From the NCBI RefSeq assembly GCF_964355755.1, contig NC_092674.1:5027001-5091000 (forward strand): a stretch of DNA of 64,000 nucleotides, written 5' to 3'. The stretch comes from Antedon mediterranea (lineage: Eukaryota; Echinodermata; Crinoidea; Comatulida; Antedonidae). Each line of letters starts with the position of its first letter. Position 1 is the stretch's first letter. The notes below the pieces were generated by a model, which was given only the letters and a program-made list of their open reading frames with translations, made no database searches and was not told where the DNA came from. The position numbers were made by a program, and so were the translations under genes. This document shows positions 1-64,000 of this stretch, piece after piece.

Positions 1-1351
1 GTACGAACATCGTACGCTACCTATATACCTAGCCTGACGTTGTATAGTTGCTGCATTAATTGTCTTTCTATTTTTGCCAGACTCCGTTGATACAAATTGG
101 GGAAAACCCGGTATTTTCGCTGAAAAGTTAGGAGTCTTCCATTTGTTTTGGCCTCACGATCGATCGAAAAGTGGGCGAATTACAGGTGAAAAACAAAAAT
201 ATCAATCCGCACGCAATGCATTTTGGGATTTATAGCGGGCCGCTATAATTATTAGAATCGACTTATTTTTCACATTTTTAACCGTTTAAAGACGAAAAAA
301 TTTATCGCAATAGGACCATATAGTATTATTTTTACATTAAATATAGTTTGTGATCTTAAATTAGATCTTAAAAACGTAGGGAAGGGGGCTTTAAGTTAAA
401 TTTTGTCTTGTAAATTATTCTATATTCTAAAAATATTGCAGTACTGTTCTACATACCTGATTATACAGTACTTTGGAATTTGTATGGTTCAAAATATAAC
501 AAAAAGGTGCATAACAATAAACTATTAATATTCAAACTAGATACTGATGACATGTTATGCTTGAACTATTTTGTACAAAAGATCTGTGAACTTCAGTCAA
601 CTATACTGCATGGACCTGGGTGTTTGTTTAATACGTTTTAAAGGAAGGAAGAAGTGAATCTGTTCTTTTTTACCTATGGAATTGCTGTGGAATATAGTGG
701 CTTTTATCACACAAACATAATTAATATTCATCTTCAAGTGTGTAAGTTTATAACTAATTACAAAAAAAATTGTTTGCATCACTGAAGAAGACTTTTGTAT
801 AGACTTGATAACTTAATCTACAGTAAAGTACCATGCTTTTTTTTTTTAAATAATCAGTGTAGGCCTACAACTAAATGAAAATATTGGGGTAGTATATTAA
901 GCAAGATGGCTGCTATTATTGCAATCTAAATCAATAGAAATTAGTATTGCACCAATTTTACGATTATTAGTTTATTAAACATTAACAAATCAAATCATGA
1001 CTACAGAGGCCACACCACCCACACAGTGGGACTTCTCAAATGCTAGGCCATAGTCCACCCGGAACAAAAGCCACTTATGGAGTCACCGTTGGTTGTTTGA
1101 AAGTGGGACATATTTGAAATAAATTAAACCCAAATAGAATGGAATGTTTGCTATATTTTTTATAGGGACTGTGTATCATTCATGGTATCAGATCAACTAG
1201 TTTTATTTCCATTACCAAGTTAACATACACGATCAAACCACCGGACATATTTAAAATGTTTTTTTGATAAATAGACCTATCACAACTAGAATTTAAAATT
1301 AGACAACAAAATTATCATTTTTTCACAGAAAAATCAAAATGCAATGAAATC
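1..1351. other. Upstream non-coding region of the NLR gene
   Basis: No convincing coding exon was seen. The stretch is AT-rich with scattered stops in all frames. A polypyrimidine tract and AG end at 1328, 23 bases before the chosen ATG. This suggests that the first coding exon is preceded by a non-coding 5' UTR exon further upstream. I could not choose its donor; a CAG/GTGAAA-like site near 185 is one candidate. Confidence 0.4.
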
Positions 1352-1895
1352 ATGGCAGACTTGAATGGGAAATTTGATGAGTTGAAAGCTAATCTTAACA
1401 AACACTATGATGGTGAACGTTATTGTTGGTTAAAATTCTGCTTATGCGATTCCTTAGATATAGGGGACTTTCACCAGAATGAAAAACCAGTCATAGCACA
1501 TGAGTTGTTCAATAAGCTTGAGATAAAAGGTTCCATTACACCTACTAATGTCAGCCTGTTGTTGGAGATTACAAGGATCACAGAAGTTAAGGCTGCTGAA
1601 GATCTTTTACTTGAGTTTAAGCAATCTAACCGAGATCAGAATGCTGATAAACAACTAGTACATGTATTGTCACCATATCGGAAACGCTTGTTTAAAGCTT
1701 TAAAAAATGTTGACGGAGCAAGTTTATTACATGTTATTGCATACTACAAACTGACGTCAAAGTTTGCCTCCAAAGATATTTGGAAGGTAGTATTCCACCT
1801 TGAGAGTAATGGGATATTAGCAGATCAACCTGGCAAAATAGAGAGATTTGCACTTCGTCTTAACCAACGTGCAAAGAATCTACTACTTGATAAAG
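1352..1895 (+). CDS. NLR exon 1: DED-like N-terminal domain
   Basis: Encodes 181 residues plus one base, ending at the donor TAAAG/GTAATC. Residues about 10-90 have the look of a death-effector fold: a helix with WLKFCLCDSLDI, then an LFNKLEIKG-like helix, then a VSLLLEITRI helix followed by AEDLLLEF. This spacing resembles DEDs of caspase-8/FADD type. Residues about 105-180 (SPYRKRLFKALKN onward) form a second all-helical segment that could be another death-fold domain; I am not sure of that. DEDs recruit adaptors or caspases by homotypic contact (family knowledge). The start was chosen because the ATG is in frame with the whole exon, has G at +4 and lies just after a predicted acceptor. Confidence 0.7.
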
Positions 1896-4800
1896 GTAAT
1901 CAAACCCTTCCTCAGTAAATGAATGATTTATAAATATAAATGATGATATATACTGTAGTTTAATATTTAATTGTATGTAGCTTTATGTATATACTGTACC
2001 CTAATTAAGAACCCCTTCTGAAGCAAGTCTACAAGTTAAAAATACAGTACGTCCTTTTTAGTGAACTTTTAATTTAATTGTTTTTTAAATAATTTATATG
2101 TATTTTGTTACGACATAGCAATATATAAGGCAAATAAATAATTAAATAATAAACATTTATGAGCATTTATATTTGAATTTGAGACAAATATATGCTGTTT
2201 TAACACTTTTTAGTGTTTTATGCCATTTTACTGATTGAAATACTTAAACCTCAGCCTTCTGATGGATTTTTAGAAATCAATACTAATAATATGTTTTTAA
2301 TTGTTCTTTTTTCTTTTATAGATTCAGAACTTCCGATTACTCTTTATCAAAAACAAGAATCATCCACTAACTGGGAATGCCCTCCGCTTAAAGAATATAT
2401 TTCAAATGTATGCCCATCTGTCAAGCTAATTACATTTGAATGGCACGTGTATCCCACTACTTCACTCGTCTTTCTTCTATACATAACTGATCAGATTGGC
2501 TTATCAAAAATAGTGGACATGCATTCAAGTAAAGAGCTTCTCAGGAGTTTAGCAGGCATCATTGAACCACTTCATCAGCAAAAGTTTATAGATCAGTGGA
2601 ACACAAAGATTGAACCAGATTATGATGCTGCTTTGAAAAAACTACAGAAAAACGGTAAGCTTTTACCGTTTATGTACACATTAGGCCTACAAAATTTACC
2701 GTACACATTTTCTATGATGGCCACAAACATTAAGTTATTTCACCAGCTCACTTTTTGTAACGAGATTGTAAAGTTACTTATATGCAATTTTTTTTTGGTA
2801 AAAAATGTATACGATATGATAGGACTGTTTAGCTTTTTAATAACTGCCTGTCACACTTTGTAATGTCAAAAATGTAATATGTAGGTTTTGATAATTTTTA
2901 TTCCTTGTATACATGATTACATAGTTACCACCTGAGAGATGGGAGGCAGGGAATATAACCCTCCAATCACCTCCTCCTGTATGGTCTAGACAAATTTGGC
3001 ACTTTTAGACTATCTTGGAATGTTTATTAAAGAGTGTCTTTGAAATTGCAGCACTATTGATTTCCTCCCATCATTTTTTGTTCAACAAAATGTGATGATA
3101 TAACATATTTTTGCGAATTGTATTGTATACAGCAACAATGTGTGAGTGAATGATTGTTTTAGATAATTAGGAGACTCCCTCTAGGGGTCTTTTGTGATAG
3201 TGATGTTAAGTTTAAGTAATAATAACATGGTACACTGCTATGGTTAAACAAACAAATACAAAAATAAAGTAAAACATCATGCAAATTTGATTTTAGAAAC
3301 CAATTTATATTTCATTTAGTTATTGGTACATTTAAAATACTGTTCAGTAATAAACTTATTTATCAATTTACCTTGCAGTGGATGACCTGGAAGCATGTCA
3401 AGGTATCTATTGGCTTATATTTTTTTTAAAACAATTTACAATTAAGCAGATTGAGTACAATTTTTAATGGTAGATAGCTTATACCCAATTCACACGTACA
3501 ACAAAAATATAAGAAAATGTAATAAGGATACAAGGATATCTTACAGCTTATTTTTACATGTTAGATTGCCATCGTGTAATATAATGTAATTGCAGAGTAA
3601 AAAAGACCAAAAGGAAACCGTGTAACTATGGATTTTGCAGTGCAAACCCCATCACTATTATTTACTAACAATTACTAACAACTAACAATGGTATATCTTG
3701 ATTTCAATATTATTTTGGGAAAGTCCAATGTCAAGTAATATAATATTATAGTAATTTGTTAAATGTCACATTTTATCTTTTAAGGTGCTGAGTTGATGGT
3801 ACGTCTTAGTAAAAATCAAAGTTCAAATTGGATATGGCCTGAAAATTCATTCTTCGATGGAGTTTTAAGGTTTTTTGCTTATTTCAAGAATAAGTTTAAT
3901 TTATACATCACATCAGGCGAATCTGGATCGTTGGTGTTATATCTGGCTGCTTATGACTCTAAAGCATTGCAAGACCTTTGGAAGATGTATTCAAGTCAAA
4001 AGTTGCAAAGCGATTTAGCAACAATTGTAGTAGACAAATTCCAGCAACAAGAATTGATTGATGTTAAAATTCATTATAAGGATTTTAAAGTTGCTGTGAG
4101 AAAGTTAGAGGAAATCGGTAAGGCATTTGCAAAATTATTGTTGAAAAAAATAATGGTATGTAGGCCCTAAGTAAAAATTGAAACTAATATACCAAGATAT
4201 ACTGTAAGACATCATTTGTTCACATCCGAGCACTATAAATTTTGTCTTTTTTTTTACCCATTAAAGCTATTTCAAGTTGACAACTTCTATCATAAATTTC
4301 ACACGGACTACCCTACTCTACAGGCATTAAAGAGAAATAGGAAGGGTTAAAACAATTTTAGGAGGAGGGGTTTGCTAATAATAATAATATTATTATTATT
4401 ACTTTCATACTGTTATGTAAATGTACAATGGTAGTTACTATGAAAATCAAACTGTGAGTTTGGAATGACTCAACATTTTAATTATTCAACAGAGAAATTA
4501 GACCAAGCAAAAATAGCTTCTGAGGAATGCAGAAAGGAACCAGAATCACCTGAAAATGTTATAATAGAAAAAGGTGAGTCACTGCAGTTAAACAAGAATT
4601 TGTAAATTTTGAATAATAAAAGACATTAGGCCTACAAGTAATATGAGTGTATTTCAACTGATATGGATCTGGAAATTAATAAATAGGAAAGTAGCAATTG
4701 TTTACCCCTAAAATATATTGGTTTTTTTTCTCTTTCGTGGGGGTCACCCACATTTATTCATTCCTTTTACAAATATATATTATATAACATACATACATTT

Positions 4801-7800
4801 TTATAAAATAAAGAACAATAAAATCCAATATAACAGCTAAAAAGGCACTATATCTATACATGTACATAAAATCGATGGAGTAAAAGTATGCTTTAAAAAC
4901 GTACATTTTATGTTTATTGCAAGTTATAGTAAAAGTACGACTATTTATCATCTAAATTTACTTTATATTAAGAAATGTATTAAAAAGTAGCTGTTTCTTT
5001 TATTATATCTTAAATCAGTACTCACAATTTGTTTCTTTATTTCTTTTGACCTTATATTACATCCATTACAAATATATACACACATTAATATACCTATTTA
5101 CATTTACGAATCAGTTTAATATAGTTATTATAAACACATTATATGCTACTTTTTATGTTTTGGCCTTGTATAACATTTGTTTCATTCCACTATTTCTATT
5201 CCTTTAAAGTTCTTTTCTTACTATGTTGGCCCTTTACATTTACCAGTTTGTTTACTTATATGTTTGACCGTGTGTTTCAGTCTATGTTTTACCCTAATAC
5301 ATTTATTTCTATCATGTATTAGTTTTAGTATAAGTCTAGGTGTTTGTTAGTTTTACACTACAGCTTGTACTAGTTTTATATTTTTCTTATTTTATGAATT
5401 CTAATAATTTAATTTTAACATCATTCCATTTTATAACTGCTTTATACTGATTACATGCGTATTCATTTTATATAAGATTTTTTAATTCAAACTTAAACAT
5501 ATTCAAGATACTTTTTGATTCGTTACCCATCATGTTATCTAATAAACTAAGCCTTATGCGGGATTTGTATATACAAAACGTAAAGATAGATGTTAGCTCA
5601 TTTACAAGTTTATCTTTGGAACCAGTAACTATATCAAACCAATGTATTGGCGTTTCATTAGGAAAACATTCAACAATAAGCAATAAGAATATTGAATTTC
5701 CTCCAAACTGGCTTAATCACTTTACACTTAAGTAACATATGTTCTTCGTTTTCTATCACATTCTTACATCTATCGCAAATATTAGTTTTAGACAATTTCC
5801 AAATATGTAATCTTTTATTACAAACAAGTATGCGATGTAAAAGTTTAAAATTGAATTGCGCAACTTTTACCATATGTTTCATATCTTTGACTTTATTATT
5901 CCATATTTTGTTCCATACCATAGTCTTATTTAAAAACTCTGTTTCCCATTTTACTTGGGAGATTGGCACTGTCTTTAGTTCAAATATAAACTTATCATAA
6001 AAACCTGTTTAGTTTAGCTTTAACGAGTTCACAACTACATAAAAATCAATCATATTAACCCCTCCTTCTTCTATTTTATTTATAAGTGTTTTCCTCTTAA
6101 TCTTTTCTTTTTTATTTCCCCATAGGAATCTATACAGTAACTTCTCTACCATTGGAAATACATGTTTTGGTACATTGATAATACTAGCATTGTATATTAA
6201 TTTTGAAATTGCTAGACTTTTAATTATTATCATTTTTCCAAAGAAGGTAAGGTGTCGTTTTTCCCATAGTCTTAAAGTATGTTCTAACTCCATAATTTTA
6301 TCATCCCAGTTTTTTTTTTCACAAACACCTTTTTTATAGCCTACATAAATTCCCAGGAATTTCACTGGCTCTTTCGTCCAAGTGATACCACAAGGGGTTG
6401 CTAGGTTATTTTGAATTGATCCAATCCAGATTCCTTTACATTTTCCTTTATTTAGCTTCAACCCTGAAATATTACAAAATGCATTGATTTCAGTGACAAA
6501 ATATTTTAAACTATTTTCACCTGATGTAAAAATCACAGTGTCATCAGCGAGCTGAGCTATTTTCACAATAATATCAATATCTTTATTCTCAGGTAATTCA
6601 ATTCCCTTACACAATGGATTATTCATTGCCATTAACTCGACTACAACTGTAAATAATAGTGCAGACAATGGGCAACCTTGACGTACTCCACATTCCATAT
6701 TAAAACTGTTTGAAACCCATCCGTTATTTTTAACCATACATCTAGTGCCTGTGTATATTACATTTATCCAATGTACAAAAGATAAACCAAAACCAAACTT
6801 TCTTAGAACATTTAACATTAACTTTCTATCTATTGAGTCGAATGCCATAGCAAAGTCAAGAAAAATCATGGCTCCTGGTATTTGCTTTTCTTTCGTATAA
6901 GACAACACATCTTCAACTAGTCTAATATTTTCTCCTCCAAATCTCTCATTAATATATCCTTTTTGATCATTACTGATAATAGACCGTAATACTTTTTTTA
7001 GTCTGTTTGAAAGAGCATGTGCCATTATTTTGTAATCTACATTTAGCAATGTAATTGGTCTCCAGTTTTCGAGACACTCTCTCTTTCCACTCTTAAATAA
7101 AAGATTTATTACACCTAACCTCTGTGAGTTACTTAAACTATTATTGTTGTAACTGTAATTTAAAGAATTACACAAAATATCTTTTAGATATTCCCAAAAA
7201 TGACGATAGAATTCGACACTTAGTCCATCGGAACCCGGACTTTTATTCAACTTCATGTTAGATATTGCTTTTGTTAGTTCTCCTTCTGTTAATATTCCCT
7301 CACATTCTATTTTATCTTTTTCTGATAGTTTTTTAACTGTAGTATTTCGTAAATATTTATTTATTTCATTTTCTGTTAGAATTTTATTTGAATACAGATG
7401 TTCATAGAATCTAATTTGTTCCTCTAGTATCTCGTGAACATCCGTAGTATGTTTTCCATTCCTTTTTAAGAGCATGGTAATATGTTTTCTTTTTGCATTG
7501 TTTTTCTCCAATCCTAAAAAAAAATTGTTATTTCTTTCTCCCTTTTCAAACCATTTAACCCTTGCTCTGACTATGGCGCCTTTTGCTTCACAATGATAAA
7601 TCTTATCTAAGTCATTAGTTTTATTTTTTAATTTTTCTTCTATATTTTGATCGTATGCGATATTAAGTTTGTTCGTTAATACATTGACTTCCTTAGTTAG
7701 GTTTAGCTTATTAACATTCATCTCTTTTTTTTTACTTGCACAGAATTTAGCTGAAAATTCTTTTATTTTTATTTTAAGTAGTTCCCACAGCAAGTCTGGA

Positions 7801-10800
7801 GTAAGATTATTTTCATTTTTTTTTACATTTTTAATAATTCTTTTTATTTTTATGTTGTATTCTTCATCTTTAAGAATACTACAGTTAATTTTCCATATTC
7901 CTGGACCAACTTTTTGTTGATTATTTAATATTTTTAATGAGATAGCCTGATGATCAGAACATATTGATGGTCTAATGTCGGTAGACATCACATCACCATT
8001 TTTATAAAGGGCACTTGAGATGCACCACAGATCCAACCTCCTGTACGTGCTTTTTCGTCTCCAAGTAAATTGGGTTTTTGTTTTGTGATATTGTCTCCAT
8101 ATATCTATTAATTTATTTTTTGTCATGCAATTCTTTAACACAGATGGTGACTTGTCGTATTGATTTACACAATTTTTTTTGATCTAATTTTCTTTCTAAA
8201 ATGCAATTCATATCACCTCCAATTATTGTATATTCTTCTTTTTTAAAACACATCAATTCAATCTTTTTTTCTAATTTTTTGAAGAAGTTTGCCCTTTCTT
8301 TGTAATTATTAGGTGCATATACATTAATAAAATTAAACACCTTCTCATTATATCTTACTTTAAGAATAAGCATTCTACCTTCTTCTTCTGTATATTTACA
8401 TTCAATATCACTTTGATCAAATCCTGGCTTAAAAAATATTGATACACCTCTACTATTAGTTGTACCAAAACTATGAAACATGGCCCCATTCCACAACAAG
8501 TTGTTACATCTTATAGATTTCTGATCAAAGTGTGTTTCTTGGAGGAATGCAACTTCAATGTGTTGATCTTCCAGCCATTTAAATATTTTCTTCTTCTTAT
8601 AATTTTCTCTAATCCCTCTAACATTTAGCGATATTAGATGTAGGGAGTCATTTTTTGTTTTGTTTTTCATAATTATTTTTTGTTCGTTTTTTTTTTGTTT
8701 TTGTTTTTTCTAATTCAATAATTATATCAAATTTACAGTTGAAGCGAGAACAACGTATTTTAACTTACTGAATCAGATTTTCTATCTTTCTTTTCAACAT
8801 TTTTCTCTCCACTTTCAGTAAGCTTTTTCCTTTTGCTAGATGCAAACTGGTCTCTAGCAACTATTGCTTTGGTATTAGAGGCATCCGTTGTGCTAGTAGT
8901 TGCGAAATCTGTAATTGGTCTCATACCCATGTTTATACTACTTGCTCTCTCACCAGCTTTATTTGTCTGCTCAACATTGCTTGCTTTTTTTTTATCTCGT
9001 TTTCTTTGCTTCTTCTTTTCATTCATTGAGTGGAGCTGTGGCTTGGTGGTTATGATGCTTGGCTACCAATCTAAGGGTCCTGGGTTCAAGTCCTGTCATA
9101 TGTCAGCGTTTTTTCTCATGACAATTTACAACTCCACTCCCAAAGACTTAATAATAAGTCTTTGTTTATGTAGAGCATCTTGTGTATTTGTTTGTCTTGT
9201 GAAATTTTAAATAGTTTATCCATCCTGTAATTGGCGGGTTACTCGCTGTTGGATGAGTATGAAATAAAAAAAAAAAAAAAAAAAAATTCTTTTGGTCTTG
9301 TTGTTGCATTTTTTCATTATCTTTCTGATTTATCGTTTTCACTCTGTCTATGGCTTCCTTCATTATTTGCTGTACCTTTTCATCTAATTCTATAGATTCG
9401 GGCTTATTTGTTGGCATAACTGGTTTGTTAAGCAGTTCTTCTAGAACTACTATGACGTTGCTTGTTGCTTCATCTTGTTTATTCTCTTCTTCAATGATGT
9501 CTAATATCTTTTCTTCCTCTTCTTCATCTTCCTCTTCTATGTCTACTTTCTCTTCCTCTTCTACATTTATTAATGTTTCCTCTTCTATATCCACTTGCAC
9601 TTCCTCTCCCATTCCTACTTCTATTTATTTTACTTCGTGCGGGTATTCTTCCTCATTGTCAATCCACTTAGTGATATTTGTTGCAAGCTTTGGTAATGTA
9701 TTTGTCGAGTTTATAACAAATTTGTGTGGTAGGCCTACATATTTATCACCTTTACAGTTTTTAGCAAAGTGGCCTGACATATTGCATTTGTGACATATTA
9801 TACTGTCCATCTTTTTCGGGCATTCATTAATTTTATGTCCAGTTACAATATATTGTTATTAATTAATTATAAATTAATTCTTATAAAAAAATAATTTATT
9901 TATTCTTTTTTCTATTTTAATATACTTTACTTTGTACTATTTATGATACACATCAATAATTATTTGTCTAGTAATCTCTTCCCTTTTTACAAAATTTATT
10001 TAAAATTTGACCTAAAATTGTCTAAATTAACCACTGAAGCTTTTAAATTATATTTTGTACAAGTTTAATTTTTAAAAAGAGTGAGGACTATAGCTTGTTA
10101 TAGATTTTATGTAACGATTACGTTGCATAAATATTTTTATGTTATTTTTTTTATATTTTATGCAAGCAAATGTATTATTAGGTCTAAAATATTGTTTATA
10201 AAACGTATACATTAATCTGATAAACTGGTACTAAGAAATTGTCAGTCTTCTGATTTTATGTGAACTGAAAAATAATAAATGGCCCGGGGACAAAAATAAA
10301 TATGTACCAGTGCTGTTGTTAAGTCTAACAAATTACCAAACCAACCAAAACATTACCAAACAGTCTGAATTATTTTTCATATGTTAATTTTGTTTACCCA
10401 GCAGATGTAGCTTTTTCTGATATTGGACACGACACACTAACCACTGATAAGGATCCAGAGAGTGTTGGATCAATAAATGGTGAGTTATTTTATTCATAAT
10501 CTCAAATATTAATGATAATCTAAACAGTTTAGTGATACAGCAGTTTGAGTTAAAGTTATTGATGTTCACAGGTTGTCAAATGCCAGCACATACAAATAAT
10601 TATCATTTATTGTGTCCCTGGAAAAGAACAAAAACTATTTACTTAAATTGTTTGGTAAATGCATTACTTTTTTCATTTAATGGTTTCTGTTTATTGCTTT
10701 ATTTTATTTTATCTCCTCTGTATTAAGTCAACCATGGTTTTTCCAATTTTAAATTGTATTAATTTATTTATATTCAAACTTAAACAGATTTAATGTTATG

Positions 10801-13800
10801 ATTATTTTGTTACCTATTAAACAGAGAAAAAGTATAATGTGCAAATGGAGACCAAAATAAATGAAATTTATGGCATGGTCACCAGTAAATAAGAGTCACA
10901 AAGAGCAATGGTTACAGTTAAATAAAACTGGGGATAAGCATCAAATATAACAAAAAAGAAAAAAGAAAGAATACAAGCAAAATGTAAGACTTACCTGAGT
11001 AAAAAACCAGCTTAAACATTCTTTGTTTTTTTTTTATTTTGTTTTTTTTTTTATTTCTAGAAGATGCAGCTATTTTTGTTACAGATCTGAAAAGTGTTGG
11101 ATCGAAAAGTGGTGAGTTCTTGTATGCTGATAAAACTTCATGTGTATGTAATCCTGGAGGAAATTGAGATCCAATTGATACACTTGATAATCCATTAGTC
11201 ATTATGTGCATGTTCTTTATTCATGTGTACATCTGTAGCAAAACAAAAAAACTAAGTAAAATTTGATAAATGTCTAGTGAAAGTTTGATTTTTTGTATAT
11301 GACTAAATATTTATTGATTTTCAAAGATGATTTCACAGCCATGTATAATTGAAAAACATAAATACTTTTGAATACATAAAATTATATTATTAAAATGAAA
11401 AGGTTCAAATATATGAGTTGCTGTGTTTAGGAGAGTGACTCTAACCTCATTAACTTAAAATTGATAGGAATACTATACTATTGTTCATATCTCCAAATCT
11501 AGCTTCCTCTGAAAGTGGAAGGTTCACCCTCTCTGTTATGGACCAAAGTGTTGGATCAAAAAGTGGTAAGTTCTTTAATTACCTTTGAAAATAGGACTTG
11601 AGAACTACCTCATTTGTTCCTTCGATGTCATGAATGCAAACTCTACAGAGGCAGATCCAACGGTATAGGCCTAGTTAATATTAATATCAGGGCGGATGCA
11701 GGGGTCTTTCCCCAGTTGCCACTAAATTTAATTTAGATCCTATTTCATCATAATACTGTATAAAAACTATTAACGTTATAGAAGTCCAGGGTTTGAAGAG
11801 CCTATGTAAAGCCTGTTTTCTTGTCGACGTTATTCGACGCTATCGTCGTTGATCGTTAACAGTTCAACGAGGATCAAGTTGAAATGATGACAATAGCGAG
11901 TACCTTTTCCTGTAAATCGTTAACATTTCAATGTTTATGTAGATGATCGCCGATTATTGCGATTGCGATAGCGTCGACTAACGTCGACAGGAAAACAGGC
12001 TTAAATTGACAAACTGCAGCGTCAAATCAACCAGCAGTCAACAATACCGGGCACAATTTACCGGCGGTCAGCTTAATTTTTTGTGTGGATATTGGATATG
12101 TTTCTAAACATGCTCAGAATAACTGTTTGGATTGCTTGTGTGCCTCATGAAAAGGTACGAAATGCCACTACACACTGTATTTGTGGTAAACCCCATCATA
12201 TTGGTCATTGATTTGTCCATCATCATTGTGTTTTGCCGGGAATTCCCCATCATTTAAGTACGGTATCTCTATAGTCTTATAGACTTTTCTTCATTTCATA
12301 TCCGTAATATTGGGCCCAATTTTTTGTTGTATTTACGGTCGTTCCGAACTTTGAAATAACAGTGTTTAATTCAGTCCAAAATACGCAGAATTTTTTCCAA
12401 AATACGTCAACTTGAGGGCGCTATACTAATCCAAAATACGTGAGTCTTTCCAAAATACGTCAACTTTAGGGCGCTATTCATTTTCCATACGCGAATTGTC
12501 CAAATACGTCAAATTGAGGGTGCTATTCATTATCCAAAATACACAATTTGTCCAAAATACGTCAACTTGAGGACTCTATTAATTATTATCCAACTATTAT
12601 CCGCTATCAATCCAAACTACGCAGAATTTTTCCAAAATACGCCAACTTGAAGGCGCTATACTAATTCAAAATATGCGAGTCTTTCCAAAATACGTCAACT
12701 TGAGGGCGCTATTCAATTTCCTAAATACGCAATTTCTCCAAAATAATTTTTGGGGCACTTGTTTCAAAATACTTGAACTTGAGGCCACTATTAATTTTCT
12801 AAAGTACGAACATTATCCACATATTGTAGTTCTATTAATTTTCTACAATAAGAAAGTTAACAATAATGGTTTTTTAGTCGCGTGGAAGCGACTCTATAGT
12901 TCACTATGTCGGTCGGTCGGTCTGTCGGTCCGGTATCACTATGCATTGTAGCACGCGACTTAATGGCTGTTGGCCTTGTTAATTATTATTATTACTTTTC
13001 ATCAAGATTTAAGATGATATTATAGTTTGAGGATCATATACTGTTACATTTAGATCTCTCTCACTCAACCAAACAATTTTAAACTGTAACTATGGGTATT
13101 TTTCCGACATTTTCGTGTAAAAAAATAATTACTTTACTTCTTCTAACCAATTATTGATATTATTTTAATTACAATACCATAGTCTTACAGTTATATGAAA
13201 TAACTATTATGGTAGATTTCAAATTAGGTAACTTGTATTAGACCATAAGAAAAAAAATTCTGCCTTCCAATAATTTGGAATGTAATTTAATTTAACTAAA
13301 ATGTATTTGTTTGTTTTACTCGAAGAAACTTTTTTTAATACATTAAACTGTAATTTTAACTTACACTCTCAATATATTAATGATACTTTGGAAATCCTCT
13401 TGTATTTTGGAAAAAGTTTGCTGTCCTCAAGTTGACGTATTTTGGAAAATTACTAGCGCTCCCAAATTGATGTATTTTTGACAAATCGCGTATTTTTTAA
13501 AATGAATAGTGCCCTCAATTTGACGTATTTTGGACAATTCGCGTATTTTGGACTGATGTTCACCAACTCGACTCTGTTTAATTGCCTCTTTCTGCAAATT
13601 TCTATCATATTTTCTTTTCTGAAGTGTAGTTTAACACTGTTGTACAGTTTATACTGGATAAATGAAAATGAATTTTGGAAATTGTGGTCTAACTGACTTA
13701 TTTATCAAAATAATACAATTTTTTCTCAATATATTTATAGCAGCAGCTTCATATTTTTGTCTAACTTTTTTTATTAATTGATAATAATTAATTGTATTGA

Positions 13801-16800
13801 TTATAATTGCCAGAATTTATTAGCTTACCGGAAGTACCTTTGTCGGGGACTTCCTCTGACGTTTGCATTGAACGCACAAAACCATATTACTTGCATGTTT
13901 TACTGGCGGAAAATACTAGGTGGGATACGATGGTATTGTTGTTCCGGTAGCCCAATATAGAGTGTCATTTACGGCGAGCTAGAGGTGTTATTTATGAATT
14001 TTACGTGCGAGGGTACCATTTCCGGCCATCTAGGGGTGTCATTTAACAAAATCAGTATCGACGGCCCTGGACTTAATAAATAGAGTACACTATAATAACT
14101 ATGGTAACATGTACTGTAATTTACAATATAGCAACCATTACATACTCAACTGTATCAATATCTATTTATTGATATATTTATTTTCCTCAACAAATTTTAA
14201 TGTAATAAATATTGAGCCAGATAATTAAGTGGCGGACGCCAGATAACAGCTTTTAAAATATTTTTAACTTGTGGCCCAAACGGGCTTCTGTAAGCTATAA
14301 TAAGCATTGAATTTGATTTTCCACCGAAAGTGCGCTTTTTTCGGACTTCCCCTAGACGTACGCCCACTCAACGTAATCAAAACAAAATTCCCTTCGCAAC
14401 AAGTCTTGATAGCCCTGGGCAAGCACTCTTTTCTTCCATGTGCAAACGCTGACTTGCGCAATGTGCTATGTGGTGATGCTTTTACTCAAAATAGGCCTTT
14501 GGAGGAAATGTCACCTTTTTATACGCTAAGTACCTCAGTTTTCATTTTTAACACATCAATTGTTAATACATTTATATAACGTGAGAGTGCCATTTCCGAC
14601 CATCTATTAAATTAATATTATTATCATCATCCGTCTGATGACAAATAATTAATTAAGATCCCATATCATAGTTAATTCTCATTAAATCAATTCATAAATA
14701 TTAAGTGTATTCCACATGAATGCCAACATTGTGTTTTATTGTAAATCAAATACTTTGTCTGAAATACATGATTAGAAACCAAAATCACATTGATGTATTA
14801 ATTAGATCCGATTTTATGCACATTTTAGAAAAAAAATGAGGCCATTTCAGAAAATTATTAAAATGTATCTGAATGTATAAATATAATGGATTCTCTGACC
14901 GAGATCATTCATCTAGCTTTATTAATCTCACTTTTTTTGTTGCACTTTTAAATAAATTTGACAGCCATTTTCGCAAATGACTAACTAAAAATTAACATCA
15001 TATTTATTATATCTATAAATTAATTCCTTTTCTAAAGTACACTTACCGTTATAGAAACTTTTTAACTATTTTGTGTAGGCCTGTAATTTTGAAACAGAAC
15101 TCAATATAATCGACAATAAATGTGTATACTGTAGGTCTATACCATGTCACTATTAGAGACAATAAGCTGCCAGGGCATACTCTGTAAACTGAAGTGCCAA
15201 TAGGGCATTATGTCTGAAGTACATGCAAGTTCGTGCATCTATCTTATTTATTTATTATGCACATTTTATATTAAATTGGTGGCCATTTTGGAATCTTGGC
15301 ACTAGAAGCGGTCTTTCATAAGAGAATTAAATATCATTGCTCTTCAAAGAAAGAGGATAAATATAATCAAGTTGGCTGTCTTTTCTCCTGACCATTTGTG
15401 TGTATTTAGCATTTTTCTTATTTTCTTCGACAATTCTACCTGTTCTGTCCTCGATATTGTTTGTTCTAGATGATATTTGTTTTCCTTTCACAATTGATTA
15501 TCGCACCAAAAGTGGATACATCACAGAAGAAAAATGAAAAAATCAATATGCCTGTTATGTATGTCAGTATTTATAGCAGGCCACTTAAATATGACTGAAA
15601 AAGTGTATATATAAGTTATTTTATAAACAATTTAAAATTTACAAGCACACCCTAGTGTTTAATGTAAAAGTCATAATTAAACAGTTTTATGTGATTTTTA
15701 TTAGCTGCACAAACATACTCCGACACGACTGATTTTGAACAAGAAATAACATCTGTTGAAGGTAGGTAAAAATACCAATATGTCAATTTACATGAAAATA
15801 ATGATAGTTATATAGTCTCGGAGTATTTTTTACTGTCGTTGTAAACGCCATGGGCTATGGCGTGGTTGAGTTACAGGTAAAGGAGTATGGTTAAACCAAT
15901 AAATATAATCCAAAATCATCTACTATCGAATCTTTATATTTCTATAATAATTACGTTTTCCTGCCGATAAATCAATGTATATTTAATTTGTATTTTACTA
16001 TATGCAATCGAATCTTATATTTTATTATTATTTACATACTATCGAATCAAATCTTATTGCATTACATTATAAATATACGTTATAACTATTTAATATAATA
16101 GTATTATTATTTAAATACTATCGAATATTATACAGTTTTACATTAATAATTATGTACGGTATTGCCGAATCTTTATATCTCATTTACATACTATGGAATC
16201 TTATACATTATTATATTAATAATTATGTACCCTACGGTATTCCGAATCTTTATATCTCATTTACATACTGTGGAATCTCTATACAGTATTGCATTAATAA
16301 TTTACGTACGGTATGGCCGAACATTTATATCTCATTTTCATGGAATGATATATAAAATAGATGGAGTAGATATAGTTCATAAAGTTCCTCATAGTAGCAT
16401 TACATCTTATTACATTTCTATTTCGGTCTCTGACCCATGGCGTGGTTGTTTTTAGTCGCGTGGAAGCGACTCTATAGTTCACTATGTCGGTCTGTCGGTC
16501 CGGTATCGCTATGCGTTTTATCGCTTTCTGACCTTATCTTGATATCAGTTTAATCTAGCTAGGTCAATTTTTCACAGTATATTCCTTATGGCCAGGAATC
16601 AATGTGGTTATGTTTTCACCGTGCGCAATAAAAAATTACGCGGTCTACGCACGATTTAACGAAATCACGTTTGTAATCATATCTTCACAACCATGAATCA
16701 CAAAAAAATAAATAAAATTTGGTACTCATAAATTTCAGGGCATAAATCATCATATGGCAATACAATTACGTGCGTAGCGCATGTAACGCATGCGTACGCG

Positions 16801-19800
16801 CGCTTAAAATTTTAAAAATTTATTTTCGATGAAATAAGAGTACGTTTCAGGCAATTTTAAGCGTTTACAAAATTGCCATGAGTGCGCATATTTTTGCGCG
16901 CGCACTGCGCGTTAAATGTTATTTCGCACTATTTTTGCCCGATTTCTGTTTTCTTGACTTACTTTTCAACTCGAAATTACGTTATACGAGCACGTCAAAA
17001 GTGACAGGCTACGCACGTGTAAATTAAAAAAATATAAATGTTTTTAAACATTTCAACATTTTTAAACATGTTCAGTAATTTCGGTCAGTATAGTTCACTA
17101 TGTCGGTCGGTCGGTCTGTCTGTCGGTCTGTCTGTCGGTCCGGTATCACTATGCATTGTAGCACGCGACTTAATGGCTGTTGGCCTTGTTATTAGTAGTA
17201 ATTCCTAATTCCTTTTTACATTTACGTGTTATTCCATTGTATGGTAATACATTGTTTGTGTTTTCAATAAAGCAACGTGGGACGAATACGCAGAGGAACG
17301 CGCACAGTTAGAGCACTATGCTGGCCGGCACCCGAGTTTTTAACAGAAATTCACGTATAATAATTACTGTACTGTACAGATACTTGCATCTATTTAGTTA
17401 TTAAAACTCATTTTAAATTGTTTTAATTTCATAAATATTATATATCTGAAAGGATATTAAATAAATCAATTGCTGTCATTATGTTATTTTAAGGGGGCAT
17501 TCCACAATATTTTTAGTTGTGTGCAAACCCGAATCTACAGCTCACTACAGTATGTCGGTCGATCGTTCGGTATACTAATTCAAATTTGCGCACGCGACTG
17601 CAGCCATGTATATGGTCTTTTTATGAGAATGTAACTAGACATAACTATCACAATAACAATCACCGCTGAAAACAATTGTTTGACAACCATTATTGAAAGT
17701 TCAATGTAATTTGTTTTAACAGGTTCAATAAGCTTCTATGCAGGTCGTAAACGAGAACTTAAAGAAAAACTTGCTGAAACTCAACGTGAGTCATCATCAT
17801 TTAGAAACGAATTATTATTAAAACAACTAACGAACTATATTTGGCATAAAAAATGGTTCATTACTATTGCAATTGGTGATAAGTTTACCTTAAAGGTCAG
17901 AATTGTCATTTCCGGTAATTTTTTACTAAATTGTCCTATTAGACTGAATATGAGTGTACATCTTCTGATGAATTTGAGACCCAATTTACCTCGCTGTGAC
18001 CAGTGGTTGTCGAGATTTAAGGACTTATTGGTGTTTGGTCTTATAACCTTTCACCCTGACCTTTTGCCACATTTTCAAAATGTGTAACCAAGCCAAAAAT
18101 GATTGTTTGACCACCCTAAACAAATTCTAAGTCAAATTCTCTGGACCTGAAAGTGCATACAAAGGTAGATCTAGCTACTAATGTACAGTAAATAAGAAAT
18201 CGTACAATTTGTAAATAATACATTTTTTTTTTATTAGGACTTTATGAAAATCGTAAGCAAAATCAAGAAGAAGAACTTTCTGAAACAGAAGGTGAGTTAT
18301 AATACATAATACACTAATTATTTTAACGCACTTAAGTAACCTTGATATTTGGTTGATTGATTTGTTGTGTGCATTTTTTTTGGTACACATTTACTTGCTT
18401 GCTCTCGCATTTAATTCTGAACTAGAGATAGATGCCATGTTTATGGCCAGATGAAAGGGGCTACCCTGTACATTTATAGCTGTTGTGTTAATTAATAAAA
18501 GATGGAAGGTGTTAGCAAAATGACCAGGTAGACTTACTTTGGCTACATGCAGAGTTTGTTGAAGGCATAGTGAAGAGATTTCAATGTACTGGTACAGTAT
18601 ATGAACTGTTTTGATGTTGCACATACTTTTGTGTTATGTTCCTGTGCTTGGAGGATGACTGTTGTTGATGAAGGATTCTGGTGGTGAGAGGATACATTAC
18701 CCATATATAATATGTGGAATGCATCCTCTTACTTACTGATGTTGATGTTGGATGTTGTTTAATACTAATAGTGCATATCTGTTTGTCTGACAGCTTAGTT
18801 TTATCACCTATGAACTTATCTTGAAGAAAAACATAAATTATAAAACTTGTCCTAAATATTAAAAACCTAACCCTCTAAATAATCTCTCTCAAACTAAAGA
18901 AAATAGTTAAAAAACTGTCAAGTAGAGAAGCATCCTGCAAACCCCCTGGGCCATAACCGCAATACAAGTTCATTGAGCCATCCAGCTCACCGATCCAGTG
19001 GGGTTTTACTTTGTATATGAATTAATAAAACATACGTAAGCATTTTAACCGACAAATCAGAACAGTGTTGACATCTCTTTTTGTAAGTCCTATCCATCAT
19101 TTTATACATGATCATTTTGAACTTTGTTTGAGTGACATTTCCAAGTATCCCAATGGTTTCGAAGACGTTGCTTCCGAAGACATGTCGAACCCTAACTCCA
19201 CATCATTATAGTTTATCAATATTCAAACACATTTAAAATTGTTTCTTAGGGTAATACTGTGTTTATTTATTTATTAAACTTTATTTCTGATTTCTCCATA
19301 TACAATACATATCTCCTAAAACGCTAATCGTCGTTAGACATTGCGCGTCTCACTTGTGTTCGCCACTCAGTACGTTTTTGAGCAAGCATGTGTATAGGTC
19401 CGCGTGTGAAAAGTTCTGTTTCCTCTTTTATGTTTGCCATCCATGTTGTTTTTGGTCTTCCTTTTGGTTTTTTGGTCTTTCTCTGAGCCTCTCCGAGTGC
19501 GATCTTAGCTGGTGTGTTTTCATTTAAACGGAGCAGGTGACCATACCATGTCAGCCTTCTTTTCTTTACGTTCTTACTCCACTCAATTTCTCCTGTTCTT
19601 TTGTACAAATCTTCATTTTTTATTTTCTCCGGCCACCTTATACCTATTATTCTCTTTAGGAATTTTCTTTGAAAGACATCAATTTCGCTTTTTAGTGATG
19701 CTGTCATTGTCCACATTTCACAATTATACAGAAAGATGCTTGTAATGTATACGTTGAAGACTCTCATTTTCAGGTTTATTGTTAATTTTCTATTTTGGAG

Positions 19801-22800
19801 TATTTTATTTATCTTGCTGAAAGCTGCTAATGCGAGACGTTTTCTGTTATTAACATCCTCTCTGGTTCCCAATTTACTTCCAAGGAATTTGCAGTTTCGC
19901 CAGTCTTCATTTCCTTTCCTTTTTATTTTAAAATCTTCGGTTTTTGACGGGTTAACTTTTAGATTATAGTCTTGTAGATACCGTGGAATGTCTGTATTTA
20001 TTTCATTTATATATTCTTGTGAGGTAGATACAAAAGATATGTCATCTGCATATTGAATGTTTAATGTAAATTCAGGTGTATATTGTTTTTGTTGACGTTG
20101 CTCTTGTTCATATTTTTGTAGGATATGTGCTAGATATGTAATGAAAAGGATGGGACTAAGACAGTCTCCCTGTGGTACTCCTATGTTTGATTTAATTGGG
20201 TCGCCTATTTCCTTTCCAATCCTTACTCTAAGATCTACTTGTTCTATGAGGATTTTGATAATATTTAGCTCTTCTGGTTCAAGGATGTGAGATATTATAT
20301 CAATTAATTTTTTCCTGTCTACAGTATCAAAAGCACTGCTCATGTCTAACATGAGTACATTTATTTCGTAGTCTGATGATGTGATTGCTTTTTCTGCTAG
20401 TGTTCGGAGAGTAAACACATGTTCAGTGACACTCCTTCCTTTACAGTATGCTGCCTGTGAGGGTGGTATAATGGTCCTAAGCTTATCATCAATTCTATTT
20501 ATAAGGCAAATGGCCAAAATTTTTCTAATGATATTTAGGAGGACAACTGGTCTAAGGTTCTTTACGATACCCTTTTGTTTGCCTGGTTTATGTAATGGAA
20601 CTATGATACCTTCTGTGATATCATGGGGCGCCTTTCCTGTCATAACCATATCATTAAACATAGTTGCAATACTACTGAAAATGTTGTCATGTGCATATAA
20701 TAAATATAAAAATATAAAAAGTAAGCAAAACATTCAAACTATAAAAATATCATATGAAATAATGGGCACAGCACGAAAAACCAAGGTGCTCAAATGCTCA
20801 AGTACTTCATTCATGTGACATAAACCCTTGATCCAAACATACTAGATTGTACAACAACCTGTACGAGACAATTGTTACTAATTGTAACTCTATTTATGAA
20901 TCCATAACACGTTTTTCTATAATATATAATATAATATATATAGAAAGATGGAACATTACTTGTTACAAACATCTGACTAGCACTACAGTACACTATAGTG
21001 CAAGACCCATACATTTTCTGAAGGCATTATTATACCACACCTGCAACTTCCTAATATTAACCTCAGTGAATTTTAGACCATAGACTACTACAATACATAG
21101 TGCTACAATAAGATTTAAACAGATTACAATTAACCTCATTGGAGCATTTGTTAAATTTGCGGCATAACAAATTAGCAGGGTGTCACGAAAACTAAGACCA
21201 CGAAAGCTAAGACCCCCTAAGACCTAAGATCACGAAAGCTAAGACCCAACACCTAAGATTACAAATATTTATCTTTCGCACCTGCCTTGTATTTTAACTC
21301 CCAACATTTATTCTGAATACCACACCTTAGAATTGGCACTTTCATGAAAAAGAATCACATAAAAAGTAACAAATACATTTTTAAATTGATGATTTTACAG
21401 ACGTTTTTCTCGCACACAAAATGACTAGCCTACAGTACAGTAGGCCTACCCCATGTTCAATGTTTTTGTTTCTATGGAACGTCAAAAGAGCAACAATTAT
21501 ATAGAGGGCTGAAAACTCTGTGGAGTCCATCTACAGTGTGGATGGAACAATGTAAAATTAAAATTGTAATGATAATAGTATAATCATGCAAGTACGAAGA
21601 AATAAATACTGGCATTTAAAAATCATGATAAGTTTTTTTGTTTTGTTTTCTTTCTGTTTTTATACTTGTACTATTATTGTTGCTCTTTTGGCGCTCCATA
21701 GAAACAAAAACATCGAGGAGTTACATTACAGTATACAAAGAAACACATCTGTAAAATCATCAGGATTTATTTATTTGTTATTATGTGTTTCTCCTTCTGA
21801 AAGTACTTATAAGTCCTAATTTTAAAGTGTGGTGTTCAGGATAAAGTTAGTCAACAAATTTGGAGTCAAAGTACAAGAAAGGCAGGTGCGTAAGAAAAAC
21901 ATCCTCTGAACCAACACAATGGAGTAAATATATACCAACAAACAACCCGTCAAGTTTGTTTGTTGTAAAGAAAAAATATACATTTACTCAACGGGCGAAA
22001 ATAATGTGAGTTTATCTATGTTTTGCGGTAGTATTAAATTATATTTATGGTAATAAATGAAACCTACTGTGTTTAAAATTATGTATGGATAAACAAGTAT
22101 TGTTTTTAAGCTGTAGTATATCTTAGTATTTGTAATCTTAGGTGTTGGGTCTTAGCTTTCGTGATCTTAGGTCTTAGGGGGTCTTAGCTTTCGTGGTCTT
22201 AGGTTTCGTGACACCCCAAATTAGCACGTATGCAAGGTGAGTGAGTGGCTGAGCGGTTAAGACAGTGGAACCGTAATTACGTAGCCATAACATCGGCAGA
22301 GGTTCGAGGCTTACTCACTCCATGTTTCTGATGGTAGAACGAGTCTTCTCGGATAAGGACTATAAACTGTAGGTCCAGTGTACACATCTAGCTCATGTGC
22401 ACTTTAAAGAACCTAGTACTGTACATCTTTCGAGACGAGTAGGGGGTTACCCCGGTGTATTAGTACATCACAGCTACTGATCATCAACTGGACCATCTGG
22501 GAGACCAGTCTTTGACTGAAGAGGTTACCCAGTATAAATATTTCAATCAATCAATCAAGTGGATATCTGTACTGACGTCTGATATCATGAGCATCATTTA
22601 AATCATAGGATAAAATATGACCAAGGTACTTTACTGTAGTTTCAGCAACAAAATTAAACTCATTGCTACTACCAGGATGCTACATAATATTATGTGTTCT
22701 GTCTCTAATCTTTTGTGGTGAAAAGACCATACATAAAGACTTTTTTGGAATTGAATATATCATGCTTCATAGTATCATATGATTCACAGATACTGAGTAT

Positions 22801-25800
22801 CAGCATTAAGATCATCATATACACGTTATATAACGATATGCCCATTGCCTCACACCATTGTAAACTGAAAATCATTTAGATAGTTTATTGCCCCACTTAA
22901 CACTGAATTTTTGTATCCAATACCACGATGCAAGTAACTTAACAATAATTAATGGAATATTTCTCTCAATAAAGCTTCCTAAAAGGTGTCCAATGATTCA
23001 CTCTATCGAGAGAAGGGTTGATGAGTAAATTGCTGAAGATCCAACACCATCAAAATCATTATGGATGCTCTTTAGCAGCCGAAGCGCTTCATTAAGTAGC
23101 CATGTCTTTGCAGGAAAATTAAATCATTATGAAATTCTTCATTTACTGGCAAATTGTTTATGATTTTTCTCAATAATAACTATATTTACAAGCTTTAAAA
23201 TTCTATTGTCATTTAAATATTAATAGGTGGTTCAAACTTAATTGTTTAAATTAAATATTTCTTATACTTTTGGAATAAACGACCTGGTCTATACAGTGAT
23301 CTTTAAAATAGCAATGAAGAATGAACGGCTTGAACTGGTTGTTCAAATTATACGAATTAGAAGTATCGTTGATGTTTTCATTCATTATCTTGCTGTAATA
23401 TTACTAACAATAAACACAATAGCAAAGACAAAATCATATATAAAATCAAGTTGAACATAGATATACAAACTAGAGATAGTTAAAAATTATAGATATAGTA
23501 TTATTGAGACAAATCATGAACAATTTGAGGGAATAAGTGTTAAATTAAGCGTTTTATAGAAACAGTACTTAATATAGGGCCCTTTAAAAATACTATTCAG
23601 TCATTGAGTTGTGTAAATAAAACTTGTTTGAATAACAATAAAATATAATGATGTATGGGAAAATGTCTGGGGGAAATTTCGTAGGGGGCTATGGTCCGGT
23701 GTCCAGGGGGGGAAATACAGGGGGGGGGGGAATATTCGGGGAAAATGTCCTAGAACCAATTTCACAACACTAGGTGCTTTATAAATCCAGGATATTATTG
23801 TTATTATTATTTATGTTTGAAACATGGTAAAAATAATGTTTTTATAGTAGCTGGACTATATACAAATATAAAGTCTTGAAAACCTAGCCTTTGATATTTA
23901 AGAAAAAAGTGGGTTAGGTGTTAATTGTACATTATTCACAAGCCTACACCGGGGACATGAAATAGGACAAAATTATGCACAACACATGATATGAAATCAA
24001 TCAAATGCCAATAATACACTTATTATAAAATGTGTTATTAAAACAGAAGTACAATTAAAGTGTATTCATCACATGTATCGCATGTTAAAATACAATAAAA
24101 GATAAATAATGAAATAATCAAAAAGAAGCTAAAAAAAGCTTGTAAAAAACTTGATACAATTTTATTTTATGTCTTTTATAGTTTTACTAAGGCACTATGA
24201 ATCGCTTAAAGAAAAACTTAAAGAGATTAAAAATAAAGGTAAGTTTAACACATTCAAAAGTAGCATTAGCATTTACAAAAATATTTATAAAAATTCTAAC
24301 TGTATTTGATTTCTTTTGATATGTGTAGGAGACCCTGAAATGCAGAAGAAAGAGCTACTTTTGTCAACTGAAGGTAGGTTTTGGAAACAATTACATATAC
24401 AACTAGAGGCCACTCAATCTCAGTTCAACATAAACATTTCCTTTTTTTTGTTATAGTTTTACAATGAATGTTAAGTTCAACAGAGTTGTGAAGCAAACTG
24501 TGACCGGTAGAAAATGAAATGATAATATTGTAAATAGTTTTTGTGGATTGTGACCACCTTTGACCCTACCACAAAATTCAACTACTGTTAGACGATGGAT
24601 AACAAGGCCATATACATGGCTGCAGTTGCATGCTCTCAAATTTGAGTTAGAGTGTGATTAAACATTTAATTTGGACAAATTTTGGGTGACAGATTATTGT
24701 GACTAAGTTTTGAATAAGTAAAGATAGGAAAAAAAAAGTATTTAAAAAATAAATATTTTGGAAGTTCCAAGAAATATGCTGTGTTTGACTTTTTTGGAAA
24801 GGTTTAGGAGGCCATGAAATACAGAAAGAAGAAATACTACTTGTTTCAACTGAAGGTAAGATTTAAAAAAAATTATATTAATAGTTCTAAAACCAGAGAA
24901 ATAAAGAATTTTAAACAAAAAAAAAAACCTCACCTCGCTCTGTGTAATAATATAATGTTTACACAACGTGCACACCAAAAATCATAATGCATACTGTGAA
25001 TAACGAAACAGGTCAATAAATTGAAATGTGTAAGAAGTGTAGAAGAATTACAATTTATAAGATTGTTGTAATATGATGCTAAATTTGGTTTTGGCTAGCT
25101 AAAGGAGACCATGAGAAACAAAAAGAAGAACTACATCTTTCAAAAGAAGGTGGGTTTAAACATAAATTATTTTATCGTACTGCAACATTTTATTGTGTCT
25201 GATCATTATCATAGCACACAATAATCATGATGTATGCTTATTTTGGAAATGGGCTGATGCTATCAAAATCATTTCCTTTCAACTGTCTCAAATATGTACC
25301 TTATCTGTCTCACACAGGATACAAACTGTAGTATAGTCACTGAGATTTTTTTCTCTATTTTTTAATGAGGATTTTAAAGACAATATCTTCCCCCTTCTTA
25401 CATGCCCTCTCATAATAATACTACTAATTATAAGAAGCAATTATTTATTAATTTCATAGGTGAACTTCTAAAAAATTATGAAAACTTTAAAGAGGAATTT
25501 CAAAAAAACTTTTATTCAAGTAAAGACCGTAAGTTTGTTAAACTAGCATTTGAAGCTTTAATAAGGGTGTCTAGAAAACTCAGATCTAGAAAACTCAGAT
25601 CTCAGATATATCTGAGTTTTCTAGACACCCAAGAATTTGTCATCTATTTGTTTGTGACAAAATTATGAATACAGTAACTTTGTTGCTTAATGGTCTGCAA
25701 ACATTTCCTATAAAAAAGATACTTTACATTCTGTGGTGCTAATGCATTTTTTTATTATAATGTTTAGGGCTAATGTTCTATCATTATTACATTACAATAA

Positions 25801-28800
25801 ACTATTTTGTAATTATAATTAGACAAACAACATAGCCATACATACGGTGACCATTGATTGAATTTTGAATTGATTTTTTATTCTAGTTATTTGTACTATT
25901 TCTTTTTTACAGAACAAATAGAAACGTATCTACTTAATAGACACCAGTGGCACAACATCAACAAATTTACACCAGAAATTTGTAATCCTGATTATGTAGT
26001 TGATGTAAATGATGTTTTCAGTGATTTGGAATTCTGGGAAAAGAAAAGAAACGAGCCTATAATGTTAGATGGTATGTTAAATGTTATCAAATCCAAACCA
26101 GCATGTAAAGTTCTTATAGAGAGTGAGATGGGTACTGGTAAAACGACTTTATTAAGGTACTTAGCATACAATGCCAAGGAGACCATTAAAGCCCTTGAAG
26201 GTAAAATCGTATTCCTTTTGAATGCAAGGGAGTTAGATACAAATGAGGGAATCTTAGATTTGATGGTAAAGCAACTGAAAATGAAAGATTTCAGTTCAAA
26301 GACCAATCTTCCACCTGATTCAAATTTGATTAAACGATTCATAGTAAATCATGTGGATAAAGTTGTGTTGATGTTAGACGGCTTTGAGGAATTAAGGTTT
26401 AAGAATACAAGCTTAATTACAATGTTGATAAAAGAAAACCTAGAGAAGAGCATTGTGATACTTACATCAAGGTCGGAGAACCTTGATGAATTCATAAAAG
26501 TGAGTGATATACATGTAAGAGTTGCTGGATTTAGTGAAGATTCCATAGGAAAGTATGTTGACAAACACTTTGCGTATTTTGGTAAACGAGAATTGGGAAA
26601 TTCCCTTAGAAAGGAATTGGGTATTGGCAAACAAGTTTTGAATCGTAAACACCCCAAAATGTTTTCATTGTGTAACAATCCCATGTTTCTTCTCACAGTT
26701 TGTATTTTGTGGGAAGATATGCGAAGTCTTCCTCATAATAATGCTGACATTGCTAAAGTATTATTTATTAATATTTTGAATCAGTTTAGAAAAGAGAACC
26801 CAAACATCTCTCAATTTCAGGAAATTCCATTGGAATATGAAAATTCTATGATTTTGTTAGGGAAAAGTATGTTTAACAGCTTAAAAGTAAACCACCTTTC
26901 AATAAGGAAAAAAGACCTTAACGCAATAGCAAACAAGGATATTGTTGACTTGGCTTTGAAACTTGGATTTGTTTATAGAGATGCACCAATTGGAAAATCT
27001 AACTTTGAAGTGATTTACATGCCTCTTCATAAATTAATAGGGGAGTCATTGGTAGGGTTTTACTTGTGCAAATTATGTGAAGCAGAAAGTGTGGAGTGCA
27101 CAAAGGATACACGAGAATTACTTACCCAATTGAGTGATGATGACTGGCAGATGATAAGAGAAAGTGAGCATTTAGAGAGGGCAAAACAGTTTGCAATTAA
27201 TTTCCTTGGTGGTGATGCGGATAAATTATTGAAGCATTGGATTACAGATAATATAACATATCAGGACCAATTTTTCCGCAGTTTTTATACGACTGTGTCA
27301 GCCAACTGCAAAGGACGAGTTCTTGCCCACATTTTAGGCCTTGCTAATGTGGTTAACTTTGACATGCATAATTCCAATCTAACAGGTGATATAATGAATG
27401 AAACGATTAGAGAGTGCTCTTATAGAGGATTTGAGTTGACAGTACATGCTCTAAATATTAGTGATAATTACTTTAGTGACATTGATGGTGTTTTACTAGG
27501 TAAGTTTTTGAGTATATCGCCTAACCTGATTAAACTTGGCATGCATGATTGTCAACTATTAGGTAATGTAATGAATGAAATGATGAGAGTGCATGCAAGA
27601 GATGAGTTAGAATTACAAGATCTTGATATTGCAAATAATGATATCAGTGACATAGATGGTACTTTACTTAGTACTTTCTTGAGGAAGTGTCCTAAGATGG
27701 TTAAACTTTACATTTCTAATTGCAAACTATCAGGTAATGTAATGAATGACATGATGAGAGTGCATGCAGTAGATGAGGTAGAATTACAAGAGCTTAATAT
27801 TAGGAATAATGATATAAGTGACATAGATGGTACTTTACTAGGTACTTTCTTGAATAAGTGTCCTAAGCTGGTTAAACTTTACATGTCTAATTGCAAACTG
27901 TCAGGTTATGTGATGAATGAAATGATGAGAGTGCATGCAAGAGATAAGTTAGAATTACAAGAGCTTAGTATTGGGAATAATAATATCAGTGACATAGATG
28001 GTACTTTACTAGGTACTTTCTTGAGTAAGTGTCCTAAGCTGGTTAAACTTCTCATGTATAATTGCAAACTATCAGGTAGCGTAATGAATGAAATGATGAG
28101 AGTGCATGCAAGAGATGAGTTAGAATTACAAGAGCTTAGTATTGGGAATAATAATATCAGTGACATAGATGGTACTTTACTCGGTACTTTCTTTAGTAAG
28201 TGTCTTACGCTGGTTAAACTTCTCATGTATAATTGCAAACTATCAGGTAATGTAATGAATGAAATGATGAGAGTACATGCAAGAGATAAGTTAGAATTAC
28301 AAGAGCTTGATATTGCAAATAATAATATCAGTGACATAGATGGTGCTTTACTAGGTACTTTCTTGAGTAAGTGTCCTAAGCTGGTTAAACTTTACATGTC
28401 AAATTGCAAACTGTCAGGTAATGTAATGAATGACATGATGAGAGTGCATGCAAGAGATAAGTTAGAATTACAAGAGCTTAGTATTGGGAATAATAATATC
28501 AGTGACATAGATGGTGCTTTACTAGGTACTTACTTGAGTAAGTGTCCTAAGCTGGTTAAACTTGGCATGTATAATTGCAAACTATCAGGTAATGTAATGA
28601 TTGAAATGATGAGAGCACATGCAAGAGATGAGTTAGAATTACAAGAGCTTTATATTTGGAATAATGATATCAGTGACATAGATGGTGCTTTACTAGGTAC
28701 TTTCTTGAGTAAGTGTTCTAAGCTGGTTAAACTTTACATGTCCAATTGCAAACTATCAGGTAATGTAATGAATGACGTGATAAGAGTGCATGCAAGAGAT

Positions 28801-28806
28801 AAGTAA
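1352..28806 (+). CDS. DED-like / NACHT / LRR (NLR-type) immune receptor gene, 17 exons
   Basis: Spliced model: 1352-1895, 2322-2654, 3379-3402, 3785-4117, 4493-4573, 10405-10479, 11061-11111, 11503-11565, 15705-15761, 17723-17785, 18238-18291, 24182-24238, 24329-24373, 24808-24855, 25099-25149, 25460-25528, 25913-28806. It adds up to 4842 nt, or 1613 residues plus stop. Every junction is GT-AG and every intron is phase 1. Order of parts: DED-like domain (about 1-90) and a second helical region (about 105-180), two paralogous blocks of about 111 residues (182-292 and 301-411), a micro-exon linker (412-649), NACHT (about 700-1000) and LRRs (about 1115-1613). NACHT-LRR proteins of this kind are cytosolic pattern-recognition receptors, and the family is greatly expanded in echinoderms and amphioxus (family knowledge). 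The ligand is unknown. Exon phases and domain order strongly support one gene, but inclusion of each micro-exon is predicted only. Confidence 0.78.
2322..2654 (+). CDS. NLR exon 2: first copy of duplicated ~111-residue domain
   Basis: The exon is 333 nt, with acceptor TTTTATAG before it and donor AACG/GTAAGC after it. It is phase 1 on both sides. The product carries W..P, SLVFLLYITD, a helix with MHSSKELLRSLAGII, FIDQW and a C-terminal YDAALKKLQ helix. It aligns without large gaps to the product of exon 4 (3785-4117), which has exactly the same length. I do not recognise the domain with confidence. It lies between death-fold and NACHT parts, so a role in oligomerisation or sensing is possible but unproven. 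Confidence 0.65.
3379..3402 (+). CDS. NLR exon 3: 24-nt micro-exon
   Basis: TTGCAG precedes it and GTATCT follows it. It encodes VDDLEACQ with phase 1 at both borders, so it can be skipped or included without changing frame. It joins the two 333-bp duplicated exons. Because it is so short, the call rests only on splice sites and phase. Confidence 0.5.
3785..4117 (+). CDS. NLR exon 4: second copy of duplicated ~111-residue domain
   Basis: The exon is 333 nt with acceptor TTTTAAG and donor ATCG/GTAAGG, phase 1 at both ends. The product has SLVLYLAAYD, then LWKMYSSQKLQSDLATIV, then a QQQELIDVKIHYKDFKVAVR-type C-terminal helix. These match SLVFLLYITD, MHSSKELLRSLAGI and YDAALKKLQ in exon 2. Equal length, equal phase and colinear similarity show a tandem exon duplication that has diverged considerably at the protein level. 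Confidence 0.65.
4493..4573 (+). CDS. NLR exon 5: charged linker
   Basis: 81 nt between TTCAACAG and GTGAGT, phase 1-1. It encodes 27 mostly charged residues starting EKLDQAKIASEECRKEPE. It is rich in Glu and Lys and probably continues the helix that ends exon 4. The next exon lies 5.8 kb downstream, beyond an inserted LINE. Confidence 0.6.
5468..5969 (-). pseudogene. LINE ORF2 C-terminal Cys/His region (frameshifted)
   Basis: Two overlapping minus frames continue the RT product after it stops at 6009. The first has FKLLHRILVCNKRLHIWKL, followed by CDRC, then EEHMLLKCKV. This is the usual Cys-x2-Cys ... H-x4-C tail of L1/Tx1-type ORF2 proteins. A further frameshift leads into 5468-5683. The change of frames shows decay. 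Confidence 0.7.
6009..8141 (-). pseudogene. LINE ORF2 reverse transcriptase segment
   Basis: A minus-strand open frame of 710 codons. It holds the end of the endonuclease, a linker, then reverse transcriptase blocks: SPGSDGLSVEFY, ENWRPITLLNVDYKIMAHAL, the motif A stretch IFLDFAMAFDSIDR, the motif B stretch GVRQGCPLSALLF, and a catalytic LADDTVIF in place of the more usual YADD or FADD. It is frameshifted from the upstream endonuclease frame near 8130 and from the C-terminal region near 6000. Confidence 0.85.
8113..8670 (-). pseudogene. LINE ORF2 AP-endonuclease segment
   Basis: The minus-strand product begins near SLNVRGIRENYKKK, then FLQETHF, RGVSIFF, FINVYAPN and IIGGDMNC. These are the classic motifs of the apurinic endonuclease of L1-group LINEs, with catalytic E in LQETH and D in GGDMN. 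The frame stops about 30 bases after it overlaps the RT frame, so ORF2 is broken here. Confidence 0.8.
8760..9839 (-). pseudogene. LINE ORF1 remnant (zinc knuckle, acidic region), split by SINE
   Basis: Reading leftward from 9839: GHKINECP, then a complete knuckle CHKCNMSGHFAKNC. The frame then hits one stop codon (9625-9627) and continues in the same frame through an extremely Glu-rich stretch. The plus-oriented SINE at 9028-9286 interrupts it. A Lys/Arg-rich tail resumes at about 9026 and ends at 8760. CCHC knuckles are typical of Tx1/L1-type ORF1 proteins. The 5' part is missing, so the element is 5'-truncated at about 9846. Confidence 0.65.
9028..9286 (+). mobile_element. tRNA-derived SINE, family 1 (copy in LINE ORF1)
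   Basis: Starts GAGTGGAGCTGTGGCTTGG (an A-box-like TGGCTTGGTGG), has a B-box GGGTTCAAGTCC about 50 bases later, a body with AACTCCACTCCCAAAGAC, and the 3' end TTGGATGAGTATGAAAT followed by a run of A to 9286. Related copies lie at 35835, 41255 and 46114, all on the + strand. The long A tail suggests a recent insertion, younger than the LINE it interrupts. TTCTTTT on both sides may be part of the target duplication. Confidence 0.8.
9856..10404. other. NLR intron 5 remainder, nothing recognised
   Basis: AT-rich intronic sequence between the LINE's right target duplication and NLR exon 6. No ORF, RNA or repeat was identified. Confidence 0.4.
10405..11565 (+). CDS. NLR exons 6-8: micro-exon group with repeated SVGS motif
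   Basis: Three short exons: 10405-10479 (75 nt), 11061-11111 (51 nt) and 11503-11565 (63 nt). Each is flanked by AG and by GTGAGT or GTAAGT, and each is phase 1 at both ends. Their products end in the related stretches KDPESVGSIN, DLKSVGSKS and MDQSVGSKS, so they arose by exon duplication. They encode a Ser/Asp/Thr-rich, probably disordered linker between the duplicated domain and NACHT. Inclusion of each exon is predicted from splice sites and phase only. Confidence 0.6.
11809..12002. mobile_element. Palindromic MITE, PIF/Harbinger-like
   Basis: Termini AGCCTGTTTTCTTGTCGACG (left) and the reverse complement of AGCCTGTTTTCCTGTCGACG (right) form inverted repeats of about 40 bases. The element is nearly a palindrome. 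Flanks read GTAA on the left and TAAA on the right, fitting a 3-bp TAA duplication, the hallmark of PIF/Harbinger insertions. No coding capacity. Lies in NLR intron 8. Confidence 0.65.
12372..13555. mobile_element. 1.2-kb inverted-repeat element with internal tandem arrays
   Basis: Starts CAGTCCAAAATACGC (12372-12386) and ends with its reverse complement GCGTATTTTGGACTG (13541-13555). The left part (12380-12790) is a diverged tandem array built on CCAAAATACGTCAACTTGAG and GGCGCTATTCA. The right end carries two or three units of the same motif in inverse orientation (13420-13555). The AT-rich middle has no ORF. A separate short element (12876-12960) is nested in it. Confidence 0.6.
12876..12960. 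mobile_element. Short element with AGTCGCGTG inverted ends and GTCGGTCG repeats
   Basis: Begins AGTCGCGTGGAAGCGACTC and ends GCACGCGACT, so the ends are inverted repeats. Between them lies CACTATGTCGGTCGGTCGG and a CCGGTATCACTATGC segment. Related sequences occur at 16454-17190, 17520-17625 and 31637-31658, and inverted at 52766-52800. The TAATGGCTGTTGGCCTTGTT tail is shared by the first two copies, so the repeat may extend to about 12981. Confidence 0.55.
13556..15704. other. NLR intron 8, non-coding with diverged repeats
   Basis: No exon supported. Stretches at 13840-14060 and 14335-14610 share GGACTTCC..TAGACG-type and GTGCCATTTCCG-type segments, which look like remnants of one old repeat. 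The rest is AT-rich sequence with no structure that I recognise. Confidence 0.35.
15705..15761 (+). CDS. NLR exon 9: micro-exon
   Basis: 57 nt between TTTTTATTAG and GTAGGT, phase 1-1, encoding AAQTYSDTTDFEQEITSVE. The acidic, Ser/Thr-containing composition is like exons 6-8. Predicted from splice sites and phase. Confidence 0.55.
16139..16335. repeat. Three tandem units of 72-79 bp
   Basis: Units begin near 16141, 16213 and 16291. Each contains CATTAATAATTATGTACGGT or a close variant, followed by CGAATCTTTATATCTCATTT. The short open frames across it are a by-product of the repeat. Confidence 0.6.
16454..17190. mobile_element. Longer member of the AGTCGCGTG / GTCGGTCG element family
   Basis: Starts with the same AGTCGCGTGGAAGCGACTC as the copy at 12876 and ends with the same GCACGCGACTTAATGGCTGT. 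The GTCGGTC..CCGGTATC block occurs at both ends, in direct orientation (about 16484 and 17097). The middle is unusually rich in CG and GCGC (16780-16930) for this AT-rich region. The layout suggests that the 85-bp copy at 12876 is an internally deleted form. A related partial block occurs at 17520-17625. Confidence 0.5.
17723..18291 (+). CDS. NLR exons 10-11: coiled-coil-type micro-exons
   Basis: Exon 10 is 17723-17785 (63 nt, acceptor TTTTAACAG, donor CAAC/GTGAGT). Exon 11 is 18238-18291 (54 nt, acceptor TTTTATTAG, donor GAAG/GTGAGT). Both are phase 1-1. Products contain GRKRELKEKLAETQ and YENRKQNQEEELSETE. They belong to the same exon family as 12-16, with a K/E-rich helix ending L-x-E-T-E or similar. 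Confidence 0.6.
18292..19259. other. NLR intron 11, first part, nothing recognised
   Basis: Non-coding. A few short direct repeats of GATGTTGATGTTG type near 18740. No exon or mobile element could be supported. Confidence 0.35.
19260..20700 (-). mobile_element. LINE fragment with reverse transcriptase and C-terminal region
   Basis: A minus-strand open frame (19324 to about 20694) gives LHKPGKQKGIVKNLRPVVLL, then motif A LDMSSAFDTVDR, motif B GVPQGDCLSPILF, catalytic QYADDISFVS, and a tail with RRLTWYGHLLRL and PKGRPKTTWM. That tail is common in RTE- and Jockey-group elements. The frame is intact for about 455 codons but lacks endonuclease and RT N-terminal parts, so the insertion is 5'-truncated near 20695. 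The exact clade is uncertain. Confidence 0.8.
21178..22216. mobile_element. Mutator-like foldback element with 10-bp target duplication
   Basis: Both ends carry GGGTGTCACGAAA..CTAAGACCACGAAAGCTAAGACC as inverted repeats of about 85 bases with an internally repeated CGAAAGCTAAGACC. The flanks are CAAATTAGCA at 21168-21177 and 22217-22226, a perfect 10-bp direct duplication. The similarity of the arms continues inward imperfectly, so much of the element can fold on itself. A duplication of 9-10 bp with long inverted repeats fits Mutator-like elements; that assignment is inference. No transposase is present. Confidence 0.75.
22239..22558 (+). mobile_element. tRNA-Ser/Leu-derived SINE, family 2
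   Basis: The 82-nt head (22239-22320) looks like a class II tRNA. Acceptor GAGTGAG pairs with CTCACTC at the end. The D-arm A-box is TGGCTGAGCGGTTAAGAC and the B-box is GGTTCGAGGC. A body of about 240 nt follows, with TCGAGACGAGTAGGGGG and ending in TCAATCAATCAATCAA instead of poly(A). Minus-strand copies lie at 35228-35449 and 44895-45196, and a degenerate plus copy at 36405-36712. Confidence 0.8.
23655..23757 (+). repeat. G-run tract
   Basis: A cluster of five or more runs of 4-10 G (GGGGG, GGGGG, GGGGGGG, GGGGGGGGGG, GGGG) joined by AAAT or similar, ending in GAAAATGTCCTAGAACC. It looks like a degenerate GGGGAAATGTCC-type repeat. Could form a G-quadruplex in DNA or pre-mRNA. It is intronic in the NLR gene. 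Confidence 0.6.
24182..25528 (+). CDS. NLR exons 12-16: duplicated K/E-rich micro-exons
   Basis: Exons: 24182-24238 (57 nt), 24329-24373 (45), 24808-24855 (48), 25099-25149 (51), 25460-25528 (69). All are phase 1-1 with good AG and GT sites. Products include RHYESLKEKLKEIKNK, GDPEMQKKELLLSTE, GGHEIQKEEILLVSTE, GDHEKQKEELHLSKE and ENFKEEFQKNF. The three middle ones are clear copies of one unit (GD/GH-E-x-QKxExLxLSxE). Together they would build a short charged helix just before NACHT. Number and order could vary between transcripts. Confidence 0.65.
25565..25630. repeat. 66-bp perfect hairpin
   Basis: GGGTGTCTAGAAAACTCAGA at 25565-25584 is exactly the reverse complement of the last 20 bases (25611-25630), with a second internal TAGAAAACTCAGATCT copy. 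It lies 36 bases after NLR exon 16, near its splice donor. The GGGTGTC end is shared with the foldback element at 21178, so this may be a minimal MITE. Confidence 0.75.
25913..28806 (+). CDS. NLR exon 17: NACHT ATPase and LRR array
   Basis: Acceptor CTTTTTTACAG at 25912. NACHT: Walker A ESEMGTGKTTLL (26119-26154), Walker B VVLMLDGFEEL (about 26365-26397), then SIVILTSRSE (sensor region) and a winged-helix-type part. A FEVIYMPLHKLIGESLVGFYL stretch matches the FLHxTFQEF-like helix of NLRs. The first glycine of the P-loop is replaced by serine. LRRs start near 27310. From about 27430 they are 57-residue units, each of two ribonuclease-inhibitor-like repeats (LxELxIxNNDISDIDG and KLVKLxMxNCKLSG). 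Eight units are read before TAA at 28804. NACHT binds ATP to drive oligomerisation, and LRRs sense or autoinhibit (family knowledge). Confidence 0.88.
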
Positions 28807-29800
28807 TGATATAAGTGACATAGATGGTACTTTACTAGGCACTTTCTTGAGTAAGTGTCTTAAGCTGGTTAAACTTCTCATGTATAATTGCAAACTATCA
28901 GGTAGCGTAATGAATGAAATGATGAGAGTGCATGCAAAATATAAGTTAGAATTACAAGGGCTTGATATTGGGAATAATGATATCAGTGACATACATGGTA
29001 CTTTACTAGGTACTTTCTTGAGTAAGTGTCCAAAGCTGGTTAAACTCCTCATGTATAATTGCAAACTATCGGGTAATGTAATGAATGAAATGATGAGAGT
29101 GCATGCAAGAGACAACTTAGAATTACAAAAGCTTGGTATTGCAAATAATGATATCAGTGACATAGATGGTGCTTTACTAGGTACTTACTTGAGTAAGTGT
29201 CCTAAGCTGGTTAAACTTCTCATGTATAATTGCAAACTATCAGGTAATGTAATGAATTACATGATGAGAGTACATGCAAGAGATGAGTTAGAATTACAAG
29301 AGCTTGATATTGCAAATAATGATATCAGTGACATAGATGGTGCTTTACTAGGTACTTACTTGAGTAAGTGTCTTAAGCTGGTTAAACTTCTCATGTATAA
29401 TTGCAAACTATCAGGTAATGTAATGAATGAAATGATAAGAGTGCATGTAAGAGATGATTTAGAATTACAAGAGCTTAGTATTGGGAATAATGATATCAGT
29501 GACATATATGGTGCTTTTAGGTACTTACTTGAGTAAGTGTCCTAAGCTGGTTAAACTTGTCATGTATAATTGCAAACTATCGGGTAATGTAATGAATGAA
29601 ATGATGAGAGTGCATGCAAGAGATGAGTTAGAATTACAAGAGCTTGATATTTGGAGTAATGATATCAGTAACATAGATGGTACTTTACTAGGTACTTTCT
29701 TGAGTAAGTGTCCAAAGCTGGTTAAACTTGGCATTTCTAATTGCAAACTACCAGGTAATGTAGCTAATATTGTGGTCAGAGAGTGTAATAATAGAAGAAT
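27430..29800 (+). repeat. Tandem array of about 14 LRR-coding 171-bp units
   Basis: The word TGCATGC recurs at 27590, 27761 and 27932, giving a strict 171-bp period. Units are almost identical at the nucleotide level, including silent positions, which implies recent unequal crossing-over or gene conversion. Variation is concentrated at LxI(AN/GN/RN/WN) and LxM(Y/S)N, the exposed positions of the LRR beta-strands. The first unit is the most diverged. Confidence 0.9.
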
Positions 29801-29816
29801 CATGTTAATAATGTAG
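28807..29816 (+). pseudogene. Decayed distal part of the LRR array
   Basis: After the stop at 28804 the same LRR units continue in two other frames: 28790-29536 (through about five units) and then 29481-29816. The first shift is a deletion of about 29 bases relative to neighbouring units, between GAGATAAG and TAATGATAT. The second is a 2-base loss near 29514 (GCTTTTAGG for GCTTTACTAGG). The two changes do not restore the frame. The final piece ends LPGNVANIVVRECNNRR, like a natural C-terminal LRR cap. It may be part of the 3' UTR, or the original end of the protein before truncation. Confidence 0.75.
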
Positions 29817-31779
29817 TGTCATATCATTGAGAAGTAGGCATCTCAAAGTTGTATATTTCAGCACTTCTTATTGTATTACTGCCTGGAATAGACCCCATGA
29901 TAGACAATCCAGGTGTTTTTGTAGGCCAGACAACAGTTTGATTATACCATGGTATGATTATAGTATGATGTGAGTATTGTAGTAAATATAGTTACTAGTT
30001 ACTTTGGGTTATGTTTTTTTTAAACATTTTAAACATTAAACATAGTATTTATGTTGTTCAATAATGTTTTTTATTCTGTTTTATATATTGTTTTTAAACT
30101 GTGTATTTAGATGTTTTATTTTCTGGCAAATTGCTGACAGCTGACTCTTTCAAAACTGGACTGAATCTATTTGATTTTGAAATTCTTGTTTAGAGATTTT
30201 ATCATTTTTGATTGTATTTAATTTGTTTGTATATAAATGTTTTACTGAACCGTAAAACAATGTCTATCTATTCTATCTTTTTTTGGCTGAAATTGCATTA
30301 CTTCGTTGTAGAATGTTTGGCTACTATATATCGTATTAAGTGAGTGTGCTATTTAACTACATTGTATTTAAAGCATTTGTATGAGTCCTATGTTTCAGAA
30401 TGTGTTTGTAAAAATCAATCAATCTTTAGACTTGAACGCATTATATTAAATTTTGTTTGACATTATTTACATTTGTAATAATTTTATAATGATGTAAACA
30501 TTTTTTATGTATTTTTTTTGTTTATATATAAACTTATAATAATATAATATAATATTATAACAATGTGTTACTTTTATTACGTTTGAACATTGTGTGTATG
30601 TTTTTGTTTATAGTGGGATATAGCTATTTCTTATAGTTTTTAACTGATTGACTACAAATTTGTTTTGCTTATTACTATCACTAGTATTTAAGTTTTTGTT
30701 CTTAACTAACCAATGAATGAAAATCAACCCAAAACTGAAGATAGAAATGATAAAACGTTATCAATTAATTATCAAGTGTGGTTACAGTAGTTGGGTCATG
30801 GTTCATATAAGGATTTGTAGTTAGCAGTATTATGTAGGAAATATTTAATCCATAATAGTAGGTCTATAGTCATCTGTTTATTTTGAAATGTAGATGCTTC
30901 TGTAAATAAATGTCTTGATATACTGTATATTGAAATATTATGCACACATAATTATGTTGATATTTATCACTACAGTATTGTAATATAGTGTTAATGTTGA
31001 GGTACTAATGAAGACTCTTACTCGCTTAACTGTAGTAACACATATTGTTTATTCAATAATACGTTATATACTCAATACAATACAATACAATATAGAAACA
31101 GGATCGGAACAGAGGATAGAGTGATGCTGTCGGTGAGGTGTGAGGGTGTAGGTCTGCTTCTGAAGAAGTGGCTGTGAGGTGTGTCTGGGCTCTTCTGAAA
31201 CTTGGGGGTATATTGGCTTCGGTTCATTTGCATATGTCACTACGTAATCTGTGAGGGTAACGATTGGTCCTAAGTTGGTCCAGGGGTGTTTAAGTGGGAG
31301 TGATTGATCTTATCTGGGGAGGTTACAATGATGAATTGGCCCTGTCGAATCAGTCACAAAATTAAGCATTTTCTTTAGGGATTCTATTATAAACTAAATG
31401 GTCATTAAAACATCTGGACAAACTCTCCTCTGGACTTTCTGGGTCAAGTTCGTGAACTTATTTGAATTCTGATACAAAGGTCAATTTCTTAATTATAAAA
31501 GGATATCATTATATTACAGTATATACAATTATTATGTTGTAAATAAAAATTGAAATATTATAATAACAATTTATATTCTGGTTGTTTTATTACAATGTTG
31601 TTATAGATCTGTTATAGACTGGTTATTTTTACTCTATAACTCACTATGTCGGTCGGTAAACACAGTACAGTACAATTTCGTTCCCCCCACTGATGCCAGT
31701 CGCATCCAAGAGGCAGTCTTCTCTAGCATCCAAATATATGCTGGGTCCGACTGTTGAAGGGCTTCCTTGACTGGGTTAG
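29817..31779. other. Intergenic region / NLR 3' UTR, AT-rich
   Basis: No coding exon seen. Candidate poly(A) signal AATAAA at about 30904. The segment 31020-31400 is less AT-rich and looks repeat-derived, but I could not identify it. A fragment of the GTCGGTCGG element lies at 31637-31658. Confidence 0.4.
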
Positions 31780-32165
31780 CTTCTTAGCTTGACTAGGATC
31801 ACACTTAATTTGATCCATGGGTCACGATAGTATGGTTTTCGGGCTTTTGCAAAGAGCATTTGTTTTGTTAATGAGTTATTTGGTTCTCGAAAGATATGGG
31901 CTATGTACTTCAGGTAGTGAACATGTATATATTCTTTTAGTGGAGTTGCACCAATGATATTTTCAACATCTTTATTTGAGAACAGGAGACTGAAAATTCC
32001 ATCTTCTGTAGATATTGCTCTTGGTTCCCTGTAACCTTCGCTTCTTTACATTTATATCCCCCTCTTATCATCTGTCTCATGAGCGAGTACCAACATGTCT
32101 CCAATTTCTTTATTTCAGCTTCTTTTGGGTAACAGGCTTGTGTTGCATACACTAATCTTGATCTT
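31780..32165 (-). pseudogene. LINE reverse-transcriptase C-terminal remnant
   Basis: The minus strand reads YATQACYPKEAEIKKLETCW, then SLMRQMIRGGYK. After a frameshift near 31950 it reads EYIHVHYLKYIAHIFREPNN and FAKARKPYYRDPW. This is the typical C-terminal part of non-LTR retrotransposon proteins that follows the RT thumb. Stops and a frameshift make it a fossil. Confidence 0.6.
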
Positions 32166-32645
32166 ACAATGGCCTAGATACACATTAAAGTGTGACACCG
32201 ACTAGAAGGAAGAATTGGAAGGGAGAGAGGACAGGACCCTATGTATTAGCCCCACCCCTTATAAGCCAATCCTCACACACCCCTAACTTAAAATGCACAT
32301 GACTATTAAGTCAGTAGAGTTTTTCTTTATTAAAAATGTCATCGTCTCACTGCACAATATACATAATGTAAAATTAATGGCAATGTTCGTTTATATCAAC
32401 CACGATAGCTTTTTTCCAGCCGAATAAAAAATATCTGAATCCAGCACCGAGGCCGACAGATATGCATAGCCAGCCGTTGTACGTCATGAAGATAAGCATA
32501 AGGAAGTAACTGATTTGATGGTTACTTGGACATGTAAAAAAAGTCTGCAGAAAATGAGACTTCTTTCTAATGGCATTACCCCCACTGGTTGTGCAGTTTC
32601 TACCATATCACCTTCATGTACTGTTGCTGTGCAACTTGAAGTAGT

Positions 32646-32967
32646 TCACATTTGTTATGCAGTACACACCAATCGTCATGCAGTACACACCAATGGTCAT
32701 GCAGTACACACCAATGGTCATGCAGTACACTATGGAACGCCTCCTCTGCCTTCAGTTCACATTTATCATGCAGTACACACCAATCGTCATGCAGTACACA
32801 CCAATCGTCATGCAGTACACACCAATCGTCATGCAGTACACACCAATACATGCAGTACACACCAATTGTCATGCAGTACACACCAAACAACATGCAGTAC
32901 ACACCAATCGTCATGCAGTACACACCAATCGTCATGCAGTACACACCAATCGTCATGCAGTACACAC
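32646..32967 (+). repeat. 21-bp minisatellite upstream of SCLT1
   Basis: About 13 units of CACCAATCGTCATGCAGTACA with variants (CAATGGTCATG, CAAACAACATG and one shortened unit). The 5' flank GTTCACATTTGTTATGCAGTA is duplicated inside the array at about 32756. Because 21 is a multiple of 3 and the unit lacks stops, open frames appear on both strands; they are not genes. The array ends about 200 bases before the SCLT1 start codon and is followed by a GC-rich stretch. Confidence 0.85.
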
Positions 32968-33165
32968 CCGCCGCCGCGCCGCCCGGCCCCATGTATATGA
33001 TGACGTAACTAACACCGTAAATAAATTAATAACAAACAACTAAACTGGCGGCGCGGTTGGTATGAAATTCCATCGGTTCGTTTGCAGACAGTATGCCTTA
33101 ATTGTTCACATTTTAAAGTTACAAGACATTTTTTGAGAACATAATACCGAGATATTTCATGTACA
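32968..33165 (+). promoter_or_regulatory. Putative SCLT1 promoter / 5' UTR
   Basis: A short GC-rich patch, CCGCCGCCGCGCCGCCCGGC (32969-32988), and GGCGGCGCGGTTGG near 33047 stand out in AT-rich surroundings just upstream of the SCLT1 ATG. No TATA box or clear RFX X-box was found. The assignment rests on position and composition only. Confidence 0.35.
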
Positions 33166-34558
33166 ATGGTAGATGGTGAAATTGAGTTCCTGCGTGACCA
33201 AGGTTAGTCTACATTTTAAACTATATTTTTAAACATTTAAAGCTAGGCCCACCAGGCCTTTTAATTTTCCACCCACACAGCAGAAGAGGCAGTGCCAGTG
33301 CCAGTGCAGTGTGCAGACCGTCGCAGTCCAGTCTAGGCCTAGGCTAGTAGGCAATTGTAGGCCTAACTAGTAGGTACTTCCTACACTTACAGTATTTCTA
33401 TGACCTAACTAGTTTCTCTAGGCCTAATAAAGGCCTAGCCTAGACCTAAACGGAGGCCTAATAATAATATGTCTAAATTTGGTTAAATTTAATAACAATT
33501 TTTAACTTTATTTTTGTTTTTTTTAACACAATTTTTGCAGTTCAAAGGTTGAGTGCTGAATTGAGAAAGTACCAGGAAAAATATCTTCCATTAGATGAAC
33601 AAGCAAAGGTAAAGATTATCAGAAAAAGTTTAGGCTTGTTCTTTTGTTGAAATGTTGATTATTAAATATTATAAACACCTTTTTTTTTGTAAATTCTGAA
33701 TAAAGATTGACAGACAATCGGGGCCAGAAGATCGGGCACCAACGGGTGTAGACGTTCGGGCCCAAATTTTTCGATGTTCGGCTCAACCGTGTGGACATTC
33801 GGGCCAATATAATTACTATTAGACGATCGGGCCCATTATAAAAATAAAGAAAAAATGATCGGGTCCACGAAAACGAATTGGATTTATAATTGTTCACAAA
33901 TGAAAAAGACCTATAAAGAGTATCCATGGTGACAGTAGAATCTCTTCTTTGGGACACCTTCATAATAAAGCAATTATAATGAACTACTATAATGGAATGG
34001 ATTTACAAACGATACACTTGGCTATCGGACTCAATGTTGAGACTGTCTGATTAAGACTATCAGGCCCAACGCCTAAGACGATAAGAATGTGCCCAATCAT
34101 CTCTATGATAGCTGAGTGATAGTAATTGGATAATAAAAACAAAACATAATTTTGTAAATAATATTTTGTTTCAGAGAGACTTGCAGGATGAAGACTCAAC
34201 ATCAGCCCCTTGGTTAATAAACAAAGGCCTATTATCACCATTGGTTGCCGAGTATGACAAGGAAGTTCATCGCCTCCGACAGGAGATACATGGGTACAAG
34301 ATACAACACCATGAATTATCAGAAAAATGTCAAAGACTCGTTGATGAGAACAACAAGTTGCGATCAGAATTAAAGAATAATATTCAGACGGATTTGGAAT
34401 CATCATTGGCTGTTGATGATAATGACCGTGATATTGATAATGATGTCATTAATAATTTACAAAGACAACTACAGGTGATGCAAAAGGAAAAAGATTATGG
34501 AACGGAAATGTGGCAGGCAACACAACATGAGCTTGAAATACTTACTGAAGAACATAAG
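33166..34558 (+). CDS. SCLT1: SCLT1 exons 1-3 (N-terminal region)
   Basis: Exon 1 encodes MVDGEIEFLRDQ and ends in phase 1. Exon 2 completes VQRLSAELRKYQEKYLPLDE. Exon 3 (384 nt) is the largest exon and carries WLINKGLLSPLVAEYDKE and the first long coiled coil, ending EILTEEHK. The ATG was chosen because its product matches the vertebrate N-terminus (M-x-x-E-I-x-FLR-x-Q) and the exon ends at a proper donor. Intron 1 contains several AGGCCTA motifs. Intron 2 (33609-34174) has degenerate GATCGGGCCC-like repeats at 33715-33870. Confidence 0.9.
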
Positions 34559-37500
34559 GTAAAAAATGAATAAAATACAGTGGAAACCATATTTTTGGTT
34601 TTAGGGTTTTCCAGTAAGATTTACCTGACTAAATTGGCTCCAAACTGTATTATAATATAAAAATATACATACAAAAAACACCTATCTAGTAGTGGTAGGT
34701 TATGCACCTCTGTATTACCCACTATATAACCTCTGGGAGAAAAACCTAGTGTAGATGGAACGTCACATGAACATTGGTTTGCCAATGCCCATCACTATAC
34801 CACTGACTATCATGAACAACATACATGGTCAAAATGGGTGTGTCATGTTCACCTAAAAGTCTTGGCGCAGGTGGTATTCGTAAGGTATGACACACATCGG
34901 ACAAATGACGCACCTCTCCATCCAAGGGGTTGTATAGTGGGTCATACAATTGAAATTGATTGAAACATAGACCAAGAGTAATCAAAGGCTATATCTTGTC
35001 AATTGGATAGACAAAGTACAATATCATTTGACTTGTAATTTGCCAGTCTTGATTTAATATAATAATATACACAAGTTTGTAAATCGCCAATTCCAGCAAC
35101 AATTAGTGATCAAAGGCGCTGTGGACTAAGTTGTTACATCTTTCAACAACATTCTTCTCCCCTCACATCGTGTCATCGGCAGCCAACTACGGCGCCATTA
35201 CGTCTGTCCAAGACAGTGTGCATGTATGAACTAGTACACCGGGGTAACCCCCTACTCGTCTCGAAAGATGTACTAGGTTCTTTAAAGTGCACATGAGCCA
35301 GATATACACTGGACCTACGGTTTATAGTCCTTATCCGAGAAGACTTGTTCTACCACCAGAACCATGGAGCGAGTGAGCCTCGAACCCTTGCCGATGTTAT
35401 GGCTATGGATTACGATTCCACTGTCTTAACCGCTCGGCCACACTCACTCGATTTATACAGTATATTGGAGAACACCACATACATACACTTTCTGAATAGG
35501 GGTTGACCATAGTGTTAAAACATTTTCAGGGTTTTTCCCCATGAGAAAGTGTCTATCTAATGGGATGTCTAAAAGGAGGGGCTCTACTGTTATAAATGAT
35601 GCTTCTTTGTGTTGAAAATATTTTTTATAAACTGGTGTAATTTTGTTTCAGCGTGTATTGCAAGAAGCTGAATTACATTCCCAGACTCATCAAGCAATAC
35701 AGGTAGAATTAGTTCGAAAGGCATACAAAATTTATTGACCAAAAATTAGATAAATATAACCAGGAAATAAGTAATTTTACTCTTCTCTAATTCAACTATT
35801 TAATCAAAAAATGATTAACTAAAACAAACAAGTAGTGGAGCTGTAGCTTGGAGGTTAACAAGCTTGCCTTTCAATCCTGACCTAGTGCCATGGTTCAATA
35901 CTGACTTATGTCCAAGGTTCAATCCTGACCTAGTGCAGGGTTCAATCCTGACCTAGGTCCAGGGTTCAATACTGACCTAGTGCCAGGGTTGTAACTAATG
36001 ACTCTTTCAACTCCACTCCCTAAGCCTCAAATGATATTAACTTTATAAGCATGATACATTATTAAATTGTTTATCCATCCTCTAATCCTCTAATTGGGCA
36101 AATTTGTGATCGCTATTGGAAGGGTATGAAACAAAAAAAACAAGTATTTAAGTTATAAGCATTTTCTTGAATTGAAAACAAAAAAGACAGAGATAGTTGA
36201 CTTTTTTTTATATTTTACAGGAGAAGGGTACAGAGCTTATAGGAGAAAATCAACAACTGCAGACTAAGACACAAAGATTAGAAATGGTAAGTGAAATAAA
36301 AAAATGTCTGTTAATTAAATCTCTCCTTGTGGAGAGTACTAGTACTACTGACAGGCCTACTATATAATTACACTCTAAAAAAAGGTATTAATTTAAATAC
36401 AATTAAACGATTCAAATGGCTGAGCAGTTAGGACAGGGGCTCCGTTTAACGTACCTAAAGAGCCAACAATATTGGCACTCCTAGTTCTGGTGCTAAAGTC
36501 TTCTTGGATAAGGACTAAGACATAGGTCCAGTGTACACAGTTTGTCCGTGTGCACTTAAAAAAAAAAAACCCCAGTTAATTATTCAAGACAAGTAGGGGG
36601 TTACCCCAATGAACTGGTTCACAAAATAGCCTCTGTTCTGATAGGACAGTGATTACTTTACTATTGGTAATCCTTGGCCACAATACATGTGCCTAAATAA
36701 ATAACAAATAACATTTTTTTTAAATAAAACTGTACATAATTGTTTTGTACCTATCTGGAACCACACACTCAAGATGGAAATTAATGTGTGAAACCGGTAT
36801 GATCATTTTATAAGAAATGAAGATTATGGTACACAAAAACATGTTAGTTTTGTTTACGAAATGTCTCTGTACTCCTTACAAAAAAATGATTTTAATGAAT
36901 GTTCATTTATTTACACACACAATTAATTAATTAAAAAATATAATAACATAATATGTAGAAAATAGTTTATGTATTGTATCTGGAGAGACCAAATAAGCTC
37001 AAACACTGGTTCCACCAGGAAAAAGTTTACAAAATATGTTTTTTTTATTTATATTTATTTGTAATCATTGTTGATTGTAACCTAGACAACAAGTCATCTA
37101 CAGCAGGTTATAAGCTCACAAAATGAAGAGATTGAGAGTCTAAGAACACAGCTAACAAAGGCAAGGAATGATTTTAAGACATCAAGTATCCAGTTGAAAG
37201 ATATGAAAACAACACTGGAAAGCCTTCAAGATCAGATAAAGAAGAAGGTAATATATGTTATGTCAAATAAGGGGCTAAATAGTCCAGGAGTATTAGACTT
37301 TGAGGTAGAAATAAATAGCTAAAGCTGAATTTTTCAGGATAGGTCCCTAATGTTGTCTGAAACAACATACTAAAAGTCCCCGGGTTTCCCCATTGTGCTT
37401 CAACCCGATTTGGCCATTTTTCAAAATGGCGGCCATCTTAAAATTATTTACCATATGCTGACAACCAGTAGGTGTAAGTAAACAATCTTGGTGTCAAAAT

Positions 37501-40500
37501 ACTCAGAAGACCAATATTTATATTCACTGTAATGAAAAAGTTTAACAAAAAATGGTCAGAAATGCCTGTTTTGACCTTTGACGCTAAATTTTGATTATCT
37601 CAATATCTCATCAACGACTGGCCGTAGAGACTTCAATGTTGTCCCAAATTATTCAGAATGCCCAACTTTCTATTCACTTTAATGAAAGAAAAATACCAAA
37701 TTCCTTTAGAAACCTTCTATTTTGACCTTTGAACTATTGACCTAGACATATTTTAATTTTATAGACATCTTGGTGATCGATAGGAGTACACAAGCGAAAT
37801 TGGTGTCAAAATACTCAGAAGACACATATTTATATTCATTATAATGGAAAAGTTTTTTAAAAAATTACCGGAAATGCATGTTTTGAACTTTGACCCTAAA
37901 TTTGGATTATCTCAATATCTCATCAACGACTGGCCGTAAAGACTTCAAAGTTGTCCCAAATTATGCGGAATGCCCAACTTTCTATTCACTTTAATGAAAG
38001 AAAAATACCAAATTCCTTTAGAAACCTTCTATTTCGACCTTTGAACCCTTGATCTGGTCATATTTTATACCAAAATTGTATAGAAATCTTGGTGATCAAT
38101 AGGAATAATTTGGTTTCAAAATACTCCAAAACGCCCATGTTTCTGTTTACTCTTATAGAAATAATGTACTAAATGCGATTGAAAGTGTTTTGACCTTTGA
38201 CCTTAATCATTACATTTTAATGAGAATTAGTCTCATTTCGTGCCTAGCTTACCTGTATAAACCGACAATAGCCCGTGCTCTCCAGAGGGAGGGCTTAGAT
38301 GCAAAAAGTTAAATTTAAGTTGACATAAAGATAGACAGAATCTAACAATTCATCAGTATGGCCATTGCCATGAGAGGTAAAATTCATTCCAAATTGCTCA
38401 GATGCTAAACAGACAAACCAAGCCCCAATTTTAAACTATATATATATGATACATTTTACTGTCTTTAGCCTGTTTTCACTTCTTTTATTCATTAGTAACC
38501 AAACAAATTTTATTATTGATTTATTCTTGAAATATTAAGGTTAGAAATTAGTCCTCCAAAAAATGCCACGCCTTCTCTATATGGCTAATATCCATGTTTA
38601 AACTTTGGAGCTACACCAATTCTGAAATGTTTCCTCTTCGGCAGTGCCATTTAATATATAGCAGAGACCACTACTGGTTGATTTGACACACACTTATTGG
38701 TAAAATTGGGGGTTTTTTTTCAATTGAGCTGCACTATTACATTTCTTTGTGTATATAGGTCTGGAGTACATAATTTATCTTATAACATTTTTTAAATTGT
38801 CTAAAACTGCACACTGTACATAGTCACCCACCCAACCATTTATCAAGGTCTCAGTCTAAGTCTCATTTTAGGCTCTAGTCATACTTCCGATTCCTATCTG
38901 ATATGATGCAATTTAATTTTAAAAGAATTATTGTATTTATCTTTAAGATGTGAACATTTTCTCTGTTTTTTTTCTAATCAAAATTCTCTAAAAATCGAAA
39001 ATACTTCAGGACTATATGATGGTTAATAAAATAAGGGCATGAAAATCTGTTGAAGAACTTTACAGTGACAATTTCTTTATAATCCATCTTGATAGATTTG
39101 TAAGAGTGTCATATTGTATTTTATTATTTAGGTGATTTGTCAAATGACACATTGTGACCCTTTGATACCTGAAATTATGGCCTCATATCTATATTGATGA
39201 ATATTATTATTCGTCCATCGGACATTTTTTCTAGGCTGTTTCAGATAAATTTGACATCTCATGGCATGATGAATGGTATGATATGTCCATCATGCTATTT
39301 GGGACTTGAATTATTAAATTTATTATAATGTAGTGATTAAAGTCAAAGGTAAAAAAACATGGGTGTTTTGGAATATTTTGACAACAAATTCGCTTATGTA
39401 TTCCTATCGATCACCAAGATTTCTATATAATTATGATATAAAATATTGTATTGGCCAGATCAATAGTTCAAATGGCAAAATAGGTGGTTTCTAAAGGCTT
39501 TTAGTATTTTTCTTTAACTACAGTGAATAGAGAGTTGGGCACACTGCTTAATTTAGGACAAATTTGAAGTCTCTACGGCCAGCAGTTGATGCAGTATTGA
39601 GATAACCCAAATTTAGGGTCAAAGTTATAAATTTTGAAACCAATTTCGTATCCTATCGATCACCAAGATGTCTATAAAAATAAATATGCCTACGTCAATA
39701 GTTCAAAGGTCAAAATAGAAGGTTTCTAAAGGTTTTTGGTATTTTTCATTAAAGTAGAAAGTTGGGCATTCCGAATAATTTGGGACAACTTTGAAGTCTC
39801 TACGACCAGTCGTTGATGAGATATTGAGATAATCCAAATTTCGGGTCAAAGTTCAAAACATGCATTTCCGGTCATTTTTTTAAAAACTTTTCCATTATAA
39901 TGAATATAAATATGGGTCTTCTGAGTATTTTGACACCAATTTCGTTTATGTACTCCTATCGATCACCAAGATGTCTATAAAATTAAAATATGCTTAGGTC
40001 AATAGTTCAAAGGTCAGAATAGAAGGTTTCTAAAGGAATTTAGTATTTTTCTTTCATTAGAGTGAATAGAAAGTTGGGCATTCTGAATAATTTGGGACAA
40101 TTTTGAACTCTCTACGGCCAGTCGTTGATGAGATATTGAGATAATCCAAATTTATGGTCAAAGGTCAAAACAGGCATTTCCGGTCATTTTTTTAAAAACT
40201 TCTCCATTACAGTGAATATAAATATTGGTCTTCTGAGTATTTTGACACCAAAATTGTTTACTTACACCTACTGGTTGTCAAAATATGGTAAATAATGTTA
40301 AGATGGCCGCCATTTTGAAAAATGGCCCAATCAGGTTGAAGCACAACGGGGAAACCCGGGGACTTTTAGTATGTTGTTCCAGACAACATTGGAGACCTAT
40401 CCTGAAAAATTCAGCTTTAGCATATTTATTTCTACCTTTGGCCCTTTTTTTGTCTAATACTCCTGGACTAAAAGCTTTGTCTACACTATCAAACTAGTTT

Positions 40501-43500
40501 GACAAAAAGAAGTGTGATGTGCCCAAATATGGTAGTGATGTGCCCAAATATGGTAGTGATATGTCCAAATATGGTAGTGATGTGCCCAAATATGTTAGTG
40601 ATATGTCCAAATATGGTAGTGATGTGCTTAAATATGGTAGTGATATGCCCAAATATGGTAGTGATGTGCCCAAATATGGTAGTGATGTTCCCAAATATGG
40701 TACTGATGTGCCCAAATATGGTAGTGATATTACTGTACATCATCATTTCCATTTATGGGTATGTCACATGTTTTTGTCACATAAAGTTTGATAGTGTAGA
40801 GCAAGTTGAAAAAAATATTATCTCTTTAGGCAATGGTGGATATAGACAGTCTGGCCTGGTTTAACAACTGGTGACTGATTAACCTTTCATATACCAAAGA
40901 ATACTACAGTAACTCTAAAACATTTCTAAATCTCTGTCTACACTATCTTTAGGTGACAAAAAATGTGCACATATATGGACATGATTACATCATATCACTA
41001 CCATATTTTATTTCGAGACATCAAACTTTTTTTGTCAAACTGGTTTGATAAGGTGAAAAAGGTGCCCAAATATGGTAGTGATATTCTTAAATATGGTAGT
41101 GATATGACAATAGATTAACTTTCGTTTTTTCAGAATACTGAAGTGACCCAGGCAGTGGGGAAGGAGAAAGCATCCGACAACAGGCTGATGGAATTACAGA
41201 CGGCGTTACAGGAATATGATCATAGGTAAGGATAAGGTTGCATTAAAATGTAAGGAGTGGAGTTGTGGCTTTTGGTCATGATGCTACCACTCCAAGGGTC
41301 CTGGGTTGAAGTCTCGTCCACTCCCAAAGAGGTGTAATAAGACTTTGTTTGTGTAGAGAATCTTGTGTATAATGTCTTGTGAACCTCTGAGGGTCCCTAA
41401 TTATCAGCAATTACTGGATGGATCGCCCTCATTAAATATGGTAAAAAAAATTGACGTTTTGACTACTGAAGCACTGTATGAATTCACATCATTTTTGGAA
41501 ATACTCTAAAATAAATTAATATCATCACAGATATACAGAGTTATAACCATTCCATGAACTGTGTTGTCATGCTCACAACTAATAATAATTTACTTTCTTG
41601 CAGGATGTCTTTACTTACAAAAGAGAATAAAAATTTAAAAAGTGTAAGAGATGAAACTGAGGAAAATTATGGATTGTTGCTAAAACGATGGTAAGTATAC
41701 ATGAAATGTTTGTCAACTACGCCCAACCCATGTTAATGAGACACTTTGTTACCTCTTGTCTGTGTCTTAAGCTCTGTCTACACTATCAAACCAGTTTAAC
41801 AAAAAAGTGTGATGTGCCCAAATATGATAGTGATATGCCCAAATATGGTAGTGATATGACAACATCATGTCCATATATGGGCTTTAATAGGCATTCATTG
41901 TAATTCTATCAATTCAATGTGTAGCACAGAAATGACCTAATCAATTTTGTAAATAATTTATTTCAGTTCTGACGCTGAGAAACGTGAGCGTGAGGCTACT
42001 ATGCAAGTGAAGGATAGCATTCAGTTAGTGGAAAACATGGTACTGGAAAAAGACCAGGTAGTTACCTGATGATTTAGTTGTACTTTATTTCCAACCTCAA
42101 AAGATAAAAGATCTTTTCTGTAATTTGGACTCGTCCTATTTAATCCATATAATCCATTCATTTTTAAGGCTGTCGTAAGAGAACAACAGTGCCGGGAGAA
42201 ACTAGAGCGTTTACAGGAATCGTTGACACGTCTTGTAAACGAGGCCGGCAAACGCACCAGGCAAGAGGTTGACAATGTTCGTAAACAATGTAACATAAAT
42301 ATTGCTAAATTAATGGAGGAGCTTCAATCTCTTGAAACGGTAAGTAATATTTAAGTATATTTTTCTATCAAGGTTTTGTATCAAGCACTTTTGTTTATGC
42401 CTGGCATCAAGTCAAACACCCACATTATAATTATCTTTATATAAATGAAGCTTAAATTAGAATGTTGATTTTGCTCGTTAAAACATGTGGGCTTAAATTT
42501 GACCTCAAGAGCAGTCCTTGATTTTATCAATGAACAAAGTTAAGTTATACAAGTGTAAAACATTTCTTTTTAGGAAAATGGTGAAAAACAAGCAGAAATT
42601 GAGCGTGCTATGCGTGAAAAAAGAGCAGTGGAAGAAGAACTGCAAAAGGTAAAATGTACATACAATAATTATTTTAAAAGTAAACTGTTACAGGAATAAT
42701 GCCGGGGATCTGAGGGGTGCGTTACTTTGAATTGTTTTTGAAGATACGACATTTGTGGGTCTGTGCAAAGTAATTTTATTTCAAAAGATAACCTACATTG
42801 TGGTGTGTAAAAGATTTTGTACCTTAATACTCTTATTCTGTTTATATTGAAATAGATGTACAAGGAAGGAATGACGGAGTCTAACAATGAACTTAACCAG
42901 AAGTTACAGATGAGGGCGCTAAATGCAGAGCGACTACGCATTGAATCAGAGACGCTCGCAAAATCTCTTGACACAAATTTACAACAACAGAAGCTTCGGT
43001 ATGTCTTAATATTATTCACTGACACTTGTACTGTAATACTACTGCTTACATAATTCAACTTTTTATTCAAATTGTCTGTAGTCTCTTATCCAGTTGTCTT
43101 CTCTTTTTTTTCCAGGCACGATCATGAACAATCTCAACTCATTTTAAACAATACACAGCTGCAGAAAAGACTAGCTGCCTTGTCCAAAGAATGCGAAACG
43201 ATGTCTGAAGAACGACTTATGCTATCGGAAGAGGTTGATAATTACAAGAAACGTGTAACAGAGACGAAAAAGGAGCAAGATGCAACTGAACGCATGTGTC
43301 AAAAAGAGGTATAGTAGAACCGCTTTTTTTTAACACCCCTCTTAAGGAGACACTTTCCTGTGAAACAAACTAGAGGCAATAAATATTTAAATTGTATTCA
43401 CTTAGATAAGATTAACTAAAATGCCTTAAGCTCTTTCAAAACTATCAACCTAGTTTAGCAAAAAAGTGTGATCTGCCCAAATATGGTAGTGATATGACAT

Positions 43501-46500
43501 CTTCATGTCCATATATGGGCACATCACATTTTTCTGTCACATACAATTTGATAGTGTAGACAGAGCTTAAACCTAAAGCTCTGTCTACATTGTCAACAAA
43601 CAAAAGGTTGATGTACCCAAATATGGTAGTAATATACTCAAATATGACATCATCATGTCCATATATGGGCACAATAAAATTTGATGCACTCAAGTTGTTG
43701 AACCCCAGTGTTTTGCAATTTCTTGTTAGACAAGTGGTATGGAGCATGAAATGAATCAATTACGCAGGGAATATGAGATCAGATTTGAAACTTTGGAAGA
43801 CACAAATCGACAAGCAATGTTTGAACTTCGTCAGATGCTTACATCCCAACAAAGAATTAGTGCAAAGTATGTAAAAAGTAACATTTATTTTACCTCGTAA
43901 GGCCAATTTACACAAATGAGTGCTAACGGTAAGCAGAGAAGCATGCTGCTTGTCCCACATCTGTATATATCCTGAGCGAATTTTTGCCCATCCGCTCCGC
44001 ATTTTGTTTAATTGTTAAAAAAAAAAACAGATTCTATATCTTTTTCCCTCGTTTACCGCTTAATGTTATACCGTGGAACACACGTTCAATGCGTTTTGTT
44101 TTTTATTATGTAGATGGCGTGAAGAATCAAAGTCACTCGCACAAAAATTTGAATCCAAGGTCAAAGAATTACGGTAAGCTATATAAAAGTCACTTCTTTC
44201 ACAATAGTATACATTTACCTTACCTATCCTCTTCGGGCCGAGTGTCCCATAAGGCTACAAGATTCTCCCTTTAGTCAATTCTGTTTCTAGCTTTAACTTT
44301 AGCTTCATTCCATGATCCCAGCCTAATCTATCTCATTCTTTATCCACTGTGCGCCTCCAGGATGTTTTGGGTTGACCCACCTGACTTTTCCCTATCTGGC
44401 TAATACAGCAGAATGTATTTGAATAAAAATAGTATAAACTAGAGGGTACTCCGAGAGTACAAACCTCCGCCTACTGTAAAATTCCTCTACATAAAATGCC
44501 CCCTGAATATTTTTTTTTAACATTTTTTTTTATTAGTTCTAAGTGTAAATATGTTAACTGCACACTACAAAGTTGTGGATGACAGTGTGGTGTAATGGTT
44601 ATGTATCCAGCCTCTCACAGTTGAGGTCGCTGGTTGAAGCCCCACTGAGGGTTTTTTTTTTTTTTATTATTTTTTTATTTTTTTTTTTTTGGTGGAGTTT
44701 GATCTTTGACCCTGACCCTTCAAAATGTAACCACAATTATATGATGTGTCGTTGATCATTGTGGCTAAGTTTGGTGAGAATCGGATCAAAACTGTGGTCT
44801 CTAGACAGTAAAATAGTTTTTTGTTAGTTTTGACCTATGACCTTTCCCCCTCAAATTCGAACTCGTCCGAGCTTTTTGGGCATATTGAATTGAAATTTAT
44901 ATTTATACTGGGTAACCTCTTCAGTCAAAGACTGGTCTCCCAGAGGGCCCAGTTGGTGATCAGTGGCTGTGATGTACTAATACACCGGGGTAACCCCCTA
45001 CTCGTCTCGAAAGATGTACTAGGTTCTTTAAAGTGCACACGAGCTAGATGTGTACACTGGACCTACGGTTTATAGTCCTTATCCGAGAAGACTCGTTCTA
45101 CCACCAGAACCATGGAGCGAGTGAGCCTCGAACCCTTGCCAATGTTATGGCTACGTAATTACGGTTCCACTGTCTTAACCGCTCGGCCACTCACTCACAT
45201 AGATCATTGTGTCCAAATTTGGTTAGAATCGGATAAAAACTGTGGCCTCCAGGCTGTTCACAGACACACACACAAACACACACACAAACACACACACAAA
45301 CATACAGGGGTGAAAACATAACCTCCTTGGCGGAGGTAATTAAAGTAAAAATAAAGATTATCAGCATACATCGTATACCACGTATATGGACAACAATGCC
45401 TTACTGTATGTTAATAATGCTTTGGTATGGTTTAGACTTGAGAATTCAACTCAAAAGCAAAGATGTAAGGAGCTCACATTGCAACTGACAAACAGTAGAG
45501 AAACATTTCTTGAGGTAACTTGCTTTTTTAAAATTTTAACTTTACTTTAAGAGGCTTTCCAATTGTACAATATCAAGTTATATTCATTTGCCCTCTTATG
45601 CTCTGTCTGCACTATCAAACTATTTAACAAAAAAAAGTGATGTGCCCATATATGCACATGATGATGTCATATCACTACCATATTTGGGCATATCACACTT
45701 TTTTATGTAAAACTAGTTTGATAGTGTAAACAGAACATTAAATGCCAATTTTAAAGAAAGAAGAAATTTCACTCATTTTCGCATCGGAACGGTAAATGAA
45801 AGGTTGATTTAATGTTCAATACTTTTAAATGGTATTCGTTGGAAATGATGAAATATGCATTTTTTTCAGGCTGAACACAAGCTGGCAGAACTGTCTGACA
45901 TAAACAAAAAGTTGCATCAAAAAATTACTGATTCAGAAAACAGGGTTGCAGATTCTTCAAAAAAAGTGATATAATCTATTTAAATTTTTGTTTATAATAG
46001 AACTTTCTTATGTTAAAATTCAAAATAATTTGCAATGATGATAACTGTTGGTGTATATAGGTGCATTTTTGGTTGGCGGTTTTTGAAAACCTCCATTTTA
46101 GTTTCAATATAGATTGGAGCTGTAGCTTAATAATAATAATAATAATAATAATAAATAGTATTTATATAGCGCCTAATGGATCACTGACCCCTCTAGCTTG
46201 GTGGTTAACATCCCAAGGTCTGGGGTTCAATCCTGACATAGTGCCAGGGTTGTAACTCACGACTCTTTCAACACCACTTCCTAAGCCTCAAATAAGACTC
46301 GGTTTATAAGCACGATAAATTACAAAAATAGTTTATCCATCCTGTAATTGGTGACTTACTCACTGTTGGATGCGTATGAAATAAAAAAATATATATAAAC
46401 ACTTTTATTTCGTATCTAGAATCTATTGTTATTTGCAAGATCAGAGATTGTTTAAGTAATAAATTGAGTTGAATAATTAATAAATTAAATAAAATTACTA

Positions 46501-47220
46501 ATAATTGTAGAATATTGATTGAGATGATGCATCTTATTTGCAGGTTTCAGAACACATGGCTCGTGAGAGACGAATCTTACAAGAAAAGACATATCTCCAG
46601 AGGGAGCTAGACAAATTTAAATTGGAAAATTCTAGAACATCAAGGTATTCAAGTTTATTAATTGTACCAAGCGGTGTGTTTTTTTTCATAAAAATTAGTT
46701 GTAAACACTAATACATTATACTAATATTTTTTTAAGAATAGTTCTTGGGCTGGCCCAAGTTATGGTCGTTGCACAGATTCTAACTTAGGTTGCCCAGACG
46801 CTGAACTAAGTTCCCCTGGTGGTGGCCTAAGTTCCTCAGGTCCTGGCCTAAGTTCCCCAGGTGCAGGCATGAGTTCCCCAGGTGCTGGCATGAGTTCCCC
46901 AGATGCTGGCATAAGTTCCCCAGGTGCTGGCCTAAGTTCCCTAGGTGCTGGCATAAGGTCCCCAGACACTGGCCTGAGTTTCTCAGGTTTGTGCAAGTCT
47001 TTTTTAAAGAGTTTATTTCCAACCATACAAAACAAATTGGGGTTGTAAGAAACAAATGCTCTTTTTTTCATCTAGGCTGCCAGAATTTGTAAGAAACACA
47101 CAGAATGATGCAGCGTTTGATCTAGGGTTATCCAGACGATATAAGGGCAGCGCAACATCTGTTGGGTCAGCGAGGTCATCAGTGGGAAGTGGAAGGTCAA
47201 CGCCAGAATTCGCCCTCTAG
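33166..47220 (+). CDS. SCLT1: SCLT1 (sodium channel and clathrin linker 1) orthologue, 19 exons
   Basis: Spliced model: 33166-33202, 33541-33608, 34175-34558, 35652-35702, 36221-36286, 37086-37247, 41134-41225, 41604-41690, 41967-42057, 42169-42339, 42574-42648, 42856-42998, 43116-43308, 43730-43866, 44114-44173, 45436-45514, 45870-45965, 46544-46644, 47076-47220. It totals 2238 nt, or 745 residues plus TAG, against about 690 in vertebrates. All introns are GT-AG and all phases agree. The product is coiled coil almost throughout. Landmarks shared with vertebrate SCLT1: EIEFLRDQ at the N-terminus, LSPLVAEYDK, VRKQCNI and ELRQMLTSQQ. SCLT1 sits at centriole distal appendages and is needed for ciliogenesis. 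In mammals it also links clathrin to Nav1.8. Confidence 0.92.
35228..35449 (-). mobile_element. SINE family 2 copy in SCLT1 intron 3
   Basis: Inverse orientation. The tRNA-like head lies at the right (CTCACTC at 35443-35449, CCGCTCGGCCA complementary to the A-box region). The body contains CCCCCTACTCGTCTCGAAAG. It lacks the TCAATCAA tail seen at 22558. Confidence 0.75.
35652..37247 (+). CDS. SCLT1: SCLT1 exons 4-6 (coiled coil)
   Basis: Exon 4 is 35652-35702 (51 nt), exon 5 is 36221-36286 (66 nt) and exon 6 is 37086-37247 (162 nt). All are phase 0 on both sides. Products: RVLQEAELHSQTHQAIQ; EKGTELIGENQQLQTKTQRL; then SSQNEEIESLRTQLTKARND and ESLQDQIKKK. The last aligns with the vertebrate segment ending LQGQMKKK. 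Confidence 0.88.
35835..36140 (+). mobile_element. SINE family 1 copy with amplified B-box units
   Basis: GTGGAGCTGTAGCTTGGAGG at the start is the A-box region. The B-box segment is then repeated four to five times (about 35870-35990) as GGTTCAATCCTGACCTAGTG or close variants, with GTGCCAGGG spacers of about 25-27 bases. The normal body AACTCCACTCCCTAAGCC and 3' end GGGTATGAAACAAAAAAAA follow. Confidence 0.75.
36405..36712 (+). mobile_element. Degenerate SINE family 2 copy
   Basis: TGGCTGAGCAGTTAGGACAG corresponds to the A-box of the copy at 22239. Further on, CTTGGATAAGGACTAAGACA, GTCCAGTGTACACAG and AAGTAGGGGGTTACCCC match its body. The B-box region is eroded. Confidence 0.6.
37278..40472. 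mobile_element. 3.2-kb foldback palindrome in SCLT1 intron 6
   Basis: AGTCCAGGAGTATTAGAC near 37281 is matched inversely by GTCTAATACTCCTGGACT at about 40452-40470. The arms (37281-38222 and 39325-40470) remain similar across about 0.9-1.1 kb, including TCAAAATGGCGGCCATCTTA at one end and its complement at the other. Each arm contains internal tandem copies of a block of roughly 0.3 kb marked by ATCTCATCAACGACTGGCCG. The loop (38223-39324) has no ORF. It resembles a foldback (FB)-type DNA element; the family is not known to me. Confidence 0.8.
40473..40804. mobile_element. MITE family A copy 1, with expanded 21-bp internal array
   Basis: Left end AGCTTTGTCTACACTATCAA, right end AAGTTTGATAGTGTAGA. 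In between, GTGCCCAAATATGGTAGTGAT is repeated about ten times, where other copies have one or two. It abuts the foldback element exactly. The open frames on both strands here are products of the 21-bp period. Confidence 0.8.
40930..41107. mobile_element. MITE family A copy 2
   Basis: Starts TCTCTGTCTACACTATC and has the central palindromic part (CATATATGGACATGA, then CACTACCATATTT), followed by GTCAAACTGGTTTGAT. Two CCCAAATATGGTAGTGAT-like units lie beyond the damaged right end. It ends 26 bases before SCLT1 exon 7. Confidence 0.65.
41134..43308 (+). CDS. SCLT1: SCLT1 exons 7-13 (central coiled coil)
   Basis: Exons 41134-41225, 41604-41690, 41967-42057, 42169-42339, 42574-42648, 42856-42998 and 43116-43308. 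They contain KASDNRLMELQ, CSDAEKREREATMQVKDSIQ, RTRQEVDNVRKQCNINIAKL, EKRAVEEELQKMYKEGM and RALNAERLRIESE. KKQCNI-, KKAVEEEL- and YREG-like motifs at the same places in vertebrate SCLT1 confirm the order. The exon 7/8 and 8/9 junctions split codons after two bases, and so does 12/13. The translation stays open across all of them. Confidence 0.9.
41255..41452 (+). mobile_element. SINE family 1 copy in SCLT1 intron 7
   Basis: GAGTGGAGTTGTGGCTTTTGG (A-box region), GGGTCCTGGGTTGAAGTCTC (B-box region) and CCACTCCCAAAGAGG match the copy at 9028. The 3' end is diverged. Confidence 0.7.
41770..41883. mobile_element. MITE family A copy 3
   Basis: AGCTCTGTCTACACTATCAA start, two 21-bp units, and ATATATGGGCT at a truncated right end. 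TTA is duplicated on both sides (41767-41769 and 41884-41886). In SCLT1 intron 8. Confidence 0.75.
43430..43690. mobile_element. MITE family A copies 4 and 5, side by side
   Basis: Copy 4 (43430-43567) runs from GCTCTTTCAAAACTATCAAC to GATAGTGTAGACAGAGCT, flanked by TAA. Copy 5 (43577-43690) begins AGCTCTGTCTACATTGTCAA nine bases later and lacks a proper right end. Both lie in SCLT1 intron 13, ending about 40 bases before exon 14. Confidence 0.75.
43730..44173 (+). CDS. SCLT1: SCLT1 exons 14-15
   Basis: Exon 14 (43730-43866) encodes MEHEMNQLRREYEIRFETLE and ELRQMLTSQQRISAK. Exon 15 (44114-44173) completes KWREESKSLAQKFESKVKEL. These match the vertebrate stretch with HLLATQQKAANRWKEETKKL closely. 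It is one of the best conserved parts of the protein. Confidence 0.92.
44573..44690 (+). mobile_element. tRNA-like SINE fragment (family 3)
   Basis: GACAGTGTGGTGTAATGGTT is like a tRNA A-box region, and GTCGCTGGTTGAAGCCCC like a B-box region. A long T-rich stretch follows. Similar B-box-plus-TTTCTCAT fragments occur at 50683-50765 and 60288-60375, and inverted at 62650-62705; grouping them is tentative. Confidence 0.45.
44895..45196 (-). mobile_element. SINE family 2 copy in SCLT1 intron 15
   Basis: Inverse orientation with the tRNA-like head at the right end (CTCACTC at 45190-45196). The internal body is close to the copy at 22239: GAGACCAGTCTTTGACTGAA and GGGGTTACCCCGGTGT on the minus strand. 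Confidence 0.8.
45436..45965 (+). CDS. SCLT1: SCLT1 exons 16-17
   Basis: Exon 16 (45436-45514) encodes LENSTQKQRCKELTLQLTNS. Exon 17 (45870-45965) encodes AEHKLAELSDINKKLHQKIT through DSSKKK. The donor of exon 17 is the weak AAA/GTGATA. Reading through would give two more residues and a TAA, so an alternative shorter protein ending here is possible. Confidence 0.85.
45599..45737. mobile_element. MITE family A copy 6
   Basis: TGCTCTGTCTGCACTATCAA at the left, GATAGTGTAAACAGAACA at the right, with TTA on both sides (45596-45598 and 45738-45740). It lies in SCLT1 intron 16. Confidence 0.8.
46114..46395 (+). mobile_element. SINE family 1 copy with nested insertion
   Basis: The SINE starts TTGGAGCTGTAGCTT, then is interrupted by (AAT)n and TAGTATTTATATAGCGCC (46130-46193). 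TAGCTT occurs on both sides of the interruption, like a 6-bp target duplication. The SINE resumes with GGTGGTTAACA, the B-box GGGTTCAATCC and the end GGATGCGTATGAAATAAAAA. Confidence 0.7.
46544..47220 (+). CDS. SCLT1: SCLT1 exons 18-19 (C-terminus)
   Basis: Exon 18 (46544-46644) encodes ERRILQEKTYLQRELDKFK, ending in a split codon. Exon 19 (47076-47220) gives RLPEFVRNTQNDAAFDLG, then a Ser/Arg/Gly-rich tail SVGSARSSVGSGRSTP, and stops with TAG at 47218. A candidate poly(A) signal AATAAA lies at 47546-47551. Confidence 0.85.
46775..46985 (+). repeat. 24-bp minisatellite in SCLT1 intron 18
   Basis: About eight to nine units of AAGTTCCCCAGGTGCTGGC followed by ATGAG or CTAAG. As 24 is a multiple of 3, long open frames appear on the minus strand; these are not genes. 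The array starts about 130 bases after exon 18. Confidence 0.8.
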
Positions 47221-47757
47221 GATCAGTATAAATTTTATAAACTTTTCTTGCCATCGATCGAAATATTGTCTCTCTGCCTCAAATACTTCATTTTCAAAGT
47301 GCGATCATACAAACTTTATTCATTCGTTTTTATCCAGGTTGAATGGTGATTTTGAAAGAAATTTTGTTTGCTTTACCTTGATAATATACACATTGAACAA
47401 ACAAAACATTCCATTTTTATTGTTGTTTGTAAATACATTTTTCAATTTTTATTACATTACTTATTTTAAATTTTTTACTATATATTTGTAAATATCTTTA
47501 AATTAATAATTTTTAATATTAATTTAAAGAGTTTTTCCCGAAAATAATAAATTTAATTCTACTCTGGTCTAATGACATTTTGATAAAATTGCTAAACAGG
47601 ACATTGAAACAATGCATATTCAACCGGCAATTTACATATTCAACAGCCAATTGCATATTCAACAGCCAATTTGCATATTTTGAATTGTGTACACATCTTA
47701 AAGACTTGCTTGATTTGACGTGCTTACTCTATATTATTATAAAGTGAATAATTCTAA

Positions 47758-47968
47758 AGCTGTCTACACTATCAAACTAGTTTGAGAAAAGAGTGTGATG
47801 TGCCCAAATAATATGGTAATTTCATTTCATCTTTTATTTCGGAAAAAAGAATACAAAGTACAAAATTCTCCATGGCACAAAAATATGGTAGTGATATGAC
47901 ATCATCATGTCCATGTATGCGCACATCACATTTTTTGTTACATTAAGTTTTATAGTGTAGACAGAGCT
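47758..47968. mobile_element. MITE family A copy 7, interrupted
   Basis: AGCTGTCTACACTATCAAAC at the left and TTATAGTGTAGACAGAGCT at the right. About 60 unrelated bases (about 47817-47880, with TTTTATTTCGGAAAAAAG) split the central part. Confidence 0.7.
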
Positions 47969-48408
47969 TTACATATTCCAAATTAAAACTAATGAAATAA
48001 ACTTTAAATAATAATTAAATATAATAATTCTAAAAATGAATTGATGTGATAAATAATTAAAACGAACAATAAAGTTATAACAGTAAACGTTTATATATTT
48101 GTATTTCTATATTAATTTTAGAGAGTACTGTTGCATGATGGGTAAAAATGAGTAATTTCCTGTGTCAAGTTGTGATAATTAACTAATTTCATTTTAACAC
48201 CAAGAACTTGTTTTTGGAAGTAGGGGTAATTAATCAATTTTAAAATTCTTTATTTTTAATTGGAAAAATGTCAAACATAGGAAACAGAAAACCTCAAAAT
48301 GTTATTTCAATTAAGACGATGTATATAGGTTGGTTACGTTTTTAATCCAGTGGGGAAGTAAGGGGTTGGTTATTTTAGTTGTCAAAACGGGTGAACACAC
48401 TCTCCTAA

Positions 48409-48568
48409 AGCTCTGTCTACACTATCAAACTATTTTGACAAAGAATGTGTGATGTGCCCAAATATGATAGTGATATTCCCAAAAATGGTAGTAACATGAC
48501 ATCATCATTTCCATATATGGGCACATCACATTTTTTGTCACATAAAGTTTGATAGCGTAGACAAAGCT
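48409..48568. mobile_element. MITE family A copy 8 (best target duplication)
   Basis: Complete 160-bp element. AGCTCTGTCTACACTATCAA starts it and TTGATAGCGTAGACAAAGCT ends it. Exact TAA lies at 48406-48408 and 48569-48571. The core has two CCCAAATATGATAGTGATAT-like units and a CCATATATGGGCACATCACA segment. Confidence 0.85.
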
Positions 48569-48713
48569 TAAGGCACCCCTGGAATTGAAATCATATTTCA
48601 CCAAATATAAAATGCCTGTCCCAAATTCAGATTTTTAAAGTAAATCAAACCAGGTACATTTGTGTTGAGTGTAGCTGTTTTAAACATGTTTAGTTTTATA
48701 GTTAATCAGTTAA

Positions 48714-48862
48714 AGCTCTGTCTACACTATCAAACTAGTTTGTTTGTGATGTGCCCAAATATGGAGTGATTTGCTCAAATATGGTAGTGATATGACATCA
48801 TGTCCATATATGGGCACATCACATTTTTTTGTCACATCAAATTTGATAGTGTAGACAGAGCT
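48714..48862. mobile_element. MITE family A copy 9
   Basis: Ends AGCTCTGTCTACACTATCAA and TTTGATAGTGTAGACAGAGCT's complementary arm. TAA at 48711-48713 and 48863-48865. It is slightly shorter at the left interior than copy 8. Confidence 0.85.
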
Positions 48863-49000
48863 TAAAATGTATTAATTTTTTTTAATGAAAATTTAAATTC
48901 TGTTCAATCCACTTAAAATTTAAATAAATAAATAAATAAATGTATTCGTTAAATTAACAAAATTAATTGGTTTTTTTTTTATCTCAAATCAAGCTATACA

Positions 49001-51024
49001 CATGTAATATCATTTTTTCCATTTGTCCAACAAATTCGCTCTACTTATTATATATTCCTGAAGAATGCTTTTTGCATATAGGAAGTGATTGATTAATGTA
49101 AAGGCGATATTTCAACTCTGTATCATATTTTGTATTGTTCAGTCAATGGATTCTAAGGATGAATATGTTATTCTTACTTACTGCTGATTGCTTTCTCCAA
49201 GTCATTACAAAAACATCAATACCTAATTATTATGGAATATTCCATTTTCATATAGGTATGTACTAAAGCGAATTTGTGTGTGGTATTTTTGCATTCAATT
49301 TGCTAATATTTGCTTAATATTAAAGACATACCAGTATTTTGTATTGGAATATATAGGACATTTAATTAGTATGTTATTAATAGTATTTTTTTTCTTCCAA
49401 TAATTGTTGCATATAAATATGTGTAATAAATAAAACTCTATAGGCCTAATAGGTAATATATGGTTGTTCTATACAACAATTATTATATTTTATAAGCCTA
49501 GGATGGTAGTCACAATAAAATAGATCAATTCAATATTTCAATTAATTAATTAATTATTATTAATTAATTACAATTTTTATTTTATTTATTCAAATTCTAG
49601 CATCCCTGAAATAAAATTTGTATGAATAATGAATTTAATAAATATATTTTGGTTTCTTTTTAGAAGCTATGTAGATGGATGGCGATGAATGGATGGACAG
49701 TAGTAGGCCTACTTTTAATAGAGGATATTAATATTTTATTGAGTTTTTTAAAAGAATAGAATTTATAAAATTGTTAAGAAAAAATGAAAAAGCATAAACC
49801 ATACAAAATGCCAAAAATAAATAAAAACGAATATTTAAAAAGGAAAAAAAAAATCAGAAAAGAGAATTACTAAACCAATAATCAAAAATTAAATATTTAT
49901 ATTGTTGATTTATGGAGTGTAATGTTTTTATATTCACATACGCATGCATGAATATTGTATCAGCATTCCTGGTTGTTGTATTCATTTATTTGACAGATGA
50001 ATGCCACGCTCCACTGCACATCCAATGTGTGAAGGAACACTAGTAGAAGATACAGTGTTCTAAGACTGCATACATACACGATATTGACTGCATGCCTCAG
50101 TATCATTAGGCGAGTCTTCATTGATATTAGCAGGGTATTCGGATGTTAAGCTTTCGGTAATCATGGCTAATTCATACGGCTTTCCCCCGGAGAACTAACA
50201 TTATAATTCAAAGAAAAACCAGCGAGCATGAACATTGATGTAAGAAAACGGTGAGTCATTTTTTTTTTCTTCATATCTTCGTATCTCTGTTTAAGTATAA
50301 ATAATTGAAATAATAACTTGCGCTTTCTTTGGTGTTATCATAATAATAATAATATAATAACAAATATGTTTGTATTTTATTATCTGTATGGTATGCGTTT
50401 AATATCCAATACTCTATTCAAAAGTTATATTACATAATTTATACATATTTTTAAATATAATTACTTCCAGTCTTTTATTACTGCTTGGGTAATAATATTT
50501 TACAATATCAAATTTTATTTTTTTTTAAGTTTATGTATTGACATTATTTATCTGTTGCATACTAAAAATATATATATTTACACTGTACTATATTTTATAC
50601 TACAGTACGTTTGAAAGGACACCTTTGGGTCCCAACTAAGTGTCCCTTTAATAGAAGTGTCCATACATATATATATATATAGCAGACGGTCCGAGTTCGA
50701 GTCTCGGTTGGGGCGACTTTTTCTCATTCTCCCAGATTTCCTCATCTTTATCGTTTCAAAAATTAATTAAATAATTTTCAGTGTATCACCGGGCGGTTTG
50801 GAATTTATTTCTATGCCTGTTGTGTTTATATATATATATAGTGTTATATGTTTTCCCCTGTTTGTTTCACAAGAAATTGTTCCCTTACAAGGGAATCTCC
50901 TGAAGAAGGGTTTCCCAAAGGAGGGGTTCTATGGTACTGGGTATCTTAAAATATTTAAACCTTTTGAAGATTTGACTTCTTGCAATTTTCTATTCACAGT
51001 TTGTACAGTATAAGCAATTTCTTA
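49001..51024. other. Non-coding AT-rich region
   Basis: No gene supported. A tRNA-like segment GGTCCGAGTTCGAGTCTCGG at 50686-50706 with TTTCTCATTCTCCCAGATTT after it is a SINE fragment. A short exon-like sequence ends at CG/GTGAGT at about 50249, with an ATG at 50229; it could be the first exon of an unseen gene. Confidence 0.35.
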
Positions 51025-51186
51025 AGCTCATGTCACGTCTACACTATCAAACTTGTTTGACAAAAAAAGTGTGATGTGCCCAAATATGGTATTGATATTT
51101 CCAAATATGGTGGTGATATGACATCATCATGTCCATATGGGCACATCATATTTTTTGTCACATAGTTTGATAGTGTAGACAGAGCT
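51025..51186. mobile_element. MITE family A copy 10
   Basis: Left AGCTCATGTCACGTCTACAC (with a few extra bases), right TTTGATAGTGTAGACAGAGC. TTA is duplicated on both sides. Confidence 0.8.
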
Positions 51187-54100
51187 TTAGAATTGATGTG
51201 TCCGACAACAGCTTATTTTCCTGTTATAAATATTATTTTACATTTTTCTAAACTTTCTGTATTAATTACATTATTAATGCAATATACATCTCATACAGTA
51301 CAACCACTTGTTTATGAAATAGCTAGGTTTTAATTAAAGAATGACTCATCATTATAATGTAAGGAGAGTAATTATTCCAGAAGGAATGATGTTATTAGAA
51401 TTATATGCTAATCACAAAATAAATGATCTTAGTGGTAGTGCTCATATTAATCATAATGTTATGAACATTGTTTAAAAGTGATATTTTTTAAAAAATTATC
51501 AAAATTTGAATTTATGACAAATCATCTCATAATATTACCTTTTCATTGTTTTCAGTATTTCTAATTGTTTTTTTACTTTTTTTAATAATGGTGCTTGTAC
51601 ATGTTTTCTTTGAGTTTGTGAGCTTGTCACTAGCTGTTGTTTAGGTCATCTTCAATATACAAGGTTTATTATTACCCCATGGTTTAATTAATTAGAAATT
51701 AAAAACTGTCAATTGTAAACTTAAGTATAATAAATATATATTTGGCAGAATTTGATGTGATCCTCACTTAGTTTACACCCCTCTAAATTTGAATGCCAAT
51801 ATTAAACCGCATTCTCATTTTAAAATGTCCATTCTGAAATATTGTGATAGGCTAAGAAGTAGGTATGTTCATATTCAATAATTTAGACCTCTTACACAAT
51901 GAGCGAAATGAGCAGAAAACCGCGTAGGTTGTCCCACGTAGAATCTCTATGCTCTGGGGAAAGCGCCCGTCCCCTCTGCATTTTGTGTAAATGGTCATAA
52001 GGTCGAATAACTTAGATTCTATATTTTTATTATCGTTACCGCTCATCGGTGTAAATTGACCTTTACAGTACTGTATTTCACAAATTCTTTATACACTCCC
52101 CTGAATCCTATTGGCATAATTTATTTAGTTTTGAGTTAATTATTGATGTTAATAAATTATTTGCAACGTAATTATCATACATTATTGATTCTACTCCAGA
52201 CAATCCTCTGGCTTTTGAATAATTTCTTCTTTGACATTTCAAGCCTCTGTGATTGCATTTAAGATGTTGTATACAAGATTTATTCTCAGAACGTGATTGA
52301 TTATAGAAAACAAGATTGTTAGATTAAATTAGAAAGAATCAATAGTAGAATAGATAAACTAGCTTGATAGAACTTAAATGTTTTAAATATTAAAAAGATT
52401 GTTCATGTTTCAAGTCATATACGCATGTTGATGGTGGAGTTTCAAGGTAGTTCCTGAATTCTGGGCTTAAAAAAAGCACATTTTAAAAGATTCACTTCTT
52501 GAGGTTCACATAAACCCAGTACAGTAATTTGCATTTTTTGCGTACCACCCTATAATTTTTATAAAAGGTCACATTCATAAAAGACCTAGATGACTAAATA
52601 TTTAACCTGTTCAAGCTTAGTTATTTACCTGGGTATACTTGGCAATCTACCCTGGAAAGTTGATTTACCCGGGTAAGTTGGTGATCTACCCAGCAAAGCT
52701 AATTTACCCGGTAACTTGGAGATCTATCCAGGAAAGCTAATTTACCTAGGTACGTTGGTGATATACCCAGCCGACCGACATAGTGAGCTGTAGAGTCGCG
52801 TTGTCATAAATTTTGTTGTTTTTCTGTAAATAACTGTATTATTTTTGCATACTATATTCTTGTCCTCTTCCCTATTTCCAAATTTTGCTGGTTGAAAAAA
52901 AAATTATAAATATGCAATTACTCATTCCAATTAATAGTTACTGCAGTAATGATATTATATTGTCTTTTCAAACGTATGTTTGTTTAGGGTTCATTTGTTG
53001 TTTGTTATGTATCATAATTCATAGTCAATGTAAGTAAGGTCGAATACTGTACTGTATGAATTGTACTTTTGTAGGTTAATCTCACACATCTGGTCACATG
53101 TATATTACATCAATTTGATGTCATTTAAGAATTGAAAGTACAAATGTTAGTTCACAAACATGGCCATTTAGTATCCCCATTTCCACTTTCTCTGGAAAAA
53201 TATTAGAAACAAGTGTCATATGGGGTCTATATATCCACAGAGATGTAGCTAAGAAAGTGTAGTGTGTCAAAAGAGGTAAGGGTGGTTGGGAAAACAATAT
53301 AACAGTACTTCCAGGTATCTGAGCGTCCTTTGGTGGAAGCTGTGGTAATATTAGGCTGGGTGTAAGACCTAAAAATAAGCTGGATTGTGTGATTTCATCT
53401 GTGCATATGATTTCAATCAATGGCATTAAAGAATGCATGTTTCAAATATTGCGTGATTCCATTAATGCCATTTTCAAATATCTTAAATATGAGACAAGAT
53501 ACCAAATACCAGACAGGTCTAATCATGGCTTAATGAAACACAGGCATTTCTTTTAATTGGAATCAATTAAAAGTTGCTTTTATCAGATTGTGAAATCTCC
53601 TTATTAACCAGCAGAAGTTTGTCTTGTTACAGTAGAATAATTATTTGTATCATAATAATACTGTATGGAAGTGCGTACAAGTTTCAGTGCACAAGAAGAT
53701 TTATAAAATTTATAAATCAGAATTAAATAAAATATAAAAATGAAAAACAAATTTGGATAAACTTTAAGCTTTAACAAATTAACATATTCTCTCCCAAAAT
53801 TTTATTTAAATGCATGATTTAATTGCATTTGATAACTGCTATTCTGGTGGAACCTGACATGTCAATATTTAGTTAGTGTTAATCCCTTAACATGCGGCCA
53901 GGGACCATCTTAGAAAATCTTCATACCCACCTCCTCATTCAAAAAACGCATAATGTTATTGACAGCATATATTGCTGTAATGTGATTCATATTCTCCTGC
54001 AATGAGAGTCATTACCAAATTGGTGTTGTCTCGCAAAATCGAAGAATTTAATTAGTTCCGCGCACGAGACACTGTCTGGTTATTGTCACATTTTAAATTC

Positions 54101-54435
54101 ATCATGGAATCTGGATTAATAAGAGAGATTGTAAGTCTTTCTTAATGGTCATTTAGACTCATAATGGAGGTAGGATTTCATTCAGAGGTCTGGAGTTGAT
54201 CGGGAAAATGTGTTTTTAAAATTACTCATACAAGTAAAAGCTTGATTATTTTTTCTTTATTATTTTTCTTAATCTATGTGGCACGTAAACATTTTAGTTT
54301 CAGCAGCGTAATTGTATGATATACTAAACGTAATTTTACTGTATGGGTTTTTTTGAAAGTAATATTGTAGTACCTGTATGTGTATATACAGAGTACTATA
54401 CTGTCAAATATGTATTAAAGTACAACCCATTTCTG
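51187..54435. other. Non-coding AT-rich region
   Basis: Nothing coding is supported. At 52626-52770 there are about four diverged tandem units of roughly 40 bases with TTTACCCGGGTAA and GGTGATCTACCCAG. They are followed at 52766-52800 by an inverted fragment of the GTCGGTCG element. Confidence 0.4.
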
Positions 54436-54838
54436 GGACACCCCTATTCAACTGACACCCCTATTCAACTGACACCCCTATTCAGGGGATACCCCTATTT
54501 AAGGGACACCCCTATTTAAGGGACACCCCTATTTAAGGGACACCCCTATTCAACTGACACCCCTATTCAGGGGACACCCCTATTTAAGGGACACCCCTAT
54601 TCAACTGACACCCCTATTCAACTGACACCCCTATTCAACTGACACCCCTATTCAGGGGACACCCCTATTTAAGGGACACCCCTATTCAACTGACACCCCT
54701 ATTCAACTGACACCCCTATTCAACTGACACCCCTATTCAGGGGACACCCCTATTTAAGGGACACCCCTATTCAAGGGACACCCCTATTCAAGGGACACCC
54801 CTATTCAAGGGACACCCATATTCAAGGGACACCCCTAC
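54436..54838 (+). repeat. 17-bp minisatellite with higher-order structure
   Basis: About 23 units of ACACCCCTATTCAACTG and its variants ending TCAGGGG, TTTAAGGG or TCAAGGG, all 17 bp. Variants follow the order A-A-A-B-C twice in succession, an 85-bp higher-order period, and the 3' end is a run of the TCAAGGG form. Confidence 0.85.
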
Positions 54839-56261
54839 ATGTATGAGGGAATATTTTGAATGTGAAATTAACCAAGGACAAAATATGTTTTTTAATGGCC
54901 AACCCATATTCAGAAGACACCGTTTTGGGTCTTGAAGCTGTCCCCCTAATAGAGGTTCCACAGTATTATAAATAACATATCGTTTTTCAAGAAGTTTTGC
55001 TGAAGCCACCGTTTTTGTGTACCTGGTTGAATTTATTCATTCAGTAGTTTATTTTAAAATTATAATATGAAATTATATTGCAATATTGATTGTTTTGTTA
55101 CTTACTGGTTTATGGTTTTCAAACATGGTATTAATTCATTGTATTGTTTCAGTTTGTCAGGATGTGGTATTTTTGTATCCACACTGGCACATTTTAGATG
55201 ATCATATGAAAAATACTGTATAAAGATTCAATTGTTTGTAGCCAACGCAGATATTTTGGTTTGGCGTTCTTTCCCAAATTTGTCTTGGCCACCAGTGGGC
55301 TTGCATTGGACTATCTATCAAAGCTGTGATAGGTTGATTAATTTATATTTAATAATACAGTAGTAATATTCATAACTTTAATTTTCATATTTTCGTTTCA
55401 GGTTCTCAGATATTTATAAACATTGTCATGTGGCTTTATAATTATTGAATTATTAAAATGTTACTTAATGGCTCTAATTTTGTTTTCATACAGAAATTCT
55501 TGTGTGTAAATCCTTTATTTTGGGATCGTCATAGACGTCAAATAAAGTAATCCATCACAAATAGGTAAGGAATATGTTTTTAAATTGATGAATAAACTTT
55601 AATAATATTTGAGCATATATTATTTAAGTTTGGTAAAATGTATATACTGTAAGTAATACACGTTTTAAGCTCTGTCAAACTTTATGTGACAAAAAATGTG
55701 ATGTGCCCATATATGGACATGATGATGTCATATCAATACCATATTTGAGCATATCCCTACCATATTTGGGCACATCACTTGTTTGTCAAACTTATAGTTT
55801 GATAATGTAGACAGAGCTTTAGGTGAGATAAGCAAGTTATTATTATAGTAAGAGCAGTTTTACTAATGTTTGTGACTGATCTCATAAAACATCTTTAGTA
55901 CTAAAAGTCTACTAAACATGCAATTCTGTAGCAACATCAATTACATGATGTTACTAAAACAATAAATAAAATGTATGACTCTGGTAGTTATTTCTCAGAA
56001 AGAATTGATTAATTGTTTAATTCCAACATAAAACTCTAAATACTTCTTCAAAGAACTTTAGAAATATTTTTTACAAACATCAATTTTGTTGATACACACA
56101 TAACTTATTTTGTTTTCGTTAAAACAACATTTGATACCTCTACTCTACTATAATTATACTTTCCAATATTTGACAGAAGCAGATCTAGGGACAGCAGCGG
56201 GAGAGCACTAGAGACTATGTTAGATTAGTATTGTTAGTATTTTTTTATTAAAGAAAATTTC
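54839..56261. other. Non-coding region with one MITE
   Basis: Apart from the MITE at 55668-55818 nothing is recognised. Short exon-like intervals between AG and GT sites (for example about 55494-55564) have no coding continuity. Confidence 0.35.
55668..55818. mobile_element. MITE family A copy 11
   Basis: AGCTCTGTCAAACTTTATGT at the left, GATAATGTAGACAGAGCT at the right, and TTA on both sides. The 5' arm is shortened. Confidence 0.75.
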
Positions 56262-58085
56262 ATTTATTTTCTATCTTTTCTACATTTCCTTCCTTTTCTT
56301 TCTTTTCTTCCTTTTCTAAATTTTTGTTTTCTACATTTTCTTCCTTTTCCTTCCTTTTCTACATTTTCTTCCTTTTCTACCTTTTTTTCCTTTTCTTTCT
56401 TTTCTTCCTTTTCTTTCTTTTCTTCCTTTTCTTCCTTTTCTTTTTTCCCTCCTTTTCTTCCTTTTCTTTCTTTTCTTTCTTTTCTTCCTTTTCTTTCTTT
56501 TCTTCCTTATCTACCTTTCCTTCCTCTTCCTTTTTTTTCTTTTCCTTCTTTTCTTCCTTTTCTACCTTTTCTACATTTTCTTACTTTTCTTCCTTTTCTA
56601 CATTTTTTTTCTCTTCTTCCTTATCTACCTTTCCTTCCTCTTCCTTTTCTTTCATTTCTTCCTTATCTACCTTTCCTTCCTCTTCCTCTTCCTTTTCTTT
56701 CTTATCTACCTTTCCTTCCTCTTCCTTTTCTTTCTTTTCTTCCTTATCTACCTTTCCTTCCTCTTCCTCTTCCTTTTCTTTCTTTTCTTCCTTATCTACC
56801 TTTCCTTCCTCTTCCTTTTCTTTCTTTTCTTCCTTATCTACCTTTCCTTCCTCTTCCTTTTCTTTCTTTTCTTCCTTATCTACCTTTCCTTCCTCTTCCT
56901 TTTCTTTCTTTTCCTTCTTTTCTTCCTTTTCTACATTTTCTTACTTTTCTTCCTTTTCTACATTTTCTTTCGCTTCTTCCTTATCTACCTTTCTTCCTCT
57001 TCCTTTTCTTTCTTTTCTTCCTTATCTACCTTTCCTTCCTCTTCCTTTTCTTTCTTTTCTTCCTTATCTACCTTTCCTTCCTTATCTACCTTTCCTTCCT
57101 CTTCCTTTTCTTTCTCTTCTTTCTTATCTACCTTTCCTTCCTCTTCCTTTTCTTTCTTTTCTTCCTTATCTACCTTTCCTTCCTCTTCCTTTTCTTTCTT
57201 TTCTTCCTTATCTACCTTTCCTTCCTCTTCCTTTTCTTTCTTTTCTACCTTTTCTACATTTTCTTACTTTTCTTCCTTTTCTACATTTTCTTTCTCTTCT
57301 TCCTTATCTACCTTTCCTTCCTCTTCCTTTTCTTTCTTTTCTTCCTTATCTACCTTTCCTTCCTCTTCCTTTTCTTTCTTTTCTTCCTTATCTACCTTTC
57401 CTTCCTCTTCCTTTTCTTTCTTTTCCTTCTTTTCTTCCTTTTCTACCTTTTCTACATTTTCTTACTTTTCTTTCTTTTCTACATTTTCTTTCTCTTCTTC
57501 CTTATCTACCTTTCCTTCCTCTTCCTTTTCTTTCTCTTCTTCCTTATCTACCTTTCCTTCCTCTTCCTTTTCTTTCTTTTCTACCTTATCTACCTTTCCT
57601 TCCTCTTCCTTTTCTTTCTTTTCTTCCTTATCTACCTTTCCTTCCTCTTCCTTTTCTTTCTTTTCTTCCTTATCTACCTTTCCTTCCTCTTCCTTTTCTT
57701 TCTTTTCTTCCTTATCTACCTTTCCTTCCTCTTCCTTTTCTTTCTTTTCTTCCTTATCTACCTTTCCTTCCTCTTCCTTTTCTTTCTTTTCTACCTTTTC
57801 TACATTTTCTTACTTTTCTTCCTTTTCTACATTTTCTTTCTCTTCTTCCTTATCTACCTTTCCTTCCTCTTCCTTTTCTTTCTTTTCTTCCTTATCTACC
57901 TTTCCTTCCTCTTCCTTTTCTTTCTTTTCTTCCTTATCTACCTTTCCTTCCTCTTCCTTTTCTTTCTTTTCTTCCTTATCTACCTTTTTTTCCTCTTCCT
58001 TTTCTTTCTTTTCCTCCTTTTCTTCCTTTATTTCTTTTCTTCCTTTTTTACCCTTTCTTTCCTTTCTACTATTTCTTTTCCAGTT
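56262..58085 (+). repeat. 1.8-kb polypyrimidine satellite, 42-bp unit
   Basis: Almost only C and T on the + strand. The basic unit is 42 bp (TTCCTTATCTACCTTTCCTT, then CCTCTTCC and TTTTCTTTCTTTTC). Longer blocks with TTTTCTACATTTTCTTACTT are inserted every few units. A 616-codon open frame arises because 42 is a multiple of 3 and pyrimidine codons include no stop; its Leu/Pro/Phe/Ser-only product is not a protein. Confidence 0.9.
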
Positions 58086-59320
58086 TTTATCTTGTTATTT
58101 CTTTTTCTTATCATTCCAATTACCATATTAATGAAGCAAGCAAATTGAACATTGTCGCCAACATGACAAATTAAATGACTCCCGCAGCTGAAATGCACCT
58201 AATCAGACAATTGCTTTATCATTGCAATAAAACTTGGAACAAACAGTAATCAAATTCATTATTAAAATTTAATTATGCTAATGTATTTTAATGAATACTT
58301 TGTACAAAAGAAATCAGTATTTGGACAAGCAATTAATATAACTCACTAAAATTCATTACAATTTATTTGGTTTCATTTAAATATTAAAGAATAAACACGT
58401 ACAAAATTAGTATTAGTGTAATTTAATTTTCATATACTGAAATTTAATTATGCTAATTTTTATTGAATATGCATGAGAAACTATAGATTCAACAGTCATT
58501 ATTATATTAGAACTCATTATGATTCACTTGGAATTTAATTAGGCTAAATTAAATATTAATGAATAAGCATAAGAAACTAGAGATTCAAAAATCCTGATTC
58601 AATTACAACTCACTATAATTCACTATTGAAATTGAATTTTAGTATTCTAATTTACATATTTTGATGAATATGCATGATTAGAATTTACAGTACACAATCT
58701 ACTGTTTTACAAATGTAGTGTAATGAAAATGTCACAGATGATGTAATAGAGCTATTATTCATCAATTCTTTGTTTATTGATTATTTTTGTAGAGAGTTTC
58801 TATTATTATGTTAATTTCTTGTCTGTGTGGAGAATAAAAATACATTATCATTCAAGATTCAGATATCTATTATTAAAACTTAATTGTTTATTGTCTGTTT
58901 TCAATTCTCTCAATATATTGTAACAACAGTTACTTTAGAAACAGTACTTAATTTTTAACATACTGTAATCATTATTCCAAATTGGTTCCATTGGTGTTGC
59001 TTTTTGTATGAAAAGGCCCCAATTCTAGCCTGCGGCCTCTTTGACCATCCTAGTATTCTTTAGTGTTACTATCTGCTTTATAGTTTGTCTTTCTTTCCAT
59101 CACAAATTGAAGATAACATAAAACAAAACTGTTTTTTTTATAAACTATTCCAAAGGCATTTGTTTGTCCTGTACATCATTGCATCATGGAGGTAAGTTTT
59201 ATCTCCATGATTGCATGCTATGGAAATTAGCAGATCTTGATATGAATTTTACAAATGAAGATAAAAAGACACCAAAATGACTATAACATAATAACTATAT
59301 ACATTAAAGTTTTTTGCTTG
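58086..59320. other. Non-coding AT-rich region
   Basis: Several diverged direct repeats of AATTTAATTATGCTAAT and GAATATGCATGAGAAACTA type (58265-58690), about 110-120 bases apart. No coding sequence. Confidence 0.4.
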
Positions 59321-59468
59321 AGCTCTGTCTACACTATCAAATGTATGTGACAAAACACCCAAATATGGTAGTGATATGCTTAAAATATGGTAGTGATATG
59401 ACATCACCATATTCTTATATGGGCACATCAAATTTTGTTGTCACAAGTTTGATAGTGTAGACAGAGCT
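59321..59468. mobile_element. MITE family A copy 12
   Basis: AGCTCTGTCTACACTATCAA to TTTGATAGTGTAGACAGAGC, with two 21-bp type units inside. Left flank TTG and right flank TTA only partly match. Confidence 0.8.
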
Positions 59469-59682
59469 TTATGGAAATTTGCAGTCATTCATGGTCTTGT
59501 AATATTTAGTAGTAGAGTGCTGACCTATATTCACTATTACCTTTACATGCTATTGAAATTAGCAGGTTTACTAAATCCTGGTACTATAATATTTAGTAAA
59601 AGCATGGTAGTAGGCTATTATACAAAGACAGCTTCAGCAAATGTACTGTAATTGATATTTCAGGGTCGGTTCATTTTTCACC

Positions 59683-59796
59683 ATACAATATCTTTATAAC
59701 ACTACATTTACCATAAATATTGTTACACTCATTACCACAGCTGTGTCCATCAAAACAATGGAACGATCCAAATGGATAATTGCATCTTCCCATATT
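59683..59796 (-). other. Possible orphan Cys-rich exon
   Basis: On the minus strand the frame starting near 59796 reads MGRCNYPFGSFHCFDGHSCG and then NECNNIYGKC. The six cysteines with FxCxDGxxC look like an LDL-receptor class A or EGF-like piece. A GTAAATG donor-like site follows NNIYG. No neighbouring exon was found, so this may be chance or a remnant. Confidence 0.25.
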
Positions 59797-62559
59797 GACA
59801 CACACACACACGTAACAAAAATGGAACAGCCCGCAGTAAGAATTACATTAAAAGCACAGATATGAGAGTTTGTACTGTTGCTGTTGCTACTGTGTACAGG
59901 CCTACTGTCATATTCAGACAAAACACATTGACGGAAAACAAGTAGTTTGCTGATGATGACGCTGATTTGGATTAAAACTAACCGAAAAACAACATGACAT
60001 TCAGGTTTGAGTTATTTTGTGCTTTTTTGTTGTTTTCTGTTATTGTGTGGTTAAATTTTATCTTGGTAAATGAATTTACTTCCATTGTAACCTAGTTAAT
60101 TGTTCCTCTATGGTTAATGTTATTGTTCAGAAATGTGTAGGATTGAATTTAAATCATATTAATATGCAATCTAGGATAATTTATCCTTTGTCGCATAATG
60201 TATTAAAATTATAAATAATTCAACTGTTTTATCATACCATGTTGTGTGAAAAGAGATATAATATACCAAGTGCTCTTATGATAAGGTACTGGCATATCAA
60301 GCAGAAGAGGTTAGGTTCAAATCTCAGTTGATGTAACATGCTGATTTTCTCATCTTCACACATTATTTTCAAAATTTTCTTCTGGTATTTTCGGTCACAT
60401 ATTATTTATTATATTTAAAAAGAATTTAATAAACATATTGATTTGTTATATAGTTATTCTTTTGTTCTATGCTACAGTGGAAATTTACATCACAATTTAT
60501 TTTTATAACAAAATCTTTCAATTTGCAAAAGATTTCTAATGTCACATAGAAGTATAAAGTTTCATTGTTGCAATTTGTTTTCCTACTACAGTTTGTGTTA
60601 TCGTTTTATATATCTTCTTTAGGGAAATTGAAGAAACTTCTTTTCTAAATTATTTCTATTGTAGATGGTTTAATAATTAGTAGTACCAATATATAACAAT
60701 TTAATTTCGTACCCTTGATGCATATTTTGTCCATAACGAATCGTAATTACATATTTTGTGTTGTTGGTGACCCTTATTATCTCTGCCAGAATGGCGAGAG
60801 GTTAAGAGGTCGGTCGCATGTTTATGTTGCTTATTTCTTTCTATATTTCTTAGTTAACAGGATTAATTATTGCCCGATTTTCATAAGATTTTAAAGGATT
60901 GTTTCGTAGCTGTATGGGAACACGTTATTCAATTGTCATATGCCTACATGCAGTAGGTGGAGGTTTGCACTCTCTGAGTGGCCTTCTAGTTCCTGGTCTG
61001 TACAATCTAGATTTCATTCGTTATATTTGTGTCTTTGGGTCTGAGCACGCCTCTCTCTCCTCCTTATCCCTCATTTCAATTAACTCTGTACACACATTCT
61101 CTGATAGTTATCATAAGGTGGGTGTATCTTAGCAATACAAATTTGATGCATCCATTGCCGTTGCAATGTGTGCTGGCGATTAGTACACATAAATGATTGC
61201 GCCTCCAGGCTTTTTAGAACCTATTTCAACAAATGGGTTAATACATTTCTGTACTTGAGGATGTTGATTTTTAAAGGCAAGTGCTATCAACTGAAACTAC
61301 ATTGCGCAAGCTCGTCCAAGTAGATACCTCTCTATTGCAAAAGTTTTAAGAATGGCTAAATATCTACTGTGGCTGAAGTATATCTCTGGACGTATTCACC
61401 AATCACACTTAAGTGAGATATATCCCTTAAATATTAAGTATTTCACTTAACTCAATTAATATGTAAGTGTTTCCCTTAGCTTAAAGTGTGAATGGTGAAT
61501 ATGGCCACTGGTTCCACAAAATAAATTCGTTAAATTTTAAGATCAAAACTAAAAAGTTAAACATTGATTTTAGGTAAGGTCAGGTGTTGGGTACACGCTG
61601 TTAATTTATCATTATAATTATACTTTTGATTGCCTTAATATTATATACAGTATATTTGAATATTTTGACCTTTTAACTAAATTACAGCATAATGTGAATA
61701 AGGCGGCCAGTCATTCTAGCCATTTCAAATTGATACATCCGCTCTTAAAACATGTACTGATTACTGCTACAAACTAATGATAATCCTTCAGGGTGCTTTA
61801 AACATTTCTGAAGGCAAGAAAATGTGTACTTTTTTTTGTACTAAACTAAACAGTATATCTATTACTGTTATGCAACAACCAGATTGTTGCCATTTCATGA
61901 ACTTAATCCTGGAGAATATCAATATTATAGTTGTATTATATTTCTATAATATTTTCATATTACAAATGAAATTGTCTAAAAAAACAAGATTGCTTATTAC
62001 AAATTAAATGTGCTCTATTTAGAATTTTGCATTTGTTTGGATACCTTTTGAACCCAGAGCCATTGTGATGTGATAAAGCATTGATATATTAATAGTGACT
62101 TGTTATACTTTAGTTTACAATAATATCAGGTTATTGTACTTTTCCTGACCCTTACTATATAGTTTATGTCGTAAAAATCAATATTATTTTATTGTATATT
62201 TTTATTTTGATACAGAAAACCAATCAAATTAATTGACTGTGTAAGAGGTTGGTTGTATGAATCGATAATATTTAATGAGGTACAAGATATTAAAAGTGCA
62301 TCAAAATACTAGGGGCAAATACTGTGTGTTCACTCAATCATTCGTTTGTTTGTTTTCATCTATACTTTCATTCATTTAAAAATGAAAAATTAATTTCTAA
62401 TTTTTTCTTATATTCATAGATAAAAAAATATAAGGAGTAGTGTTTTTTCCAAAAGCTTGACACTTTCTTTCTGGTTGTTTTAGCTTTCTGCTCATTTTAT
62501 CTCCATTGAGATCCAGACACTGATGATACCCACAGCATTGCAATTTTTACAGTACTTTG
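59797..62559. other. Non-coding region with SINE fragments
   Basis: A tRNA-like SINE fragment at 60288-60375 has the B-box-like GGTTCAAATCTC and TTTTCTCATCTTCACA. The stretch 60780-61030 includes GGAGGTTTGCACTCTCTGAG, which looks like the tail of another old repeat. No gene is supported. Confidence 0.35.
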
Positions 62560-62840
62560 CCTTTGATTGATAATATATTCATAATATATTCATATTTCAT
62601 AATATATTCATATTTCATATTATATTTATATTTTTATAATATATTTGAAACGATAAGATGAGGAAATCTGTGAGAATGAGAAAATCCGGGGATTTAGAAT
62701 TTTCTCTATGCATGAGGTTTATATTCATAATATATTTATATATTCATAATATATTCATATATTCATAATATATTTATATATTCATATTATATTTATATAT
62801 TCATAATATATTTATATATTCATAATATATTTATTTTATT
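62560..62840. repeat. AT-rich tandem repeat of ATATTCATA type
   Basis: Multiple short units of TTCATAATATATTTATATA. A minus-oriented SINE fragment (62650-62705, complementary to TTTCTCATTCTCACAGATTT) interrupts it. The same words occur at 50730-50755. Confidence 0.7.
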
Positions 62841-64000
62841 CATTCATTTACACATTTAATCAAAATGTTTTTATTTATTAATTTATTCTCTTTTTCATTC
62901 ACTTATCCTTGATCTGCTTTGATGTGTTTGTTTGTTCAATTATTCATTTAGTCACTCATTTGTTTGTTCAGTCATGCATTCATTTGTTTATTCATTTATT
63001 ATTTCCTTAATCAGCCATTCATTAATTAAATAATTTAATAATTTATCATTCATTCGTGCATTTTACCATCAATCTATAATTAGCTAGCCTGCTGAATCAT
63101 TTAGTGTTATTGGCGTCGTCAGAGCATGGAAGAATTAGTTACTCCATGGTCAGAGGGTCATCAGGGTGTGAACGATTCCTCACTTTTTTACCTTAATAAC
63201 TTGTGGATATTTTATACAATAAATATTAATATAGGTGCAAAAAAAAAGCCCAAAAAGTGCAGGATCTTTTTGGGCTTTAGCCTATTCTCACTCCTGGTTA
63301 TTTTTCATTGGTGACTGAATAAATATTATAATAATAACATAACTACATATGTGATTAATGTTTAAATACAAAACATAATAAATCCCACTAACATACTAAT
63401 TATATATATGTGCAAGAGTTGTTGTAACGATGTACAGTAAATGTTCTGGCTAAAAAAAAAAAACCATAAGAATAGAAGTTACCAATTAATTTTGTAACCT
63501 TATACACATGTAAAAAATTAAATTTTCACTTTTTTCATTTTGTTAATCTCTTGTTTAAAAGCACTGAACAGAACTGTGTTTAAATTCTTCCCAGGTTTTA
63601 TGTTTTAACATTTCCTTTTGTAATTTTATGTATTTTTCCTCGTTGTTTTTTTTTTCTTAATTATGCTAAGTAAAACAAATTTCCATTTTAAAGTGGACCA
63701 ATACAATTTCTTGAATCTTAAAAATTACGACCTGTTTATTCGTTTTCTCACTAATGACAAGTTTTATTAGCAAATACATCATACTTTGCTATTTGTTCGT
63801 ATTTTGTATGAAACGCATGTAAACTAAGTTACCCAGTCTCATAAATAAACCATGGATATATTTATCATAACGGAATTGTCGTAGACAGACACTCTCTGGT
63901 AGTCTCTCTATCGTAGATAAACGAACCAAATTTTGTATACTACTGTATACTGACTATAGTATAGTATGAAATGACAACAAAGGTAAGAAGTTTTAGAAAA
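62841..64000. other. Non-coding right end of window
   Basis: ATTCATTTATT-type low-complexity sequence to about 63060, then AT-rich DNA. CCCAAAAAGTGCAGGATC and CTTTTTGGGC near 63250-63277 form a short hairpin. A possible coding start ATGACAACAAAG followed by the donor GTAAGA lies at about 63970, close to the edge; it could open a gene to the right. Confidence 0.3.

Follow-up and report, generated by a model that had tools for sequence, protein, structure and literature searches.

Short repeat exons preceding a NACHT domain have been described in zebrafish, where NLR-C (NLR-B30.2) genes carry N-terminal peptide repeat exons (PMC4852459, PMC11192531). According to these accounts, an expanded NLR family encodes short peptide repeats 5′ of NACHT, one per exon and variable in number, with two main repeat types, exon shuffling between groups and death-fold domains in some members. 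The units are of about 30 residues, and the proteins have a FISNA extension and often B30.2. The heptad-repeat tail exons of chicken BG genes (PMC5938342) form a second reported case: many tiny exons share a uniform split codon, with one base in the previous exon and two in the next (phase 1), and encode charged helical units. Exon number varies between genes, and variation in the repeats is reported to be under selection. These are membrane proteins; their exons measure 21 nt, apart from a few of 18 or 24, and give heptads, and the named genes have 27–37 of them. Schistosome micro-exon genes are described as having runs of short symmetric exons joinable in many subsets (PMC5825161), and brown-algal ROCO genes, candidate immune receptors, as having tandem equal-phase exons shuffled between copies (PMC11378527). 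Uniform exon modules that permit alternative splicing are reported from an NLR itself, human NLRP3 (PMC6642158).

The window analysed here is a 64,000-nt stretch of Antedon mediterranea (GCF_964355755.1, NC_092674.1, 5,027,001–5,091,000, forward strand). It holds an NLR gene in which 12 tiny exons, E5–E16, of 45–81 nt, lie between N-terminal exons (DED-like, TRADD-N-like) and a NACHT-LRR exon. Unlike the zebrafish repeats, these exons encode 15–27 residues each and belong to several families, and the N-terminus is DED-like and TRADD-N-like, with no FISNA match (FISNA was not among the 13 Pfam families found at E up to 1 across the 1371 residues that start with E1 and reach into the LRRs). In contrast to chicken BG, the exons are irregular in length rather than 21-nt heptads, and the protein is an NLR. 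In schistosome micro-exon genes, about 80% of the coding sequence lies in exons of 6–36 bp (PMC5825161), against about 15% in tiny exons here. The algal 72-bp phase-2 exon encodes one LRR of the recognition part, with variant transcripts reported (PMC11378527), and the NLRP3 modules are likewise LRR exons (PMC6642158), whereas the present array forms a linker. Among the papers listed by literature searches, no title or beginning of an abstract described such an array in an invertebrate NLR, which is not proof of absence. The closest known systems are the zebrafish NLR repeat exons and the chicken BG heptad exons, and the window array stands as a further case beside them.

We consider it probable (roughly 75%) that the array arose in a small NLR subfamily by tandem amplification of symmetric phase 1-1 exons, and that the linker thereby varies between genes. 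In our view, the linker that joins signalling domain and NACHT switch has received little attention in NLR evolution. One subfamily appears to have turned this linker into an array of exons, which grows, shrinks and probably recombines at no cost to the reading frame. It offers a way to test concretely whether selection in innate receptors acts on the length and charge of the linker, beyond the LRRs, and whether such arrays are combinatorially spliced. If the chain is constant, the array would be a lesson in how symmetric exons arise from exon duplication alone.

The exon chain of the window gene

The gene model E1–E17, on the forward strand, is open throughout, with phase 1 in 16 of 16 introns. 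The first coding exon, E1 (1352–1895), encodes a DED-like double domain and ends in phase 1. E2 (2322–2654) and E4 (3785–4117) are homologous 333-nt exons of phase 1-1; E4 matches a TRADD-like N-terminal domain (0.037, below the cut-off), and E2 has no Pfam match of its own. Between them, upstream of the 12-exon array, lies E3 (3379–3402), of 24 nt, with weak sites and the poorest support of all exons. The array opens with E5 (4493–4573, 81 nt), followed by three exons of the SVGS type, E6 (10405–10479, 75 nt), E7 (11061–11111, 51 nt) and E8 (11503–11565, 63 nt), and by E9 (15705–15761, 57 nt). The K/E-rich exons are E10 (17723–17785, 63 nt), E11 (18238–18291, 54 nt), E12 (24182–24238, 57 nt), E13 (24329–24373, 45 nt), E14 (24808–24855, 48 nt), E15 (25099–25149, 51 nt) and E16 (25460–25528, 69 nt), the final tiny exon 5′ of NACHT. 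A second in-frame acceptor occurs at E6 (start 10402) and at E14 (24802), the latter giving 54 nt, as sister gene A2 suggests. E17 (25913–28806) encodes NACHT and LRRs and ends at an in-frame stop. Together, the tiny exons (E3 and E5–E16; 24–81 nt, each divisible by three) contribute 738 of 4,842 nt. An earlier note on this DNA had described tiny exons in multiples of three, separated throughout by phase-1 introns, and the read-through model confirms this; the anatomy, an NLR with duplicated units in a linker position, is also as that note gave it.

The presence of a tiny-exon array in the window gene was further supported by scanning 4200–25900 with splice matrices derived from three sister genes (27 exons). 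Eleven phase 1-1 candidates were obtained at every one of three thresholds, in a test that is not fully independent of the window, since homology to the window and splice matrices made from it had guided the choice of sister exons, and the codon score came from the NACHT exon and introns of the window itself. Those listed at threshold 15 were E5–E7 and E9–E16, with no others in phase 1-1; E8 was the sole miss among the 12, because of its weak acceptor. It is most improbable that open AG...GT stretches were taken for exons by chance. It is common for a short open stretch to have splice-like ends, and a control 20 kb further along the window gave 3, 1 and 4 phase 1-1 candidates at the three thresholds. 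However, recovery is concentrated in one phase class, the opposite strand of 4200–25900 gave 0 candidates in that class, and counterparts exist in sister genes. These sister sequences argue against chance for E6–E16, and least so for E3.

Domain matches were clear for the C-terminal part of the protein, with Pfam NACHT at 7.4e-16, above the cut-off, and LRR_4 at 8.1e-18, the LRR part being built of 171-nt repeats. E1 has at least 150 matches in the genome. Among four members of its family, three matched Pfam DED (best 0.00021; window 0.0021, below the cut-off), and one matched the unrelated GcvP2_C (0.00014). Comparison of the same four sequences with the PDB at E up to 1 produced seven matches (best 0.089), six to acyl carrier proteins and one to an ADP-ribosyltransferase, with no death-fold; these were judged to be chance. 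For the E2/E4 family, TRADD-like_N was found in three of six sequences (best 0.0012), three other Pfam families were matched by one member each, and the PDB search at E up to 1 gave zero matches. TRADD-N domains are the subject of PMC8195603.

Exon families and related loci

The earlier note recognised two duplicated families, of which one is upheld. The SVGS set, E6–E8, is clear in DNA, with 34 nt at 82–85% identity, and its pattern occurs in 10 places at four loci, compared with 0 for a reversed-pattern control. At protein level the set is weak (z 2.1–3.5, where E7/E9 already reach 2.1–2.2). The K/E-rich exons, however, are not a single family but three duplicated sets, namely E10/E11, E12/E16 and E13/E14/E15. 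Neither E5 nor E9 has a clear partner exon.

Sister genes contain the same exon kinds in the same order, in differing numbers. A2 has 12 tiny exons, comprising SVGS exons and a counterpart for every one of E9–E16. A1 contains the SVGS, E9, E10, E12, E13 and E16 types, with the E9-E10-E12 block doubled, and C contains the SVGS, E9, E10 and E12 types, including an exon similar to E6; E9 in both genes and E13 in A1 were assigned by scan and by eye. SVGS-type exons number three in the window gene, four, one and one in the three sister genes, and three in one fragment. Exon number differs between the window gene and its sisters, and the earlier note's "adjustable linker" stands as a description of differences between loci. 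Comparison of the loci shows gain and loss of these predicted exons by tandem duplication, in-frame length change, and linker diversity between genes.

At locus E there are three SVGS exons, with counterparts of E5 (78 nt) and E3 (39 nt, phase 1), the latter recognised by eye from its position, frame and splice sites; both counterparts differ in length from the window exons and are still multiples of three. Alignments of E3 scored 25, 26, 21 and 24 in A1, A2, C and E, all below the maxima of 100 shuffles (42, 29, 35 and 30), and for E5 nothing in A2, A1 or C outscored the shuffles. A DNA search with the E7–E8 stretch gave seven matches, solely in the window, A2 and locus E, while 24100–25600 gave 56, of which five were in the window, fragment B and A2 and 51 were two short dispersed repeats. 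E8 is identical in locus E, with flanking DNA 87% identical. The window-sister DNA comparison was read from at most 60 rows per locus, with starts outside 4600–10300 and 27400–30000. Between the window gene and A2, the E1 protein is 42% identical and the NACHT part 90%. Exchange of the N-terminal module between loci is strongly suggested by such comparisons, and would be harmless because the phase is uniform.

Gaps between DED and NACHT exons elsewhere (n = 26, about 99 kb) held 24 phase 1-1 candidates, 0–3 per gap, an upper bound, since the control region with its 1–4 candidates implies that some of these may be chance. With that bound in mind, there may be a family-wide plan in which a DED exon is followed by none to three tiny phase-1 exons and then by a NACHT exon. 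The subfamily would have started from this plan, of which the array seems a local amplification.

Linker variation and splicing

Some 240 residues of linker would result, in which the SVGS part, acidic and rich in serine, precedes a charged part rich in K/E; the linker would connect the NACHT switch with the death-fold/TRADD-N-like signalling end. It probably determines how far the signalling domains extend and how they are spaced once the oligomer has assembled. A helical reading is weak, and a coiled coil was not backed beyond marginal values (hydrophobic periodicity P = 0.31 at 3.6 residues and 0.097 at 3.5; best heptad score P = 0.058). The units of E9–E16 are 15–23 residues, and seven of the eight are not multiples of seven, so that skipping one unit would mostly shift the register of any continuous coiled coil.

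Codon differences were counted over aligned E9–E16 codons, the one-to-one pairing of E5–E8 being unclear (E7 and E8 pairs were computed and left out; E5 and E6 were unpaired). Between the window gene and A2, two differences were synonymous and 27 non-synonymous (dN/dS values 0.093/0.037, 142 codons), so purifying selection on residues is not seen at that depth. The excess of amino-acid change gave simulated P values of 0.054, 0.023, 0.011 and 0.005 for transition bias 1–4, and Fisher's test of E9–E16 against NACHT gave 0.049. For the other two sister genes, with small samples, dN and dS were 0.29 and 0.47 against A1 (77 codons, second of two A1 copies) and 0.31 and 0.56 against C (56 codons).

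The earlier note held that any exon subset keeps the frame, and indeed all 136 of 136 ordered exon joins are free of stop codons. It proposed an adjustable linker as a way for one locus to make many isoforms; on this reading, combinatorial splicing would yield many linker isoforms, and linker diversity would tune or individualise receptor signalling. Open joins and the symmetry of every exon favour this proposal, as do the second in-frame acceptors at E6 and E14, the excess of amino-acid change relative to A2, and the splice variants of two parallels, schistosome micro-exon genes (PMC5825161) and brown-algal ROCO LRR exons (PMC11378527). Nevertheless, we consider it unlikely. Phase alone is no argument for alternative splicing, because repeated exon duplication leaves symmetric phase-1 exons in any case. 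The donors of 10 of the 12 array exons pair better with U1 than those of the long exons E1, E2 and E4, which fits routine inclusion; the weakest donors are those of E3, E10 and E16, and the weakest acceptor is that of E8, so by site strength these four would be the likeliest to be skipped. Unit lengths are irregular, and in chicken BG, the closest exon-array parallel, the splicing variation described is intron read-through, not exon choice (PMC5938342). Retrocopy searches brought it no support. Of 33 matches to joined E5–E16 plus 120 nt of E17, with 13 candidates scored, none extended more than four bases past an exon, hence no intronless copy recording a spliced form. A protein search with E9 to the start of E17 gave 12 matches (five in the window gene, two in B, two in A2, one in C and two at other NACHT loci, C4:20.30 Mb and C7:10.71 Mb); none joined two exons, and some ran past an exon border into genomic DNA.

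The strongest form of the proposal is quite improbable, namely that a dozen interchangeable phase-1 exons of a single NLR locus are skipped or included to give many isoforms, tuning assembly or signalling range per cell, with the linker rather than the LRRs diversified and amino-acid change favoured. Under the reading we prefer, amplification with variation between genes, most transcripts would include most exons, occasional in-frame skipping is likely, and linker variation would be tuned between genes and not by combinatorial splicing within one.

The LRR frame break

The LRR frame stops at 28806, and LRR repeats run on, out of frame with E17, to about 29.8 kb (28807–29816, forward strand), their spacing being interrupted at two points, near 28804 and near 29516. 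With its LRR part frame-broken, the window gene could be decaying. A constant chain in a decaying gene, with an array functional in the ancestor and a window copy turning into a pseudogene like fragments B and E, is a tentative and rather unlikely alternative. Besides the frame break in the window, it draws on fragment B, which has a stop within its E16 and a split NACHT, and on fragment E, where E4 contains a stop, E1 changes frame and the 20 kb examined yielded no NACHT match. Against it, the window gene keeps an open frame through E1–E16 and across NACHT in E17, and 9 of the 15 copies of a short LRR repeat motif (family D7) start ahead of the stop.

The tiny-exon array and its support

Rebuilding from splice sites showed that the NLR gene of the window joins 17 exons (E1–E17) into a single open frame, from 1352 to a stop at 28806, with all 16 introns in phase 1. 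The tiny exons measure 24 nt (E3), 81 (E5), 75 (E6), 51 (E7), 63 (E8), 57 (E9), 63 (E10), 54 (E11), 57 (E12), 45 (E13), 48 (E14), 51 (E15) and 69 nt (E16). The rebuild bore out what the earlier note described, at least 13 tiny exons in phase 1 ahead of the NACHT, and its exon coordinates were correct. No stop codon was created in any of 136 ordered joins among the 17 exons, which is nearly automatic because no exon of the gene ends in T. A 171-nt LRR repeat array runs on beyond the stop in a different frame (28804–29816), its spacing 29 nt too short near 28804 and 2 nt too short near 29516.

Region 4200–25900 was scanned for open stretches of 24–150 nt in nine phase combinations at three thresholds, using splice matrices trained on 27 tiny exons from three sister genes (A1, A2 and C). 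Phase 1-1 candidates numbered 11 at each threshold; at threshold 15 they were E5–E7 and E9–E16, with alternative acceptors picked for E6 and E14, and E8 was absent because its acceptor score fell under the limit. The remaining eight phase classes gave 11 candidates, 7 of which overlapped the same tiny exons in a different frame. The opposite strand of the region yielded no phase 1-1 candidates, while its candidates of the remaining classes numbered 3 at threshold 15, 3 at 18 and 6 at 12; a control of 20 kb further on in the window gave 3, 1 and 4 phase 1-1 candidates at the three thresholds. The scan is partly dependent on the window, as sister exons were originally chosen by window homology and window matrices, and its independence is also incomplete in that the codon score derived from the window NACHT exon and introns.

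The array is real, well supported and informative, and belongs to a known kind. Zebrafish NLRs are described as carrying two types of short peptide repeat upstream of NACHT, one per exon, with varying number and shuffling between groups (PMC4852459, PMC11192531). Chicken BG genes are described with many 21-nt exons of identical split codon and variable number; tail variation is selected, and the alternative splicing described is intron read-through (PMC5938342). The window gene resembles both in anatomy, as far as these accounts describe it, but differs from the BG genes described in having no heptad register. FISNA was not found in the window gene. Without FISNA or a heptad register, it is placed in neither class. 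Exon arrays spliced into variants are described for schistosome micro-exon genes (PMC5825161) and brown-algal ROCO genes (PMC11378527).

Relatives and origin by duplication

The genome searched (354 Mb, 18 contigs) gave at least 150 DED-exon matches and at least 103 scored NACHT matches, the NACHT model also matching 11 of 14 prokaryote controls, 3 above cut-off. Among the matches listed, the closest NACHT relatives of the window gene were A2 (C4:31.72 Mb, 91%), C (C4:14.65 Mb, minus strand, 65%), A1 (C4:31.69 Mb, 66%) and B (C4:32.05 Mb, 95%), the last of which is broken. A2 has 12 tiny exons, four of SVGS type (the type of E6–E8) and counterparts of E9–E16. A1 has 10, including one supported by splice signals alone: one SVGS exon, E13 and E16 types, and an E9-E10-E12 block present twice, its doubling visible in DNA too (68% in one stretch, 72% in a second). 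C has five: one SVGS, E9, E10 and E12 types, and one supported by splice signals alone. Like exons keep the same order across all these genes.

Fragment E (C4:32.08 Mb, minus strand) contains E1, E2, an E4 with a stop, and three SVGS exons, one reading SVES; its equivalents of E3 and E5, at 39 and 78 nt, are both multiples of three. E8 shares 64 identical nt between window and fragment, within DNA 87% identical. An SVGS exon end plus donor pattern, which fails to catch C and the SVES exon, had 10 matches genome-wide, confined to A1, A2, fragment E and the window; the reversed pattern had none. Scattered broken pieces closely resembling the window gene occupy C4:32.05–32.14 Mb (B, 95–98% and split; fragment E; an E1 copy, 89%, with two stops). 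This suggests a recent duplication common to this stretch and the window gene on C5. DED-exon matches also occur in runs at C4:16.0–19.7 Mb, C3:19.9–25.8 Mb and C10:20.2–20.4 Mb, with NACHT absent among the matches listed, a hint that DEDs may form a large family beyond the NLRs.

Pairwise exon scores were compared with shuffles. The earlier note had proposed two duplicated families. The SVGS family held, weakly in pairwise scores (z 2.1–3.5, barely exceeding E7/E9 at 2.1–2.2) and visibly in DNA as a 34-nt repeat, 82–85% identical; the single K/E-rich family (E10–E16) gave way to three sets, E10/E11 (z 6.4–6.5), E12/E16 (3.9–4.2) and E13/E14/E15 (4.2–7.0). SVGS exons of A2 lie within a duplicated two-exon unit (stretches of 145 nt, 85%, and 137 nt, 80% identical). 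Uniform symmetric phase is the expected outcome of repeated frame-keeping exon duplication, so that a splicing argument is unneeded.

Twenty-six other DED-NACHT gaps, a subset (20 + 6) of loci where both matches share a strand and lie no more than about 10 kb apart, held 0–3 phase 1-1 candidates each. The first 20 gave 21 at threshold 12, some falling within the DED exon end, versus 16 in other phase classes; the remaining 6 gave three at threshold 15, at which the window gave 10. Some of these 24 candidates may be chance. At 21.7 kb the gap in the window exceeds the others (1.1–9.3 kb), so the contrast is one of number per gene, not density. Relative D (C5:20.0 Mb) had no phase 1-1 candidate in the 16 kb scanned upstream of NACHT. 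The compact gene L026 had three tiny candidates, two of them similar and 45 nt long (DPGTSKQTKRSSPE and EPWASIQTKISSPE), indicating tiny-exon duplication outside the window subfamily as well.

Linker, possible exchange and splicing

E5–E16 encode a linker of about 240 residues, acidic with 17% serine in E5–E8, and with 34% K + E and net charge -10 in E9–E16. Periodicity tests gave a coiled coil no better than marginal support, and the units are not of lengths that would hold a heptad register. The N-terminal part is putatively DED-like (three of the four relatives match Pfam DED, all under the cut-off, an unrelated family scoring equally in one member); further exons are putatively TRADD-N-like (3 of 6 matching, best 0.0012, below cut-off).

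Window and A2 proteins are 42% identical in E1 and 90% in the NACHT parts, and their DNA before the SVGS exons, intron 5 left out, gave one short match (E4, 70%). This fits N-terminal module exchange between loci, which uniform phase would permit; alternatively, unequal rates would explain the divergence. Across 142 codons of E9–E16, the window gene and A2 differed at 33 positions (16 transitions); of the codon differences, 2 were synonymous and 27 non-synonymous, against a simulated neutral expectation of 5.9–8.0 synonymous (P = 0.054, 0.023, 0.011 and 0.005 as transition bias rises from 1 to 4; the ratio in these data is close to 2). The NACHT exon gave 17 and 47, the simulated 15.4 being near that observed (Fisher 0.049 between regions). 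Flanking DNA differed at 11.7% of aligned bases. This test, of one gene pair, borderline and given no weight in the conclusions, hints that amino-acid change is favoured in E9–E16, or that synonymous sites are constrained for splicing. Against A1 and C, dN was below dS.

The earlier note proposed the array as an isoform generator, a role that it may have. U1 pairing energies of 10 of the 12 exons E5–E16 were -9.1 to -11.9, better than the long exons E1, E2 and E4 (-6.6 to -8.7); pairing was weak for E10 (-5.8), E16 (-5.7) and E3 (-5.8), and E8 had the weakest acceptor. Splice-site strength thus favours routine inclusion, with a few units that may be skippable. A retrocopy search with joined exons as query found none.

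Other elements in the window

Open frames in introns 5 and 11 (6009–8709 and 19324–20733, minus strand), which by eye read as LINE reverse transcriptase and endonuclease, would partly explain the long introns. An element of about 1.04 kb (21178–22216), with 90-nt inverted ends 99% complementary and a 93% identical copy between A1 and A2, looks like a non-autonomous DNA transposon. Introns 8 and 9 carry a dispersed repeat with a GTCGGTCGG core (12871–12996, 16449–16500, 17065–17206). The adjoining gene starts at 33166–35710 on the plus strand and, read by eye, seems to encode a coiled-coil protein. Tandem arrays comprise a 1.8 kb low-complexity, TTTTCTTCC-like array open in three frames (56267–58065), 21-nt arrays at 32657–32968 and 40514–40728, and an 85-nt array at 54435–54837.
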